Source: Sulfurospirillum deleyianum DSM 6946
GTDB lineage: Bacteria > Campylobacterota > Campylobacteria > Campylobacterales > Sulfurospirillaceae
Length of the DNA: 64,000 bases
Direction of reading: 5' to 3'
NCBI RefSeq assembly: GCF_000024885.1
Contig: NC_013512.1
Span: 930,001 to 994,000 of the forward strand
The position numbers were made by a program, and so were the translations under genes. Shown here in pieces: positions 1 through 64,000 of this stretch; the stretch's first letter is position 1; each line of letters opens with the position of its first letter. The notes beneath the pieces were generated by a model. The model ran no database searches and had not been told where the DNA came from. It worked only from the letters and a program-made list of their open reading frames with translations.

Positions 1-305
1 TGAACGTGGTGCAACTATCGTTACATCCAATCTCGTCTTTAGTCAGTGGAGTGGCATCTTTGCCAATGATAAAGTGGTAACGACTGCCATTTTAGATAGA
101 TTATTACATCACTCCCATATTATCAATATTCTAGGAGATTCATTTCGTTTAAAAGAGAAAAAAGATGAGGGAATCGTAGATTCAGATTTGTATAAGTTTA
201 AAGCTAAAAATTCGGTGAAAGGAGAAGAAATAACGCAAGGTGCTTAAGGTTACGTTTCGTAATTTTTTTACGAAAAAACTGCTGAATTTAACTCCGCCCT
301 TGACA
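1..305 (+). mobile_element. IS21-family insertion sequence, right end (copy 1, cut by window edge)
   Basis: The window opens inside an IS21-family element. Bases 1-305 match 14412-14716 of the complete copy and end in the same terminal repeat (reverse complement TGTCAAGGGCGGAGTTAAA). It carries the 3' part of istB, then a 58-bp tail with a small hairpin (cgtttcgta...tacgaaaaa). The right flank (tataaaatac) cuts into a minus-strand gene. The left end lies outside the window, so a target duplication cannot be checked. Confidence 0.93.
2..247 (+). CDS. istB: IstB ATPase of IS21 family, C-terminal part
   Basis: This is the last 81 codons of the IS21 helper ATPase IstB, which loads the IstA transposase on target DNA. 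The reading frame starts in codon ERGATIV, a conserved stretch of the DnaC-like AAA+ domain, and ends in QGA-stop. It matches residues 193-273 of the complete copy at 13837-14658. The start and Walker A motif are outside the window, so it is partial because of the window edge and not because of a mutation that I can see. Confidence 0.92.
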   Translation, partial: ERGATIVTSNLVFSQWSGIFANDKVVTTAILDRLLHHSHIINILGDSFRLKEKKDEGIVDSDLYKFKAKNSVKGEEITQGA

Positions 306-617
306 TATAAAATACTCTTTTGTGTTGTACCCCACCACAAAGTCTCCATCAAAACCCAGTGATCCAATGTCTCCAATATGTTGAATGATCAATTGATATG
401 CCAAAGAAGCTTCAGATGCAAGGATAAAAAAGCCATCCCTGACATTTGTGAGATGATGATTCAAAGTATGGAATCTTTCGATATGTTCATATTGTGCATG
501 TGGTAAATACGCATCTAAAAAACGTTTTACAAATAAGGTTTGTTCTTTTTCGATTGCTCCAATAAAGAACAAAGACGTAGAAGAAGGTAAGGAAGATAAA
601 AAAGTTAAATGTGGCAT
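306..617 (-). pseudogene. Hypothetical protein gene truncated by IS21
   Basis: A minus-strand gene starts at ATG 617-615 with an upstream AAAGG at a good distance. About 104 codons (MPHLTFLSSLP... to ...KEYFICQ) run into the IS21 terminal repeat at 305. The last three residues of the open frame are IS sequence. The product is not recognised. The remaining part has no clear signal peptide or membrane segment and reads as an ordinary soluble fold. The 3' end is lost, since the other flank of this IS is outside the window. It lies back to back with a diverged copy of the gene end found at 15770-15903, so it probably belongs to a rearranged junction. Confidence 0.5.
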
Positions 618-636
618 GATAAACCTTTAAAGAGTA

Positions 637-773
637 ATGTTTGAACAACGAAATTCTAAAGTTTTATGTGGACATATTCATGTCGCATTAAAAAACGAAG
701 ATGATATGCAACACCAAATTATCTTAGAAAGTGTTGTGGGTGAGTTTAGGAGATTGATGAAAAAAGCTGTTTA
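637..773 (+). pseudogene. Remnant of small membrane-protein gene (paralogue of 15649-15903)
   Basis: The frame from ATG 637 encodes 45 residues ending QIILESVVGEFRRLMKKAV. These align with the C-terminus of the protein at 15649-15903 (QIILGSAVKEFRRLVKKNS). The N-terminal membrane part is absent. What follows (774-1046) also parallels the DNA after that gene, so this is the left edge of a diverged duplicated segment and not an independent gene. No good ribosome site precedes the ATG. Confidence 0.55.
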
Positions 774-887
774 AAATTTACTATTGATTAACAAAGAGTT
801 TGAAAACTATTTAATCTGTTATCTTATACTTTCACTACCAAGACAAAAACCTCCTTTTTGTGAATAATCTAACACTTTTTTATAACC

Positions 888-915
888 AACGCTCGAATTG
901 CCCGGTTCGAGCGTT
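888..915. terminator. Perfect 10-bp hairpin, terminator-like
   Basis: AACGCTCGAA at 888-897 pairs with TTCGAGCGTT at 906-915 across an 8-base loop, followed by a pyrimidine-rich run (tctttctttc). A related hairpin with the same stem is at 7498-7525. It may end the transcript of the remnant at 637-773. Confidence 0.5.
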
Positions 916-1018
916 TCTTTCTTTCAAAGTCTCAAATACACTTCATTTTAATCATAAATTAACTTAGGTTCATAATATTATTGGCTATAATCGAATGAAT
1001 TAATCATAAAGAAGTATC

Positions 1019-1046
1019 GTGAGACTGATTCATTTTTCGGACACGT
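1019..1046 (+). pseudogene. sbcD: Truncated sbcD start (nine codons)
   Basis: GTG at 1019 begins VRLIHFSDT, matching the first nine residues of the intact SbcD at 16091 (VKLIHFSDT). A promoter copy (TATAAT at 986-991) sits at the same distance. At 1045-1047 homology stops and a short dispersed repeat (GTGTCAGACGAAG) begins, so the gene is broken inside the first metal-binding motif. Confidence 0.75.
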
Positions 1047-1067
1047 GTCAGACGAAGTACAATTCTA
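1045..1067 (+). repeat. Short dispersed repeat, copy 1
   Basis: The block GTGTCAGACGAAGTACAATT is shared with 4298-4321 and 7643-7666. A reverse core (CGTCTAACAC) lies at 1979-1988. It marks the exact end of sbcD homology, so it is a recombination scar or boundary site. It is not integron attC as far as I can see, because no paired core site was found. Confidence 0.55.
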
Positions 1068-1175
1068 TACATATAGAATTTTTTTTAAAAGCTTCTTGCA
1101 GATTTAGTAAACATGAAGATATAAGTTTGCCTCTAATATAAGGCGTTGACACTAAAATTAAAAGGAATATGCAGC

Positions 1176-1916
1176 ATGGCAAAATACATCTTGTTTGATA
1201 CCGAAACCACAGGAAATAACGAAGAAGATAGAATCATACAAATTGGTGCGATGATTGTTGATGCCAAAGGCCAAGTAGAAGTATTTGATGAGTTGTGTAG
1301 CACCGTGTTACCTATTAAAGTAGAGGCTATGGCTGTCCATGGAATTACTCCCAATTTAATTGAAGGCAAAGGCCTTTTTACTGATACCAATTTTTATAAA
1401 ACATTGCTTTCTCTCAATAATCAAGAAAATTACCTCATAGCGCATAATATGCCTTTTGATATGGGTATGTTGCAAAAAGAGGGATTTATTCCAGACCTTA
1501 AAATCATCGATACGCTTAGAGTTGCAAAGCATCTAATCCCAAATTCTCCATCAAAAGCACTTCAGTATCTTAGATATGATCTTGAACTCTACAAAAATGA
1601 ACAAGCTGAAGCAGATAAATACAATATAACGATAAAAGCACACGATGCGATTGGTGATGTTCTTGTTATGAAATTACTCTTGTCCAAGCTTGTAGTCCTT
1701 GTAAAAGAGAACTATCCAGATGTTAATCCAATGATAAAGATGGAAGAGCTTACTAGCACACCAATTTTTATAGAGACTTTTACTTTTGGTAAATACAAAG
1801 ATCGTAAAATTGCTGAAGTTTGCAATGAAGATATGGGTTATATAAATTGGATGAAGAAGAATATGGATTTAGATGAAGACATGAAATATACGCTTGATAA
1901 GATTATAAAGGGATAG
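1176..1916 (+). CDS. DEDDh 3'-5' exonuclease (DnaQ/ExoX-like)
   Basis: This is a 246-residue exonuclease of the DnaQ-like family, which removes nucleotides from 3' ends. Visible motifs are Exo I FDTETTG near residue 7, Exo II HNMPFDMGM near residue 92, and Exo III HDAIGD near residue 155 with the DEDDh histidine. The C-terminal 50 residues (FTFGKYKDRKIAEV...) resemble the tail found in ExoX-like proteins. I chose ATG 1176 because AAAGGAAT precedes it; an upstream ATG at 1146 would add ten residues without support. It stands alone, just after the broken sbcD. It is flanked by the short repeat at 1045 and its inverted core at 1979, so it may be a cargo gene. It is not the replicative epsilon subunit by context. 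Confidence 0.85.
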   Translation: MAKYILFDTETTGNNEEDRIIQIGAMIVDAKGQVEVFDELCSTVLPIKVEAMAVHGITPNLIEGKGLFTDTNFYKTLLSLNNQENYLIAHNMPFDMGMLQKEGFIPDLKIIDTLRVAKHLIPNSPSKALQYLRYDLELYKNEQAEADKYNITIKAHDAIGDVLVMKLLLSKLVVLVKENYPDVNPMIKMEELTSTPIFIETFTFGKYKDRKIAEVCNEDMGYINWMKKNMDLDEDMKYTLDKIIKG

Positions 1917-1978
1917 TTAGTTGATCGAAGTACTGGTAGCTCCAAACCTTCAAACACAAAGATTTTAGAAACTATTGG

Positions 1979-1988
1979 CGTCTAACAC
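1979..1988 (-). repeat. Short dispersed repeat core, inverted copy
   Basis: CGTCTAACAC is the reverse complement of GTGTTAGACG, the core of the repeat at 4298. Together with copy 1 at 1045 it brackets the exonuclease gene in inverted orientation. It is only ten bases, so chance is possible. Confidence 0.3.
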
Positions 1989-2131
1989 AGGTTTATAAAC
2001 ACTCACAAATTTTTAGATAAGTACATATCAGATATTACAATGATTAGATTTTATCAGCTTAACGTTGGCCTAAATATTGGGGATGGATACATAGCAAATA
2101 AAAGAATAAATTAAAAAATGTGAAAAGTAGA

Positions 2132-2153
2132 GGAAAGTGTGGATGCACTTTCC
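2132..2153. other. Perfect 8-bp hairpin in intergenic region
   Basis: GGAAAGTG (2132-2139) pairs with CACTTTCC (2146-2153) over a six-base loop. It lies in the gene-poor stretch 1917-2237, whose only other structure is the hairpin at 2172-2192. There is no T-run directly after it, so this could be an operator or RNA element. Confidence 0.4.
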
Positions 2154-2171
2154 TTCATTGACAGAGTTGCC

Positions 2172-2196
2172 AAAGACTCTTAAGTGGTCTTTTGTA
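2172..2196 (+). terminator. Terminator-like hairpin
   Basis: AAAGAC (2172-2177) pairs with GTCTTT (2187-2192), followed by TTGTAATTT. It would end transcription from the exonuclease before the helix-turn-helix gene. Confidence 0.4.
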
Positions 2197-2237
2197 ATTT
2201 GGAAGATAATTTGATAACTTCATGTAAAGATTGTCAA

Positions 2238-2336
2238 ATGAACGTGGCATTAGAACATTTATCTCTTTTGCCAGAGATTTTAGAAAAACTCAAGTTGATT
2301 GAAAAAAATTTAGCTAACTTTGAAACAAAGCGTTGA
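2238..2336 (+). CDS. Small ORF, N-terminal helix of the following DNA-binding protein
   Basis: ATG 2238 opens 32 codons (MNVALEHLSLLPEILEKL... to ...FETKR) ending in TGA at 2334-2336. The next gene starts at 2337 in the same frame. Excisionase-like proteins of this type often have such an N-terminal helix joined to the helix-turn-helix by a Lys-Arg-Trp-Leu-Asn stretch; here the Trp position reads TGA. So this is either a separate, translationally coupled leader or the first part of one gene broken by a TGG-to-TGA change. The gene at 37757 has the fused form of helix plus DNA-binding domain. Confidence 0.4.
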   Translation: MNVALEHLSLLPEILEKLKLIEKNLANFETKR

Positions 2337-2567
2337 ATGAATGTTAAAGAAGTTGGGAACTACCTTGGATATTCAGCTGATCATATTTATAAATTAAGAG
2401 ATGAAGAGTTTGTTGAAGGCATTCATTTTCATAAAAAAGGCAAACTTCTATTTGATAGAATTGAAATTGATAAATGGGTAATAGGTGATTCACAAAACAA
2501 ATATCTTCATTCTAAAGAAAGGGTTGATGCTATTTTAAAATCGGTTTTGGACAAAAGTAATTCTTGA
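2337..2567 (+). CDS. Excisionase/MerR-type helix-turn-helix protein
   Basis: A 76-residue DNA-binding protein. NVKEVGNYLGYSADHIYKL (residues 2-20) is a typical excisionase-type helix-turn-helix, followed by GIHFHKKGKLLFDRIEIDKW, the wing and short strand seen in AlpA/Xis-like proteins. The ATG follows directly on the TGA of the small upstream ORF, in frame, with no separate ribosome site. Expression therefore needs translational coupling or an original fusion. It precedes a parA-like operon and could regulate excision or that operon. The family is clear, but its target is unknown. Confidence 0.7.
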   Translation: MNVKEVGNYLGYSADHIYKLRDEEFVEGIHFHKKGKLLFDRIEIDKWVIGDSQNKYLHSKERVDAILKSVLDKSNS

Positions 2568-2592
2568 TAAAAAATCAATATTAAACTATAAT
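2564..2592 (+). promoter_or_regulatory. Sigma-70 type promoter for the parA-like gene
   Basis: TTGATA (2564-2569), a 17-bp spacer and TATAAT (2587-2592) lie 35 bp before ATG 2627. The ribosome site is AAAAGG at about 2616. Confidence 0.65.
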
Positions 2593-2626
2593 ATAACAGT
2601 TAAATAACACTATTAAAAGGTTATAT

Positions 2627-3187
2627 ATGATTATTTCTGTTATCAATAAAAAAGGTGGTGTAGGTAAAACACCTATCTCATTTTCTCTAGCTAAAGATCT
2701 CGGCTATTACTTACAGTCTAATGATAATTCAGTCATTGAATCCATTTACCCCGATATGGCAAAGATCTCATCAAACCCTGAGATTATTGAAAATTGTGTG
2801 TATGACTTTGGAGGATTTGTATCATCAGGTGTCCTTCCTATTCTAAAAGCAAGCGCTGCTATTTTAATTCCAACATCCAATGATTATAATTCTATCCTTC
2901 GTACTGTTGAAACCATTGAAGAGATTCAACCTTTGAATGAGAATCTTTTTATTGTTGTCACAAAGACAGAAAAAGAGAGTGATTTTGAGACAGTGAAAAG
3001 TGCTATTAATCAGCATTTTGATAATTTAGAATTTTTTGAGCTTCGACTTTCTAAAGCCTTTAAAAATACTATTGAAACAGGTTTGAGTCTCACTGAGCTT
3101 TATCATGAAACACCTCTTTCAAAAAGTGCTTATAAAACAGTGTACCGTCAGTATAAAACAATTCTCGATCTTTTTAAAGGAGAATAA
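2627..3187 (+). CDS. ParA/MinD-like partition ATPase
   Basis: A 186-residue ParA-family ATPase, shorter than classical plasmid ParA because it lacks the N-terminal DNA-binding region. The deviant Walker A motif KKGGVGKT (residues 8-15) is at the N-terminus. The usual following Thr/Ser is replaced by Pro-Ile (GKTPI). The Walker A' region YDFGG is near residue 65. Three bases separate it from a small ribbon-helix-helix gene, the layout of type Ib partition cassettes (ParA plus a small RHH partner). This suggests the segment was once part of a plasmid or an integrative conjugative element. A well-formed promoter lies just upstream. Confidence 0.8.
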   Translation: MIISVINKKGGVGKTPISFSLAKDLGYYLQSNDNSVIESIYPDMAKISSNPEIIENCVYDFGGFVSSGVLPILKASAAILIPTSNDYNSILRTVETIEEIQPLNENLFIVVTKTEKESDFETVKSAINQHFDNLEFFELRLSKAFKNTIETGLSLTELYHETPLSKSAYKTVYRQYKTILDLFKGE

Positions 3188-3192
3188 TCACC

Positions 3193-3450
3193 ATGGCTGA
3201 AAAGAAATCGATTGATTCTATTTTGGGAAAAGCAAAAACAACAGTGACTTCTACTTTTGCAGAGAGTGAACGTAAAAAAGGTGGACGTCCTAGAAAACCT
3301 GAGTGTGAACATGCTAAAGAGAATCGCTTCGCTACTTACTTTAGCCCAAGCGAACTAGCACTTGTTGAATCGGCTGCGAATAGTTATGGTATGACCATTG
3401 GCAAGTTTATAAAAATGGCAGCGCTCAGGATGGCAAAAATAGAAAAATAG
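3193..3450 (+). CDS. Ribbon-helix-helix partner protein of ParA
   Basis: An 85-residue basic protein. The N-terminal half is polar and flexible, with a KKGGRPRKP patch (residues 28-36). Residues 44-80 (NRFATYFSPSELALVESAA...) fit a ribbon-helix-helix dimer as in CopG, ParG or MobC. It starts five bases after parA, so the two are co-transcribed. As a ParG-like protein it would bind a centromere-like site and stimulate the ATPase. The inverted repeat at 3491-3525 is a candidate site. A MobC-like accessory role is the alternative, but no relaxase is in the window. Confidence 0.65.
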   Translation: MAEKKSIDSILGKAKTTVTSTFAESERKKGGRPRKPECEHAKENRFATYFSPSELALVESAANSYGMTIGKFIKMAALRMAKIEK

Positions 3451-3490
3451 TTGTTTATTAACGCTATTATACTATTATAAAATATTAGTA

Positions 3491-3525
3491 TATGTTCATA
3501 AAATATTTCATAATTTATGAACATA
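3491..3525. promoter_or_regulatory. 12-bp inverted repeat, operator or centromere-like site
   Basis: TATGTTCATAAA (3491-3502) and TTTATGAACATA (3514-3525) form a perfect inverted repeat with an 11-bp AT-rich spacer. It lies between the ParA/RHH pair and the promoter (TATAAT 3560-3565) of mntA-hepT. It could bind the RHH protein, or be a bidirectional terminator. Confidence 0.5.
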
Positions 3526-3594
3526 TCTCTAACAATGAAGTGACTAGTTATGAATGTGTTATAATATAGCTAATTAATTTTAAAGGAGGCAGGT

Positions 3595-3885
3595 ATGAGT
3601 CGTGAAGATATTTTATCTTTTTTACAAACGCATAAAGATGAGCTTTATCAAAAATATTCTGTCACTAAAATTGGTTTATTTGGTAGCTATGCAAAAGGTA
3701 CAGCAACGAATGAAAGTGATGTTGACGTCATTGTTCAGCTCGATAAACCAAATCTCTTAACTCTCTCAGCTATTCGCCAAGAATTACAAGAGAGCTTTAA
3801 AACACCTGTTGATGTTATTCGCCTTAGAGATACAATGAATCCTTTTTTAAAACAGCAAATTACACAAGAAGCTATTTATGTCTAA
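3595..3885 (+). CDS. mntA: MntA-type antitoxin, minimal nucleotidyltransferase
   Basis: This 96-residue protein is the antitoxin of a HEPN-MNT toxin-antitoxin pair. MntA proteins AMPylate the HEPN toxin and so silence it. The nucleotidyltransferase signature is complete: GSYAKGTATNESDVDVIV, with Gly30-Ser31 and catalytic Asp42 and Asp44. A strong ribosome site (AAAGGAGG) precedes ATG 3595, and a TATAAT box is at 3560-3565. It overlaps hepT by 8 bases, the usual arrangement. Confidence 0.9.
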   Translation: MSREDILSFLQTHKDELYQKYSVTKIGLFGSYAKGTATNESDVDVIVQLDKPNLLTLSAIRQELQESFKTPVDVIRLRDTMNPFLKQQITQEAIYV

Positions 3886-4264
3886 TACCATTTTAGTGAT
3901 AGAGACACTAAAACAGATTGCAAACTCAGCAGAAAGAATCTTACTTCGCTTCGCAAAAGTTCCTAATTTGGATTATTTTCTAATAACTGATGAGGGACTT
4001 GAAAAACTCGATGCATTTTGTATGCAACTTATTGCCATTGGTGAGAGCCTTAAACATATTGATAAACTTACCAACAATTTACTTCTTAAAAATTACCCTG
4101 AGATTGATTGGAAAGCTGTCAAAGGGATGAGAGATATTATTACACATCACTATTTTGATCTGGATGCAGAAGCAGTTTATGATGTGTGCCAAAATGACAT
4201 CAAACCTCTTTTGGATGCCATTAATCGAATTATTGCGGATGTAGAAAAAGAGTCTTCACTTTAA
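3878..4264 (+). CDS. hepT: HepT-type HEPN ribonuclease toxin
   Basis: A 128-residue all-helical HEPN-family toxin. The catalytic RX4-6H motif reads RDIITHHY (Arg85, His90) with the Tyr92 that MntA partners modify. In known systems HepT cleaves RNA and is kept inactive by AMPylation. The motif is intact, so the pair should be functional. It ends 34 bases before a short dispersed repeat at 4298. The gap 4265-4423 contains only that repeat. Confidence 0.9.
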   Translation: MSNTILVIETLKQIANSAERILLRFAKVPNLDYFLITDEGLEKLDAFCMQLIAIGESLKHIDKLTNNLLLKNYPEIDWKAVKGMRDIITHHYFDLDAEAVYDVCQNDIKPLLDAINRIIADVEKESSL

Positions 4265-4297
4265 AATTCTGTATATTTATTTTCTAGAACAAAACTT

Positions 4298-4321
4298 GTG
4301 TTAGACGAAGGGCAATTTTAG
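4298..4321 (+). repeat. Short dispersed repeat, copy 2
   Basis: GTGTTAGACGAAGGGCAATT plus TTAG, matching 7643-7666 with three mismatches and 1045-1067 with a few more. It follows the hepT gene. The three forward copies lie between separate gene modules. Confidence 0.55.
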
Positions 4322-4423
4322 CCATTTCCAATTCTCTTAAAATCCTCAAATAAAAACACTTTTTACATCTTTGCACTAGCTCATCCCTATCTCGGTTTGT
4401 TGCATTTAATCTAAAGACAATAA

Positions 4424-4681
4424 TTACGCTTCTTTAAACAACTCCTCCACAGACACATCAAAGAGTTTAGAGAGTCTAAACAGATGTGAGATATTAAAAT
4501 GCTTTCCATGTGCATAGTTTTCCATATTGGCATAAAAGCCAGGAGCCTTTTGCCCAATAGAGAGTGCCACTTCAAGCTGACTCATCTTTTTTTCTTTACG
4601 AAGACGCTTTACATTCCTTGAAATCATTCTAAAAAAGGCTTCTTCCTCTTCTTCTGTCACAATATTCGGAATTTGTAACAT
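4424..4681 (-). CDS. XRE-family helix-turn-helix regulator
   Basis: An 85-residue Cro/C1-type repressor. RNVKRLRKEKKMSQLEVALSI is the first helix and turn of the XRE domain. The domain continues through a second half with NISHLFRLSKLFDVSVEELF, the usual final helices. I start at ATG 4681 because AGGGAT precedes it; the longer frame (from 4738) uses TTG. It is divergent from the lipoprotein gene at 4858 and could repress it or itself. No toxin partner is next to it. The target is unknown. Confidence 0.75.
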   Translation of the reverse strand: MLQIPNIVTEEEEEAFFRMISRNVKRLRKEKKMSQLEVALSIGQKAPGFYANMENYAHGKHFNISHLFRLSKLFDVSVEELFKEA

Positions 4682-4857
4682 TTTTATCCCTATAGATAAT
4701 TTTTCTATAAGGTTAGTTTGATTATAGTTTTCCTTCAATCCTCTATGGAGATACTCTCCATAGGAATATATTTAAAACTATATACTGTGCTTTAAAATAT
4801 TATTTTTAGAAGAGTCTTTAAGAGGAAATGTGTGATTTTACATAAAAGGAAATAGGT

Positions 4858-5113
4858 ATGAAGTATTGGGGGCATTTCGTTTCATTGAGTATGGCGGTTG
4901 TATTAAGTGGGTGTGCTTCAAGTTATTCTGATAGTGGCACGTTTATTCCAAGTCCTAAAGACGTTGGAAATATGTTATCTAAAAAAGAGACTCCGCAAGA
5001 GTTAATTGCTAAAAGTCAGGATAAGGAATTAACAAAAACCTTTGTAGAGGGTAAATTTACTAAGGTCACCAGTATTAATGCACTCCCTTATGGATTGTCC
5101 TTAGAGTGTAAAC
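4858..5113 (+). pseudogene. Lipoprotein gene, 5' part, interrupted by IS21
   Basis: ATG 4858 follows AAAGGAAATAGG. The product begins with a lipoprotein signal peptide (MKYWGHFVSLSMAVVLSGCA, lipobox LSGC, Cys19). Eighty-five codons plus one base remain before the IS21 end at 5114. Joining 5113 directly to 7216 restores the frame (…LECK-R-LSGTTVKEG…) and gives a protein of about 149 residues ending at 7409. The family is not recognised. A membrane-anchored small protein is all that can be said. Confidence 0.7.
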
Positions 5114-5171
5114 TGTCAAGGGCGGAGTTAAATTCAGCAGTTTTTTCGTAAAAAAATTACGAAACGTAACC

Positions 5172-7090
<1,919 letters not shown>

Positions 7091-7215
7091 CTGTCTCCTT
7101 TCAATATATTTGAAAAAAGACTTTAGCAGAACTAATCTGCTCATTTAAGCTTTTGGTTGTAAAAACTACTTTTTAGCAGCTTTTTATACTGCCCATTTTA
7201 ACTCCGCCCTTGACA

Positions 7216-7409
7216 GTTTGTCGGGTACAACCGTAAAAGAGGGGCTCCTTATTATTACTTTTAAAGAAGCCCCAAAAACAATCCTTTCTTACAATGCTAA
7301 AGAGGTCAAAGAGTATTTAAAAGCAAATGCACTGTATAGAGAAGATGGTTATGAATACAATGAAGAAGAAGTAGCCAAACGCTTCCCTAAACAAGTAGTT
7401 CCTAAATAA
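7216..7409 (+). pseudogene. Lipoprotein gene, 3' part, downstream of IS21
   Basis: Reading from 7216 with one base supplied by 5113 gives LSGTTVKEGLLIITFKEAP... to ...KRFPKQVVPK-stop, in frame with the 5' part. It has a charged C-terminal segment (YNEEEVAKRF). It is shown as a separate open frame only because of a TTG codon at 7218, which has no ribosome site. Confidence 0.6.
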
Positions 7410-7497
7410 TAATACTATTGACTTGGGCGTAGACATATTTTACTGCTTACTGCACTAAAATCCTACTGTACGTTAATATCCTCATATTTTTAGGTGT

Positions 7498-7525
7498 AAC
7501 GCTCGAATTTTTTTATTTGAGCGTT
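7498..7525. terminator. Hairpin sharing the stem of 888-915
   Basis: AACGCTCGAA (7498-7507) pairs with TTTGAGCGTT (7516-7525), one G-T pair, with a T-rich loop. It lies 90 bases after the lipoprotein stop. The gap 7410-7762 contains this hairpin and repeat copy 3; open frames there on either strand have no coding character. Confidence 0.45.
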
Positions 7526-7642
7526 CTTCCTTCGGTATCAGAATATTGTTTAGAGAGAGGATGGCTTTTTTGTTAATGTGGCCCAAAATTTTGTTTGTAA
7601 AAAAGAACAATTTCTTCTCTTTAGAATCTCTGCCGTTTACCT

Positions 7643-7666
7643 GTGTCAGACGAAGTGCAATTTTAG
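7643..7666 (+). repeat. Short dispersed repeat, copy 3
   Basis: GTGTCAGACGAAGTGCAATT plus TTAG. After it GGCATA (7666-7671) can pair with TATGCC further on (about 7717), so it may head a longer stem. It lies upstream of the AbiE-like promoter. Confidence 0.55.
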
Positions 7667-7762
7667 GCATATACAGTTTTGTTGAACCCTCAAAAGAAGG
7701 GCACTTTTTTAAAAGTTTATGCCTTCTTTTAGATTTTATTTGACAACTAGCATTTATACTTA

Positions 7763-7791
7763 TTGTTTTATAGCCGATATTAGTCTATAAT
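7763..7791 (+). promoter_or_regulatory. Sigma-70 type promoter for the AbiE-like pair
   Basis: TTGTTT (7763-7768), a 17-bp spacer and TATAAT (7786-7791), 19 bp before ATG 7810. The ribosome site TAGGAG is at 7798-7803. Confidence 0.6.
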
Positions 7792-7809
7792 TTCATTTAG
7801 GAGTTAGCC

Positions 7810-8253
7810 ATGCAAGAAACACAAGCACTTAATCTTTTAGATATTCCAAGAAGCACCTTTAAAGAGTGGAGCAATCCAACGCATAAAAAACATAAGCTTT
7901 ATTTACTTCTAAAACATATCGATGCAACGTATGCAGAATCGTGTATTGCTCAAAAAGTTCCTAAAAAAATACTGATTATTTTAAATCGTAATATAAAACA
8001 AGAAGAGCGATTTAGTGACAATGAGATTTTTAAACTCTTCTCTAAAAAAAGTTATGCAAAATTAACCTCGCGCGAGAGAGTGGCCTTTGCCAAAATTGTT
8101 CGTGAATGTGAAGAGGAAGAGTTCAATGAACTTTTCAATGAAGGTGTTGTTTCCAAAGAAGCTTTTCTGCATTTGTTGAGTGCTTCACCATTAGCACCAT
8201 TTTCAGCACTAACTGTATCTCATAATACTCTTTCGCGAACACGCCATGTATGA
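7810..8253 (+). CDS. AbiEi-like antitoxin candidate
   Basis: A 147-residue protein directly upstream of, and overlapping by 8 bases, an AbiEii-type nucleotidyltransferase. The N-terminus MQETQALNLLDIPRSTFKEW looks like a short helix-turn-helix, as expected for a DNA-binding antitoxin that represses its own operon. The rest is helical and charged, and I do not recognise a named domain. The antitoxin role is inferred from position; in type IV pairs the antitoxin gene comes first. Confidence 0.6.
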   Translation: MQETQALNLLDIPRSTFKEWSNPTHKKHKLYLLLKHIDATYAESCIAQKVPKKILIILNRNIKQEERFSDNEIFKLFSKKSYAKLTSRERVAFAKIVRECEEEEFNELFNEGVVSKEAFLHLLSASPLAPFSALTVSHNTLSRTRHV

Positions 8254-8896
8254 TTTTTCATCTCAAGCAAAAATGTTAGGCTATGCAATTCAAGTATTAA
8301 AAGAAGTCAACGTATACGATCAAGCCTCTTTTGGAGGAGGCACAGCATTAAGTGCTTATTATTGGAATCATCGCTATTCAACCGATGTTGATATTTTTCT
8401 TACAACGTCAGGTAGTTTACCACAGTTAAGAGCAGCTATTCAAAAGATGAATATTAGTGATGATATACGCTTTCCTGGCAACTACCTTGAAATATTGATT
8501 TCAGATACAGAAAAAATACAATTTTTTGAAACAAAACCAAAAATGCCTCAAGGTCGTATCTTAACTTCTATTTGGGAGTTTAATGATATTTACATAGAAG
8601 GTATTGAAGAAATTTTGGTTAAAAAGATTTACTATCGAGCCCATAAAGGCAATACAAGAGATATTTTTGATATTGCTGTTGGTCTAGCAAAGAACCCTAA
8701 TTTCTTTCAACTGTGTTTATCAGAAAAGGCATTGACACAAGAACATGTGGATATATTTAAAAATACATTGATGATGATTACTAATAATAAAGAGCTAATG
8801 GCAATCTATCAAGATGAAATTGCTTTAATGGAGCCAGCAAAAGAATATTTAGATTTTGCAAACCACGCACCACAAATCATATTAGATTGCTTGTAA
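8246..8896 (+). CDS. AbiEii-type nucleotidyltransferase toxin
   Basis: This 216-residue protein belongs to the AbiEii/AbiGii (DUF1814) nucleotidyltransferase family, toxins of type IV toxin-antitoxin and phage-exclusion systems. The motif GGGTALSAYYWNHRYSTDVD (residues 30-49) contains the GGTAL loop and the catalytic Asp pair. Downstream, KKIYYRAHKGNTRDIFDIAV (about 130-149) is the family's conserved Lys/Arg-Asp block. The open frame is intact. Its stop is followed after 70 bases by the conserved non-coding region of the recombinase module. Confidence 0.85.
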   Translation: MYDFSSQAKMLGYAIQVLKEVNVYDQASFGGGTALSAYYWNHRYSTDVDIFLTTSGSLPQLRAAIQKMNISDDIRFPGNYLEILISDTEKIQFFETKPKMPQGRILTSIWEFNDIYIEGIEEILVKKIYYRAHKGNTRDIFDIAVGLAKNPNFFQLCLSEKALTQEHVDIFKNTLMMITNNKELMAIYQDEIALMEPAKEYLDFANHAPQIILDCL

Positions 8897-8969
8897 AATA
8901 AACACATACCTAGTCATGCAAAAACTTCTAAATTGAATCATTTCAAATAACCTTTTACTACACTTCCGG

Positions 8970-9000
8970 TTGTAGCGACCGATAAATCGTTGAATATAAT
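8970..9000 (+). promoter_or_regulatory. Promoter of the module RNA, copy 1
   Basis: TATAAT at 8995-9000 lies in an 18-bp block (CGTTGAATATAATCTGCA) identical in copy 2. A possible -35 (TTGTAG, 8970-8975) overlaps a small hairpin CGGT...ACCG (8967-8981) and has a 19-bp spacer. Copy 2 keeps the same spacing and hairpin with different bases. Confidence 0.55.
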
Positions 9001-9005
9001 CTGCA

Positions 9006-9340
9006 CTTTTATAGCATTGCATCGTGCTTGATAAGTTAGTTTCTTATCCCCTTTTTAAACGAAGGTTGGCGTTCTATATGTAGCTCGTGTACATATAAAG
9101 TGGGTGTATGCTTTGCGCATCATGACCCATAGCTTAAGTAGCTATATAACAAGAATCTCTAAATTAGAAGATAATGAAAGTATAGCACCAAAAAAAGATG
9201 CTCTTGCATTTTTACCCGTTTTGGTATGAAGAGAAAAGAGCAGTTTGAAGTGCTAAAAAGTACCACTCTATCGAGCTTCTAAAAAACAGTGTCCGTTGAA
9301 TTTCATTTTTTAATTCAATGGCTAAATTCAACACTTTTTT
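9006..9340 (+). ncRNA. Putative structured RNA of the recombinase module, copy 1
   Basis: This stretch of about 335 bases has no coding frame and aligns with 33385-33728. Shared blocks are TTGCATCG near the start and a hairpin followed by CCCC. That hairpin is GATAAG 9030-9035 with CTTATC 9043-9048 here, and GACTT/AAGTC in copy 2. Further shared blocks are AACAAGAATC, CCGTTTTGGTAT plus GAGAAAA, and a final hairpin GTTGAATTT (9295-9303) with AAATTCAAC (9324-9332) before ACTTTTTT. The hairpin sequences differ between copies while pairing is kept, which supports an RNA. Transcription start is inferred from the TATAAT at 8995. It ends 69 bases before ORF A. The rest of 8897-9408 shows nothing else. 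Function unknown; guide, antitoxin or leader roles are guesses. Confidence 0.6.
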
Positions 9341-9408
9341 CAACGTTTTTTATTTCATTTCAAAACAAAAACGAATAGTAGTATCTCAATTAAAAAAAGG
9401 ATACTGCA

Positions 9409-9915
9409 ATGAAACCAATTTCTTCTAAACAGTTGTTGCATTTTTATGCCAGAATGCCAGAGCCTCTCCAACAGGAAGTGCTTGAAAAAACATTTGAACA
9501 GTATTACACTTTAAAAAGCAGAAATACTGAAGGACTTAATCGTTCAATGCTTTATCACCAAGCATTACTGTTTGTTCTGAAACAATATAATGATACTTTA
9601 ACACTAGGTTCTGCTAAAAAGAACTCTAAAGAACTTGATAGCCTAGATGCAAAAAATAAACTACAGCTTAAAATGTTTGATTCATCTCAGAAAAGAAGTG
9701 CTAAAAAACGATCTAAACTTCTCGATCAATATGCATCATTAATCTATCAATTAAAAGAAAAAGAGGGGAAAAGTTATTCGCAAATCTGTCTCCATCTTGG
9801 CAAATCAAAGAAATTCAAAGTTGATACAACCTATCTTTGCAAACTCTACCCCATTATTAAGCAGAATATCGAAGATTTAAAAGCTATGACTATGGAAAAA
9901 AACAGCATTTTATAA
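9409..9915 (+). CDS. Recombinase-module ORF A, copy 1 (unknown family)
   Basis: A 168-residue helical, lysine-rich protein, clearly homologous to the protein at 35650-36150. Shared stretches are MPEPLQQEVLEKTFEQYYTL here with MPKNLQEETFEYTIQTYYTL there, GLNR-S/A-M/S-LY, then a basic patch (KRSAKKRSKLLDQY with KRRAAKKRDKILGQY). Both end with a helix-turn-helix-like half: SYSQICLHLG...VDTTYLCKLYP with SWIAAYLRRF...IDKTYLFKLYP. The AAAGGA ribosome site is strong. It is the first gene of the module and could be a DNA- or RNA-binding accessory of the recombinase (inference). I recognise no named family. Confidence 0.75.
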   Translation: MKPISSKQLLHFYARMPEPLQQEVLEKTFEQYYTLKSRNTEGLNRSMLYHQALLFVLKQYNDTLTLGSAKKNSKELDSLDAKNKLQLKMFDSSQKRSAKKRSKLLDQYASLIYQLKEKEGKSYSQICLHLGKSKKFKVDTTYLCKLYPIIKQNIEDLKAMTMEKNSIL

Positions 9916-9950
9916 AATTGAATCATTGCAAAACGAATAGTATATATAAC

Positions 9951-11486
9951 TGAGCTTTCGCACCTAATTCCAATAAAAGAATAGTCTAAAAAGGCTATTC
10001 TTTCGAGCGTTTAGAAGAGTGCCATCTCCATATTGACAAATGAAAAAAGTCTGTTAAAGCCCTATATTAGGCACTTTTAGCTATAATAAAAATAAAGAAT
10101 ATCATCCATGAATCTTCAAGAACAGATCCTATCGGCCATAAATACAACGCTTAAAAACCCCATATATCAAACACTGCAACTCTTAAACATCAAGAGTATT
10201 TTACACCGTGCTAACTTTGTAAAGAAAAGAGAAGGCGTAGCCCCCTATCTTGTTGTATTACACTTTGTCTATATGTTGGTGATGAATAAAAAGATATCTT
10301 CGTTTATGCACCAAAGCAATGAGAGTTTTAAAAAAGACACCTACTACAGACTTTTGCAAAATAGTAGCTACAACTGGAGAAAACTTCTCTCTTTAAGCAC
10401 TTTAAAAATCATCAAGCTTTTGCATAAAGTCCAAGATGCTTCGTCAATAAAAGTCTTTATTATGGATGATACGGTTGAGGGTAAAACAGGTAAATATATA
10501 GAGGGGAGTCGTGATGGACTTTGGAGCAATAAAGAGAAGCGAACCATTAGAGGGATCAATGTTGTTTCTTTGAATTATAGTGATGGTTATTCAAATTTTA
10601 TGATAGATTTTGCAATGAGCATGGGAAACTATGCCCGCGTTAAAGTTGAAGAGTTTAGTACAGAACTCGATATCCGTTGCAACGCTTACAAACGAAGAAT
10701 GGAGATTATGGAGGGTAAGTCTAAGATAGCATTGGCTATGGTAAAAAGAGCTGTACACAGTGGTATATACGCTGATTACTTGCTGGTTGACAGTTGGTAC
10801 TCTAAACCAGCCTTTATCCAAGAGATGAACGATTTGGGTCTAAAGGTCATTTCAAGAATTGCTAACAACACTAAGATTTGGAACTTTAATGACAAAGAAA
10901 AAACACTGAATGCCATGTATGAAAAACACAAAAAGCTTAAAAATGCCAAAGTGGGAACATATGGCAAGAAGATTCGCTTTAGCTATTTTTCAACCGTTGT
11001 TGAACATAAAAATGCAGGGAAACTCAAAATTGTTTTTATTAAAACCACCGACAATCTCATCCCTATTGTCTCCACCGATTTAGAACTCAATGATGAAGAG
11101 ATTATTGAGATTTATAAACGACGATGGGATATAGAACAAGGCTATAAAGAGCTCAGAGAATACTTTGGGTTTGGACAAGAAGAAAATAGAATCTATGAAG
11201 CACTGATTGCTAGAATGACACTTTCATTCTTTGCTTACAATATTGTCAGCTACATCAATAGAATCAGCCATGAGCCAAAAACCATTGGTGGATTATTTAA
11301 AGATTTGGAGTGTGAACTCTACACGCTTTCTATTGCTATGCAAGCGTTTATTGAAATAATGGACAAAATAGCACAAATTGATGAGATTGTAAAGAACAAT
11401 AAGGATTTTACCAGTATAATTGCTACACTACGAAGTGCAACTCAAGAATTGCTGGGATTTAGGTGCGAAAGATGAGTATATAAAGC
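9951..11486 (+). mobile_element. IS4-family insertion sequence
   Basis: A transposase gene is bracketed by inverted ends. The left end reads CTTTCGCACCTAATTCC from 9955, and the right end, reversed, reads CTTTCGCACCTAAATCC. The right repeat overlaps the last codons of the transposase (LLGFRCER). Outer bases extend the match weakly (actgag / actcat). Flanks are AT-rich (tatata / atataa), so a short target duplication of about 5 bp is possible but not certain. A hairpin at about 9978-9999 (AAGAATAGTC... GGCTATTCTT) inside the left end could block read-in transcription. It separates ORF A from ORF B of the module. Confidence 0.85.
10108..11475 (+). CDS. IS4-family DDE transposase
   Basis: A 455-residue transposase. 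The first Asp is in VFIMDDTVEGKTG (near residue 115) and the second in YLLVDSWYSKPAF (about 230). The catalytic Glu is in IYKRRWDIEQGYKELREYFG (about 340), which fits the Y-(2)-R-(3)-E-(6)-K signature of the IS4 group. The frame is full length with an ATG at 10108. No close ribosome site is visible and an inner hairpin protects it, consistent with low expression. Confidence 0.9.
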   Translation: MNLQEQILSAINTTLKNPIYQTLQLLNIKSILHRANFVKKREGVAPYLVVLHFVYMLVMNKKISSFMHQSNESFKKDTYYRLLQNSSYNWRKLLSLSTLKIIKLLHKVQDASSIKVFIMDDTVEGKTGKYIEGSRDGLWSNKEKRTIRGINVVSLNYSDGYSNFMIDFAMSMGNYARVKVEEFSTELDIRCNAYKRRMEIMEGKSKIALAMVKRAVHSGIYADYLLVDSWYSKPAFIQEMNDLGLKVISRIANNTKIWNFNDKEKTLNAMYEKHKKLKNAKVGTYGKKIRFSYFSTVVEHKNAGKLKIVFIKTTDNLIPIVSTDLELNDEEIIEIYKRRWDIEQGYKELREYFGFGQEENRIYEALIARMTLSFFAYNIVSYINRISHEPKTIGGLFKDLECELYTLSIAMQAFIEIMDKIAQIDEIVKNNKDFTSIIATLRSATQELLGFRCER

Positions 11487-11529
11487 ATTATGTTTTATAC
11501 CAAATTGTAATTACCCTAAAGGAGTTAGT

Positions 11530-12057
11530 ATGTCAGGTGTTGTTATTCCTATTGTGCACGATCTCTATCTGGTTGCCGATAAAATTGAAATTTTAGAAAA
11601 TAGAATTGTTCCTATATCTATTAGCGATTCTGGCAAAATTTTAAAGGCTCAACTGTTTGAAAAATCCCGCGATCATTTCATCATTAAGTCTATGTTTTGG
11701 GATCATACTAGACTTGTCAGCGGTGTTTACATATATCATCTGCATGAAATTTTCATCGCATTTGTGCACAATCGCCTGCGCAGCAAACAAGAGTATTTTA
11801 TCTTCAATAAAAAATATGGATATGGTGTCAAGCTCTATTTTGGAAAGAGTAAAGAACCTGATCTTCACATGGAGGTATATGATAAACAAACCAATAGCTT
11901 TGTCTTGGTACAGAGCTTTTCGAAACTAGAATGTTGCATCATCGTACGAGAAATAAACAACTATTTGCATAAAGGTGAAATCAAAGAGGAATTTTTAGAA
12001 GGTAATGTTAAATGCAACTATAGTGGTAAGAGTTTTACTTTGAGGACACCAGAATGA
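11530..12057 (+). CDS. Recombinase-module ORF B, copy 1 (unknown family)
   Basis: A 175-residue, strand-rich protein homologous to the 188-residue protein at 36140-36706. Conserved stretches include IPI.HDLYL/IPLLQDFYL near the start, L..H.FI...AYVHN-type sequence in the middle (YHLHEIFIAFVHNRL / LYLHHFIEVLLAYVHNDL), KLECCIIVREINNYLHKGEI / KIECRILIRMFFNYLNKGEI, and a closing NVKCNYSGKSF / NTKCNYSNNRF. The ribosome site AAAGGAG precedes ATG 11530. Its stop overlaps the recombinase start by ATGA, exactly as in copy 2. It was probably contiguous with ORF A before the IS4 insertion. Confidence 0.75.
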   Translation: MSGVVIPIVHDLYLVADKIEILENRIVPISISDSGKILKAQLFEKSRDHFIIKSMFWDHTRLVSGVYIYHLHEIFIAFVHNRLRSKQEYFIFNKKYGYGVKLYFGKSKEPDLHMEVYDKQTNSFVLVQSFSKLECCIIVREINNYLHKGEIKEEFLEGNVKCNYSGKSFTLRTPE

Positions 12058-12614
12058 GAGGATCAATACAATATCAAACAGGAGAACTTGCAAAAGTTCT
12101 CTTTTCTCCAGGAATGACAAAACGTGAGCAAAAAGTTACAGGCTTTGTTGCCAATGCCAAAACGCTTGAAACCTATCGAGAGGTATGGAATGAATTAGGT
12201 ATATATGTCAAAGAGCATTTTGCACTCAAAGACCTACAAAAGTTGAATGAGAAGCATATTGTGCACTATATGTACTTTAAAGCGTACCAACAGATTAGCG
12301 AACAGCGCTTGGAACTCATCTCAAGTGCTTTGTATAAGCTAGAAACTGCCTTGCGTAAGCTCAATGCAAAATATTCTCTTGAGAGTTTACGTTACAGCTT
12401 AAATATAGATAGAGAATATGATTTTTCAATCTGTCAAAAAATTCTTGATGAAGCACGTAAAAATCTACTGGTCGTAGAAACAAGCGATGAACCAACCTTT
12501 TGTAGAGCCTATATTGATCCACAAGCTCTTATAGATGCAATCACCGATCCTACTTTCAAACTTGCTACCAAGATTCAATACGAAAGTGGTGCTAGACTCG
12601 AAGGAATTGAGCGC
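12054..12614 (+). pseudogene. Module tyrosine recombinase, copy 1, truncated by IS21
   Basis: The first 187 codons of a tyrosine recombinase, aligning without gaps to the first 187 residues of the intact protein at 36703-37734. Both start MRGSI.[Y/F]QTG and both reach the catalytic Arg181 in ESGAR. IS21 begins at 12615, and the DNA on its far side (14717 onward) does not continue the gene. The half with HxxR and Tyr is therefore missing. This copy cannot recombine on its own. Confidence 0.85.
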
Positions 12615-12739
12615 TGTCAAGGGCGGAGTTAAAATGGGCAGTATAAAAAGCTGCTAAAAAGTAGTTTTTACAACCAAAAGCTTAAATGAGCAGATTAGTT
12701 CTGCTAAAGTCTTTTTTCAAATATATTGAAAGGAGACAG

Positions 12740-14658
<1,919 letters not shown>

Positions 14659-14771
14659 GGTTACGTTTCGTAATTTTTTTACGAAAAAACTGCTGAATTT
14701 AACTCCGCCCTTGACAATGAGAGTCACACTCTTTAAAGTGTTGCGTCAGTATCTACTTCAAAGGAGTCATC

Positions 14772-15050
14772 ATGCATAAAGAGATTATCAATGCTTCCTT
14801 GAATAAAAAGAAACAAACTAAGAGGCAACAGTTATCATCAACCAAAGAGAAGAAGACTTCTCTTCATGTAATGGAGGCTGTGGAGAGAGCAATCACACAT
14901 AAAGGTAAGAAAAGCACTTTGGATGAAAGCAGCCTCAATCCAAGAGCGAAAGCACTTTTAGAAGAGTTAAGCAGTGAGCTTGGCATATCCAAAGAGGTGA
15001 TCGCAGAGCTGGCTATCACACTTTATAGATTTTGCAAGGATCAAGTATGA
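14772..15050 (+). CDS. Small hypothetical protein, basic N-terminus
   Basis: A 92-residue protein with a lysine-rich N-terminal half (KKKQTKRQQ, KGKKS) and a helical C-terminal half (NPRAKALLEELSSELGISKEVIAEL). The second half could be a short DNA-binding or dimerisation domain. AAAGGAG lies eight bases before the ATG. It heads a tightly overlapping four-gene group (to 15903), next to the IS21 copy. No family recognised. Confidence 0.6.
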   Translation: MHKEIINASLNKKKQTKRQQLSSTKEKKTSLHVMEAVERAITHKGKKSTLDESSLNPRAKALLEELSSELGISKEVIAELAITLYRFCKDQV

Positions 15051-15220
15051 AATATCTCTGCATACCACTCTCTTTAAAAGAGAAAAAGGCTATTACCCAA
15101 CAGGCACGATCTTTAAAGCTATCTCGATGCACCTTCATTCATAAAGCTCTATGTCTGCTTCAAAAACAGATGAGACACACAAAAAAAAGACAACACAGGA
15201 GATATTTACATGTACAATGA
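15047..15220 (+). CDS. Small ribbon-helix-helix-like protein
   Basis: ATG 15047 overlaps the previous stop (ATGA). The 57-residue product begins MKYLCIPLSLKEKKAITQQA, then LKLSRCTFIHKAL. A strand followed by two helices fits a ribbon-helix-helix protein. The C-terminus is strongly basic (TKKRQHRRY). It might regulate the group. Similar small pairs are often found on plasmids. Confidence 0.5.
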   Translation: MKYLCIPLSLKEKKAITQQARSLKLSRCTFIHKALCLLQKQMRHTKKRQHRRYLHVQ

Positions 15221-15656
15221 ACCCACAGGCGGATGGATCATGGCACTTCTTGCCACACTACTTGCTATTTGGACGTATAGAGTTTCCAAAAGAATTGAAA
15301 TAGACCATGAAAAAGCGTTTGAAAATATTGAATTTTTAGGACAGAAGTATTGGTGCCTACATCAAGAAGAGCCACACTTTATGCTTCGTCTTAAAACACT
15401 CATTGAAAAAATCAAACAAGGCTCCTTTGGAATTGTGTATGAAAAAAAAGAGCCTCAAGTGGTTCTTTTACCTATCGATGAGTTTGACAGGCTCAAAGCG
15501 ATTGAAGAGTATTTAGAAGATCAAGAGATTGCAAAGATTATAGAAGAGTGTCTTCATACAAGAGATAAAAATGAGCCACATCCTTTGGAGAAATTTGAGA
15601 CGTTGCGAGCAAAAATATATGAAAAATACGCTTCAAAGCAGAATGAACATGAGTGA
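15210..15656 (+). CDS. Membrane-anchored protein with Phd/YefM-like segment
   Basis: A 148-residue protein with one N-terminal membrane segment (GGWIMALLATLLAIWTYRV, residues 7-25) and a soluble tail. Residues about 70-105 (QGSFGIVYEKKEPQVVLLPIDEFDRLKAIEEYL) resemble the Phd/YefM antitoxin fold, where a regulator reads 'vkrdGkpvavllpleeyerL'. A membrane-bound antitoxin-like domain is unusual, and no toxin is next to it. The AGGAG ribosome site supports ATG 15210, and it overlaps the previous gene. Function unknown. Confidence 0.55.
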   Translation: MYNEPTGGWIMALLATLLAIWTYRVSKRIEIDHEKAFENIEFLGQKYWCLHQEEPHFMLRLKTLIEKIKQGSFGIVYEKKEPQVVLLPIDEFDRLKAIEEYLEDQEIAKIIEECLHTRDKNEPHPLEKFETLRAKIYEKYASKQNEHE

Positions 15657-15903
15657 GTTTATACTATCCATTGTTGTGATGATAGTGCTTTGTATGATGT
15701 ATGTTTTTATCTTAAGACCTGTTCATAGACGCTATGATGCAGTATTTAATCATCTTTTAGCAAAAGAGATTGCCAGAAGGCTTTATCAAGAAACCCATCC
15801 AGAATTTAGCTATAAAGTCTATCATGAGGATGATTTGCAACGCCAAATCATCCTAGGCAGTGCGGTGAAAGAGTTTAGAAGATTGGTCAAAAAAAATAGT
15901 TAA
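15649..15903 (+). CDS. Small single-pass membrane protein
   Basis: An 84-residue protein starting MSEFILSIVVMIVLCMMYVFIL, a clear membrane helix, then a charged cytoplasmic tail ending EFRRLVKKNS. ATG 15649 overlaps the previous stop by eight bases. Its C-terminus has a diverged relative in the remnant at 637-773, so the pair marks the ends of a duplicated segment. Family unknown; an upstream in-frame ATG at 15571 is unlikely, since it lies deep inside the preceding gene. Confidence 0.6.
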   Translation: MSEFILSIVVMIVLCMMYVFILRPVHRRYDAVFNHLLAKEIARRLYQETHPEFSYKVYHEDDLQRQIILGSAVKEFRRLVKKNS

Positions 15904-16116
15904 CATTTACGATTGATTAACAAGGCGTTTGAAAACCATTGAAGCTGCAACTCCATGCTTTCACAAGCAAGACAAATATCTCCTTTTTTTCTTTAAACAT
16001 CTCATATAATACTTCATTTTGTATCACACATTAAAGTCAAACCATAATATTATTGGCTATAATCAAACGAATTCATCACAAAGAAGCACCGTGAAACTGA
16101 TTCATTTTTCGGACAC
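15770..16116 (+). repeat. Right member of diverged direct repeat (sbcD upstream segment)
   Basis: Partner of 637-1046. It holds the end of the small membrane-protein gene, the intergenic region with the promoter core, and the start of intact sbcD. The region between the two members (1047-15.8 kb) is the accessory patchwork. Confidence 0.75.
16035..16063 (+). promoter_or_regulatory. Promoter of sbcD-sbcC
   Basis: A good -10 TATAAT (16058-16063) after TTGG (extended type), with a weak -35 (AGTCAA near 16035). The same core occurs upstream of the truncated sbcD copy at 986-991. The GTG start follows 27 bases later. Confidence 0.55.
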
Positions 16117-17209
16117 GCATTTAGGCTTTAACGATTTAGATGTTATCAATGAGCTCGGTATCAACCAGCGAGAAGCTGACTTTTACGATGCGTTTACGCA
16201 GGTCATTGAGCAAATCAAAGCAATAAAACCTGATTACATCATCCACACGGGTGATCTTTTTCACCGCCCATCTCCTAGCAATCGAGCTATCACTTTCGCT
16301 CTTGAACAGTTTAAAATCATCGAAGCACTGAATATCCCATTTATCATGATAGCGGGCAATCACTCCACGCCACGTACCAATTTAAGCTCTCCCATTCTCA
16401 AAATATTTGAAAATTTTAAAAATGTTTATGTCTCATACAATCAAGAGTACAAAAAAATCGAGTTTGATGATGTGGTCTTTCACACCTTGCCCCATATGCA
16501 CGATGAGACAAAAGCACTTTCTCAAATCGAACTGTGTGAAGAAAATCTCGATGCAACCAAACGCAACATCATGATGCTTCACTGCTCTGTGGGCGCGCAC
16601 TATTTGATGGCGGAGTTTGGCGAATGGGTGTATCCACACGACAAAGAGAGCCTTTTTTCTAAAGTGGATTATGTCGCTCTTGGGCATTGGCATGGCTTTG
16701 GGAAAGTCGGCAAACACGAAAATGTTTACTATGCAGGCTCCACCGAACGCACCAGTTTAAACGACAAACGAAACTCCAAAGGTTTTCTTGAAGTCACACT
16801 GGATGAGGCTTTATATGTAAACTACCACGAGATACAAATTCGCCCCATCAAAACCTACGATATCAATTGTGAAGACTTTGAGCACTCAGTTGAGTCTTTA
16901 CATGTAAACGATACAAAAGACGCTCTTATCGAAGTCAAACTGACCAATCTCACCCCTTTGCAGTCCATTGACATTCAAACTCGTGACATCAAAAATCTCT
17001 TTGGCGAAGCTTTACATGTAAGCATCAAAAGAGAGTTCAAACAAACCAACGGTGAAGCCACACTAAATGACATTGAAGCCCTCTCTTTGGAAACGTATTT
17101 TTTAGAACACATCAAAGAAGAGAGTCAGCCCGAAGCGTTTGAACGGCTCAAATCAAAAATACAAGAATTATTTGTCAGTTACGAAGAGGTGAGCGATGAT
17201 ACTCTCTAA
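16091..17209 (+). CDS. sbcD: SbcD exonuclease subunit (Mre11-like)
   Basis: A 372-residue metallophosphoesterase that pairs with SbcC to open hairpins and process blocked DNA ends. Motifs in order: DTHLG (residue 8), HTGDLFH (about 53), AGNHS (about 92), HCSVG (about 160), GHWHGFG (about 197). I choose GTG 16091 because the domain starts there (VKLIHFSDT) and the duplicated copy keeps GTG; the frame upstream reads into the promoter. It overlaps sbcC by 14 bases. Two TTACATGTAA palindromes lie inside (16898, 17012), read as LHV. Confidence 0.93.
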   Translation: MKLIHFSDTHLGFNDLDVINELGINQREADFYDAFTQVIEQIKAIKPDYIIHTGDLFHRPSPSNRAITFALEQFKIIEALNIPFIMIAGNHSTPRTNLSSPILKIFENFKNVYVSYNQEYKKIEFDDVVFHTLPHMHDETKALSQIELCEENLDATKRNIMMLHCSVGAHYLMAEFGEWVYPHDKESLFSKVDYVALGHWHGFGKVGKHENVYYAGSTERTSLNDKRNSKGFLEVTLDEALYVNYHEIQIRPIKTYDINCEDFEHSVESLHVNDTKDALIEVKLTNLTPLQSIDIQTRDIKNLFGEALHVSIKREFKQTNGEATLNDIEALSLETYFLEHIKEESQPEAFERLKSKIQELFVSYEEVSDDTL

Positions 17210-19565
17210 ACTTCACCTTGAAAACTTCAAACGCTATAGCTCTTTTGACATCGAGTTTGGCGAGGGGCTGATAGGCATTATCGGTAAAAATGGCAGTGGT
17301 AAATCCACGCTCTTTGAAGCGATACTCTTTGCACTCTACGGAGAGCTTAGAAACAAAAAATTTAAAGAAGTCATACGCAACGCTAGTGCGAGTGACAAAG
17401 ATGCCGTTGTGGTTGAGCTTGATTTTGAATTTGAGAGCATGGCGTACAAAGTCGTTCGAGAGTTTCGAGGCAAAGCCCTCAGTGCCAATGCCAAGCTTTA
17501 TAAAAATGGCGAACTGAGTACCAGTGGTGCAAAAGAGGTTACGACGGCTATCATCAAGCTAACCAAGATGAGCAAAGAGGCATTTTTGCATACCCTTTTC
17601 GCTTCTCAAAAAGAGCTGACAAGCCTCAGCACGCTTAAAAATGAAGATCGAAAAAAGATGATACGCAAACTTCTTGGGCTTGAAAAGATAGACTTTGTGG
17701 AAAATGAACTCATCGAAAAAAGCAGGGAACTCAAACGAGACATCGCAGCAAGTGCAGAATTTCTTTTAGGCGAAGAAGAGTTAAAGAGCAAAACAGTGTT
17801 GATAAAAGAAACTACCGTCATAAAACAAGCGTTTGAAAAAGAAGTAAAAACTAAATCCCTAGAGTTAGAAACCACCAAAAAACAAGAGTTACATGTAAAG
17901 CAAGAACTCGAACTTTTTGTCAAAACAAAAGAGCAAAAACAAAAGCTCATCAGTGAACTCTCTCTCATCAAAAACTCTATAACTTCAAACCTAGCCACTC
18001 AAACCAAACTCACCGAAGAGCTCAAAAACTTAGAAACAAAAGCCAAAGAACTTAAAGCGCAAAGCAGCGTTAAAAAAGAGTACGAATCTTTGTCAACTAA
18101 GCTAAAAGAGCAAGAAACTCTCAAAAATATCCAGATCAAAAAAGAGGGTTTGGAAAAAGAGCAAACTCAGTTACGTGCCCAGTACACCAAAGCCAAAGCA
18201 GACATCGCAACTTTGGAAGAGCAAGTCAAACCCTATGAGACACTTTTAGGGCAAAAAAAAGAAAATGAAGCTTTACATGTAAAGATAAAAACCGAACTTA
18301 CGGGCAAGCAAACAGAGCAAAAACAACTTCAAAATGAACTCTCAGCCGAACAGCGAGTCGTCTTAGACACACAACAAAAGATAGCCAAGATACAAAGCTT
18401 AGGACGAGAATCAAACTGCCCGACATGCACAAGGCAATTGCTCGACGAATACGACAATGTCATCGCATCCCTAAACGACATCGTGCAAAAGACGCAAAGT
18501 CAAAAGATAGACAAAACCAAAGAAAAACTTGAACTCCTCACCAAACAGATAGGAGAGCTTGAACTTCAAAAAGAGCAAACGCAAAAAGCCTTACATGTAA
18601 ATGAGACGGCATTAAGTTTGATACTCAGCAAACAAAAAGATTTGGCAAGTGCCAAAGAGCATTTTACGAAGGTCAGTGAACAAGGCAAACGCAACAAAGA
18701 GGAACTGGATAAACTCGCACAACACGCTTACGATGAAGCTTTACATGTAAGCCTACAAAAAAGCTTTTTGGAGCTAAAACCAAAGTACGAAGCCGTTCTA
18801 AGTCTTGAAGCAGAACTCAAACGAGAGCAGGGTGTTCGGGAGGATCTCGCGCTTACATGTAAGAGTGCAGAAGCTTTACATGTAAAGGCAAAAGAGAAAG
18901 AAACAGAAGTTTCAAAAACACTTTACGATGAGCCAAAACACACCGCAAAACAAAGCGAATACGACGAACTTCAAAAGCAAAAAGAGAAACAATACAGCGT
19001 TATTTCAGAGCTAAAAGAAAAGATAGCCAAGAATGAAGGCGAGATAAAAACCTTGCAAAACGCTCTTGAAAATAACGACATACAACTTAAAAAAGTACAG
19101 AGTAAAAAAGACGATTTGCAAGACTATGAGAAAATCAAACTAAGCCTTAGTGAGTTTAAAACAAAACTCAACTCAAAAATAGCCCCACGCATCTCACAAA
19201 TCGCCTCGCAGATGTACGCCACCATCACCAAAGGCAAATACCAATACATCGAAGTGAACAACGACTTTGACTTTTTCATCTACGACGAGGGCAAATGCTA
19301 CCCCATAGAACGCTTCAGCGGTGGCGAGATAGACCTTGCCAACCTAGTGCTTCGCATCGCCATCTCCAAAACACTGAGTGAACTGAACGGTGCAAGTAGC
19401 GTGGGATTTTTAGCCTTCGATGAAGTCTTCGGAAGTCAAGACGAAAACCGAAGAATGGAAATCTTAGAAGCGTTTCATACCATAAAAGAACAGTACAGAC
19501 AGATATTTTTAATAAGCCATGAGATGGAGATAAAAGAGATGTTTGAGAGGGTTATTGAACTTTAA
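17196..19565 (+). CDS. sbcC: SbcC, Rad50-like SMC ATPase
   Basis: A 789-residue SMC-type ATPase, partner of SbcD. Walker A GKNGSGKST is near residue 30. Long coiled coils flank a zinc hook CPTC near residue 408. The C-terminal lobe has signature RFSGGEIDL (about 705) and Walker B FLAFDEVFGSQD (about 740). It has six TTACATGTAA palindromes, five of them read as LHV inside the coiled coil and one as TCK. Such short inserts are easily tolerated in coils, so this gene is the densest carrier in the window. Confidence 0.93.
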   Translation: MILSKLHLENFKRYSSFDIEFGEGLIGIIGKNGSGKSTLFEAILFALYGELRNKKFKEVIRNASASDKDAVVVELDFEFESMAYKVVREFRGKALSANAKLYKNGELSTSGAKEVTTAIIKLTKMSKEAFLHTLFASQKELTSLSTLKNEDRKKMIRKLLGLEKIDFVENELIEKSRELKRDIAASAEFLLGEEELKSKTVLIKETTVIKQAFEKEVKTKSLELETTKKQELHVKQELELFVKTKEQKQKLISELSLIKNSITSNLATQTKLTEELKNLETKAKELKAQSSVKKEYESLSTKLKEQETLKNIQIKKEGLEKEQTQLRAQYTKAKADIATLEEQVKPYETLLGQKKENEALHVKIKTELTGKQTEQKQLQNELSAEQRVVLDTQQKIAKIQSLGRESNCPTCTRQLLDEYDNVIASLNDIVQKTQSQKIDKTKEKLELLTKQIGELELQKEQTQKALHVNETALSLILSKQKDLASAKEHFTKVSEQGKRNKEELDKLAQHAYDEALHVSLQKSFLELKPKYEAVLSLEAELKREQGVREDLALTCKSAEALHVKAKEKETEVSKTLYDEPKHTAKQSEYDELQKQKEKQYSVISELKEKIAKNEGEIKTLQNALENNDIQLKKVQSKKDDLQDYEKIKLSLSEFKTKLNSKIAPRISQIASQMYATITKGKYQYIEVNNDFDFFIYDEGKCYPIERFSGGEIDLANLVLRIAISKTLSELNGASSVGFLAFDEVFGSQDENRRMEILEAFHTIKEQYRQIFLISHEMEIKEMFERVIEL

Positions 19566-19581
19566 AAACGAAAGGATTTCT

Positions 19582-21393
19582 ATGAAATTACATTCATTAC
19601 GGATAGAGGGTTTTAGGCGTTTTGTTGACACAACAATTTATTTTGATGATGCAACATTTTTAATTGGTGAAAATAACATTGGGAAAAGTAGTGTTTTAAA
19701 AACTATTGAATTACTGCTATCTTTAGAACAAAAAATCTGTCCTGAAGATTTTTATAGTTTATTTCATGAAGATGAAAATCAGCGACAGGTTGATTCAGTT
19801 GTTTTAACAGCTGAATTTAGGGATGTCCCTACTGAAGCTAATTCTTGGCGAGGCTTTAGAGGAAGAATATTTAACTATACTGTGCCTGAAAATAGTATAG
19901 AAACAGGATTATCAGTAATTTATAAAAAAACATTTTCTCTTGCAACACTAAAACCAGTAATTGAATTTAAACAATCTGTAAAGACTTTAAAATCTGAATA
20001 TGCAAGTGCACAAAAATGGCAGGATTTTATTGTAGCTTCTAATAATGAAATTACAGAAGAGATGATAACTGAAATTTTTCAAGTAACAAGTTTTAATATA
20101 AAAGCAAAACCTGAACAATTAGACTTATTGGATGAAATTTGGGACATAGATACAACAGCTGAAGAATGGTTTATTAATCCTGGTGGTTTCCCCTCAAATG
20201 TTGCTAGTAAACTTCCAAGATATTTGTTTATTCCAGCTCAAGATAGAATGGAAGAACTTTCGACAACTAGTGGTGTATTGCATAAAACTCTTAATGAACT
20301 TTTTGAAGATGTAAGAAATGTATCACCAAACTATTTAGAAGCACAAAGGCATCTAAATTTACTAGCACAAGAGCTAGATCCATCAAATACTGCAAGTGAT
20401 TTTTATACCTTAATGCAAAATTTAAACGGTGTTCTGCGAGGAGTGTTTCCAGATTCAGAAATACATGCAAAAGCAGATTTAAGCAATCCAGATAAAAATA
20501 TTAAAGCGACATTTGATATTCAAATGAAAAGCAATATTTTAACTCCTATTAGCCACCAAGGAACAGGGACGGTTAGAGCAGCCGTATTTGGATTATTGAG
20601 ATATAGAAAAATATGGGAAGCTGCAAAAGATCCTACTCAACGCAGAAGCTTAATTATTGGATTTGAAGAACCAGAAATATATTTACATCCAAATGCGGCT
20701 GAACAAATGCGAAGGAAAATTTATGAACTTGCAGGAGAAGAATCACAAATCGTTTGTACTACACATTCAACATATATGATTGATTTATCAAAAGATAAGA
20801 ATCAAGTATTAAATAGATTTTCAATTACTGAAGCCGAAGGTACTATTTGTAATCCGTTTAGTGTTTCAGAAAGATTTAGAGACTTATTAGACGATGATAA
20901 AAATCATGTAAAAATGTTGATAAAGTTTGATGATTACATGTCAAGAGTATTTTTTGCAAACAAAATCATTATTATCGAAGGTGATACTGAAGAAATTGTT
21001 TTGAAAGAAACTATCAAATTAATGCCAGAAGAAATTCAACACAAAATCTTATCTAATGTTCAAATTGTTAAAGCTAGAGGTAAAGCAGCGATTATTTCAC
21101 TAGTAAAATATTTGAATTCTATGGGTTTAGACTATTTCGTTATTCATGATAGAGATAGAGGTACAGATAGAGCAGAAAATTATAATATTCATATTTTGAC
21201 AGCTATGAATAATCAAGAGAGCAAAAGGATTATGATGGAAGAATGTATAGAAGATGAACTTGGTTATCCTGCACCAAGTAGTGAAAAACCATATAATGCA
21301 TATCAAAAAACTCAAGAATGGGAAAATTGGGAGTCCGTCCCTGATACTTGGAAAACAAAAATGCAAATTGTTTTTAGTGAATATTTTAATTAG
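19582..21393 (+). CDS. OLD-family ATPase/TOPRIM nuclease
   Basis: A 603-residue overcoming-lysogenization-defect type protein: an ABC ATPase fused to a TOPRIM nuclease. Walker A IGENNIGKSS is at residues 28-37. A Gln-rich/signature region and GFEEPEIYLHP (Walker B, about 356) follow. The TOPRIM Glu is in IIIIEGDTEE (about 463) and the acidic pair in FVIHDRDRGTD (about 516). ATG 19582 has AAAGGA before it; the frame from 19543 overlaps sbcC. OLD proteins act in phage defence alone (class 1) or with a UvrD-like helicase (Gabija). No helicase is adjacent, so class 1 is more likely. It is AT-richer than sbcC and free of the palindrome, which suggests later insertion. Confidence 0.88.
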   Translation: MKLHSLRIEGFRRFVDTTIYFDDATFLIGENNIGKSSVLKTIELLLSLEQKICPEDFYSLFHEDENQRQVDSVVLTAEFRDVPTEANSWRGFRGRIFNYTVPENSIETGLSVIYKKTFSLATLKPVIEFKQSVKTLKSEYASAQKWQDFIVASNNEITEEMITEIFQVTSFNIKAKPEQLDLLDEIWDIDTTAEEWFINPGGFPSNVASKLPRYLFIPAQDRMEELSTTSGVLHKTLNELFEDVRNVSPNYLEAQRHLNLLAQELDPSNTASDFYTLMQNLNGVLRGVFPDSEIHAKADLSNPDKNIKATFDIQMKSNILTPISHQGTGTVRAAVFGLLRYRKIWEAAKDPTQRRSLIIGFEEPEIYLHPNAAEQMRRKIYELAGEESQIVCTTHSTYMIDLSKDKNQVLNRFSITEAEGTICNPFSVSERFRDLLDDDKNHVKMLIKFDDYMSRVFFANKIIIIEGDTEEIVLKETIKLMPEEIQHKILSNVQIVKARGKAAIISLVKYLNSMGLDYFVIHDRDRGTDRAENYNIHILTAMNNQESKRIMMEECIEDELGYPAPSSEKPYNAYQKTQEWENWESVPDTWKTKMQIVFSEYFN

Positions 21394-21430
21394 AACAATT
21401 TGATAGTTTAAAAATAAAAAAGGAGATTAA

Positions 21431-21652
21431 ATGAATGTTTATTTAGATATCAATGGAGATTCTGGTGTATCGGCTTATGAAATAGGTGAAGATAATATTA
21501 AAGTTAAATTTAAAGGTACTGCAAATTTTTATGTATATTCATATACAAGTGCAGGAAAAGAAAATGTTGAACATATGAAGAAACTTGCTCAAAGCGGAGA
21601 TGGTTTAAATAGTTTTATTAATCTAAATGTTAAATATAAATATGTTAGATAA
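21431..21652 (+). CDS. KTSC-like small protein
   Basis: A 73-residue protein (VYLDINGDSGVSAYEIGEDN near the start, then FYVYSYTSAGKENVEHMKKL and GLNSFINLNVKYKY). This pattern resembles the KTSC-type domain found in small proteins of phages and plasmids. An AGGAG site is six bases before ATG. It follows the OLD gene by 37 bases and may be its partner. Its molecular role is not known to me. Confidence 0.6.
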   Translation: MNVYLDINGDSGVSAYEIGEDNIKVKFKGTANFYVYSYTSAGKENVEHMKKLAQSGDGLNSFINLNVKYKYVR

Positions 21653-21661
21653 TGTTTTAAC

Positions 21662-23140
21662 ATGACCCTCTCAAAATCCCTCTACACCAGAGCCATTCAA
21701 TGCCCAAAATCCCTCTGGCTGAAAAAGTACACACCAGAGGTTTTAACCCCACCCGATGCCAGTGCCAAAGCACGGTTTGAGACGGGTAATATTGTGGGGG
21801 ATTTGGCGTGTAAATTGTTTCCTGATGGGCGTGAGATACCTTTTGATGCACACGATTTTAAAAGCATGGCGAGGCTGACCCAAGCGTATCTTGATGAGGG
21901 TGTGGAAAATATCTACGAGGCGACATTTATTTACGAGGGTATCGTGGTGATGGTGGACATCTTGCGCCAAACGCCTCTTGGCTTAGAGCTGTATGAAGTG
22001 AAAAGTTCCACCGATGTGAAGCCTATCTATCTGCATGATGTTTCCATTCAGCTGTATGTTTTAGAAGCCCTTGGGTTTAAGGTTGGGGCGTGTCATGTGG
22101 TGCATATCAACTCAGGCTATGTGCGAGAAGAAGCGTTGGAGCTTGAAAAGCTTTTTGTGGTGGTCGATGTCACAGGTGAGGTGCAAGATTTGCAAGGCTC
22201 TATTCCTGCAAAACTTGAAGCGTTTGAGGCGTATCTGGACGATAAATACCATGAGCCAAACATCGACATTGGCAAACAGTGCAATGACCCTTACGAGTGC
22301 GATGCGAAGGCGTATTGTTGGAAAGTTCAGCGACATATCCCAGAGTACAGCATCTTTAACATCTTCAATCTTGGCAGTAAAAAACAACAAGAGCTTTATG
22401 CACAAAACATCGTGGCAATTGAAGCTATACCCGAAGATTTTGCGATGACACCCATCCAATGGCAAAAAGTCGATAACTGGAAAAAGCAACACACCTTTAT
22501 CGACCATGAGGCAATCGCCGAGTTTTTAGAAACACTCACCTATCCCATCTATCATCTTGACTTTGAGACCTTTCAACAAGCCGTGCCTTTGTGGAACGGT
22601 GTCAGCCCTTACAAACAAATACCGTTTCAATACTCTTTACATGTAGAACACCGTGATGGCACTTTGGAGCATAAAGCATTTTTAGCAGAAGCGGGAGTTG
22701 ACCCAAGACGTGCTTTGGCTGAGAAACTGGTCGAAGACATACCTTTACATGTAAACATTTTGACATACAATATGAGCTTTGAAAAGGGCGTCATCGCCTC
22801 ACTTGCCGAGCTGTTTCCAGACTTACATGTAAGGCTTATGCACATACACGAAAACATCAAAGATTTGATGCTTCCTTTCCAAAAAGGACACTACGTCACC
22901 CCCTCCATGCAAGGCAGTTACTCCATCAAATACGTTCTTCCTGCTCTTGTTCCTGAGATGGAATTAGCCTATAAAAAGTTAGAGGGCATCCAAAATGGCG
23001 GTGATGCCATGAACGCATACGCTTCTTTACATGTAAAAAATTTTGATGAACAGATGAAAGTGCGTGAGCAATTGTTACGATATTGTGAACTTGATACTTT
23101 GGCGATGGTGAAGGTGTTGGGGAAATTGAAGGAGGTTTAA
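21662..23140 (+). CDS. DUF2779 protein: Cas4-like nuclease plus DnaQ-like exonuclease
   Basis: A 492-residue two-domain protein. The N-terminal domain is PD-(D/E)XK-like: Glu86, Asp99 (MVDI) and Glu112-x-Lys114 (YEVKSS). Cysteine 14 and a CNDPYECDAKAYC cluster (about 206-218) could hold an iron-sulfur cluster as in Cas4 and AddB. The C-terminal half has an RNase-H-like exonuclease with HLDFETF (about 297) and ELDTLAMVKVL (about 478). Three TTACATGTAA motifs lie inside it. The stop overlaps the ATG of the WYL gene by one base. The biological role is unproven; a DNA-end-processing role is likely. Confidence 0.8.
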   Translation: MTLSKSLYTRAIQCPKSLWLKKYTPEVLTPPDASAKARFETGNIVGDLACKLFPDGREIPFDAHDFKSMARLTQAYLDEGVENIYEATFIYEGIVVMVDILRQTPLGLELYEVKSSTDVKPIYLHDVSIQLYVLEALGFKVGACHVVHINSGYVREEALELEKLFVVVDVTGEVQDLQGSIPAKLEAFEAYLDDKYHEPNIDIGKQCNDPYECDAKAYCWKVQRHIPEYSIFNIFNLGSKKQQELYAQNIVAIEAIPEDFAMTPIQWQKVDNWKKQHTFIDHEAIAEFLETLTYPIYHLDFETFQQAVPLWNGVSPYKQIPFQYSLHVEHRDGTLEHKAFLAEAGVDPRRALAEKLVEDIPLHVNILTYNMSFEKGVIASLAELFPDLHVRLMHIHENIKDLMLPFQKGHYVTPSMQGSYSIKYVLPALVPEMELAYKKLEGIQNGGDAMNAYASLHVKNFDEQMKVREQLLRYCELDTLAMVKVLGKLKEV

Positions 23141-24054
23141 TGACTAAAGCAAAAGACTTGGAAAGATATGAATATATTTTCACGAAAATTAGAAGAGGTG
23201 AAGAATTGCATCCAGTTGAAATTGCTGAATACTTGGGATGTAATAGAAAAACAATAACACGTGATTTTGAAAAAATTATCTCTGTTTTATTTGAATCACC
23301 TATAGAGTATAATGGAAATAAATGGATCGTTCCTAAGCCTATTATTGACATACGTGCTTATACCGCCAGTAATTTAGTGTCAATTGCGTTACTCCTTAAA
23401 AAAGCTTATCATGAAGACCCTTATCTTTATGATAAATCCATAGAACTTTTTGATTTTCTTCAAGAAAAGGTATCTCATTCTGTCTATAAGCAAAACTCTA
23501 TTGAAGAATTATTTCCTTCTTGTAAAGATGAATTTTATTTAATTAAAAATGCTATTGAAAAAACACAAGAGATAAAATTCTCATTTCATTATGATGATAA
23601 TGTTAAACATGTTCAACCATTGAAAATTACAAACTTAGAACAGTATTGGTATCTGTTTTGTTATGACTTAGAGCAGAGTTCATTTTGGATATATCATTTT
23701 AAGGGAATAAAAAATATAAAGGTACTTGATCAAATCTTTAATTTGGATGAACATCTTTATCGTGATAAATTAGAAAATGCAATTAATGCTTATTTCAATA
23801 TTTATGAAAAAAATGAAGTACGCCTTAGATTGTCAAAAGCTCCGATGAAAGTGTTGAAACGTAAACAACTTAATAGTTCTCAGAAAATATATAAAGATGA
23901 AGAGTTTCAAGATAAATATATTATGGATATAACAGTATCTGATTTAAGAGAAATCTCGCCTTTAGTCCAACAATGGATACCACATATAGAAGTCATATAT
24001 CCAGAAAATCTAAAAAATATTATTCGAGAAAATCTAAAAAATTATACTCTATAG
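23140..24054 (+). CDS. WYL-domain transcriptional regulator
   Basis: A 304-residue regulator. The N-terminal helix-turn-helix is HPVEIAEYLGCNRKTITRDF (about 26-45). The WYL-like domain spans about 145-195 (IKFSFHYDD ... ITNLEQYWYLFCYD). It ends in a C-terminal WCX region. GGAGG precedes ATG, which overlaps the upstream stop. WYL proteins often repress neighbouring defence operons and sense nucleic acids or nucleotides, so it could control the Wadjet operon 66 bases downstream. It could equally control its own upstream genes. Confidence 0.85.
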   Translation: MTKAKDLERYEYIFTKIRRGEELHPVEIAEYLGCNRKTITRDFEKIISVLFESPIEYNGNKWIVPKPIIDIRAYTASNLVSIALLLKKAYHEDPYLYDKSIELFDFLQEKVSHSVYKQNSIEELFPSCKDEFYLIKNAIEKTQEIKFSFHYDDNVKHVQPLKITNLEQYWYLFCYDLEQSSFWIYHFKGIKNIKVLDQIFNLDEHLYRDKLENAINAYFNIYEKNEVRLRLSKAPMKVLKRKQLNSSQKIYKDEEFQDKYIMDITVSDLREISPLVQQWIPHIEVIYPENLKNIIRENLKNYTL

Positions 24055-24119
24055 CATAGTGAGGAAACATTTTTGTCCTTTAAATATTTTATACTTTCTA
24101 AAACTTTAAAGGAGGGATA

Positions 24120-24806
24120 ATGTTATTAGCAATTCATTATGATAGAAAAAAAAGAGCAGAAGACGCTGGTCGGGGAGAATTTGGAATATGTCCTTGGAGT
24201 AATTTGGAAGTAAAAGCACATGTTGGACTGATTCGTCAATTTTGGGCCTACACAGATAAAAAGCCAGTATTTGATAAAGGATATGAACCTGAATCAGAAT
24301 GGCATATTTCTTGGAAAACACCAATTAAAGATGAATATTGTGAAGTAATTTTTGGTGAAAACAATGAGCATAGGGCAGATATTTTAGGTTCCAATAACAC
24401 AGTAATAGAAATTCAAAGAAGTAAAATTGATATGAGAGACTCTAGGGAAAGAGTAGAATTCTATCAACTTGCTACAAATAGAAGAGTTATTTGGGTAGTT
24501 GATATTCAAGAGTTTTGGAATAAGAGGTTCTTCTTAAAACCATCTAAAGAGCGTGGTATATTTATAGTTGAGTGGGAACCTAAGAGAACATGGCTATGGG
24601 ATTTAGCTTCCACCCCTAACACAAATTTATATTTAGAATTTAATCATTCAAACGACAAATTACTTCATGTATGGATTCATAATACTATGATGCATGCAAA
24701 GTATTTTAAGAAAGAGGATTTTTTTAACAGATATATGTTTGATGTTGCAAAAGAAGAATTTCAAATAAATATTCAGGATGCTATTGATGTATTATGCGGT
24801 AAATAA
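24120..24806 (+). CDS. CoiA-like nuclease-domain protein
   Basis: A 228-residue protein of the competence protein CoiA-like group with a PD-(D/E)XK-type core: CEVIFGENNEHRADIL (Glu, then Asp near residue 90) and VIEIQRSKIDMRDSRERVEF (Glu-x-Gln/Lys). The N-terminal half has a cysteine and several Trp residues (ICPWSNLEV). AAAGGAGGG lies at the proper distance from ATG. It precedes jetA by 21 bases and thus seems to be part of that operon. It is not a standard Wadjet component. Confidence 0.75.
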   Translation: MLLAIHYDRKKRAEDAGRGEFGICPWSNLEVKAHVGLIRQFWAYTDKKPVFDKGYEPESEWHISWKTPIKDEYCEVIFGENNEHRADILGSNNTVIEIQRSKIDMRDSRERVEFYQLATNRRVIWVVDIQEFWNKRFFLKPSKERGIFIVEWEPKRTWLWDLASTPNTNLYLEFNHSNDKLLHVWIHNTMMHAKYFKKEDFFNRYMFDVAKEEFQINIQDAIDVLCGK

Positions 24807-24827
24807 AAAAATAAATGGTAAATATAC

Positions 24828-26006
24828 ATGATAACTACTATTAATCCAAAAGAATTTATTAAAGCTCAAAACGATGCTAAAGAAGCAATCATAGAGGCTC
24901 ACTTTAAAGGTAGTATCGAATATGTAGAGGGAATACCTTATTATGATTCCAATAAGAATAAAGATTTATCTCCTTTGATAGAAAAACTAATTGATTTTAA
25001 TGTATTTGATTATGATGAGTATTCATACTCTTTATTATTAAGTGATGATTACAATGCTCACTTAAAAACATATACAGATGTAAATATAAAAGATATTGAA
25101 GATAAACAAAAAACTATTAAAAAGCTAATTAGAGATATCAATATAAAAATAAAAGATTCAAATGATTATTCTAGTGAAATTAAAAAAATCAACTCTATTT
25201 TTAGAAGTATTAAAAAGGTTATATATCGGGCAATAGAATCTCTTAATGAAAAGGAAATGAAGTTTAAAGCCGAAGTAAACTTTGAAGTTAAAAAAGCGAA
25301 TTTGCATGATTGTAAAGCTGACTTGACTGCATTATCAGAAGCGGTAAATAATACAGATAAATTTTTGCTAGAGTATAAATCTTATTTTGTAGATGAACTT
25401 GGAAGCGATTCAGTTTCATTTCATATGAACCAATTGGCACACCATATACATGATGTAAGAGAAAATATAAGTAAAACACTTAATGAACTTTCAAAATACC
25501 TTATTCATATTGAAAAAGAAGCTAAAAAGATTGAAAAGTTAAATCATCTATATAAACTCAAGATGAATGGCGAATTATTTGAAAAAAGCAACATAGAATC
25601 GGTATTCTTCAGATTACAAGATATTGCTACATCCTTTAAGGTTAAAACTCAATATAAAAATGATGATGAATTGATTACATCTATAGTGGCTCTTGCAAAA
25701 GAAAATGATATTTCAGTCAATGAAAATATGCAAAAAGAGGAGAAAAGACCTGAAGCTGTTATTCAGTCTCAAGATAAAGAGGTTAAGCAAAGAGTGGTGC
25801 TTAGTACTAAAAAAGTTTATAAAGTTTTCATTAGACAAGATAAAGACTTAGCAACATTTTTAAAGCAAAAAGATTTGGATAAAAAACAGTTCTTATCCAT
25901 TTTGATTAGAATAACACTTCAGTATAATAAATTTTTAACTATCTCAAAAGATGAGATTATAGAACACAAAGGTATCAAGATACCTTATATTATTAAAAGA
26001 GGATAA
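24828..26006 (+). CDS. jetA: JetA-like Wadjet subunit (kleisin)
   Basis: A 392-residue, helix-rich protein in the first position of a four-gene set with an SMC-like ATPase and a TOPRIM protein. By position it is JetA/MksF-like, the kleisin bridging the SMC heads. A start-up domain with winged-helix character (SPLIEKLIDFNVFDYDEYSY) is followed by a long coiled coil (about 80-270) and a C-terminal winged-helix-like end. Sequence similarity alone would not have let me name it. Start ATG 24828. The next gene begins one base after the stop. Confidence 0.75.
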   Translation: MITTINPKEFIKAQNDAKEAIIEAHFKGSIEYVEGIPYYDSNKNKDLSPLIEKLIDFNVFDYDEYSYSLLLSDDYNAHLKTYTDVNIKDIEDKQKTIKKLIRDINIKIKDSNDYSSEIKKINSIFRSIKKVIYRAIESLNEKEMKFKAEVNFEVKKANLHDCKADLTALSEAVNNTDKFLLEYKSYFVDELGSDSVSFHMNQLAHHIHDVRENISKTLNELSKYLIHIEKEAKKIEKLNHLYKLKMNGELFEKSNIESVFFRLQDIATSFKVKTQYKNDDELITSIVALAKENDISVNENMQKEEKRPEAVIQSQDKEVKQRVVLSTKKVYKVFIRQDKDLATFLKQKDLDKKQFLSILIRITLQYNKFLTISKDEIIEHKGIKIPYIIKRG

Positions 26007-26007
26007 T

Positions 26008-26574
26008 ATGGATTTATTACAACTATACGAGTATAAAGATATTTTTCAAGTGATTGAAGATTGTAGAATAAATGGTAAATTTATAAACGAAAATAGTACA
26101 GATTTTAAAATCAAAGAAGCATATAATTTCATATTGCAATATAAACAGGATGTGAAAAATTACTATCATATTATAGGATATACTCTTGTAACAGACGTAG
26201 GGTTCTTTTACTTTATTTTAGATGGATATGAAACTATCCCTAAACCTTATATAAACAACTATATTGACTATATAGATATGTACAGATTTTTAAAACTTTT
26301 AAATAGCAATATTAGCTCATCAGATGGTGGTCCATTTAGTGCAAGTGATATGGAAAGTAGGTTAAATGTAGATATTGAATTGCAAACTATGATATATAAA
26401 ATGAATTTTTTAAAGAAACGCTCTACACATCGTGAAGCGATTGATTCAATTATTGCAAGATTAAAATCTGATGGGTTTGCGGAGAGTATTGGAAATAAGG
26501 AAGGTCAGTTTTTTATACTTAGATCATTTAAATTTATTGAAGATACTATTGATGGAGTAGAGTATGAGTTGTAA
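26008..26574 (+). CDS. jetB: JetB-like Wadjet subunit (KITE protein)
   Basis: A 188-residue protein in the second position of the set. It fits the DUF4194/MksE-like KITE proteins that bind the kleisin: two winged-helix units are suggested, with LKSDGFAESIGNKEGQFFIL near the end. AGAGG is just before ATG 26008. It overlaps jetC by 11 bases. Assignment rests on context and size. Confidence 0.75.
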   Translation: MDLLQLYEYKDIFQVIEDCRINGKFINENSTDFKIKEAYNFILQYKQDVKNYYHIIGYTLVTDVGFFYFILDGYETIPKPYINNYIDYIDMYRFLKLLNSNISSSDGGPFSASDMESRLNVDIELQTMIYKMNFLKKRSTHREAIDSIIARLKSDGFAESIGNKEGQFFILRSFKFIEDTIDGVEYEL

Positions 26575-29500
26575 TAAACTTGGATTAAAAGAGATTAGAT
26601 TTATTAATAGCGGTCATTTTCTCAATGAAAATATAATTATAGATGATTTTACACTTTTTCTTGGTAGCTCAGGTGTTGGTAAAACAACTGTTATGAGTGC
26701 AGTTTGTTATTTCTATACTATGGATAAAGAGAAAACTAGACCAGTTAAAAAAGAACTTAGTTTTTATGATTGGCATTTACAGGGTAGCTATTCTCATTTG
26801 GTCTATATTTATGAAAATATCATCGGTAAAAATGCCATTATCATAAGTAAAGATAAGGGCATAGTAAAGCACACATTTATCAATATACATAATTATGAAG
26901 ATGATATAAGTACTTTATATCTTGATGAAAATAATCGAAGTTTAAATTTAGAAGAGATTCTTGCAAATTGTTCAAAAAAAGGTTTGACATACTATAAAAG
27001 TGAAACTATACCAACATTTCAAAAAGTTATGTGTAGAAGAAGTTATAATCTATTACCCAATAAAGATAAGCCAGAACTAGATTTTTCATTTTATGATAGT
27101 GAAGAATCAGCAAGTCTATTTGGTAAATATTTGTTTAATATATATTCAAATTCATCAGTTAGAGATAGAGGTATTAAAGATATGCTCATCTCTTTAATTG
27201 GCGAAAAAGAACACTCCTTAATTATCTCAGAATTTAAAAATAGATTAGCTGATGCATTAAGAAATGTATCTCACTTTGATATTATCAAAGAAAGAAGAGA
27301 GAGAATACTTAGACTTGATGAAACAATTATTACATATAGTGCATTAATTGATGAAATAGATAAAATAAAGTTTGAATTAGAGACTATTGCATACAACAAA
27401 GAAATTATTCAAAAAGTAATAAGTAGAAAGCAAGTTGATTTTTTAGCTGAACAAAAAATCACTCAAGATAAAAAAAATACACTTAACGATGAGTGGACAA
27501 TAAAATCTCAAAATTATGATGATCAAAAAGCACAATTAAACAATAGTATTCTTAGACATGAGGAAATCTACAACGTTTTCATACAAAAGTATAGAATTGA
27601 AGATTTAATCAAAGAACAAGAAAAAGAAAGTGAATATAAAGATGGATTAACTATATTAGATGTTAAGATTAATGCTATATCTAGTAGTATTGGTGAGTTA
27701 GAAATAAAAGAGAACTCAGACAAACAAAAAGCAAAAATTGAACTCAATGATAAGAAAGATGCAGAAAAAAAAGAACTTGAAAGCAAAAAAGATGATCTAA
27801 GTAAGAGTAAATGGCAACTATTAAAAGATAAAAATATAGAAATTGAAACAAATATACATACTATTGAATCTGACCTTGAATCAAAAGCTAATGAGTACAT
27901 TGAGTTAGATAAAAAGATATCAAGAGATGAAACTACTCTCTCATTACTTCCTAAGCAAAATTTAGAAAATAGTTCCACTAAAAAATTTAAAGAAGAGATG
28001 GAAAGATTATCCACTCTAAAAAAAGGTATTGAATTACAGTTCAATACCTTCAATACCGAAAAATTAAATCTTGAAAAATTAAGAGATGATAACTTCAATG
28101 AACTTAACAAAAAGATAGAAGATGAAGTGGGGGAATATACAACACAAAAAGAAGAACTTCAATCTAGAATTGACAAGGTTAACAAAAAGTTAGATATAGG
28201 TAAAAATAATTTATTTGGATTTTTAAATAAAAATGAAGTACCAAATAAAAGAAAGATATTAGCTATTGCTAGCGATGAGATATTATTTGAGGAACAACAT
28301 TTAGAATTTAAAATTGACACCAGTAATGATACTTTTTATGGATTAAAGGTTAATGGTGATGTAGAATCTCTTGCAACTAAGTATGATATTGAAACACTTG
28401 AAAATAGTAAATTATCTTTGCAAGAACAATTAAACAAACTAATCGCTAGGCATAACATAAAGTTTAAAGATATTGAAGATAATTTAAAATCAACATCAAG
28501 TAAATATCAAAAGCTATTAAAAGAAAAATCCAAAGAGATTTATGGGTTATCTCCAAAGATTAAAGATAATGAGATAAAAATAAACAATGAAAATACAAGA
28601 TTAAATGAAGAGCTATTCCGATTAACAAATGAACGAGATAGTGAAATTATAAATAAAAAAGAGCAACTTGAAAAAGATAAAATTCAATTGGGTGGGTTAA
28701 AAGAATATTTAGATGGATTAAAAGCAAAAAAATCAGGTTTACTTTCTGATATAAATAATAAATATGATGACAAAGAGAAGAACTTAAATCAAGAGCTAAC
28801 TGATTGTGAAAAAAATTTAAAGAGCATAAATAATAAATATAGTGCTCTAATAGATGAATCAGATAAAAGAATTCACGCAATATACAATGAGATTAAAAAA
28901 AGTAAGCATATTGATACTGATGCTCTTGAATTACTTCAGCAAACTTTCAAGCAACTAGATGAAAAGCTCAAGTCAATTAACGAGAATAGAGCTAATGTTA
29001 CAAGATATAATGATGAAGTGCTACCAAATTACAATAAAGTACCTGCCTTAAAGGAAGAACTAGATATTGCAACTCAGCAAAGAGATAAGGATAAATCTTA
29101 TTTTGATGGCGAACTTAAAATAGTAGAAAATAAACTTCCAGAAATAGAAAAATCAATTAACGCTTGGAAAAGTCATCAAACCTTTTTTAAGGACTTTGAA
29201 GAAGAAATATCTGACATTGTATTAAATGTAAATAAAAGCTATGAACCTTATTTGGATAATGAGGTTGTATTATTGCTTGAGAGTAAAAAGTATATACATA
29301 TACATGAAAACTATAAAACTCTTATGGTTCAACAAAGTGAGAGAGCAAAAACAATAATGTTTGAAACGGGAAAAGTTATTGATGGTATTCCCGCAGATAA
29401 TATGATGCAATTAAAAACCAAATTTGATATCAATAGTTTTGAGGACAATATAGAGCAATATATATCAATCGCTAAATCATACGCAAATTTCATTAAAACC

Positions 29501-30268
29501 AAGTTTGATATAGAAGGGACTAGTTTACAGCTTCATAGATTAATTGAGGCTATAAATGATGCCGTAAGTAAGATATCACATATCAAAGGAACATTTGAGA
29601 GTATTGTTAAAGATGTCAATAAAATAAATGGAACTATGCGAGAAGGTATTAAAAATATTACAATAATAGACTTTATAAGACTCAATTTTAAAGATACAGG
29701 AAAGGATGAAATCGTAACTAAAATTGAGAGTATTGGAGATATGCTAAGTGCTAATATGCTGATTGGTTATGAAAATAGCGAAAGATCTGAGAAGGTTAAA
29801 AATGAACTAGTAAAAATAGCGCAAGATTTACAAACCATCTTAGATAAAACATTTAAAAAAAGTATTACCGTCGCAGATATTAGTACCTTAACCTTTGATG
29901 TAAGTGAAAATGGTCAAGTTACAAAAGGAATTGCTACACTTGATAGTGTGGGGAGTACAGGTACATCAATTATGGTAAAAGCTATTATCTATATAACACT
30001 ACTTAGAATGGTCACAAATAAATTTGCAAATAGTGAACGTACAAAATACCATTGTATTATTGATGAGATTGGTCAAATATCGGCAGACTACTTTACTGAA
30101 CTAATGAAATATGCTAAACAGCTAGAGTTTGTATTTATAAATGGAACTGCCGCAAACGATGATGATATAATTGAAGAATACCCTAGAATATATATGGGAA
30201 TTAGAGAAAATCAAAATCAAGTTGAGCTAACTTTAATAGATGCAGTAGATGCCATGGGCGATTGGTAA
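26564..30268 (+). CDS. jetC: JetC-like SMC ATPase of Wadjet system
   Basis: A 1234-residue SMC/MukB-like ATPase. Walker A GSSGVGKTT (residues 34-42) and a conserved KKELSFYDWHLQGSY stretch follow it. Then come two long coiled coils separated by a hinge region (about 580-650, FLNKNEVPNKRKI ... FYGLKVNGDV). The C-terminal lobe has the signature-like STGTSIMVKAI (about 1127) and Walker B HCIIDEIGQI (about 1164). In known Wadjet systems this motor extrudes DNA loops to find small circular plasmids. The frame is intact. Confidence 0.87.
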   Translation: MSCNKLGLKEIRFINSGHFLNENIIIDDFTLFLGSSGVGKTTVMSAVCYFYTMDKEKTRPVKKELSFYDWHLQGSYSHLVYIYENIIGKNAIIISKDKGIVKHTFINIHNYEDDISTLYLDENNRSLNLEEILANCSKKGLTYYKSETIPTFQKVMCRRSYNLLPNKDKPELDFSFYDSEESASLFGKYLFNIYSNSSVRDRGIKDMLISLIGEKEHSLIISEFKNRLADALRNVSHFDIIKERRERILRLDETIITYSALIDEIDKIKFELETIAYNKEIIQKVISRKQVDFLAEQKITQDKKNTLNDEWTIKSQNYDDQKAQLNNSILRHEEIYNVFIQKYRIEDLIKEQEKESEYKDGLTILDVKINAISSSIGELEIKENSDKQKAKIELNDKKDAEKKELESKKDDLSKSKWQLLKDKNIEIETNIHTIESDLESKANEYIELDKKISRDETTLSLLPKQNLENSSTKKFKEEMERLSTLKKGIELQFNTFNTEKLNLEKLRDDNFNELNKKIEDEVGEYTTQKEELQSRIDKVNKKLDIGKNNLFGFLNKNEVPNKRKILAIASDEILFEEQHLEFKIDTSNDTFYGLKVNGDVESLATKYDIETLENSKLSLQEQLNKLIARHNIKFKDIEDNLKSTSSKYQKLLKEKSKEIYGLSPKIKDNEIKINNENTRLNEELFRLTNERDSEIINKKEQLEKDKIQLGGLKEYLDGLKAKKSGLLSDINNKYDDKEKNLNQELTDCEKNLKSINNKYSALIDESDKRIHAIYNEIKKSKHIDTDALELLQQTFKQLDEKLKSINENRANVTRYNDEVLPNYNKVPALKEELDIATQQRDKDKSYFDGELKIVENKLPEIEKSINAWKSHQTFFKDFEEEISDIVLNVNKSYEPYLDNEVVLLLESKKYIHIHENYKTLMVQQSERAKTIMFETGKVIDGIPADNMMQLKTKFDINSFEDNIEQYISIAKSYANFIKTKFDIEGTSLQLHRLIEAINDAVSKISHIKGTFESIVKDVNKINGTMREGIKNITIIDFIRLNFKDTGKDEIVTKIESIGDMLSANMLIGYENSERSEKVKNELVKIAQDLQTILDKTFKKSITVADISTLTFDVSENGQVTKGIATLDSVGSTGTSIMVKAIIYITLLRMVTNKFANSERTKYHCIIDEIGQISADYFTELMKYAKQLEFVFINGTAANDDDIIEEYPRIYMGIRENQNQVELTLIDAVDAMGDW

Positions 30269-31137
30269 TGGCTATAAAGATAACTAGCAATAATTTTAAA
30301 GCTATAAAAATACTTTTAGAAGATAAGTACATATCTAAGAGTTTATTTGGTTCTGAAAAGCTTTTAGATGTATTTTTAGGGTGTAATTCAGTATATATTG
30401 ATGGAAAACCAAAACAAATATATTTAAATGATGAAGAGGCTCTTTTAGGTGTCATAAGGGCTAATGGCTATAATATTAATTCTATAAATGATATAGATTA
30501 TTTTATAGAATCATGCGAACCTATAAGCCGTGATGAGATTGCCGCGCACTATTCAGATACTAAAAGAGTTGAATCTAAAAGCTTTAACGGTTTGATGGTA
30601 AGTACATTTGAGAGATTAGAAGTTAAATATAATGCTACAAAACAATACTTATATCCAATGGAAGGCACAGGTTTATTTATACATTATACTTCAAAACTAG
30701 AACTAGACGATGATATAATTTTGGTTGGAGTAGAAAATCCTCAAGTAGTATGGTATGTTAATAAATACAGACATCTATTTAGCGAGAATAAAAAGTATCT
30801 ATTTCTCTCTATTAGTGAATATAAAACATCTTATCAGTACAAATGGATTGAATCTTTTAAGGGTGAATATATACATTTTGGAGACTTTGATTTGGCTGGA
30901 ATTAATATTTATCTTAACACAATCATTCCAAAATTAAAAAATTCTAAGTCATATTCGTATTTAATACCTGACAATATTTATACTATTCTTAAAGAGCAAA
31001 AATATAAGAAAGATTATTCAAAACAAACAATGTATTTAAATATCGAATCAAAAAATGATCAAAAATTACAACAATTAATATCCTTTATTAAAAAAAATAA
31101 ATTAACACTTGAACAAGAAAAATTAAAAAAAAGTTGA
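30268..31137 (+). CDS. jetD: JetD-like TOPRIM nuclease of Wadjet system
   Basis: A 289-residue protein in the fourth position. The C-terminal half has the DUF2220 TOPRIM features: Glu in ILVGVENPQ (about 155) and IHFGDFDLAGINIY with the acidic pair (about 208). JetD cuts plasmid DNA after JetC loop extrusion. It is shorter than many JetD proteins (about 380-400 residues) and has a reduced N-terminal part. ATG 30268 overlaps the jetC stop (TAATG). The bases 31138-31285 show nothing but an AT-rich leader. Confidence 0.83.
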   Translation: MAIKITSNNFKAIKILLEDKYISKSLFGSEKLLDVFLGCNSVYIDGKPKQIYLNDEEALLGVIRANGYNINSINDIDYFIESCEPISRDEIAAHYSDTKRVESKSFNGLMVSTFERLEVKYNATKQYLYPMEGTGLFIHYTSKLELDDDIILVGVENPQVVWYVNKYRHLFSENKKYLFLSISEYKTSYQYKWIESFKGEYIHFGDFDLAGINIYLNTIIPKLKNSKSYSYLIPDNIYTILKEQKYKKDYSKQTMYLNIESKNDQKLQQLISFIKKNKLTLEQEKLKKS

Positions 31138-31285
31138 ATTAAAAGTTTAACCATTTCAAAAAACTAACAAACAAAAATTAAAAAACACATGTTATATCGG
31201 TTTTATATAGTACGAAGTAGTTGTTGCAATATTAATAGTAACTTGATACTTAGGCGACGATTTAGATATTTAAAAAAGGCTATAA

Positions 31286-32728
31286 ATGATTGATTATAAA
31301 CAGAAAATATCGACTGAAAGAGAATTTTATCCTATTAACGATCTAGAATACTCCATTGAAAGTGATCGTGGGCGCATTCTGTCAGCACCAGCATTTCGTA
31401 GACTTCAAAAGCGTACACAAGTCTTTGCACTTGAGCTCAATGCCTCTATACGTACTAGACTAACTCACTCTTTGGAAGTTTCTCAAACAGCACGTTTTAT
31501 TGCCAAAAATATTTTGTCTAAACTCGAAAAAGACGGCTTAGCAACGTATGGCTTAGAAGGGTGTAAAAATGCATTTATTTCAACTTCTGAAATGACAAGT
31601 TTGCTTCATGACATTGGTAACCCTCCCTTTGGACATTTTGCAGAACAAACTATCAATAAATGGATAAAAGAAAATGCTCTACCTTTAATTGAAACATTCC
31701 CTGCAAGCACTGATAAAACAAAAGAACTCAAAGCGACACTCTCACAAGATCTTTGTAATTATGATGGCAACGCACAAGCAATTCGTGTCATTACCAAATT
31801 ACAGAGGCTCAATCTCTCTTATACCCAAATAGCCTCTGTGGTTAAATACACACGTGGCGCATATGAAGAAAAGCCAACTAAGGGTGAGCCGTTTGATTAT
31901 CTGATGAAAAAACCAGGGTTTTACTATAGCGAGAAAGGTTTCATTGAAAAAATTCAAGATAAGCTCAATATCAAACATGGTTGTAGATTTCCTTTAACCT
32001 ACATTATGGAAGCTGCAGATGACATCTCTTATCTAACAGCTGATTTGGAAGATTCTGTTGAAAAAGGCATTTTGAATCTAGATAAAGTCTATGAGCTTAT
32101 AAAAGCAGAGTGTGAGAAAGAGGGTGAAACATATCTTTTAGAAGTTATTCAAGATAGATATGACCAAGCCAAGAAAAACGATGAGCCATATCAGTTTAGT
32201 ATGTTTTTTACATTGGTGCGTGCAAAGCTAGTAACATCTTTGGTCTATCATGTAGTTGATATTTACATCAACAATCATGAAGCAATTTTTGAAGGATCAT
32301 TCAACAGTGCTTTGCTTGAATATGACAAAGAGAGCAAATACTATAAAGCGATAAAAATCTTACAAGCGATTTCTGCGAAGCATATATATCAAAACAAAGA
32401 TGTTCAAACGCTAGAGTTACAAGGTTATACGATAATCAATGGACTTTTAAATATTTTCAAACCATTATTAGAACTTACATGCAAAGATTTTGAAGCACTA
32501 CTACATGATGAAAGAATAGAGTGCTTTATTGCAATGAGGCTGATTAAACGCATCTCATCCAAGCAAATCGTAGCGTATCAAAATGATGTTAAGGCATTGA
32601 ATCGCGAAGATACAGAGCAATTTGAACTTCTTGAATGGTACCATCGAGTACGCCTTGTTATTGACTATATTAGTGGCATGACTGACGATTTTGCATTGCA
32701 TGAATATCAAACATTATTAGCACTTTAA
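31286..32728 (+). CDS. dgt: dGTP triphosphohydrolase (HD domain)
   Basis: A 480-residue HD-domain dNTPase that converts dGTP to deoxyguanosine and triphosphate. Motifs are LTHSLEVSQ (His61), LLHDIGNPPFGH (His108-Asp109) and EAADDISYLTADLED (Asp about 255). Length fits the Dgt family. Lying between a Wadjet operon and a PD-(D/E)XK gene, it may act in phage defence by lowering dNTP, as shown for some dGTPases. A housekeeping role cannot be excluded. The ribosome site is AAAAAAGG. Confidence 0.88.
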   Translation: MIDYKQKISTEREFYPINDLEYSIESDRGRILSAPAFRRLQKRTQVFALELNASIRTRLTHSLEVSQTARFIAKNILSKLEKDGLATYGLEGCKNAFISTSEMTSLLHDIGNPPFGHFAEQTINKWIKENALPLIETFPASTDKTKELKATLSQDLCNYDGNAQAIRVITKLQRLNLSYTQIASVVKYTRGAYEEKPTKGEPFDYLMKKPGFYYSEKGFIEKIQDKLNIKHGCRFPLTYIMEAADDISYLTADLEDSVEKGILNLDKVYELIKAECEKEGETYLLEVIQDRYDQAKKNDEPYQFSMFFTLVRAKLVTSLVYHVVDIYINNHEAIFEGSFNSALLEYDKESKYYKAIKILQAISAKHIYQNKDVQTLELQGYTIINGLLNIFKPLLELTCKDFEALLHDERIECFIAMRLIKRISSKQIVAYQNDVKALNREDTEQFELLEWYHRVRLVIDYISGMTDDFALHEYQTLLAL

Positions 32729-32755
32729 GATAATAGAATCAAAGGCATTTATAGA

Positions 32756-33295
32756 ATGAAAAAAGAGCAACTAGAAAAAAATATCCAAAAAGGGAAAGAT
32801 GGAGAACAAGCATTTTTAGAATGGCTTGATCAAAATGGCTTTTCGTATTTATACATTAATCAAGATACTGATTCTTTCCCACAACTATTTAAAAATCATG
32901 TGAAAAGACCTGATTTTTTAGTCTTGATTGATTCTATTGGATTGATTGCTGTAGATGTAAAAAATTATAAAAAACACCAAGAGAAGTACTGCCCATTACC
33001 GTATGAAAGTGAGCTAAAAAAGACATTATCGTTTGAGCGAATGTTTAGAATCCCCGTTTGGTATGCTTACAAAAATGAGGAATCTTCTTGGCTATGGATT
33101 AGTGCATTAAAGGCAGTCGAGGTAGGTAAATTAATTGCTAAAGAAGGGCAAGCTGATTTTCTATCAATTAAAATTGAAGATTTTACAGAAGTAACCAGCA
33201 ATCAAGATATCGGAAAATTATGGGAACAGAGATTACCGAGCTTTAAAAATAATCATAATAGTATTGATGATAAACATACTAAGAAGAATAGTTAA
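32756..33295 (+). CDS. PD-(D/E)XK nuclease-fold protein
   Basis: A 179-residue protein with a PD-(D/E)XK arrangement: Glu near residue 17 in KDGEQAFLEWL, Pro-Asp in VKRPDFLVL (about 58), and Asp-Val-Lys in LIAVDVKNYK (about 71-73). This is a Holliday-junction-resolvase-like or restriction nuclease core. It follows dgt by 27 bases and may be its partner. Downstream, after 51 bases, begins the conserved non-coding region of the recombinase module. Confidence 0.75.
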   Translation: MKKEQLEKNIQKGKDGEQAFLEWLDQNGFSYLYINQDTDSFPQLFKNHVKRPDFLVLIDSIGLIAVDVKNYKKHQEKYCPLPYESELKKTLSFERMFRIPVWYAYKNEESSWLWISALKAVEVGKLIAKEGQADFLSIKIEDFTEVTSNQDIGKLWEQRLPSFKNNHNSIDDKHTKKNS

Positions 33296-33345
33296 TGTAA
33301 ATTCCTAAATACGCTCCATTTCTATTTTAAATTTATAGCACTATA

Positions 33346-33379
33346 CGGTTGCTATAACCGAAATAACGTTGAATATAAT
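33346..33379 (+). promoter_or_regulatory. Promoter of the module RNA, copy 2
   Basis: TATAAT at 33374-33379 in the shared 18-bp block CGTTGAATATAATCTGCA. TTGCTA (33349-33354) is the possible -35 with a 19-bp spacer, placed inside the hairpin CGGTT...AACCG (33346-33360). Spacing is the same as in copy 1. Confidence 0.55.
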
Positions 33380-33384
33380 CTGCA

Positions 33385-33728
33385 TAAGTTTAGCGTGTTG
33401 CATCGGCACTTACTTGCGTTTTTGACTTTGGTACAAGTCCCCAAAAACCAATCTTCTCATAAAATGGAATGCTAGGTTAGGCATCACTAATGCACCACAC
33501 ATTAGCAAAGAAGTGTTTGACTAACACTTTAAAAAACAAGAATCGTTTAAAAGAAACATGATGCAAGTATATCAGAAGCATTGAGGCATAATTTAATTTT
33601 CATCCGTTTTGGTATATACCGAGAAAACGTATTTTTCACGTATAAAAAGCCTTGGAATAGGACTTTTATAAAATAAGTATAATTGAATTTAGAATACTAA
33701 TTCTGTTGCTAAATTCAATCTTTTATTC
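33385..33728 (+). ncRNA. Putative structured RNA of the recombinase module, copy 2
   Basis: About 340 bases without a coding frame, colinear with 9006-9340. It starts with TTGCATCG and has a hairpin GACTT (33424-33428) with AAGTC (33435-33439), then CCCC. It shares AACAAGAATC and CCGTTTTGGTAT...GAGAAAA. It ends in an 11-bp perfect hairpin ATTGAATTTAG (33682-33692) with CTAAATTCAAT (33709-33719), followed by CTTTTATT, a good terminator. In copy 1 the outer pair of that stem is G-C instead of A-T, a compensating change. The rest of 33296-33754 shows nothing else. Confidence 0.62.
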
Positions 33729-33754
33729 AAAAAATTTTACAAAAAATAGTTGTT

Positions 33755-34717
33755 TTATAGTTGATTATGAAGAGAGATTGCTATGTCATAGCAACCTTTT
33801 TTGATGTATTGATAATATTTAATAGAGTACTTGTCCATAATGTAAATTTTTGATATTACGACAAATATATAAAATTCAGCAGGATAATTAATGAGATCAT
33901 TGTGCGAATATGGTTTAAAACCAAGCTTAAATTCATAATCATTAAATAATTCTTGCCATAGCATATCAAATGCTTCATCTAGTGTATATGAATTAAGTAC
34001 TAGTCTTTTTTGAACAAATAAATTTTTAAAGTCGTTTTGTATAGTTTGCCGTATATAAATAAACTTGTATGAGTTTTCCAAATTCATAGTATGAGTATTT
34101 GATTCACGATTTTTGTTTAGACGTTGGATGTCTTTCTTTTGTTTTTTTCTCATTTTAGGCAAAATTGCACATCTATATTGACCTAGTATATCTTTTACAT
34201 CATCTTCATAACAATAAAATTTTGTACAAAATTTATCATAAATAATTGTCATCTTTTTTAACTTTACAGATTTTTCTTTTCCAGATAAATTTTGAGTAAT
34301 GATTTCATCATAATAATTAATGAATTGTTGTTTTAACAAATTTTCTAACTTCTCTTTCTTGCTTAGTTCATTACTTATATTGTTTATCGGTCGAGTTATT
34401 TTACTTTTAAAAAAATCTTTTTTACGATTATAAATTTCTACATGTGATTCACTGCTATTACAAGTTAAAAAAAGTCCTTGATCAAGCATTATAGTTGTCA
34501 CTTCTTGACTCTTATCAATAATAGAAATATCATTATTCTGTTTATTACATGTAGGAAACGACATCATATTATAAAGAATTACTCGAATTAAGTTAGGAGA
34601 AAAAGATTCAAGAAAGTGATATATGATAGGTTTATTCTTCTTCGATAAATCTTGGTATATCTTAGACCTAACGCAATTTAATAATTTTTCGAAAAGTACT
34701 ATATATTGTTTATTCAT
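33755..34717 (-). CDS. Hypothetical protein, AT-rich orphan
   Basis: A 320-residue protein on the opposite strand to its neighbours, ending 27 bases after the RNA terminator. It has a lysine-rich middle (SKKEKLENLLKQQF; KMRKKQKKDIQRLNKNRES) and an aromatic, helical C-terminal part (FYIFVVISKIYIMDKYSIKYY). No catalytic motif or signal peptide is visible. Base composition is very AT-rich. The position between RNA copy 2 and its three genes suggests it was inserted as cargo. Copy 1 has no counterpart there. Function unknown. Confidence 0.6.
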   Translation of the reverse strand: MNKQYIVLFEKLLNCVRSKIYQDLSKKNKPIIYHFLESFSPNLIRVILYNMMSFPTCNKQNNDISIIDKSQEVTTIMLDQGLFLTCNSSESHVEIYNRKKDFFKSKITRPINNISNELSKKEKLENLLKQQFINYYDEIITQNLSGKEKSVKLKKMTIIYDKFCTKFYCYEDDVKDILGQYRCAILPKMRKKQKKDIQRLNKNRESNTHTMNLENSYKFIYIRQTIQNDFKNLFVQKRLVLNSYTLDEAFDMLWQELFNDYEFKLGFKPYSHNDLINYPAEFYIFVVISKIYIMDKYSIKYYQYIKKGCYDIAISLHNQL

Positions 34718-34869
34718 ATAGAGCCCCGTCCAATAGTGGATAAAAATCTTATTACGATTGTACAGTTGTAAAATTGAATAGGACTTAAAAAATCGGGAGT
34801 GTTAGAAATTGTGTCAATCTGGTAGTATTTCAAATACCTAAGGATTGAAAGATAGAATTTTAGATAGAT

Positions 34870-35335
34870 ATTACACTAAATACGTAAGTGGAAAGCCCTT
34901 GGCGGGAAAGATGGAGCATTGGCTTCATTGATTAAGTAGCACTTTAAGCAGAGATAGAATCCCACCTCACGCAAAATTTAGTAAAAAATCATAAAAATTG
35001 CAGTAAGTAGCTCTAAAACCATGAAGAGTGAAATAATCCGTTGTGAACTCGATGTTCCAAGAGACATGGAGGTAAATTTGAACTCCAAATCGTGAAGAAA
35101 AATCAAACCCATATGTCAGATCAGATAAAACAAAAGATACTCATACTGTATGCCCTCGGCAACTGTTACCGCCAAATAAGTGACCACTTAAAAGAAAATA
35201 TATGAAGTAGACTTTTCCAAAGCCACTATAAGCGCTGTAGCGGATAAAATCTTACCGATGTTGCAAGAGTGGCGTGTTCGTCCACTCGAAAAGCTATGGA
35301 TGCCGACACAAATTTCTGAACACTCCAAAAAATCT
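34870..35335 (+). pseudogene. Degraded IS256-family (mutator) transposase
   Basis: Scattered frames recall IS256 transposases: GKPLAGKDGALASLIK (about 34890-34940), VPRD (about 35053), DQIKQKILILYALG (35119-35160), NCYRQISDHLKENI (35160-35203), KATISAVADKILP (35219-35257) and LQEWRVRPLEKLW (35261-35300). Stops and frameshifts separate them, and the C-terminal catalytic part is missing. The flanking DNA 34718-34869 and 35336-35649 shows no other gene; the latter contains the leader of ORF A. Confidence 0.7.
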
Positions 35336-35649
35336 CAAGCTTTATAAATTAATATTATCATCGAAGAGTCTCAACATATACTACTAAGTTTGTATTTTTT
35401 ATGTTTATTAAATTCTATAAAATATAGAGTTGTATTTGCAACAAATATTTTAATAAAGAGATCTAAACTAATTTTGCTTCATTTAATCATATAGATAGAT
35501 TAGATGACTAATTTTGAAATTTTTTTATATTTTGTTAAAAATTCTCTATTTCTTACCTTATTTGTCCATATTTTACAAGCTTTATAATTGTTTCCCCTCA
35601 TCTATATACTTTAAAATTCTCATATCGAATTTAAAAACTTGGAGCTGAG

Positions 35650-36150
35650 ATGGAATCAAAAAAATTACATAGGTTTTTTGTAACAATGCCAAAAAACTTA
35701 CAAGAAGAAACGTTTGAATATACAATACAAACATATTATACATTGAAAGGTAACCCTGAATATCAAGGCTTAAATCGAGCATCTCTTTATTTTGAGTCTT
35801 TCTTGATAGCATTAGAAAGATCATTTAATATCATTAATAATGGTACATCAAAAAGCCATGCAAGGGATTTACAATCTATTCAAAAGCAGAGTGCTTCACG
35901 CGAAAAAATGATTGACACTAAAAAACGAAGAGCTGCAAAAAAACGTGACAAAATTCTTGGTCAATATTGTGCTCTTATTTACAGTTTTAGATATGAAAAA
36001 AAGAAAGAATTTTCTTGGATCGCTGCTTACTTAAGACGTTTTCATAAACTTACAATTGATAAAACCTATTTATTTAAGCTTTATCCATTCATTGTTGAAA
36101 AAATGAAAAATAACCTAGATGCAGATCAAGGAGTAAGTAATGGATTATAA
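35650..36150 (+). CDS. Recombinase-module ORF A, copy 2 (unknown family)
   Basis: A 166-residue homologue of the protein at 9409-9915. It has the same order: an N-terminal MPKNLQEETFEYTIQTYYTL helix, the GLNRASLY motif, a basic KKRRAAKKRDKILGQY patch and a C-terminal helix-turn-helix-like SWIAAYLRRF...DKTYLFKLYPF. A GGAG site precedes ATG. It overlaps ORF B by 11 bases, which shows the tight native arrangement that the IS4 element broke in copy 1. Probably nucleic-acid binding (inference). Confidence 0.78.
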   Translation: MESKKLHRFFVTMPKNLQEETFEYTIQTYYTLKGNPEYQGLNRASLYFESFLIALERSFNIINNGTSKSHARDLQSIQKQSASREKMIDTKKRRAAKKRDKILGQYCALIYSFRYEKKKEFSWIAAYLRRFHKLTIDKTYLFKLYPFIVEKMKNNLDADQGVSNGL

Positions 36151-36706
36151 TCAATTTACAAATTCATGCAACGAATCAAGAGACTTAGGTATCCCTTTGT
36201 TACAAGATTTTTATTTAAATGTTAAAAAAATATCTTTTCCAAACAATAGGAATATACCACTTATAATGAATGATTATGGCAAGGTATCAAAAACGTATTT
36301 ACTTCAGAAAAAAGATACTTTTTTTCAAATTTATTCGCTTGGTTGGGGAAATGATATTCTTGTCAGGACACTATATCTTCATCATTTTATAGAAGTTTTG
36401 CTTGCATACGTTCATAACGATTTGAGCTTACATGGTGAATATGTTATTTTAAATGTATCAAATCAATTTGGAATTCGAATCACTATTGATTCAAAATCAA
36501 AAATCCTAAATATTGAAAATTTTGATTATCTGAAAAATATTTTTACTCCTCTTACATCGATTAATAAAATTGAGTGTCGAATTTTAATTCGTATGTTTTT
36601 CAATTATCTAAACAAAGGCGAGATTTCAGAATCAGAAGATGATTTTGATGGCAATACGAAATGTAATTACTCGAACAATCGATTCTATTTGAAGGTCTTA
36701 GAATGA
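36140..36706 (+). CDS. Recombinase-module ORF B, copy 2 (unknown family)
   Basis: A 188-residue homologue of 11530-12057. Shared features are IPLLQDFYLNVKKI near the start, the LHHFIEVLLAYVHNDL helix in the middle, KIECRILIRMFFNYLNKGEI and the final CNYSNNRFYL. It overlaps the recombinase start by four bases (ATGA), as in copy 1. No named domain recognised. Constant pairing with the recombinase suggests a directionality or targeting factor. Confidence 0.78.
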   Translation: MDYNQFTNSCNESRDLGIPLLQDFYLNVKKISFPNNRNIPLIMNDYGKVSKTYLLQKKDTFFQIYSLGWGNDILVRTLYLHHFIEVLLAYVHNDLSLHGEYVILNVSNQFGIRITIDSKSKILNIENFDYLKNIFTPLTSINKIECRILIRMFFNYLNKGEISESEDDFDGNTKCNYSNNRFYLKVLE

Positions 36707-37734
36707 GAGGCTCAATTTATTTTCAAACAGGAATTCTTGTTTCCATACTTTACACACCAGGACTTTCAAAAATAGATCAAAAAGAGAGTGTTTTCATTGC
36801 AAATTCAGATACGCTAGAAACCTATCGCGCTGTATGGAATGAGCTAGGGATCTATTGTAAAAGCATGTACGGACTAAAAGACCTACAAGACCTTAGTGGC
36901 GAACATATTCAGTCTTATATGACGGCAAAATCGAATCAAAATATTACTGAGCAATATTTTGAGTTAGTTTCATGTGCAATAGGTAAATTGGAGGTTGCAC
37001 TACGTCTCTTAAATGCAACATATTCATATCAAAATCCAAAATATTTTGAACAAAGAGATAGAGATTATGACTTTTCTATCCGAAAAATCATTCTTACTCA
37101 AGCACGAGACGAACTAAAAGTTAAAGAAACAAGCGACGACCCAAAATTTTGCAGAGAATATGATGATCCTAAAGCTATGATTGAAGCGCTGGACGAGCAA
37201 AAATTTTATATAGCTGCTCGTATTCAATTTGAAAGTGGTGCTAGGTTTGATGGTGTTCATAGAATCGATCAATATATGGTTGTACAAACGCGAAAACTTT
37301 TTGAAAATAAATTAGATAATATTGTTGAGTATAAGCGTATTGATAGTACTTTTTGTCAAGTATCACAAATGCAAGGTACTATAATTGATCCATTCACTGG
37401 TAATAAAAAAGGTACTCTATTTGATGTCGAAAAAGGTGGTAAGCCAGGTTTACTTTATGTAAGTGAAAAAACATATACCATGCTAGAAGAATATTTTACA
37501 AGAAATAAGGTATTTATTGTTCATGCACATCAGTATAGGCGATCCCTCATTAATGCTGCAAAAGCTACAAATCAAGACTACCAAGGAACACACGGCTTCA
37601 GATGGAATTTTGCAAGAAATCGTTTTGAAGAGTTGCAAATTTTTGGTAATTTAACATATGAGCAAGCACTTCAACAAGTTTCTTGGGAAATGAAGCATGA
37701 GAGAGCAGACATTACAGAGCATTATCTTAGATAA
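36703..37734 (+). CDS. Module tyrosine recombinase, intact
   Basis: A 343-residue tyrosine recombinase. Residues 1-165 form a SAM-like core-binding part. The catalytic set is complete: Arg181 (ESGARFDG), His297-x-x-Arg300 (THGFRWNF), His332 and Tyr341 (MKHERADITEHY). The His-to-Tyr spacing of nine is as in phage integrases, and only two residues follow the Tyr. It differs from the integrase at 38034 in size, arrangement and the very short tail. Genes A and B always precede it. Substrate sites are unknown. Confidence 0.88.
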   Translation: MRGSIYFQTGILVSILYTPGLSKIDQKESVFIANSDTLETYRAVWNELGIYCKSMYGLKDLQDLSGEHIQSYMTAKSNQNITEQYFELVSCAIGKLEVALRLLNATYSYQNPKYFEQRDRDYDFSIRKIILTQARDELKVKETSDDPKFCREYDDPKAMIEALDEQKFYIAARIQFESGARFDGVHRIDQYMVVQTRKLFENKLDNIVEYKRIDSTFCQVSQMQGTIIDPFTGNKKGTLFDVEKGGKPGLLYVSEKTYTMLEEYFTRNKVFIVHAHQYRRSLINAAKATNQDYQGTHGFRWNFARNRFEELQIFGNLTYEQALQQVSWEMKHERADITEHYLR

Positions 37735-37756
37735 ATTAAAAAGATGAGGAATAAAT

Positions 37757-37996
37757 ATGTTAATAGAACGAATAAATCGACTCGAAAATGAAATGAAAGC
37801 CATGAAAACAACACTGTTGAATCTACCAACATGGTTTCCATTAACAACAGAATTTGCACAAGAACATCATATGACTATTGATGGCTTACGGAAGTGGTGC
37901 TTAAAAAATTTACACCCTGAACATTTTATGAAACGAGGACGGTTTTGGTATATACATAAAAGTGAGATTGCAAATGTACATCCAAAGATTGTATGA
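37757..37996 (+). CDS. Excisionase-like DNA-binding protein
   Basis: A 79-residue protein with an N-terminal helix (RINRLENEMKAMKTTLLNL) and a DNA-binding half (LTTEFAQEHHMTIDGLRKWC ... FMKRGRFWYIHKSEI). It lies between two tyrosine recombinase genes, 38 bases before the integrase, so it is a likely Xis/recombination directionality factor. GAGGA precedes ATG. Confidence 0.65.
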   Translation: MLIERINRLENEMKAMKTTLLNLPTWFPLTTEFAQEHHMTIDGLRKWCLKNLHPEHFMKRGRFWYIHKSEIANVHPKIV

Positions 37997-38033
37997 TTGC
38001 ATGGTTCTTGGCTAACTTGAAAGGAGTTTTCAA

Positions 38034-39074
38034 GTGGCATGTGTTGTTCAACATCCCAAAACAGGGAATGTTCTTTTACAAAATGTTGTTAATGGTAAAA
38101 CCATCCGCCTATCAACAGGCAAGAAGGCAACAAGTAGGTTAATTGGCTGGTATAAAACTCACGTTGAAGATGAGTTTTGGAAGCTTTATTACCAAAAAAA
38201 CAAAGAAGCAGATCAACGAATGAGCTTTGCTGAGTATGCGAGATATATTGTGGATATTACGCAAAGTAATCGAAATGAATTTTCGCAACGAGGAGAGATC
38301 AAAAAGGTTGAGAGACTTATCAAGTATTTTGGTGATATAGCGTTAGATGATATTAGACCATCAACCATTCAAGCATGGCAAGATACTTTTTTAAAAAACC
38401 TTGCACCAAAAACGGTGAAAGAGTATCGAAGTACGCTAAGTGTCGTATTTAAATTTGCGTTTAATGATGATCTCATCCGTAAAAATCCTCTAACACCTGT
38501 TAAGTCGCCCAAATTGCCTAGACGCATCGTTGATGTCTTTAGTGATGAAGATCGAAAATTGCTTATTGAACATTCAAGCGGGCAACTTCATAACCTTATT
38601 CAGTTTGTTTTTTACAGCGGACTGAGAGCAGGGGAAATAATAGGCCTTAAGTGGGACAATATAGACTTTGACAAAAACAAGATTGATGTCTGTATGAGAG
38701 TCCGAAAAGGTACTGTTGATCTGCCAAAAGGCGATAAAATCCGTTTGATTGATCTGTTACCGCAAGCGAAGCAAGCGCTTCTTGTACAAAGACAACTAAC
38801 AGGGCTTTCATCCTTTGTCTTTCATTCAAAAGAGGGCAAACCATATTTTAGTGAAACAAGTATTACGCAATCCATTCAAGAGTTGTGTAAAAAGCTTCAT
38901 ATTGTAGGCGGTGGTGGTTTGCAAAAAATGAGGCGAACGCATAATACAATGCTAAAGCAATTTGGCTTGCCTCTTGATTGGATTCTTCATCAAATGGGAC
39001 ATGAAACAGATGAAGTCAATCGTAATCATTATACGGGAACAATAACAGTTGATATCAGCAAAATAATTGCATGA
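38034..39074 (+). CDS. int: Phage-type integrase (tyrosine recombinase)
   Basis: A 346-residue tyrosine recombinase of the P4/phage integrase type. The arm and core-binding parts include ARYIVDITQ and LAPKTVKEYRSTLSVVFKFA. The catalytic domain has SGLRAGEIIGL (Arg about 204), KMRRTHNTML in place of HxLRHT, and GHETDEVNRNHYTG with Tyr about 333. The box II first His is replaced (KMRRT), a variation seen in some members. GTG start with AAAGGAG upstream. The gene ends 75 bases from the 3' end of tRNA-Leu, the classic position for an element integrated there. Confidence 0.9.
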   Translation: MACVVQHPKTGNVLLQNVVNGKTIRLSTGKKATSRLIGWYKTHVEDEFWKLYYQKNKEADQRMSFAEYARYIVDITQSNRNEFSQRGEIKKVERLIKYFGDIALDDIRPSTIQAWQDTFLKNLAPKTVKEYRSTLSVVFKFAFNDDLIRKNPLTPVKSPKLPRRIVDVFSDEDRKLLIEHSSGQLHNLIQFVFYSGLRAGEIIGLKWDNIDFDKNKIDVCMRVRKGTVDLPKGDKIRLIDLLPQAKQALLVQRQLTGLSSFVFHSKEGKPYFSETSITQSIQELCKKLHIVGGGGLQKMRRTHNTMLKQFGLPLDWILHQMGHETDEVNRNHYTGTITVDISKIIA

Positions 39075-39149
39075 TTTTGACAATTATTGACACCTCGTTG
39101 ACACCAGTAAAGTTTAAGGTTTGGAATATCGTATTTTAGGGAGTTAGGG

Positions 39150-39234
39150 TGGTACCTGAGGCCGGACTCGAACCGGCACATATCTCTATACTAGATTTTG
39201 AGTCTAGCGCGTCTACCAATTTCACCACTCAGGC
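39150..39234 (-). tRNA. tRNA-Leu (CAA)
   Basis: Minus-strand tRNA with acceptor GCCTGAG pairing CTCAGGT, anticodon loop CTCAAAA (anticodon CAA, reading UUG), anticodon stem CTAGA/TCTAG, a long variable arm typical of Leu, TTCGAGTCC T-loop and encoded CCA. An integrase gene abuts its 3' end, so this is a likely attachment site. No second copy of the 3' end was found in the window. Confidence 0.94.
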
Positions 39235-39260
39235 ATTGAATTAAAGAGTTGGAATTATAC

Positions 39261-39306
39261 AAAAAAAAGCTTAAAGCTCAGTAAAACTGAATATTTAAGC
39301 TTTTTT
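39261..39306 (-). terminator. Terminator of the HU gene
   Basis: AAAAAAGCTTAAA and TTTAAGCTTTTTT (39263-39306) form a long stem with an inner CAGT...ACTG pairing. It is flanked by A and T runs, so it can act in both directions. It lies between hup and tRNA-Leu. Confidence 0.75.
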
Positions 39307-39317
39307 ATTTTTAGAAA

Positions 39318-39596
39318 TTATGCTTTAGCAACAACGTCTTTAAGTTTTTTACCAACTTTAAATTTTACAGCAGTTGTTTTTGCTACATCAACAACTCTAT
39401 CTGTACCAGGAACTCTTGCTTTTCTAGCAGCTCTTGTTGCGGTACTAAATGTACCAAAACCGATAAAACTTACTTCTTTACCAGCAACAAGTGCATCACT
39501 GATTGCTTCTAATGCTGCATCCACAGCTTTTTGAGTATCTTTCTTAGAAAGACCTGCTTTCTCTGAAACCGCTTGGATAAATTCCGCTTTTTTCAT
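39318..39596 (-). CDS. hup: HU-family DNA-binding protein
   Basis: A 92-residue nucleoid protein that bends DNA. The N-terminus is MKKAEFIQAVSEKAGLSKKD, followed by VSFIGFGTFSTATRAARKAR and the beta-arm sequence RVPGTD..., complete. ATG 39596 follows AAGGAATTGG; the longer frame from 39659 covers the leader and lacks a ribosome site. It is single-copy here and not in an operon. Confidence 0.95.
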   Translation of the reverse strand: MKKAEFIQAVSEKAGLSKKDTQKAVDAALEAISDALVAGKEVSFIGFGTFSTATRAARKARVPGTDRVVDVAKTTAVKFKVGKKLKDVVAKA

Positions 39597-39712
39597 TGCC
39601 AATTCCTTAAAATAAAGTGTTTGTGCAAGGATTGTACAATTTTTTTTAAAAAAAGACAATAATTTCTTTCAAAAAGGTAAATAATTTCCCTATGAAGTCG
39701 ATATTTGGTACA

Positions 39713-39728
39713 AGGAATTAAAATTGCT
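39713..39728 (+). promoter_or_regulatory. Sigma-54 type promoter of flgL
   Basis: GG (39714-39715) and GC (39726-39727) are exactly ten bases apart (AGGAATTAAAATTGCT), matching the -24/-12 layout. flgL is a class II, RpoN-dependent gene in related species, so the fit is plausible. The bases around GG are not the full TGGCAC. Confidence 0.45.
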
Positions 39729-39764
39729 TGTACTAAATATAATGAAATTTAATGGAGTCTAATC

Positions 39765-42170
39765 ATGAGAGTCACTGATTCACTTTTATTTAACAACTCA
39801 ATGCGTAATTACCGTACTTCTTCTCAGAAGTTGTATGACGTGAATCAGCAAATACATTCAGGTTCAAAAATACAGCAGAGTTATCAAGACACTAGCGTCT
39901 ATATTGATGCCATGCGTTTAAACTATGAAATCACTACGCTTGAACAATCCATCGAAAGCAGTTCAAAAGCAAAATCCTTTGCAAATAACATCGATACAAC
40001 GCTCAATAGTTTTACCAGTAAACTTGATGAATTTAAAACAAAACTCACACAAGCTGCCAATGCTTCTAATTCTCAAACAAGCTTAGAGGCGATTGCTAAT
40101 GACTTAGAAGCATACAAAGAAGAGTTAATTAATCTTGCAAATACTTCTATTAATGGTCAATTTTTATTTTCAGGTTCTGCACTTTCAACCAAACCTATTA
40201 GTGCAGATGGAACATATAATGGTAATGCAGAAAGTTTAACAGCTGTTGTGGGTTCAGGTGTTGAGCTGACGTATAATGTTGATGGAAAGTCTCTTTTTTT
40301 AGGAAAAGATAGTGACTACAGTAAAGTTGTCTCCACCAATGTAGCTATGTATAATCAAACCAAACTCCATCCAAGTATCATGGATGCTTCGGGAACAGAT
40401 ACAAGTTCTAGTGAAGTTTATTTAACAGGAACAGATACTATTCGTGATATGGTAGGTGATACAGACAGTGATACAACCAATGATCCTAACGCTCTCTTTT
40501 ACCTCTCAGGAAGAGATACCGCAGGGGAGACTTTTGCTACTAAAATTGAGATGAGTACAACATCGTCTGTTGAAGATTTAATGGAGCGTATCGGTCAAGC
40601 GTATGGAAATACATCAACCAATACTTTAGTCGATGTAAGTATGAACGCAAGAGGTCAGATTGAAGTAAAAGATTTGACAACAGGCAATCAAGTCTTAGAA
40701 ATGAATCTCTTTGGCGCAGTTGATAGAGATGCGGCTGCTGGTACGGCAGGTAATGCGAATCAAACAGATATTAATGCTTTACTTGCTTCTTCAAACGTTG
40801 ATATTATCGCTTTTAATGCGAGTGATTATGTCTCAACCAATTCTGCTACAACTATTCGTTCCAGAGCGGATAGTTATAACGCAGGAGTATATCGTATCGG
40901 GTATGAACTTCAAACAGCAGAAGGGAGTGTAGCAAAGGCTACAACTTTGTTAAGTGACATCATGCCAGAGGCTGATAATATCTTGGTAGGGGCTACACCT
41001 TTGAGCATTACTGCGACCACCACCGTACAAGACCTTATGAGTGCCATTGAAGCAGAATATAGTTTAGGTGCTGGTTCTGTGCGCATTGAAAATGGACAAA
41101 TTATCGCAGATGATGCCACAGGAACACTGGATGCTACGTTGATAGCACGTGATGCTTCCAATACCCCCACTGCGGGGTTTAGTATCCCCGATGCGATTAA
41201 TTACACACAGCGTGGATTTGAAAAAGATGGCAATGAACTCACGAGTAATGTTTCACAAGTGGTTAAAGAAACCAATGAATATGCAACACAAGCGACTAAG
41301 TTAAGTGCTGTTGCGGGAACTGATACGCTTGATGGCAAAGCATTGAATATTGACTATAAAACACTGAATGGTCTTAGACATTCTGCCACAATTAATCTAA
41401 GTGATGCGGGTAGCAGTGTGGACGTCGATACGGATAATGATGGGGTTGTTGATGCAACCTTCTCCATTCTCGATGGAAGTGGAAATGTAACGAAGGCAGA
41501 TGATGTAAGCTATCAGCAGTTATCAGATATCGTAAGTATGCTTACTTCAGGCACTATTCCTACCAATGGTGTTCCTACTGCGACAAGTACAGATTTAGAA
41601 GAGTATCAGTATGCCATTAAAACAGCCCAAAATAGCGTTGAAGTAGGGCTTGACCAACAAGGTCGTCTTTCACTGATGGATAAAACAGCCTCTGAATCTA
41701 AGATTGAATTTAGTCTCTCTGATAGTGACGCTCATACATTTGATGGAACCTCAAGTACAGCACTCTCTTTTATGGCAAATGATTCGGTAACGATTGAAAG
41801 TCCTTCTGTGAATATGTTTGAACAATTAGATACTATGATTGAAGCGGTTAGAAGTGGTAATTTTCGTATGGATTCTACATCTTCTGACCCACGAAATATT
41901 GGTATTCAAAATGCCTTAGCACAGTTAGACCATATTACTGACCATGTAACAAAAGCACATACACAAATTGGTGCTTTGTCTAATGCGTTGACAGAAACTC
42001 AAGCACGAGCAGAAACACTAAAAGTCAATGTCACAACGGTTCAAACGGAGATTGTGGGTATTGATTTGGCGGAAGCGTATTTGGAATTGACTCAGGTCAG
42101 TAACTCTTATGAAGCGATGCTCTCAGCGATTGCAAAAGTCAATTCGATGTCTCTTTTAGATTACATGTAA
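39765..42170 (+). CDS. flgL: Flagellar hook-filament junction protein FlgL
   Basis: An 801-residue FlgL (HAP3) with conserved flagellin-like ends: N-terminus MRVTDSLLFNNSMRNYRTSS and C-terminus EIVGIDLAEAYLELTQVSNSYEAML...SMSLLDYM. The large middle domain (about 200-680) is Asp/Thr-rich and makes the protein much longer than enteric FlgL (about 320), as is usual in Campylobacterota. TGGAG lies before ATG. The stop codon is part of a TTACATGTAA palindrome (42161-42170). Confidence 0.93.
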   Translation: MRVTDSLLFNNSMRNYRTSSQKLYDVNQQIHSGSKIQQSYQDTSVYIDAMRLNYEITTLEQSIESSSKAKSFANNIDTTLNSFTSKLDEFKTKLTQAANASNSQTSLEAIANDLEAYKEELINLANTSINGQFLFSGSALSTKPISADGTYNGNAESLTAVVGSGVELTYNVDGKSLFLGKDSDYSKVVSTNVAMYNQTKLHPSIMDASGTDTSSSEVYLTGTDTIRDMVGDTDSDTTNDPNALFYLSGRDTAGETFATKIEMSTTSSVEDLMERIGQAYGNTSTNTLVDVSMNARGQIEVKDLTTGNQVLEMNLFGAVDRDAAAGTAGNANQTDINALLASSNVDIIAFNASDYVSTNSATTIRSRADSYNAGVYRIGYELQTAEGSVAKATTLLSDIMPEADNILVGATPLSITATTTVQDLMSAIEAEYSLGAGSVRIENGQIIADDATGTLDATLIARDASNTPTAGFSIPDAINYTQRGFEKDGNELTSNVSQVVKETNEYATQATKLSAVAGTDTLDGKALNIDYKTLNGLRHSATINLSDAGSSVDVDTDNDGVVDATFSILDGSGNVTKADDVSYQQLSDIVSMLTSGTIPTNGVPTATSTDLEEYQYAIKTAQNSVEVGLDQQGRLSLMDKTASESKIEFSLSDSDAHTFDGTSSTALSFMANDSVTIESPSVNMFEQLDTMIEAVRSGNFRMDSTSSDPRNIGIQNALAQLDHITDHVTKAHTQIGALSNALTETQARAETLKVNVTTVQTEIVGIDLAEAYLELTQVSNSYEAMLSAIAKVNSMSLLDYM

Positions 42171-42328
42171 TAATTTGTTATAATGTTACCTCTCAAATTA
42201 TTTTTACATGTAAAGGATCTGTTATCTTAAAAGAGGTCATTTTTATTATATGTCTTGTCATTTTTCTTTTTTTTGGGGTCGCAACGGTTTTACCTGATGC
42301 ATCTGTAGTAGGCACGTTTGGTGCTTAT

Positions 42329-44368
42329 ATGGGAACCTTTAATCGAACTATTTTTGGATACTTTGCTTTTATTTATCCTTTTCTTTTGATTTTACCCCTC
42401 TTTGTTTTGTATAAAGAGAGTTATATTAATGAGAGACGTATTGGTGTTTTTCTAGCTTCCATGATTCTTTCTTTTGCGTATCTCATGGCACAATCTATCG
42501 TTGTCAGCAACACCTTTCAAGGAACTTTTGGGCACTCTATTGTCGAACTTTTAAAAAGTTTTATTGGGATTTTGGGTGTTTGGTTATTTATCTTTGCTAT
42601 TTTCCTTCTTTCAATTACCTTACTTGTAGAATCAACGATTGGGGATTTTCTTTCCTTTGTGAAACCTCTCTTTACGAAACGAACACCCTCTAAAGTCGTT
42701 TCTCTCTCGAAAAAAGAAAATGTTTCTTCTTTGGTACATACAGAAGAAATTTCTTTGCCAGAACGCATTAAACGTGAAGAAGAGATTGAACCCATCAATG
42801 AAACTTCGCTCAATGAGCCTTTAATTGAAGAAACTATACCTAAAGAAGAAGAACCGAAAAAAAGCCTTGTACGTCTTAAAAGTGCTTCAAAAGTTGAGAT
42901 TTTAAGTGAAGTTGAGGAGAATAAAAAACTGCTCTTAGAGATTGATCAAGGTGAGTGTGACAAACCTAAAGATTTCAAACTTCCACCCCTCTCATTTTTA
43001 GCTAATCCTCCAAGTAAAACCGTTCATGTCAATGAGAGTGAAATCGATCAAAAAATTCAAGATTTACTTGAAAAACTCAGACGTTTTAAAATTGAAGGCG
43101 ATGTGGTACGTACCTACTCAGGTCCCGTGGTGACAACGTTTGAATTTAAACCAGCCCCTCATGTGAAAGTTTCACGCATTTTAACCCTGCAAGATGACCT
43201 TGCCATGGCACTTCGTGCGAAAACCATTCGTATTCAAGCACCGGTTCCTGGCAAAGATGTGGTGGGCATTGAAGTGCCCAATCATAAAATTGAGACGATT
43301 TATCTCAAAGAGATTTTAGAGAGTGAGATTTTCCAAAAATCTTCTTCACCACTGACGATTGCGCTCGGTAAAGACATTGTGGGCAATGCCTTTGTGACCG
43401 ATTTGAAAAAGCTACCGCATTTACTGGTTGCTGGAACCACAGGAAGTGGTAAAAGTGTGGGCATTAACGCCATGTTACTCTCCTTGTTGTACCGTAATTC
43501 GCCCGATACGCTAAGATTTTTAATGATTGACCCTAAGATGCTCGAATTTTCGATTTATAATGATATTCCGCACCTTTTAACACCTGTCATTACCAAGCCC
43601 AAACAAGCGATTGTCGCTCTTGCCAATATGGTGAGTGAGATGGAGCGACGCTATCAGCTAATGAGTAGGTCACGTACTAAAAACATTGAAAATTACAATG
43701 AAAAAGCAAAAAGCATTGGGGTTGAGCCTCTGCCTTACATTGTGATTATTATTGATGAGTTAGCAGATTTGATGATGACCAGTGGTAAGGATGTGGAGTT
43801 TTACATCGCACGTTTGGCACAAATGGCACGAGCCAGTGGTATTCATATTATTGTAGCAACCCAAAGACCCTCCGTCGATGTTGTCACCGGTCTCATTAAA
43901 GCCAATCTTCCTTCACGTATCAGCTTTAAAGTAGGGCAAAAAATAGACTCAAAAGTCATCTTAGATGCGATGGGTGCGGATTCTCTTCTAGGAAATGGTG
44001 ATATGCTTTTTACCCCTCCAGGTACTTCAGGGCTTATTCGTTTACACGCACCCTATACCACAGAAGATGAGATAGATAAGGTAGTAGAATACCTTAAAAA
44101 ACAACGCCCTGTCCAGTACGATGAGAGCTTTTTAAAAGAGAGCGAAGAGGGATTTTCAGCTTCGGGTGGAAAAGAGAGTGGTGAGCTGGATGAGTTGTTT
44201 GAAGATGCCAAAGCCATTGTCTTAAATGAGCGAAAAAGTTCCATCTCGTATATTCAAAGACGTTTAAATATTGGGTACAATAGAGCAGCAACCATTGTTG
44301 AACAACTTGAAGCAATGGGCATTCTCTCCTCTCAAAATTCTAAGGGTCAGAGAGAAATTATTGTTTGA
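42329..44368 (+). CDS. ftsK: FtsK/SpoIIIE DNA translocase
   Basis: A 679-residue septal DNA pump for chromosome dimer resolution. Membrane helices lie near 11-29, 37-55 and 79-105, then a charged linker. The RecA-like motor has Walker A AGTTGSGKSVG (about 375) and Walker B VIIIDELADLM (about 475). A C-terminal winged-helix gamma domain (SISYIQRRLNIGYNRAATIVEQLE) follows. The reading frame is open upstream of ATG 42329 and encodes another hydrophobic helix from 42227 (LKEVIFIICLVIFLFFGVA), behind AAAGGA at 42212. But that stretch contains no ATG, GTG or TTG. A start at ATC 42224 is possible. Confidence 0.9.
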   Translation: MGTFNRTIFGYFAFIYPFLLILPLFVLYKESYINERRIGVFLASMILSFAYLMAQSIVVSNTFQGTFGHSIVELLKSFIGILGVWLFIFAIFLLSITLLVESTIGDFLSFVKPLFTKRTPSKVVSLSKKENVSSLVHTEEISLPERIKREEEIEPINETSLNEPLIEETIPKEEEPKKSLVRLKSASKVEILSEVEENKKLLLEIDQGECDKPKDFKLPPLSFLANPPSKTVHVNESEIDQKIQDLLEKLRRFKIEGDVVRTYSGPVVTTFEFKPAPHVKVSRILTLQDDLAMALRAKTIRIQAPVPGKDVVGIEVPNHKIETIYLKEILESEIFQKSSSPLTIALGKDIVGNAFVTDLKKLPHLLVAGTTGSGKSVGINAMLLSLLYRNSPDTLRFLMIDPKMLEFSIYNDIPHLLTPVITKPKQAIVALANMVSEMERRYQLMSRSRTKNIENYNEKAKSIGVEPLPYIVIIIDELADLMMTSGKDVEFYIARLAQMARASGIHIIVATQRPSVDVVTGLIKANLPSRISFKVGQKIDSKVILDAMGADSLLGNGDMLFTPPGTSGLIRLHAPYTTEDEIDKVVEYLKKQRPVQYDESFLKESEEGFSASGGKESGELDELFEDAKAIVLNERKSSISYIQRRLNIGYNRAATIVEQLEAMGILSSQNSKGQREIIV

Positions 44369-44387
44369 ATCACGTAAAGGAGTCTAA

Positions 44388-46949
44388 ATGAATTTTTTTG
44401 AAACGTATAACATTGAAGTGAATGAACGAGCCGCTTTGGGGATTCCTGCCTTACCTCTGGATGCTAAAAAAACCGCAGAAGTGATTGAGCTTCTAAAAAA
44501 AGAAGAGGGTGATCAAGCGTTTTTAAAAGAGTTGCTCTCCAACCGTGTTTTACCAGGTGTGGATGAAGCAGCGTATGTTAAAGCGGCATTTTTAAATGAT
44601 GTTGCACAAAAAAAGCTTACATGTAAAGCGATTTCTGCGGTAGAAGCCATAGAACTTTTAGGTACCATGCTAGGTGGATACAATGTTCAGCCTTTGGTAG
44701 ATGCTTTGAGTTCAGGCGATACGTTGGTCGCCCGTGCTGCCTGTGCTGCGCTTAAAAACATTGTTTTAGTCTATGGCTCTTTTAATGACATTGAAGCGTT
44801 AGCCAAAACCAATGCGTATGCTAAAGAAGTGATGCTCTCATGGGCAAATGCGGAATGGTTTACATGTAAAGCACCTATGCCTGAGAAGATAACCGTTGCT
44901 GTCTTAAAAGTCGCAGGTGAAACCAATACCGATGATTTAAGTCCTGCCAGTGAAGCATTCACCAGAAGCGACATTCCTCTTCATGCCAATGCCATGTTGG
45001 TGAAACGCTTGCCTGGTTCACTTGAAAAAATAAAAGAGCTTAAAGCCAAAGGGTATGAAGTGGCTTATGTGGGTGATGTTGTGGGAACTGGAAGTAGCCG
45101 AAAATCAGGCATTAACTCGATTCAATGGTGGATGGGGCGAGAGATTCCCTTCGTTCCCAATAAAAAAACAGGCGGATTGATTTTAGGAACGACCATCGCA
45201 CCAATTTTTTTCAACACCGCAGAAGACAGCGGAGCGCTTCCGATTGAGGTGAATGTTGAAGCATTGGAGACGGGAGATATTATTGACGTCTATCCTCTGG
45301 CAGGCAGAGTTAAAAAAGAGGGCAAAGTGGTTGGTACGTTTACCCTGATGCCAAATACGCTTGCCGATGAGTACCGTGCGGGTGGGCGCATTCCTTTGAT
45401 TATTGGACGAGGACTGACTTCAAAAGCCAGAGCCTCTTTAGGCATGGAGCCTGAGAATATTTTTGCTAAACCTGAACAACCCAAAGAGCAACAAGGGGTA
45501 GGGTATACTTTAGCGCAAAAAATGGTGGGTCGTGCGTGTGGTGTTGAGGGGGTTCGTGCAGGCATGTACGTTGAGCCTCAAACCCTCACCGTGGGGAGTC
45601 AAGACACCACGGGACCGATGACACGAGATGAAATTAAAGAGCTTGCCGCTTTGGGATTTAGCGCTGATTTGGTGATGCAGAGTTTTTGCCATACCGCTGC
45701 GTATCCAAAACCTAGTGATGTTAAACTGCATCACACCCTGCCTTCCTTTATCACCTCACGCAGTGGTGTGAGTTTACGTGCGGGGGATGGGGTCATTCAC
45801 TCATGGCTTAACCGTATGGTTTTACCTGACACGGTAGGTACAGGAGGAGACAGTCATACCCGTTTTCCTATTGGTATCTCATTTCCTGCGGGTTCTGGTC
45901 TGGTGGCGTTTGCGGCTGTGACAGGAAGCATGCCTTTAAATATGCCTGAATCGGTTTTGGTTCGGTTTAAAGGTGAGATGCAAGCGGGTATTACACTTCG
46001 TGATTTGGTCAATGCCATTCCATACTATGCCATTAAAAAAGGCTTACTCACCGTTCCAAAAAAGAACAAAAAAAATATTTTTGCGGGACGCATTTTAGAG
46101 ATAGAGGGACTTCCAAAACTTAAAGTAGAACAAGCATTTGAGCTTAGTGATGCTTCTGCGGAGCGCAGTGCAGCGGCGTGTAGTGTTGCTTTAGATGAAG
46201 AGAGCGTGGTGGAGTATTTAAAATCAAATGTCACGCTTTTAGAATCGATGATTAAAGCAGGATACGAGGATGCAACAACCCTTCAAAGACGTGCCGATAA
46301 GATGAAAGCATGGCTCAAAGAGCCAAAACTCTTAAAGGCAGATGCAAACGCACAGTATGCGCAGATTATTGAGATTGATTTGAGTGAGATAAAAGAGCCA
46401 ATTTTAGCATGCCCCAATGACCCTGATGATGTGGCAACACTCAGTGAAGTGTTAGCCAATCCTGAGCGCCCCCATAAGATTGATGAAGTCTTTGTGGGCA
46501 GTTGTATGACCAATATTGGGCATTATAGAGCGTTAGGTGAAGTGTTGCAAGGTGAGGGAAAAGTTCCTACCACGCTTTGGATAGCACCACCGACAAAAAT
46601 GGATAAAAATCAGCTCATCGAAGAGGGATATTATGCTATTTTTGGTAATGCGGGTGCTCGCATTGAAATTCCTGGTTGTTCACTCTGTATGGGCAATCAA
46701 GCCAATGTCCGTGAGGGAGCGGTTGTTTTTTCAACCTCGACTCGAAACTTTGATAACCGCATGGGACCCAACTCCAAAGTCTATTTAGGCAGTGCTGAAC
46801 TTGCAGCACTGTGTGCGCTTTTAGGACGCCTTCCAAGCGTAGAAGAGTATATGAGCTTAGTGCCAAAAAAATTAGCGGGTAAAACCGATAAAGTCTATAA
46901 ATATCTCAATTTTAATCTGATTGAGAACTACGAACTTTCTAACGCCTAA
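44388..46949 (+). CDS. acnB: Aconitate hydratase B
   Basis: An 853-residue AcnB that interconverts citrate and isocitrate in the TCA cycle. It has the order of AcnB: N-terminal HEAT-like domain, swivel domain ([38 protein letters not shown]), then the catalytic part. The iron-sulfur cluster cysteines are in [24 protein letters not shown] and [17 protein letters not shown] precedes ATG. Two TTACATGTAA motifs are read as TCK (residues about 77 and 158). Confidence 0.96.
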
Positions 46950-46954
46950 ATCTA

Positions 46955-46986
46955 AAAGCCACGTTTTGCGTGGCTTTATCTTTTTT
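46955..46986 (+). terminator. Rho-independent terminator of acnB
   Basis: AAAGCCACG (46955-46963) pairs with CGTGGCTTT (46969-46977), followed by ATCTTTTTT. It overlaps a TTACATGTAA palindrome at 46985-46994. Confidence 0.85.
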
Positions 46987-47002
46987 ACATGTAAGGATTC
47001 TT

Positions 47003-47500
47003 TTGACTATTGCTAAAAATTGTATGGTAACTTTAGATTACACCCTTTTTGACACTCATAACGCTCTTATTGATAGCGGTGCCAACCCTTTAATTTATCT
47101 GCATGGTGGATACGGTGATGTTTTTGAAAGCATTGAAAAAGCGCTTGAGGGCAAACGTGTTGGGGATAGTATTCACCTCGAATTAAGCCCAAAAGACTCT
47201 TTTGGTGAGCGTCAAGAAGCGTTGGTTTTAGTCGAAGATAGAGCCCTTTTTGATGAAGCCATTGCCGTGGGTGATGAGATGGAAATGGTCTTTGGTGAGG
47301 GTGAAGAGGACGAAATGATGATGAGCTATACCATTACGCATATTGATGAGGATAAAGTAGTCTTAGATGCCAATCACTCCTTAGCAGGTATGAGTGTTGT
47401 TTTTGATGGTACGGTGATTGGGGTGCGTGAAGCCACCAGCGAAGAGATAGAGCAAAGACTCCCCCATCAGGTTGAGTCTTTACATGTAAAACCTCTTTAA
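47003..47500 (+). CDS. slyD: SlyD-like FKBP peptidyl-prolyl isomerase
   Basis: A 165-residue FKBP-type isomerase/chaperone. The start LTIAKNCMVTLDYTLFD fits the SlyD opening (M-x-IAKN-x-x-V-x-x-x-YTL), so the TTG at 47003 with AAGGA upstream is preferred over ATG 47024. The flap and insert region EEDEMMMSYTITHIDEDKVVLDANHSLAGMSVVFD is typical. There is no His-rich metal tail. The gene ends SLHVKPL (TTACATGTAA inside) and its stop overlaps the convergent ppsA stop by four bases. Confidence 0.88.
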   Translation: MTIAKNCMVTLDYTLFDTHNALIDSGANPLIYLHGGYGDVFESIEKALEGKRVGDSIHLELSPKDSFGERQEALVLVEDRALFDEAIAVGDEMEMVFGEGEEDEMMMSYTITHIDEDKVVLDANHSLAGMSVVFDGTVIGVREATSEEIEQRLPHQVESLHVKPL

Positions 47501-49869
47501 AGCACTTTTGCTTCGATGGCTTCGACAACGTGGTGCATTTTGTAGAGTGAGTCGGGATTGAGTGAAATAGACTCGATGCCTTCTTTCACCAAAAATTCCG
47601 TAATTTCAGGGTAATCCGAGGGTGCTTGCCCACAAATACCGATGTATTTTCCTCGTCTTTTACACGCTTGTATCGCCATTTTAAGCATCGCTTTTACCGC
47701 TGGATTGCGCTCATTAAAGACATGAGCGATTTTACCACTGTCTCTATCCACACCTAAAACCAGTTGTGTAAGGTCATTTGAGCCAATCGAATAGCCATCA
47801 AAACTATCTAAAAACGTATCAGCGATAATGACATTGGCAGGAATTTCACACATAGCGTAAATCTTAAGTCCATTCTCTCCTTGCACCAAACCTTGCTCAC
47901 GCATAATCTCAATAACTTTTTGTCCCTCTTCGGGCGTTCTTACAAAAGGAAGCATAATAATAACATTCTCAAGTCCCATCGTATCACGCACCTTTTTAAG
48001 CGCTTGACACTCCCACACAAACGCCTCTTTATAACTCTCATCATAATAACGACTCGCCCCACGAAAACCAATCATAGGGTTTTCTTCATCCACTTCGTAG
48101 GTCTTGCCTCCTGGCATATTGGCGTATTCATTGCTTTTAAAATCACTCGTTCGAATAATGACGGGCTTGGGATAAAACGCAGCAGCAATCAGTCCTATGC
48201 CCTCGCAGAGCTTATCAATAAAAAAGGCTTTGGCATCCACATAAGGTTTCATAAAAGAGCGGATATTTTCCTCCTCTTCAATGCTTTTTCCTTGATGCAA
48301 ATCCACCAATGCCATAGGATGAGCGTTAATAGAGTGCGTCATAATAAACTCCATACGAGCCAATCCAACCCCATCATTGGGCATTTTTGAGAGATGAAAC
48401 GCTTCAGCGGGATTGCCTACATTCATCATTAACTTGGTTTTAGTGGGTTGTAAGTTCATATCAATCGTTTTACATGTAAAAGGAATCTTTCCCTCGTAAA
48501 TATAACCCATCTCTCCACTCGAACAATTCACGGTCACGTCATAAATAGGGGCTAACACTTCGGTGGCATTGCCACATCCCACCACGGCTGGTACGCCAAT
48601 TTCTCGGGCGACAATGGCGGCATGGCAGGTTCTGCTTCCTCGATTGGTCACCACCGCAGAAGCTTTTTTCATAATCGGTTCCCAATCAGGATTGGTCGTA
48701 TCGGCAACTAAGACATCGCCTGTTTGAAAGTGTGAAAACTCAGAGGTATCATGGATAATTTTAACCGCACCACTGCCTATTTTATCGCCAACGGAGCGAC
48801 CTGAGGCTAAGATCGTGGCGTTTTTAGTGTTGATGTCATATTTTTCAATGCTCAGTGTTCCTTTTTTACTCTGGACGGTTTCAGGACGAGCTTGTACGAT
48901 ATAAAGTTTCCCATCTAACCCATCTTTTGCCCACTCGATGTCCATAGGACGCTCATAGTACGCCTCAATAAGCAATGCTTGACGTGCAAGTTCTAAGACC
49001 TCTTGATCATTAAGAGAAAAACTGTTCTGCTCCTCCTCGCTGGTAGGAACATTGAGGGTTCGTTGATGTTCATGGTAGAGCATTTTCTCTTTTTTACTCC
49101 CTAAAGAGCGTTTTAAAATGCTTTCAAATCCTTGTGAAAGAGTAGGCTTAAAGATTAGAAATTCATCGGCATTGACTCGCCCGCTGACCACATTTTCACC
49201 CAGTCCCCACGTTGCGTTAATTAAAACAAGATTTTGTGAACCACTCTCGGTGTCGATACTAAACATAACACCACTGCTCGCTTTATCGCTTCGAACCATT
49301 TTTTGAATTCCCACAGAAAGAGCGACTTTAAGATGCTCAAAGCCACGACTGGAGCGATAACTAATGGCACGATCTGTAAACAAAGAGGCATAACACTCTT
49401 TGACACTTTGAAGTAACATCTCAGGAGTACTGATATTTAAAAAAGTCTCTTGTTGTCCTGCAAAACTAGCATCAGGCAAATCTTCCGCTGTACCAGAAGA
49501 ACGCACCGCAACATCAGCATTTTCGACTCCATATTCACGAGAAAGCATGGCATAAGCGTTTAAAATCTCTTGTGTCAAAGAAGAGGGAAGTGTTGCTTCT
49601 AAAAGTGCTTGTCGAATGGCATGACCACTTTTTTGCAACGCTTCGGTATCGGTCACATCCACACCTTTTAAATGCGTTTCAATCATCGCTTTAATACCAT
49701 TTTCTTCCAGTAACAAATAGTACGCCTCGCTTGTTGTAGCAAAACCATTAGGAACTAAAATACCTTTAGATGTCAGCTTTTGATACATCTCACCTAAACT
49801 GGCGTTTTTACCGCCCACAAGGGGAATATCACCCAGTTGCAATTCATTGAAAAAACGAATATAACGCAT
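47497..49869 (-). CDS. ppsA: Phosphoenolpyruvate synthase
   Basis: A 790-residue PEP synthase (pyruvate + ATP to PEP), first step of gluconeogenesis. It has the N-terminal ATP-grasp part (LGDIPLVGGKNASLGEM; FAGQQETFLN; AVRSSGTAEDLPDAS), the phosphohistidine domain (GSRTCHAAIVAREIG, His near 415) and the TIM-barrel domain with GVGLARMEF, IIMLPFVRTPEEG and CGQAPSDYPE. TGGGAGGATGGG lies before ATG. A TTACATGTAA palindrome lies inside (48470, read as TCK on this strand). Confidence 0.95.
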   Translation of the reverse strand: MRYIRFFNELQLGDIPLVGGKNASLGEMYQKLTSKGILVPNGFATTSEAYYLLLEENGIKAMIETHLKGVDVTDTEALQKSGHAIRQALLEATLPSSLTQEILNAYAMLSREYGVENADVAVRSSGTAEDLPDASFAGQQETFLNISTPEMLLQSVKECYASLFTDRAISYRSSRGFEHLKVALSVGIQKMVRSDKASSGVMFSIDTESGSQNLVLINATWGLGENVVSGRVNADEFLIFKPTLSQGFESILKRSLGSKKEKMLYHEHQRTLNVPTSEEEQNSFSLNDQEVLELARQALLIEAYYERPMDIEWAKDGLDGKLYIVQARPETVQSKKGTLSIEKYDINTKNATILASGRSVGDKIGSGAVKIIHDTSEFSHFQTGDVLVADTTNPDWEPIMKKASAVVTNRGSRTCHAAIVAREIGVPAVVGCGNATEVLAPIYDVTVNCSSGEMGYIYEGKIPFTCKTIDMNLQPTKTKLMMNVGNPAEAFHLSKMPNDGVGLARMEFIMTHSINAHPMALVDLHQGKSIEEEENIRSFMKPYVDAKAFFIDKLCEGIGLIAAAFYPKPVIIRTSDFKSNEYANMPGGKTYEVDEENPMIGFRGASRYYDESYKEAFVWECQALKKVRDTMGLENVIIMLPFVRTPEEGQKVIEIMREQGLVQGENGLKIYAMCEIPANVIIADTFLDSFDGYSIGSNDLTQLVLGVDRDSGKIAHVFNERNPAVKAMLKMAIQACKRRGKYIGICGQAPSDYPEITEFLVKEGIESISLNPDSLYKMHHVVEAIEAKVL

Positions 49870-50026
49870 CCCATCCTCCCAGTAGAAAAATTAGCTTTAT
49901 ACTAGCACAAAAGTGAATCAAGAGATGTAAAAGAAAAAATTTAAAAAGCGTGTTAGCTAAGAAAAACATCCCTTTTTTGAAGCTCTTTTTTATATAATCC
50001 ACTCCACAATCAAAAGAAGGAAGCGA

Positions 50027-50629
50027 ATGAACGAATTTTTAAAAGGGGTTTACGAAGCACTTCTAGCAACATCGCCATGGGAAGGTTTAGCCGTCTTTTT
50101 ATCACTCTTATATCTCTTTTTAGCCATGCGTCAAAGCCTTTGGTGCTGGGTTGCGGCATTTTTGAGTACGCTCATTTATGCGATTTTGTTCTTTGATGCC
50201 TCCTTACTCATGGACTCAGCGCTCAATGCCTACTACCTCATCATGGCGGTGTACGGCTGGTATGCGTGGAAGCATGGGAAAAAGGGAAATGAAGAGCGAG
50301 AAGTAAGCTCATGGCGGATGATAAAACATCTAAAAATCATTCTTTTTCTTACCTTTTTATCGCTACTGATTGGCTATGTCATGGATACGTACACACGGGC
50401 GGATTTTGCTTATTTAGACTCGGCAACAACGGTTTTTGCGGTGTTTACAACCTACATGCTGGCACAAAAAATTCTTGAAAATTGGCTCTACTGGATAGTC
50501 ATTGACGCTGTTTCTATCTACATTTACCTTCAAAAAGCGTTTTATCTCACGGCTGTTTTGTTTTTTCTTTACACCGTTTTGGCAGCTTTAGGTTTTTACC
50601 AATGGAAATCAAATAAAAGTAAGCCATAA
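50027..50629 (+). CDS. pnuC: PnuC-family vitamin transporter
   Basis: A 200-residue membrane protein with seven hydrophobic segments. Family features are LMDSALNAYYLIMAVYGWYAWKHG and the end WIVIDAVSIYIYLQKAFYLTAVLFFLYTVLAALGFYQW. PnuC proteins take up nicotinamide riboside, riboflavin or thiamine. It shares a base with the next gene, a small-molecule kinase that could trap the substrate. A TPP-type riboswitch is not visible upstream. Promoter: TATAAT at about 49991. Confidence 0.88.
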   Translation: MNEFLKGVYEALLATSPWEGLAVFLSLLYLFLAMRQSLWCWVAAFLSTLIYAILFFDASLLMDSALNAYYLIMAVYGWYAWKHGKKGNEEREVSSWRMIKHLKIILFLTFLSLLIGYVMDTYTRADFAYLDSATTVFAVFTTYMLAQKILENWLYWIVIDAVSIYIYLQKAFYLTAVLFFLYTVLAALGFYQWKSNKSKP

Positions 50630-51363
50630 TGCTTGAACACTTGCGCACCTACGAGCTTTTTGCCAATGAGACACTACTACGGCTCACGCTTTTAGAAAAT
50701 CAAGGCTATAACAACACCAATTACTTGCTTGAGAGCACAACACAAAACTACCTTGTGCGTCTTTTCAAAGCCAATACGCTCAACCGCAAAGATGAATTTG
50801 AAATTGGGAAAAAAGCTTTTAAGAAAAAAGTTGCGCCAAAACCACTGCTCTTAGACACAACGCAAAACCTCATGATTGCCCAGTTTGGTACAGGAGAGCA
50901 TCGCACAAAACTCACTCCAAGAGCCTTGCAAAGCATCGCACGTACGCTGCAAAAACTGCATCGCATAAACCATCACCAAAAGCCTTACGATATGCTCAAA
51001 GCGTACAAAAAATCGCTCTCAAACAAAGCCTTTTTGCTCTTTAAAAAGCTTCACCTCCAACGCAGTGAGCCTGTGTTGTGCCATCACGATTTAAACCCAA
51101 AAAACATCCTTTTTCAAGCGCATAACGTTACATTGATTGATTGGGAATACGCACGTATCAACGATAGGTATTTTGATTTGGCGTCGATTGTTGTAGAATT
51201 TAAACTTACAAACCAAGAAATACGTCTTTTTTTACGCACCTACTTTACATGTAAAGCATCCTACGACCTTCAAAAGTTGGAACTCTACATAGAAATTTAT
51301 AAAGTGGTGTGTGCGCTATGGTTTGATGATTATGGTAAGGATGCGCAATGTCCCAAAGTTTAG
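50629..51363 (+). CDS. Aminoglycoside phosphotransferase-like small-molecule kinase
   Basis: A 244-residue kinase of the APH/choline-kinase/thiamine-kinase group. The lid region NYLVRLFKAN (about 42) and LQKLHRI come first. The catalytic loop is CHHDLNPKNIL (about 147) and the DFG-like motif is TLIDWEYARINDRYFDLASI (about 170). With the PnuC-like transporter this suggests vitamin salvage. Thiamine kinase is one candidate; the substrate is not certain. A TTACATGTAA motif reads TCK in it. It overlaps def by 16 bases. Confidence 0.8.
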   Translation: MLEHLRTYELFANETLLRLTLLENQGYNNTNYLLESTTQNYLVRLFKANTLNRKDEFEIGKKAFKKKVAPKPLLLDTTQNLMIAQFGTGEHRTKLTPRALQSIARTLQKLHRINHHQKPYDMLKAYKKSLSNKAFLLFKKLHLQRSEPVLCHHDLNPKNILFQAHNVTLIDWEYARINDRYFDLASIVVEFKLTNQEIRLFLRTYFTCKASYDLQKLELYIEIYKVVCALWFDDYGKDAQCPKV

Positions 51364-51896
51364 AAATTTTCCAATTAGGCAGTCCCATTATTCGCTTTGT
51401 CGCAAAACCAGTAAGCGACATTTTAGACCCTGAAATTCAATCACTCATTGATGCCATGATTTTTACATGTAAAGAGTCTAAAGGTGTGGGCATTGCCGCA
51501 CCTCAAGTCGGACATTCACTAAGCATCATCATTATGGCATCGTATCCGAACAAACGCTATCCGTATGCACCCTTGATGGAACCCACCGCACTCATCAATC
51601 CTGAAATCATCTCGTATTCTGAAGCGAGCAATAAAGAGTGGGAAGGGTGTTTGAGCCTGCCAGGCATTCGTGCGCTTGTGCCCCGTCATAACACCATAGA
51701 AGTGCGCTACGTTGATAGAGAAGGCAAAGCACAATATGCCCACTTTAAGGACTTCTTAGCACGTCTTTTTCAACACGAATACGACCATCTTATCGGTAAA
51801 GTTTTTATTGATAGAGTGGAATCTACGCAAGAGATCATCATGGAAAAAGAGTACCAACGCCTTATGGCTGAAAAAGAACTTTTAAATCAGATATAA
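51348..51896 (+). CDS. def: Peptide deformylase
   Basis: A 182-residue metal-dependent deformylase that removes formyl from nascent peptides. Motif 1 GVGIAAPQVG (about 47), motif 2 EGCLSLPG with the metal Cys (about 101) and motif 3 QHEYDHLIG (HExxH, about 143) are all present. One TTACATGTAA motif is read as TCK just before motif 1. Confidence 0.95.
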   Translation: MSQSLEIFQLGSPIIRFVAKPVSDILDPEIQSLIDAMIFTCKESKGVGIAAPQVGHSLSIIIMASYPNKRYPYAPLMEPTALINPEIISYSEASNKEWEGCLSLPGIRALVPRHNTIEVRYVDREGKAQYAHFKDFLARLFQHEYDHLIGKVFIDRVESTQEIIMEKEYQRLMAEKELLNQI

Positions 51897-51920
51897 CCTT
51901 TACATGTAAAGCTCTTTTTC

Positions 51921-51979
51921 TTGACAAAATCCTCTCAAAAAAGTACTATTTCAAAAAATGAATGACCGTCAGTCATTTT
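51921..51979 (+). promoter_or_regulatory. Promoter and palindromic operator of the efflux operon
   Basis: TTGACA (51921-51926), 17 bp, TACTAT (51944-51949). It is followed by a palindrome centred on TGAATGACCGTCAGTCAT (51957-51978), the TGAC/GTCA pattern bound by TetR-family repressors. The palindrome sits between -10 and the start codon of tetR, which implies autorepression of the whole operon. Confidence 0.8.
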
Positions 51980-51989
51980 AAGGAGAGGT

Positions 51990-52604
51990 ATGGCACGGAT
52001 TATCGATAAAGAAGAAAAACGGTGCGATATTGCTCGTGCGGCGATTGATCCTTTTTGTGAAAAAGGAATTGCGCAGACGAGTATTGATGAAATTGCCAAA
52101 AGTTCAGGTGTGGCGAAGGGAACGGTGTATCTTTATTTTAAGAACAAAGAAGAAATTATCTTTGCGATTTGGGATATGCTCTCAAGACGCCATAAAGAGG
52201 AGTTTGAGAAGCGACTTCATCCCTCAATGAGTGCGCAAGAAAAAATCTTAGCCTATTTTAATTTTAGTGAATGCGAAAAAGACCACGACAAAGAGAAGAT
52301 GCTCACCCTTTATCAACATTTTGTGAGCGCTATGCTTATTGATAAAACAGGGCTTTACACTGCTTATTTTGAAAGTTTTTTTCAAGAAGATTTTGATTTT
52401 ATTTCACACTGTTTGGAAGAGGGTATCGCAAAAGGTGAATTTGAGCTTGAAAATAGCGCATTGCTAAGTAGCAGTATTATTTTACTGCTTAAAGGCTTAC
52501 TCGTACGTGCCAAAGCCTCCAATATGGGATTTTACGAAGCACAAAATCTCCTCTTTGAGCATGTTAAATTTCTTTTAAATCACGCCACAAGGAAGCATGG
52601 ATGA
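51990..52604 (+). CDS. TetR-family repressor of RND efflux operon
   Basis: A 204-residue repressor. The TetR helix-turn-helix is complete (ARAAIDPFCEKGIAQTSIDE ... GVAKGTVYLYFKNKEEIIFAI). The C-terminal ligand domain is helical and ends with the LLVRAKASNMGF segment. AGGAG lies before ATG. It overlaps the tolC-like gene by four bases and heads the operon. Confidence 0.9.
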   Translation: MARIIDKEEKRCDIARAAIDPFCEKGIAQTSIDEIAKSSGVAKGTVYLYFKNKEEIIFAIWDMLSRRHKEEFEKRLHPSMSAQEKILAYFNFSECEKDHDKEKMLTLYQHFVSAMLIDKTGLYTAYFESFFQEDFDFISHCLEEGIAKGEFELENSALLSSSIILLLKGLLVRAKASNMGFYEAQNLLFEHVKFLLNHATRKHG

Positions 52605-53833
52605 AAAAAATTTCCTTACTCATTGCACTCCCACTTTTCAGTTTTGCCTCTGGCAATTTAAGTGAACTCTTAAATCTTGCCGAGCAAAACGATTATGTTC
52701 AATCTTCCCGCTATCAACTTGAATCCGCACAAGAAAAAGCGTATTCGGTTAAAAGTGGCTATTTACCTAGTCTTAGTCTAGGGGCTAATCAAACCTTTAA
52801 CAAAGAAGAAAATATGTTTACCCCCGAAAAGAGTCGAACAGGAAGTGCCACACTCTCTTTCACACTGTATGATGGGGGCAAAAGGGAAGCGCAATTTTCA
52901 CAGCAAAACGCCCTCGTCAAATCAGCGACCTTTGCTCTTGCATCGGTACAAAACAATGTCTCTCTCAATGTCATCTACGCCTATTTTAACTATCTAAGCA
53001 CCAAAGAGAGCCTTAAAGCCACCGAGCAGAAAAAAGAGCAACTCTTAGCCGAGCGTTACCGTTTGGAAAAATTTTTAAGCGTGGGAGCTGCCACAGAAGA
53101 TGAGCTTCAAAAAATCATCTCCAGCGTAGAGCAGAGCAATGTGGACATCCTTACCCTTCAAAACACACTCAACAACATCTCCAACACACTTGAATACCTA
53201 ACAGGCAAACGAGTCGAAGTCGAGGAAGGTTCACGTGTGTGGCTTCAAGAGGAGCCTAAAATGGATGGAAAACGTCTGGATATTTTAGCGCTTGAAGAGA
53301 GCGTTAAAAGCACACAAGAAGAGACGAACATCGCCAAATCAGCGCATCTACCCACGTTTAAGTTAGAAGACACCTACTCACGCTTTAAAAACGACTACGC
53401 CAATAATGCAGGGGAGAGCGACAAAGAGAATCAAAACAGCATTGTCCTCTCCATGCAGTGGAAACTCTTTGACTTTGGCTCCACTTCTGCGAGTGTGCAA
53501 GCCGCACAAAAAAACTATTTGGCGAAAAGCAGTGAATTAGCCTATGAAAAGCACAAAGCCAAAGCGAGTTATTTGAGTGCGTACAACAGTTACCAGACCG
53601 CTTTAGCAAAAATTGAAGCCAACAAAGCCAAACTTCACGCCTCGGAGATGACCTATGCGTTGGTTAAAAAGAAGTTTCAACAAGGCATTGTCAACAATGT
53701 GACCTATTTGGATGCCTTAAGTGAGCGATTCAACGCACAAGCGCAACTTCAAACCGCTTTGCATGAAGTGGAGTACCAAAAAGCCGTCCTGCTGTATGAA
53801 ATGGGCGAAGAAATCAAAGGAGCTATTCAATGA
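52601..53833 (+). CDS. TolC-like outer-membrane efflux protein
   Basis: A 410-residue outer-membrane channel with signal peptide (MKKISLLIALPLFSFASG). Two OEP repeats are made of long coiled-coil helices and short strands; TLSFTLYDGGKREAQFSQQN and LSMQWKLFDFGSTSASVQAA are the paired strand motifs. ATGA overlaps on both sides. It gives the outer-membrane exit for the RND pump. Confidence 0.88.
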   Translation: MKKISLLIALPLFSFASGNLSELLNLAEQNDYVQSSRYQLESAQEKAYSVKSGYLPSLSLGANQTFNKEENMFTPEKSRTGSATLSFTLYDGGKREAQFSQQNALVKSATFALASVQNNVSLNVIYAYFNYLSTKESLKATEQKKEQLLAERYRLEKFLSVGAATEDELQKIISSVEQSNVDILTLQNTLNNISNTLEYLTGKRVEVEEGSRVWLQEEPKMDGKRLDILALEESVKSTQEETNIAKSAHLPTFKLEDTYSRFKNDYANNAGESDKENQNSIVLSMQWKLFDFGSTSASVQAAQKNYLAKSSELAYEKHKAKASYLSAYNSYQTALAKIEANKAKLHASEMTYALVKKKFQQGIVNNVTYLDALSERFNAQAQLQTALHEVEYQKAVLLYEMGEEIKGAIQ

Positions 53834-54528
53834 AAAAAGTTTTAATGACGACCATATTTATGTTTCAAGCCCTTTTTGCGGGTGAAGTCTATGCCACATT
53901 TGATGTGGTCAGCGAAAAAAGCTCCGAGCTTGGACTCTCCATTTCAGGCGTGGTTGGAAGTTTACATGTAGAGGTGGGGAGCAAAGCCAAAAAGGGTGAT
54001 TTACTCCTCTCTCTTTACAACGCTGAAGAGAAAAATGCTTATGAAATTGCGCAAAAAAATGCGGAACATGCCCAAAAAGTGTATGAGCGTTATGCCAAAA
54101 TTGCAGATGTAATTGATAAAGAGAAGATGGAAAATTACCTCTACGATAGAGACGTCAAACGCCTTACCGCACAAAGCAAAGCGATTGTCTATAAAAAGAC
54201 AGAGCTTCGTGCCCCTTATGATTTGGTGGTGACCCAAAAAATGACCGAACTTGGAAACATTGTCTTAGGGTCTCAAACCAAACTCTTAACCGTTGAGAGC
54301 ATTGATGATGTGAAATTGGTATTGAAATTTGATGAGAAGTACTGGCAAAGTGTCAAAGTAGGGCAAAAGTTTCTCTACAAAGTCGATGGAAGCGAGAAGG
54401 CTTATGAGGGAGTCATTAGTAAAATTTACCCTACCGTGATTTCAAGTACCAGACAAATGCAAGCCGAAGTCAAAGCAAAACACCTCCTTCCTGGTCTGTT
54501 TGGCAACGGCAATATCATCGTGGAATAG
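53830..54528 (+). CDS. Periplasmic adaptor (MFP) of RND efflux
   Basis: A 232-residue membrane fusion protein with an N-terminal signal peptide (MKKVLMTTIFMFQALFAG). It has a short lipoyl-like domain split by a hairpin (SGVVGSLHVEVGSKAKKGDLL; APYDLVVTQKMTELGNIV) and a beta-barrel. It is shorter than AcrA (about 400), lacking much of the membrane-proximal domain. Near-match to TTACATGTAA (ttacatgtag) at 53962. Confidence 0.85.
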   Translation: MKKVLMTTIFMFQALFAGEVYATFDVVSEKSSELGLSISGVVGSLHVEVGSKAKKGDLLLSLYNAEEKNAYEIAQKNAEHAQKVYERYAKIADVIDKEKMENYLYDRDVKRLTAQSKAIVYKKTELRAPYDLVVTQKMTELGNIVLGSQTKLLTVESIDDVKLVLKFDEKYWQSVKVGQKFLYKVDGSEKAYEGVISKIYPTVISSTRQMQAEVKAKHLLPGLFGNGNIIVE

Positions 54529-54531
54529 CCT

Positions 54532-57500
54532 ATGTATAAACTCTCCATTAATCGCCCCATTACAACGTTAATGGGTGTTTTAACCTTTATTGTCTTTGGG
54601 TTGATGTCCTATAACACGATGCCCATTAACCTTTTTCCCAATGTCGATTTTCCTATTGTCACGGTGCAAACGACCTACAATGGCGCAGACCCATCCACGG
54701 TGGAGACTAAAGTCACCGATAAAATCGAAGAAGCGGTCTCTGGCGTGGATGGCATAGATAAGCTGATGTCCACCAGTTATGAGGGCTTTAGCGTTGTGAC
54801 CATTCAGTTTGAGCTCACAAAAGACCTCGATGAAGCCACCAACGATGTCAGAGATAAGATAGGAGCGATTAATCTCCCTAGCGAAGTGGATAAACCCGTG
54901 GTGAAAAAACTGGGCGCTTCAGGAGCAGTCATCAGTCTTTTTATTGCCGATAAAGGTGAAGATAGCAAAGCGCTCATGCGCCTTGCCGATGAAAAGCTCA
55001 AATCCCAACTCCAACGCATTAAAGGGGTGGGGGAAGTGAACATTGTAGGCTACCAAGACCGTGAGATTCGCATCTTTCTTGATCCTTTTTTACTGGCCAA
55101 ATATGCCTTAAGCTCCTCAGATGTGAGTGCTATTATCGCAAAGCAAAACATCAAGCAAGGGGCTGGAAAGATTATTAATCAAAATCAAGAGATTATCATC
55201 AAAGCAGAAGGCGATGCGAAGAGTGTTGAAGCCGTGGGTGAGCTTTTGCTGAAACCTGGTGTGATGCTCAAAGATGTTGCGACTATTTATGATGGATTGA
55301 GTGATGCAAAGAGTTACTCTTCTTACAACGGTGCGAGAGGCGTAACGCTGGAGGTAAAAAAAATAGCGGGTGAAAACTCGTTAACAATTATTAACGAAGT
55401 GAAAAAAGCTCTACCCAAATTGCAACATTTAGCCGGAGAGCATTTTGAGATTAAAGTGCTTCAAGACCAATCTGAAAAAATCATGGTTAACATTAACAAT
55501 GTTCGATTTGATCTTATTTTTGGTGCGTTTTTATCCATCGTTATTGTCTTTGCCTTTTTACGCAATGTCACAGCGACCATTGTTTCAGCTTTGGCTATTC
55601 CAACCTCAGTCATTGGTACTTTTGCCATTATTGATGCGCTAGGCTATGACTTAAACCGTTTAACCTTGATTGGTCTTACCCTTGCGATTGGTATTTTTAT
55701 TGACGATGCCATTGTCGTCATTGAGAACATTATGAAAAAAATGGAAGAGGGGATGGAGCCTTTTCAAGCCTCATTTGAGGGTATTAAAGAGGTGGCGTTT
55801 TCCATCTTAGCGATTTCTGCAGTGTTATTGGCGGTTTTTATTCCTGTGGCGTTTATGGATGGCATTGTGGGTATGTTCTTTAACTCATTTGCCATGACGG
55901 TGGCGTGTGGTATCGTTATCTCCTATCTTGTGGCGGTTATGTTTATTCCTAGTGTTGGAGCGCGCGTTTTACAAGCCAAAGAGAGTTGGTTTTACCATGC
56001 CACTGAGCCGATTTTAAAAGCGATTGATAAGAGTTATGTCGCACTCTTAAAACCCATCCTTCGTTTTAAAACAGTTGCGATTATCGCAACCATAGGACTC
56101 CTCGTGGCTTCTGCGACCTTAAAGGTAGGGATGACCTTTATGCCTATGCAAGATAACAGCGAATTTCAAATTTCCATTAAAGCACCTGTGGGGATTAATT
56201 TGGAGAGTATGAAAGCCAAAATGGAGCCTATTGATGCGCTTTTAAAAGAGGATAAAAATATTGTTTACTCCATTTCAACGATTGGGTATAACGCAGCTAA
56301 GGAGATTCATAAAGGGAAGTTTTATGTCAAGCTCAAACCTGTTGTCAATCGTGAGCAAACGCAAGAGAAGATTATTCAGTATTATCGTGAGAAGCTCAAA
56401 ACCTTTAGCGATATGACTATTTTGGTGGAAAAAGTTGATGACTTTGATACAGGTGGAACAACCGCTCCCGTGCAAGTGGTCATAACGGGAGATAGCCTTG
56501 AAGAACTTGATAAAATCTCTTTAAAACTGATGGAAATTCTGAAAAATACGCAAGGCATTGTGGATGTCGATAGGGATTTTGAAAGCGGTAAACCTGAGGT
56601 TCAAATCTCTATTTTAAGAGAAAATGCGCAAAGAGTAGGGGTGAGTGTACAAGAAATCACTGCGGTTTTAGCCTCTGCGTATTCTAGTGATAGCGCTGTT
56701 TCTTATTTTGAAGACAATGGACGTCAGTTTGATATTACGGTGCGTTACAATGATCATTATCGTCAATCATTAGAGGATTTAAAGAAACTAAAAGTACGTA
56801 ACGCTGAGGGGGAATTTGTAACCCTTGAGGGATTATTGGAGCTTAAAGAGGGAACAGGAACGGCTTCTATCAACCGTTTTGACAGGGAGCGAAAAGTGTT
56901 GGTAACGGCCAATATTTTTAACACTTCTTTGGATAAAATCGTAGCCATCATCAATGAAAAGATACCTGATATTTTACCCAAAGGGTACAGTTACCGTTAC
57001 ACAGGTGACGTGGAAAATATGGAAGATACCAACAAAGCGTTTGGAGCGGCGGTACTCTTGGCGGTTATTTTGATTTACTTAATTTTAGCGGCATTGTATG
57101 AGTCTGTTATTCAGCCTTTTATTATTATGATTTCGATGCCACTCTCCTTTACAGGCGTGATGGTGGCGTTGTATCTTAGTGGAAACTCTTTTAGTTTATT
57201 TGTCATGATTGGAGTTATTTTACTCTTGGGAATGGTCGGTAAGAACGCTATTTTGGTTGTGGATTTTGCCAATCGCGCCATTCACGAGGGCAAAAGCATT
57301 GATGAGGCATTGTTAGAAGCAGGAGAAAAACGCTTGCGTCCAATTTTAATGACAACGTTTGCGATGATTGGGGCGATGATTCCACTCGCATTTGGCAGTG
57401 GAGCAGGGCATGAGTTTAACTCGCCTATGGCACTTGCGATTATTGGAGGGCTCGTGAGTTCGACCCTTTTAACCCTATTGGTTGTACCTGCGATTTATAA

Positions 57501-57561
57501 ATTTATCTATCCGCTGGATGCGTGGCTTAGAAAGTGGTATGAAAAGGGGATTGTAAAATAA
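54532..57561 (+). CDS. RND multidrug efflux pump (HAE1-like)
   Basis: A 1009-residue inner-membrane RND pump. It has twelve membrane helices in two halves: the first segment is TLMGVLTFIVFGLMSYNTM, the proton relay is in LTLAIGIFIDDAIVVIENIM (near residues 385-404), and the second half carries GMVGKNAILVVDF (about 902). It lies four bases after the adaptor gene. Substrate unknown; slightly shorter than AcrB (1049). Confidence 0.93.
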   Translation: MYKLSINRPITTLMGVLTFIVFGLMSYNTMPINLFPNVDFPIVTVQTTYNGADPSTVETKVTDKIEEAVSGVDGIDKLMSTSYEGFSVVTIQFELTKDLDEATNDVRDKIGAINLPSEVDKPVVKKLGASGAVISLFIADKGEDSKALMRLADEKLKSQLQRIKGVGEVNIVGYQDREIRIFLDPFLLAKYALSSSDVSAIIAKQNIKQGAGKIINQNQEIIIKAEGDAKSVEAVGELLLKPGVMLKDVATIYDGLSDAKSYSSYNGARGVTLEVKKIAGENSLTIINEVKKALPKLQHLAGEHFEIKVLQDQSEKIMVNINNVRFDLIFGAFLSIVIVFAFLRNVTATIVSALAIPTSVIGTFAIIDALGYDLNRLTLIGLTLAIGIFIDDAIVVIENIMKKMEEGMEPFQASFEGIKEVAFSILAISAVLLAVFIPVAFMDGIVGMFFNSFAMTVACGIVISYLVAVMFIPSVGARVLQAKESWFYHATEPILKAIDKSYVALLKPILRFKTVAIIATIGLLVASATLKVGMTFMPMQDNSEFQISIKAPVGINLESMKAKMEPIDALLKEDKNIVYSISTIGYNAAKEIHKGKFYVKLKPVVNREQTQEKIIQYYREKLKTFSDMTILVEKVDDFDTGGTTAPVQVVITGDSLEELDKISLKLMEILKNTQGIVDVDRDFESGKPEVQISILRENAQRVGVSVQEITAVLASAYSSDSAVSYFEDNGRQFDITVRYNDHYRQSLEDLKKLKVRNAEGEFVTLEGLLELKEGTGTASINRFDRERKVLVTANIFNTSLDKIVAIINEKIPDILPKGYSYRYTGDVENMEDTNKAFGAAVLLAVILIYLILAALYESVIQPFIIMISMPLSFTGVMVALYLSGNSFSLFVMIGVILLLGMVGKNAILVVDFANRAIHEGKSIDEALLEAGEKRLRPILMTTFAMIGAMIPLAFGSGAGHEFNSPMALAIIGGLVSSTLLTLLVVPAIYKFIYPLDAWLRKWYEKGIVK

Positions 57562-57570
57562 TCTTTACAT

Positions 57571-57595
57571 GTAAAGGGGTCTTGTATCCCTTTAC
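57571..57595. terminator. Terminator between convergent genes
   Basis: GTAAAGGG (57571-57578) pairs with CCCTTTAC (57588-57595). It partly overlaps a TTACATGTAA palindrome (57565-57574). It lies between the RND gene and the small minus-strand gene. Confidence 0.6.
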
Positions 57596-57598
57596 AGC

Positions 57599-57811
57599 TT
57601 ATTTATTGCGTTTTCTATCTTTTTTTGCTTGTTTGGCTTTGGCTTTCGCTTTGGCTTTTTTCGCATCACTGGGTTTTGCTTTAGAAGAGTTTACTTCGCC
57701 CACTTTATTCTCTTTTTCATTTTGCGGTGCGGTATGTTTTTGCATCGTTGAGAGCGATGCTAGTTTATAACCTTTTTCCATTTTTACACTGTTATTGAGT
57801 AATCCACCCAT
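57599..57811 (-). CDS. Small basic hypothetical protein
   Basis: A 70-residue protein with a C-terminus of repeated Lys-Ala (KKAKAKAKAKQAKKDRKRNK), like the tails of histone-like proteins. The ribosome site AAAGGAT before ATG 57811 supports it, and the plus-strand frames here are shadows. The N-terminal half (GGLLNNSVKMEKGYKLASLS) is unremarkable. It may bind nucleic acids. Confidence 0.6.
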   Translation of the reverse strand: MGGLLNNSVKMEKGYKLASLSTMQKHTAPQNEKENKVGEVNSSKAKPSDAKKAKAKAKAKQAKKDRKRNK

Positions 57812-57909
57812 AGTTTAGTTATCCTTTAGCATTATATTGGAGTCTTTTTTTTGAAGAAAATTATTCTACAATAACCTTGCTTCAATTTTTACATGTAAAA
57901 AGGAAACGG

Positions 57910-58212
57910 ATGCAAGAAGAGCAGTTATTGACCATTCAACAATATGCGACAAAATATAAAATGAGTACGTTTTCAGTCATTAAACGTATCAATACGAAAG
58001 TGCTCAAAACAATTAAAAGAGACGATGGCGAATGGATTTTGGATGAGAGTATTGCCCCAAAATCCTTATCTGAACAAAACGTGTTCGCTGAAAAAGAAGA
58101 GGGTGAGCCGATTGATTATGAGCGTGCATTTCATGCTCTATTTGAAAAGTACATCGCCTTACAGGAAAAATACACACAGCTGATGGAAACCAAAAACATT
58201 TCAAAAGAATAA
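57910..58212 (+). CDS. Small helix-turn-helix-like protein
   Basis: A 100-residue protein. TIQQYATKYKMSTFSVIKRI (about 7-26) has a helix-turn-helix outline and is followed by KTIKRDDGEWIL, then a coiled coil end (ALFEKYIALQEKYTQLMETK). AAGGAAACGG precedes ATG 57910; an in-frame ATG at 57877 lies upstream of it. Between palindromes at 57889 and 58215. Function unknown. Confidence 0.65.
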   Translation: MQEEQLLTIQQYATKYKMSTFSVIKRINTKVLKTIKRDDGEWILDESIAPKSLSEQNVFAEKEEGEPIDYERAFHALFEKYIALQEKYTQLMETKNISKE

Positions 58213-58233
58213 GGTTACATGTAAAGACGAAAA

Positions 58234-58249
58234 GGGCGCCAAAACGCCC
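58234..58249 (-). terminator. Terminator of the FIST chemoreceptor gene
   Basis: GGGCG and CGCCC (58234-58238, 58245-58249) form a GC hairpin. On the minus strand it is followed by CCCTTTTCG, ten bases after the stop of the chemoreceptor gene. Confidence 0.55.
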
Positions 58250-58258
58250 CCAAATACG

Positions 58259-60259
58259 TTAGGATTGATGCAAAATATGGAGTGTTTTTTCATACACACT
58301 GAGTTTTTCAAGTTCTCTGTTGAGCTCTTGCGTCAATGTTGATTGGGAGCGAAGCTCAGAAGAGATACTGTGACTTTTTTCCGCTAAGTTTTCCATGTCT
58401 GTGGAGAGTGCACTGCTTTTGGATGCAACATCTCTTAGTCCGCCACTCACACCACCCATCGTATGACTAATACCTTCGACTGCTTGAATAATGGTTGCAA
58501 CAGAGACATTGGTCTCCGAGAGACTTTTTTGCGTACGTTCTGCTAATTTTCGTACTTCATCAGCAACCACCGCAAATCCTCGTCCATGTTCTCCCGCACG
58601 TGCAGCTTCAATGGCGGCATTCAGCGCTAAAAGATTGGTTTGCTCAGCAATATCAGAAATAACACTTAACACCATGCGAATGTCTCGTACATTATTGGCA
58701 AGATTCTCAACATCTTGAGATAAATGCGCATTCTCCTCGCTTCCCTTTTCCATCTGTGAAGCAAAAAGAACAAACTCCTTCTCCACGCTTTCAAGTTGTG
58801 ACTCAATCGCATCAATGGAGTGAACCGCATGGGTGAGGGTAGAACCTATACTGTTTAGCACAGGCATACTCTGTTTCATCTGCTCCAACATGGCTTTATT
58901 AATCCTATTAATCATCGCTTGACGGTTAATTTTTCGAAGCAAAAAGTAGCTTTTAAACGCAGCGTATTTTTGAACAAAATTATCCACATAGTCATCTTCA
59001 AATTGTTCCTCTTCAACTTGGTAAAAGAAGATAGCCGTTAAAGTTTGATTGATATTGACTCCTAGGAGTTCTCCAAACGTTGAAAATCCAGCTACCGATA
59101 GCTCTTTAAACGTCATAAGACGCCCCAACTCTTGCGTGTTACACAAACGTCTTAAGATACAATCATTAAAAATAGCGCCGATGGCTTTAGGTTTTTTACG
59201 ACTAAATGCCTCATAATCATGATGCGTTGTTTGAACAAAATCTGTCTTTTCGAGTAACAAAAGCTCTTCACCCGCTTCAATATCACAATAAAAATGAATT
59301 GTATCGTTTGGTATATCCACCGATGCTACAGAGCGCACATAAATTTCTCCATCAATTTCAATACCAAAGGTGTAATTTGCCAATTTTGCATTAAGTTCAG
59401 ATGCACTGCATTTAAAATGTTCCATCAACGCAGAAACAGCACTCATACCCACATGACTTTTCTTATCCAAAAAAGCGTTGATCGTTCGAGCGAGAGGATT
59501 GGCGGAGAGAACGGTAAAAGAGGTAGAGGTTTTTCTAAAATTTTGGCTCTTAAAAACACCAAAACGGTACTGTGGTGCTAGTTTGATAAATGTAACGACG
59601 GCATGATGACGAAGGGTTTGTTTGCCATCGTAAATATAGGTATTTTGAAAGTCAAGTTTACCTCCTGCACTACCACCAATAAGTAAACACGGAAATTTAG
59701 CGACATTGTAAACGGCTTCCATAAAAAAGCTTTCACTAGAACTTAAGCCATCAATGAGCGTATAGCCTAGCGTATCATCAGGGCGCATTTTAAAAGGAAG
59801 CGTAATCTTTTTAATCTCCTCGCCAATCATAGCAACCCGCTCTTGCGCAGTTTTACTGCTTGTTGCGATATCTTCACTGCGAAGAGAAATAGACGCTACA
59901 AAGACATCGCTAATCATTTCTGGTGCAAAAAGCATTAACACGATGTTGTCACCTTCACCTACGGAAGCTTCTGAGTAGAGCGAAGGAAGAGGGTGTTGCA
60001 CCATACTGCACAGCTCTCCAGCCGTGGTAGAAAGAATTAAGGTACAGTCCTTCGGTAAGGCTTCTTTGAGCTTTTGAGCTATGGTAGTAAAAGGAAGCGC
60101 AGAAGAGATAAATCCCAAAACAATTTTAGGCAGAAATGGTAGATTGGCACACGTGGTTGTGAGTGTACTTTCTTGAAATTTAAGCGTTGCTATAGGCAAA
60201 CGTACGGATGAAGAAGATGTAAAAGATGAATCTGTTTTTGTGCGTAAAAAATCAAACAT
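58259..60259 (-). CDS. Cytoplasmic chemoreceptor with FIST sensor domain
   Basis: A 666-residue protein without membrane segments. The N-terminal ~400 residues contain FIST_N and FIST_C features ([67 protein letters not shown]). The C-terminal signalling hairpin has [20 protein letters not shown] and [19 protein letters not shown] (about 545-590), the MCP signature. FIST domains are proposed to bind small ligands such as amino acids. It is likely a soluble receptor of the Che system. Terminator after it. Confidence 0.92.
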
Positions 60260-60511
60260 GATAGCTTCCTTCTATGAGCATTATAAGATTCATCCTAACT
60301 TAGGAAATGTAAAGATGTACTTAAAAAAAAGCATCGTGTTTGAGAATAATTTATACATGCACAACTTATACACATAGCTTGAGAAAAAACAACTTCATTA
60401 ATTATTGAAAACTAAAATTTTCAAAATTACATAGTTATAATTAATACTTTATTTTATATAGTACACATATAACCTTAAATTTAATATTGATTGACTAAAA
60501 ATTGATTTAAG

Positions 60512-60543
60512 ATGATTAAGGCAGATTGTTTTGCCTTAATCAT
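60512..60543 (-). terminator. Terminator of the type I secretion operon
   Basis: A perfect 12-bp stem, ATGATTAAGGCA (60512-60523) with TGCCTTAATCAT (60532-60543), starts directly at the stop of the adaptor gene. Downstream on the minus strand lies CAATTTTTAG. The remaining gap 60260-60511 is AT-rich and holds only the chemoreceptor promoter region. Confidence 0.8.
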
Positions 60544-61863
60544 TTACCTTACACTAAGCCCCTCATCCATATATTGAATAATCGGATAAATAAAGAACTC
60601 AATAATTCTTCGTTTACCTACTTTAATTTCAGTAGTTACATTCATACCAGGCTCTAGTCGTTTTTCCTTTCCTTCAACCATCAATGAATCTGTTGTTGGA
60701 ATAACTTTAATCTCATAGATCAGCCCTTGCTTTTCATCTTCGATGGCATCATTACCAATGCTATCTACCACTCCTTCTATAAGACCGTATTTTTGAAAAG
60801 TAAAGGTATCGATCTTAATAGCAGCGCTCATCTGCTTTGTGATAAAGCCTATATCTTGATTGAGTACGGTTGCTTTAATGATAAGCGGTGCATCATCAGG
60901 CACGAGAGAAATAAGCTTTTCAGCAGGCGTTACAACCCCTCCTTCGGTATTAACCATTAGTTTTCCAATGTAACCACTAAGAGGCGCTTTAATCTGCTGT
61001 TGCCTGTTTTGAAAAGCGATGGCGTTAACTTCTGATTCGAGGGTTCTAAGCTCTTTTTTCTTCTCAAGCAATTGGTTAAACCATGTAGAGATACTCTGTT
61101 CCACATAAACTTTTTCTTCTTGTTCCACCTCTTTAAGATGCTGTTTGCTTTCGTGTTCTTTATGACGTGCCATATGAAGCTGTTCACGAAAATTATGAGC
61201 ATTTTTTTGTACTTCTTCATACTCATTTCGAGCGATGATATCCAGTACTTTTTCCATTCTTTGAAGCCTTGTTTGCTCTTTGTGTAAAAGACCTTCTAGT
61301 CTTTGAACATCCGATTTAGAACTGTTGTATTGTGCTCTTGCTTGCGACTTTTTCATAGCGTATTGTGATTTGGAAGCACTGAGCGAATCACGTTGATGGC
61401 TATGTAAATCTTTCTGCTCTCTTAAAAGGGCTTGATCAAGGTGCTCAAACTTACTCCACTTTGGTTTTCGATTTTCCACTAATGCGCTTAAGCGTTCATT
61501 CTCTAACGTATGGACTATCAAATCTTTCTCTTTAGAAGCAAGGCTGGTTTGAGTGACACTTGGATCAATTTGCATCAACACTTGGTCTTTCTCTACATGT
61601 TCACCCTCTTTGACCAATATCTTAGAGATAACTCCTGTTTCAATAGGCTGAAGGACTTTGATCTCACCGCTTGGAACGACCTTACCACGAGCACTGACTA
61701 CAATGTCTATTTTTGCAAAGCTTAGCCACATAATTCCAAAGAAAATCACTCCAAAAATAATCCATAAAATGCTACGACCTAAAGGATTAAGCGGTCTATC
61801 TTCAATTTCAACCAATAGAGGCTGAAACTCATGCACGTCATTATGCTGTTCTTTCTTTTTCAT
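60544..61863 (-). CDS. Type I secretion periplasmic adaptor (HlyD family)
   Basis: A 439-residue HlyD-like adaptor. A single N-terminal membrane helix (LGRSILWIIFGVIFFGIMWL) is followed by the lipoyl half-motif GVISKILVKEGEHVEKDQVLMQIDP, a long coiled coil (about 110-290), and the second half (KAPLSGYIGKLMVNTEGGVV). The C-terminus is VEGKEKRLEPGMNVTTEI. It overlaps the ABC transporter gene by four bases. Confidence 0.92.
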   Translation of the reverse strand: MKKKEQHNDVHEFQPLLVEIEDRPLNPLGRSILWIIFGVIFFGIMWLSFAKIDIVVSARGKVVPSGEIKVLQPIETGVISKILVKEGEHVEKDQVLMQIDPSVTQTSLASKEKDLIVHTLENERLSALVENRKPKWSKFEHLDQALLREQKDLHSHQRDSLSASKSQYAMKKSQARAQYNSSKSDVQRLEGLLHKEQTRLQRMEKVLDIIARNEYEEVQKNAHNFREQLHMARHKEHESKQHLKEVEQEEKVYVEQSISTWFNQLLEKKKELRTLESEVNAIAFQNRQQQIKAPLSGYIGKLMVNTEGGVVTPAEKLISLVPDDAPLIIKATVLNQDIGFITKQMSAAIKIDTFTFQKYGLIEGVVDSIGNDAIEDEKQGLIYEIKVIPTTDSLMVEGKEKRLEPGMNVTTEIKVGKRRIIEFFIYPIIQYMDEGLSVR

Positions 61864-63962
61864 GCCCTCTCCTGCTGTGTGGTTAAGAAGTGATAGTACC
61901 CTTTAAGTGCCATCAGTTCATTATGGCTCCCTCGCTCTACAATCACCCCTTTATCCATGACGATAATCTCATCACAATCCCGTACGGTACTAAGCCTATG
62001 AGCTACAATAAACATCGTTCTTCCCTCTTTGATAGCTTTAAGGTTATCTTGAATAATCTTCTCTGACTCATAATCAAGGGCGGAGGTTGCTTCATCAAAG
62101 ATAAGGACTTTTGGATCGCCAAGAAGTGCCCTTGCGATAGCGATACGTTGTCTCTGACCACCAGAGAGCGATGAACCACGTTCTCCTACAAAGGTGTCAT
62201 ACCCTTCAGGAAGCTCTGAGATAAATTCATGCGCACCTGCTATTTTAGAAACGGTGATAATGCGCTCCATGGAAGATCCTGGAACTGCAAAGGCTATATT
62301 TTCTTTAATGGATCCACTAAAGAGGTAATTCTCTTGTAACACAACGCCAATGTTATGGCGAAGCCATGAGGGATTCATGTGCCTGATATCCACGCCATCG
62401 ATGTAAACCGCTCCTTCATGAGGCAAATACAGGCGTTGTAAAAGCTTCGTGAGTGTACTTTTACCACTTCCACTACGCCCTACCACACCAATGCTTTTTC
62501 CTGGACTTACATGTAAAGAGAGTTGCTTTAAAATAAGGGGTCCATCGGGTGCATAACGAAAGGCTATTTTGTCAAAGTTAACCTCCCCTTGCACCTTTGG
62601 AAGCGTGATGGCTTTGTCATTCATCTGCTCTGTGGGTGTGTTTAAGATATCACCTAGTCTATCGACCGATAAAAGAGCTTGTTGAAACTCATTCCAAAGT
62701 CCAACAAGGCGCATAATAGGAGCACTAAACTGCCCTGAGAACATCTGAAAAGCAATCAATTGTCCTACACTGAGCTTCCCTTCTATCACAAGCCCTACAC
62801 CAAAGTAAAGAATGCTAAGCGTCATGAGCTTTTGCAAAGCACCACTCACGCCTGAGAGAATGTTTGAAAGATGCGCTAGGTTAAAGCCAGCATTGACATA
62901 AGAGCCTAAGTACTCTTCCCACTTCTTTTGCATACTGCCTTCAATCGCTAAGGCTTTGACCGTTTGCATTCCTGTGACTGACTCAACAAGGTAAGCATTG
63001 GATTGCGCGCCCATTTGAAACTTCGCTTCAAGGCGTTTACGAAGATTGGGTGTAATGAAAATGTAAAGTATAGCGATAATGGCGATAAATCCTAAAGAAA
63101 TAAACGATAGCTGCACGCTATAGATCATCATCATAATGACAAAGACCACGGAAAAAAGCATATCTAAAAGTACGGTGACAGATTTATTGGCGATAAACTC
63201 TCTGATTTGGTCCAACTCTCGCACACGCGCGATGATATTTCCCACTTTTCGCTTCTCAAAGTACACCAAAGGCAAAGAAATAAGATGGCGAAAGAGCCTT
63301 GCTCCAAGCCTCGCATCAATTTTTGAGGTGGTATGCACAAAAACGTAATTGCGCACGATGCTAAGGAGAAACTCAAAGAGTATCACCGCTCCAAAGGCGA
63401 TGGCGATGACATTGAGCGTGCTGATACTGTGATGTACCAGTACTTTATCAAGTACCACTTGGGTAAATAGAGGTGTGACCAGTCCAAAGAGTTGCATCAC
63501 AAACGAAGCTAAGAGTATTTCCCCTACGATGCGTTTATAGTGTAAAAGTTGATTGTAAAACCATGCAAAACCAAATTTGATCTGATCAGTCATGATTTTA
63601 TGCTTGAGGATAATGATTTTAGGTTGCATTGAGGCTGTAAAGTCTGTAAAACTAAGTAAATAAGGCTCTTTTTTACCCTCTTCAAAAGCCAACATCTGCT
63701 CCTTTTCACCATCGATTTTTAAGATCGTGATATAGCCAGCATCTCTTTTTCGTGCGATACATGGCAGAGGATATTTTTCCATTTGAATAGGAGTCAGCGA
63801 TTTAAGCTTTGTTTTAAAACCTTGTTCTTTGGCGATTCTGGCTAATACCTCAATGGAGGGCTCATTAGCATCAAGAGCATATTTTCTGGCAATTGCAGTG
63901 GAGTCAATCGCAATGCGATTAAGCTGTCCCACCACTTCAAGTGCGACTAATGCGCTACGCAT
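61860..63962 (-). CDS. Type I secretion ABC transporter (HlyB/LapB-like)
   Basis: A 700-residue ABC exporter. The N-terminal 125 residues form a C39-peptidase-like domain without the catalytic Cys (ALVALEVVGQLNRIAIDSTA), so it binds substrate but does not cut, as in HlyB. Then come six membrane helices (about 150-430). The ATPase has Walker A VGRSGSGKSTLT (about 490), the signature LSGGQRQRIAIARAL (about 600) and Walker B VLIFDEATSALD (about 620). AAGGAG lies five bases before ATG. One TTACATGTAA motif (62507) is read as LHV. The secreted substrate should be nearby but outside the window. Confidence 0.94.
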   Translation of the reverse strand: MRSALVALEVVGQLNRIAIDSTAIARKYALDANEPSIEVLARIAKEQGFKTKLKSLTPIQMEKYPLPCIARKRDAGYITILKIDGEKEQMLAFEEGKKEPYLLSFTDFTASMQPKIIILKHKIMTDQIKFGFAWFYNQLLHYKRIVGEILLASFVMQLFGLVTPLFTQVVLDKVLVHHSISTLNVIAIAFGAVILFEFLLSIVRNYVFVHTTSKIDARLGARLFRHLISLPLVYFEKRKVGNIIARVRELDQIREFIANKSVTVLLDMLFSVVFVIMMMIYSVQLSFISLGFIAIIAILYIFITPNLRKRLEAKFQMGAQSNAYLVESVTGMQTVKALAIEGSMQKKWEEYLGSYVNAGFNLAHLSNILSGVSGALQKLMTLSILYFGVGLVIEGKLSVGQLIAFQMFSGQFSAPIMRLVGLWNEFQQALLSVDRLGDILNTPTEQMNDKAITLPKVQGEVNFDKIAFRYAPDGPLILKQLSLHVSPGKSIGVVGRSGSGKSTLTKLLQRLYLPHEGAVYIDGVDIRHMNPSWLRHNIGVVLQENYLFSGSIKENIAFAVPGSSMERIITVSKIAGAHEFISELPEGYDTFVGERGSSLSGGQRQRIAIARALLGDPKVLIFDEATSALDYESEKIIQDNLKAIKEGRTMFIVAHRLSTVRDCDEIIVMDKGVIVERGSHNELMALKGYYHFLTTQQERA

Positions 63963-64000
63963 TCATACTCCTTTTTGGCAAAGAGAATCTCTTTGGTTTG

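What the first reader, a model, noticed from the sequence alone, without database searches (positions are those of the whole stretch)
9006..9340. Conserved structured RNA candidate: compensating changes between two copies
Seen: 9006-9340 and 33385-33728 share an 18-bp identical promoter block, TTGCATCG, AACAAGAATC and CCGTTTTGGTAT. At least three hairpins keep pairing while bases differ: CGGT/ACCG versus CGGTT/AACCG, GATAAG/CTTATC versus GACTT/AAGTC (each followed by CCCC), and GTTGAATTT/AAATTCAAC versus ATTGAATTTAG/CTAAATTCAAT before a T-run. Inference: a ~335-nt RNA made just upstream of recombinase accessory genes; a guide-like role is speculative.
Basis: partly seen in the sequence, partly recalled or inferred. 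Interest (0 to 1): 0.8.

Follow-up and report, generated by a model that had tools for sequence, protein, structure and literature searches.

The report
New structured RNA beside a recombinase
Two stretches of this bacterial genome encode an undescribed, knotted RNA, read from the strand opposite to the one first proposed, that accompanies one unusual DNA-rearranging enzyme across a whole bacterial order and may be its working partner.

Summary
The signal is real, but the RNA is on the minus strand. Window 8958-~9172 and 33334-~33559 (both minus) are two divergent copies of one structured RNA absent from Rfam. Homologues accompany a divergent tyrosine recombinase ("C") in Campylobacterales. 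In 399 genomes, an RNA model built only from other genera gave 27 hits: 25 upstream of C on its strand, one beside partner gene A, one chance hit in ssb. The window's best hit with that model is 8964-9035 minus. The RNA has an extended -10 box, hairpins (one with a YNCG-type loop), a GAUGCAA loop, a UGCAGAUU-N-AAC motif and a 3' H-type pseudoknot. 16 of 23 tested pairs show changes on both sides; G-U far exceeds A-C in the minus orientation. In the Sulfurospirillum form the RNA is never C's leader (divergent, 1.9 kb away, or downstream), so I favour a trans-acting partner or regulator of the recombinase (0.55) over a cis leader. No guide-like match to flanking DNA was found. No transcript data were available.

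The parts
8958..9172 (-). RNA copy 1 (5' end ~9172 inferred from the -10 box, 3' end at or beyond the pseudoknot)
   Evidence: homology to RNA+C loci of other genera, R2 best window hit 8964-9035 minus
8958..8981 (-). H-type pseudoknot of copy 1 (CGGT:ACCG and CTACA:TGTAG)
   Evidence: all six genus variants pair, with double changes
   Evidence: TGCAGATTGACTTAAC in other genera
9013..9028 (-). P2 hairpin AGCA-CGATGCAA-TGCT with conserved GATGCAA loop
   Evidence: loop shared with other genera, stem covaries there
9030..9048 (-). hairpin GATAAG/CTTATC
   Evidence: GACTT/AAGTC in copy 2, GATAGA/TCTATC in L034
9179..9187 (-). extended -10 promoter-like box TGCTATACT
   Evidence: TGnTAnnnT at this place in nearly all homologues
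9216..9227 (-). conserved upstream DNA element ATACCAAAACGG (plus strand CCGTTTTGGTAT)
   Evidence: invariant in all genus copies
9314..9343 (-). direct-repeat array TTGAA, 12-13 bp spacing
   Evidence: equivalent TGTTT or TGTAAA arrays spaced 12-10/11-12 in other genera
9409..9915 (+). ORF A copy 1, accessory protein (predicted helical, C-terminal HTH)
11530..12057 (+). ORF B copy 1
12054..12632 (+). ORF C copy 1, N-terminal part of tyrosine recombinase cut by IS21
33334..33559 (-). RNA copy 2 (pseudoknot 33334-33360, motif 33368-33384, P2 33395-33409)
33566..33574 (-). extended -10 promoter-like box TGATATACT of copy 2
35650..36150 (+). ORF A copy 2
36140..36706 (+). ORF B copy 2
36703..37734 (+). 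ORF C copy 2, intact divergent tyrosine recombinase
   Evidence: R181, K244, H297, R300, H332, Y341 invariant in 12 homologues

Best explanation
The finding is one of two window copies of a new family of small structured RNA, about 215-225 nt here, transcribed from the minus strand from its own promoter. It belongs to a module whose only constant protein is a divergent tyrosine recombinase, C; accessory proteins (A and B, or A, F3 and F5) are optional. The RNA most likely acts in trans, as a separate molecule that binds the recombinase or one of its partners and is needed for, or controls, its action. Shown here: conservation, structure, strand, near-obligate association with C, and independence of position in the Sulfurospirillum form. 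Inferred: transcription, trans action and binding to the recombinase.
For: Covariation with controls: 12 of 15 and 4 of 8 pairs with double changes outside the genus, 94.9-98.4% of cells paired. Strand: G-U 9 versus A-C 1, 2 versus 0. Model from other genera finds the window copy on the minus strand as best hit and the equivalent copies in L032, L033, L106. 23 of 24 RNA-positive genomes carry C, P about 7e-24. RNA plus C is the shared block in several locus sets. In the Sulfurospirillum form the RNA is divergent, 1.9 kb away, or downstream of C, with no gene after it on its strand; in G065 it lies beside A while C follows a resolvase gene directly.
Against: No transcript or binding data. In most loci outside the genus the RNA lies directly upstream of C, as a cis leader would. 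The window hit with the independent model is weak on its own (E 0.078). C's own N-terminal region shows no known RNA-binding domain.
Confidence: 0.55

Rival explanations
1. A cis-acting 5' leader that controls expression of C (or of AbiE cargo plus C), for example an autoregulatory protein-binding leader; the Sulfurospirillum copies are relocated derivatives.
For: 25 of 27 model hits lie upstream of C on the same strand, most within 130 nt of its start.
Against: In the Sulfurospirillum form no gene follows on the RNA's strand, yet the pseudoknot keeps covarying; G065 also has RNA and C uncoupled.
Confidence: 0.27
2. The region is a recombination or resolution site acting as DNA (folded single strand, or arm-type repeats plus core) for C, and the pairing reflects DNA folding.
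For: Lineage-specific direct repeats with fixed 12-10/11-12 spacing mark the left edge of the unit; in the Sulfurospirillum form homology ends at the pseudoknot.
Against: Promoter-like box, UACG/UUCG-type loop and pseudoknot fit RNA better; the site is unsplit in every integrated copy; no partner half-site or terminal repeat was found.
Confidence: 0.12
3. A guide RNA in the manner of IS110 bridge RNA that pairs with target or donor DNA.
For: A structured RNA next to a recombinase in islands of varied position.
Against: No excess match between RNA and flanks in 55 comparisons; unpaired segments are conserved, not variable.
Confidence: 0.05

Closest known systems
IS110 bridge RNA (PMC11208160)
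   Same: A structured noncoding RNA encoded next to a DNA recombinase in a mobile element.
   Different: The enzyme here is a tyrosine recombinase, not an IS110 enzyme; no sign of target- or donor-pairing loops.
Rcd RNA of the ColE1 cer site (PMC3973702)
   Same: A small regulatory RNA encoded within a site served by tyrosine recombinases.
   Different: Rcd is about 70 nt, acts on tryptophanase, and the recombinase is the host's XerCD (the last from memory). Here the RNA is larger, knotted and travels with its own recombinase.
Mobile/repeat sequence candidates (MRSC) of large RNA-motif screens (PMC11109978)
   Same: Structured motifs found near transposase or integrase genes, function unknown.
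   Different: No Rfam match; tied here to one recombinase clade, with accessory genes.

Membership tests
Any Rfam 15 family | score at or above the family's gathering threshold | tested here: not met
   window scan: only a tRNA; local scan: nothing near threshold
Tyrosine recombinase (protein C) | catalytic R, K, HxxR, H/W, Y | tested here: met
   R181, K244, H297, R300, H332, Y341 invariant in 12 homologues
IS110 bridge RNA | partner is an IS110 recombinase | tested here: not met
   partner C aligns as a tyrosine recombinase
IS110 bridge RNA | loops complementary to target and donor DNA | tested here: inconclusive
   no excess match to flanks, but exact insertion sites unknown
cis-regulatory leader | lies in the 5' UTR of the gene it controls in every member | tested here: not met
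   met in most loci, not in the Sulfurospirillum form or G065
Rcd/cer | RNA made within a dimer-resolution site, acting as a checkpoint | not testable with these tools
   needs experiment

The most novel reading that the evidence does not exclude
An RNA-dependent tyrosine recombinase: C works only as a complex with this pseudoknotted RNA, which supplies part of DNA recognition or of synapsis. I know of no such system.
Probability: 0.25. Interest if true: 0.9.

Novelty: new variant of a known kind. Interest (0 to 1): 0.66.

Why it matters
RNA partners are known for IS110 recombinases but, to my knowledge, not for the large tyrosine recombinase family that moves islands, phages and integrons. 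Here an RNA is the constant companion of one recombinase clade across a bacterial order, so its role can be tested in a two-part system of a 220-nt RNA and a 340-residue enzyme. If it proves to be only a leader or regulator, it is still a new RNA family, carried by islands with defence genes.

Tried and rejected
Rfam: no match. Plus-strand reading: rejected, because in other genera the 'promoter' block is a conserved motif without TATAAT and G-U/A-C counts favour minus. Third hairpin as terminator: not conserved in L034. Guide pairing with flanks: no excess. Terminal repeats, or a shared motif after C: none found. Pattern scans of genome and viral collections: the only confirmed hits were S. 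diekertiae; of the others, those scored with R1 gave nothing. C in phage records or viral contigs: none. RNA near more distant C homologues: no R2 hit in L174-L177 or L115, and the second C of pSulSP follows another ORF directly. R2 hit in G120 lies inside ssb, a chance hit. Structure models: B is low confidence (pLDDT 57) and its best structural rows are weak (VIA Z 4.1 to YkuJ; Whirly, MRP, PUR and PC4 rows at Z 2-3); A is helical with an HTH resembling sigma region 4 at Z 6.2 or less, which may be only a common arrangement. The host name S. deleyianum rests on genome length and memory. Empty insertion sites were not searched for.

Full report
What was checked. The window is G000:C1:930001-994000 of a 2.31-Mb genome. 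The two stretches are intergenic and have no Rfam match. On the plus strand beyond each lie genes A, B and C. C is a divergent tyrosine recombinase: no Pfam hit for the window copy, but all catalytic residues are invariant in 12 homologues. In copy 1 an IS4-like and an IS21 element interrupt the module, and the C-terminal half of a C lies 0.3 Mb away beside another IS21 copy.

Homologues in the genus. Motif and model searches found the element in 7 Sulfurospirillum genomes, 10 copies and 6 distinct sequences; each of these genomes also carries C. Plasmid pSulSP carries one version within the same island.

The wider family and the strand. C homologues occur in 45 of 399 Campylobacterales genomes. 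Mapping about 50 loci showed a conserved noncoding stretch of about 400-550 nt directly upstream of C in other genera. Its 3' end reads TGCAGATTGACTTAAC followed by an H-type pseudoknot (GCCT-AAGATAG-AGGC-TGAAA-CTATC). The Sulfurospirillum element is the same in reverse complement: TGCAGATTATATTCAAC, then CGGT-CG-CTACA-ACCG-GAAG-TGTAG. The block read as a plus-strand promoter is therefore a conserved piece of a minus-strand RNA. A model built from 18 loci of other genera (R2) has its best hit in the 64-kb window at 8964-9035 minus (E 0.078, weak alone), and hits L033, L032 and L106 at the matching place and strand.

Structure. For P2 and the two pseudoknot stems, 96.6% of cells pair and 12 of 15 pairs show double changes (shuffles 6.0, sd 1.2; 0 of 500 as high; slid versions 27-47% paired). 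For P0 and inner P1, 98.4% pair and 4 of 8 pairs show double changes, with loop UACG in most, UUCG in one, CACG or CAAG in the rest. Within Sulfurospirillum the pseudoknot pairs in all 6 sequences, with a largely replaced stem in c2; P2 counts as broken in c2 only because that alignment is shifted there by one column. G-U exceeds A-C in this orientation: 9 to 1, 2 to 0, and 7 G-U with no A-C by inspection of the P0/P1 alignment. An extended -10 box, TGnTAnnnT, precedes the RNA in nearly all loci. Further upstream lie direct repeats whose box differs by lineage (TGTTT, TGTAAA, TTGAA) but whose spacing is kept at 12-10/11-12 bp, or 12-13 bp in Sulfurospirillum.

Association. R2 applied to 399 genomes gave 27 hits: 25 upstream of C on the same strand (AbiE genes between in two), one beside gene A on a contig without C, and one inside ssb, a chance hit. 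Twenty-three of 24 RNA-positive genomes carry C (P about 7e-24 if independent; relatedness makes this too small). In several locus sets the shared block is RNA plus C and nothing else, so A, B, F3 and F5 are optional.

Mechanism. In most loci of other genera the RNA could be C's leader. In the Sulfurospirillum form it is not: it is divergent from A-B-C (c1, L032, L033, L106), divergent and 1.9 kb away (c2), or 1.9 kb downstream of C (L034-L038), with no gene following directly on its strand. In G065 it sits next to A while C follows a resolvase gene directly. Continued covariation without a cis target favours a trans-acting RNA that works with, or controls, the recombinase. Binding to C is inference. 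A guide role was tested by comparing RNAs with flanking DNA and found no support, though exact insertion sites are unknown. Structure models of A and B gave only weak hints.

Comparison. IS110 bridge RNAs (PMC11208160) share the layout of RNA beside recombinase but belong to another enzyme class. Rcd of the ColE1 cer site (PMC3973702) is a precedent for an RNA inside a tyrosine-recombinase site. Neither is a membership match. Large motif screens (PMC11109978) report structured motifs near integrases as a class of unknown function.

Limits. There are no expression data; related sequences inflate shuffle tests; the model's E-values are rough; the 5' and 3' ends are inferred from the promoter-like box and the pseudoknot.

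Noticed in passing
L143 9245-9293, L148 1269-1317, L158 1407-1455: A 49-nt sequence (AATATCAAGCCCTAAGACGGGAGCGACTCTGCTAGTTCTTGAGGGCTGA) is 100% identical after C in three genomes while flanks diverge: a possible element end or attachment site.
   Followed up: partly
window 5172-7144 and 12686-14658; G000:C1:1260451-1260966: IS21 copies split the copy-1 recombinase; its C-terminal half lies 0.3 Mb away beside another identical IS21, so the chromosome was probably rearranged between IS21 copies.
   Followed up: partly
window 15210-33295: Between the two RNA copies lies what looks like a defence island (SbcCD-like genes, OLD-like ATPase, DUF2779, a Wadjet/JetABCD-like set, HD phosphohydrolase, NERD nuclease); names partly from gene order and memory.
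   Followed up: no
L045 7111-8708, L042 7180-8777; window 8246-8896: AbiE toxin-antitoxin genes sit directly next to the RNA's pseudoknot end in several unrelated loci.
   Followed up: no
L034-L038 and L112 (pSulSP): One RNA version sits in an island near cobamide-type biosynthesis genes that is shared, nearly identical, between five chromosomes and plasmid pSulSP.
   Followed up: partly
L114 7953-7983: On a Trichlorobacter plasmid (another phylum) a pseudoknot-like sequence CCCT-GGCTA-AGGG-TAGCC lies about 20 nt before the C homologue; single case, no model hit.
   Followed up: partly
L209 1714-2384, L211 4664-5672: Small plasmids pTRACA66 and pTRACA41 carry remote C homologues with 0.7-1 kb gaps upstream without annotated genes, besides a separate replication gene.
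   Followed up: no
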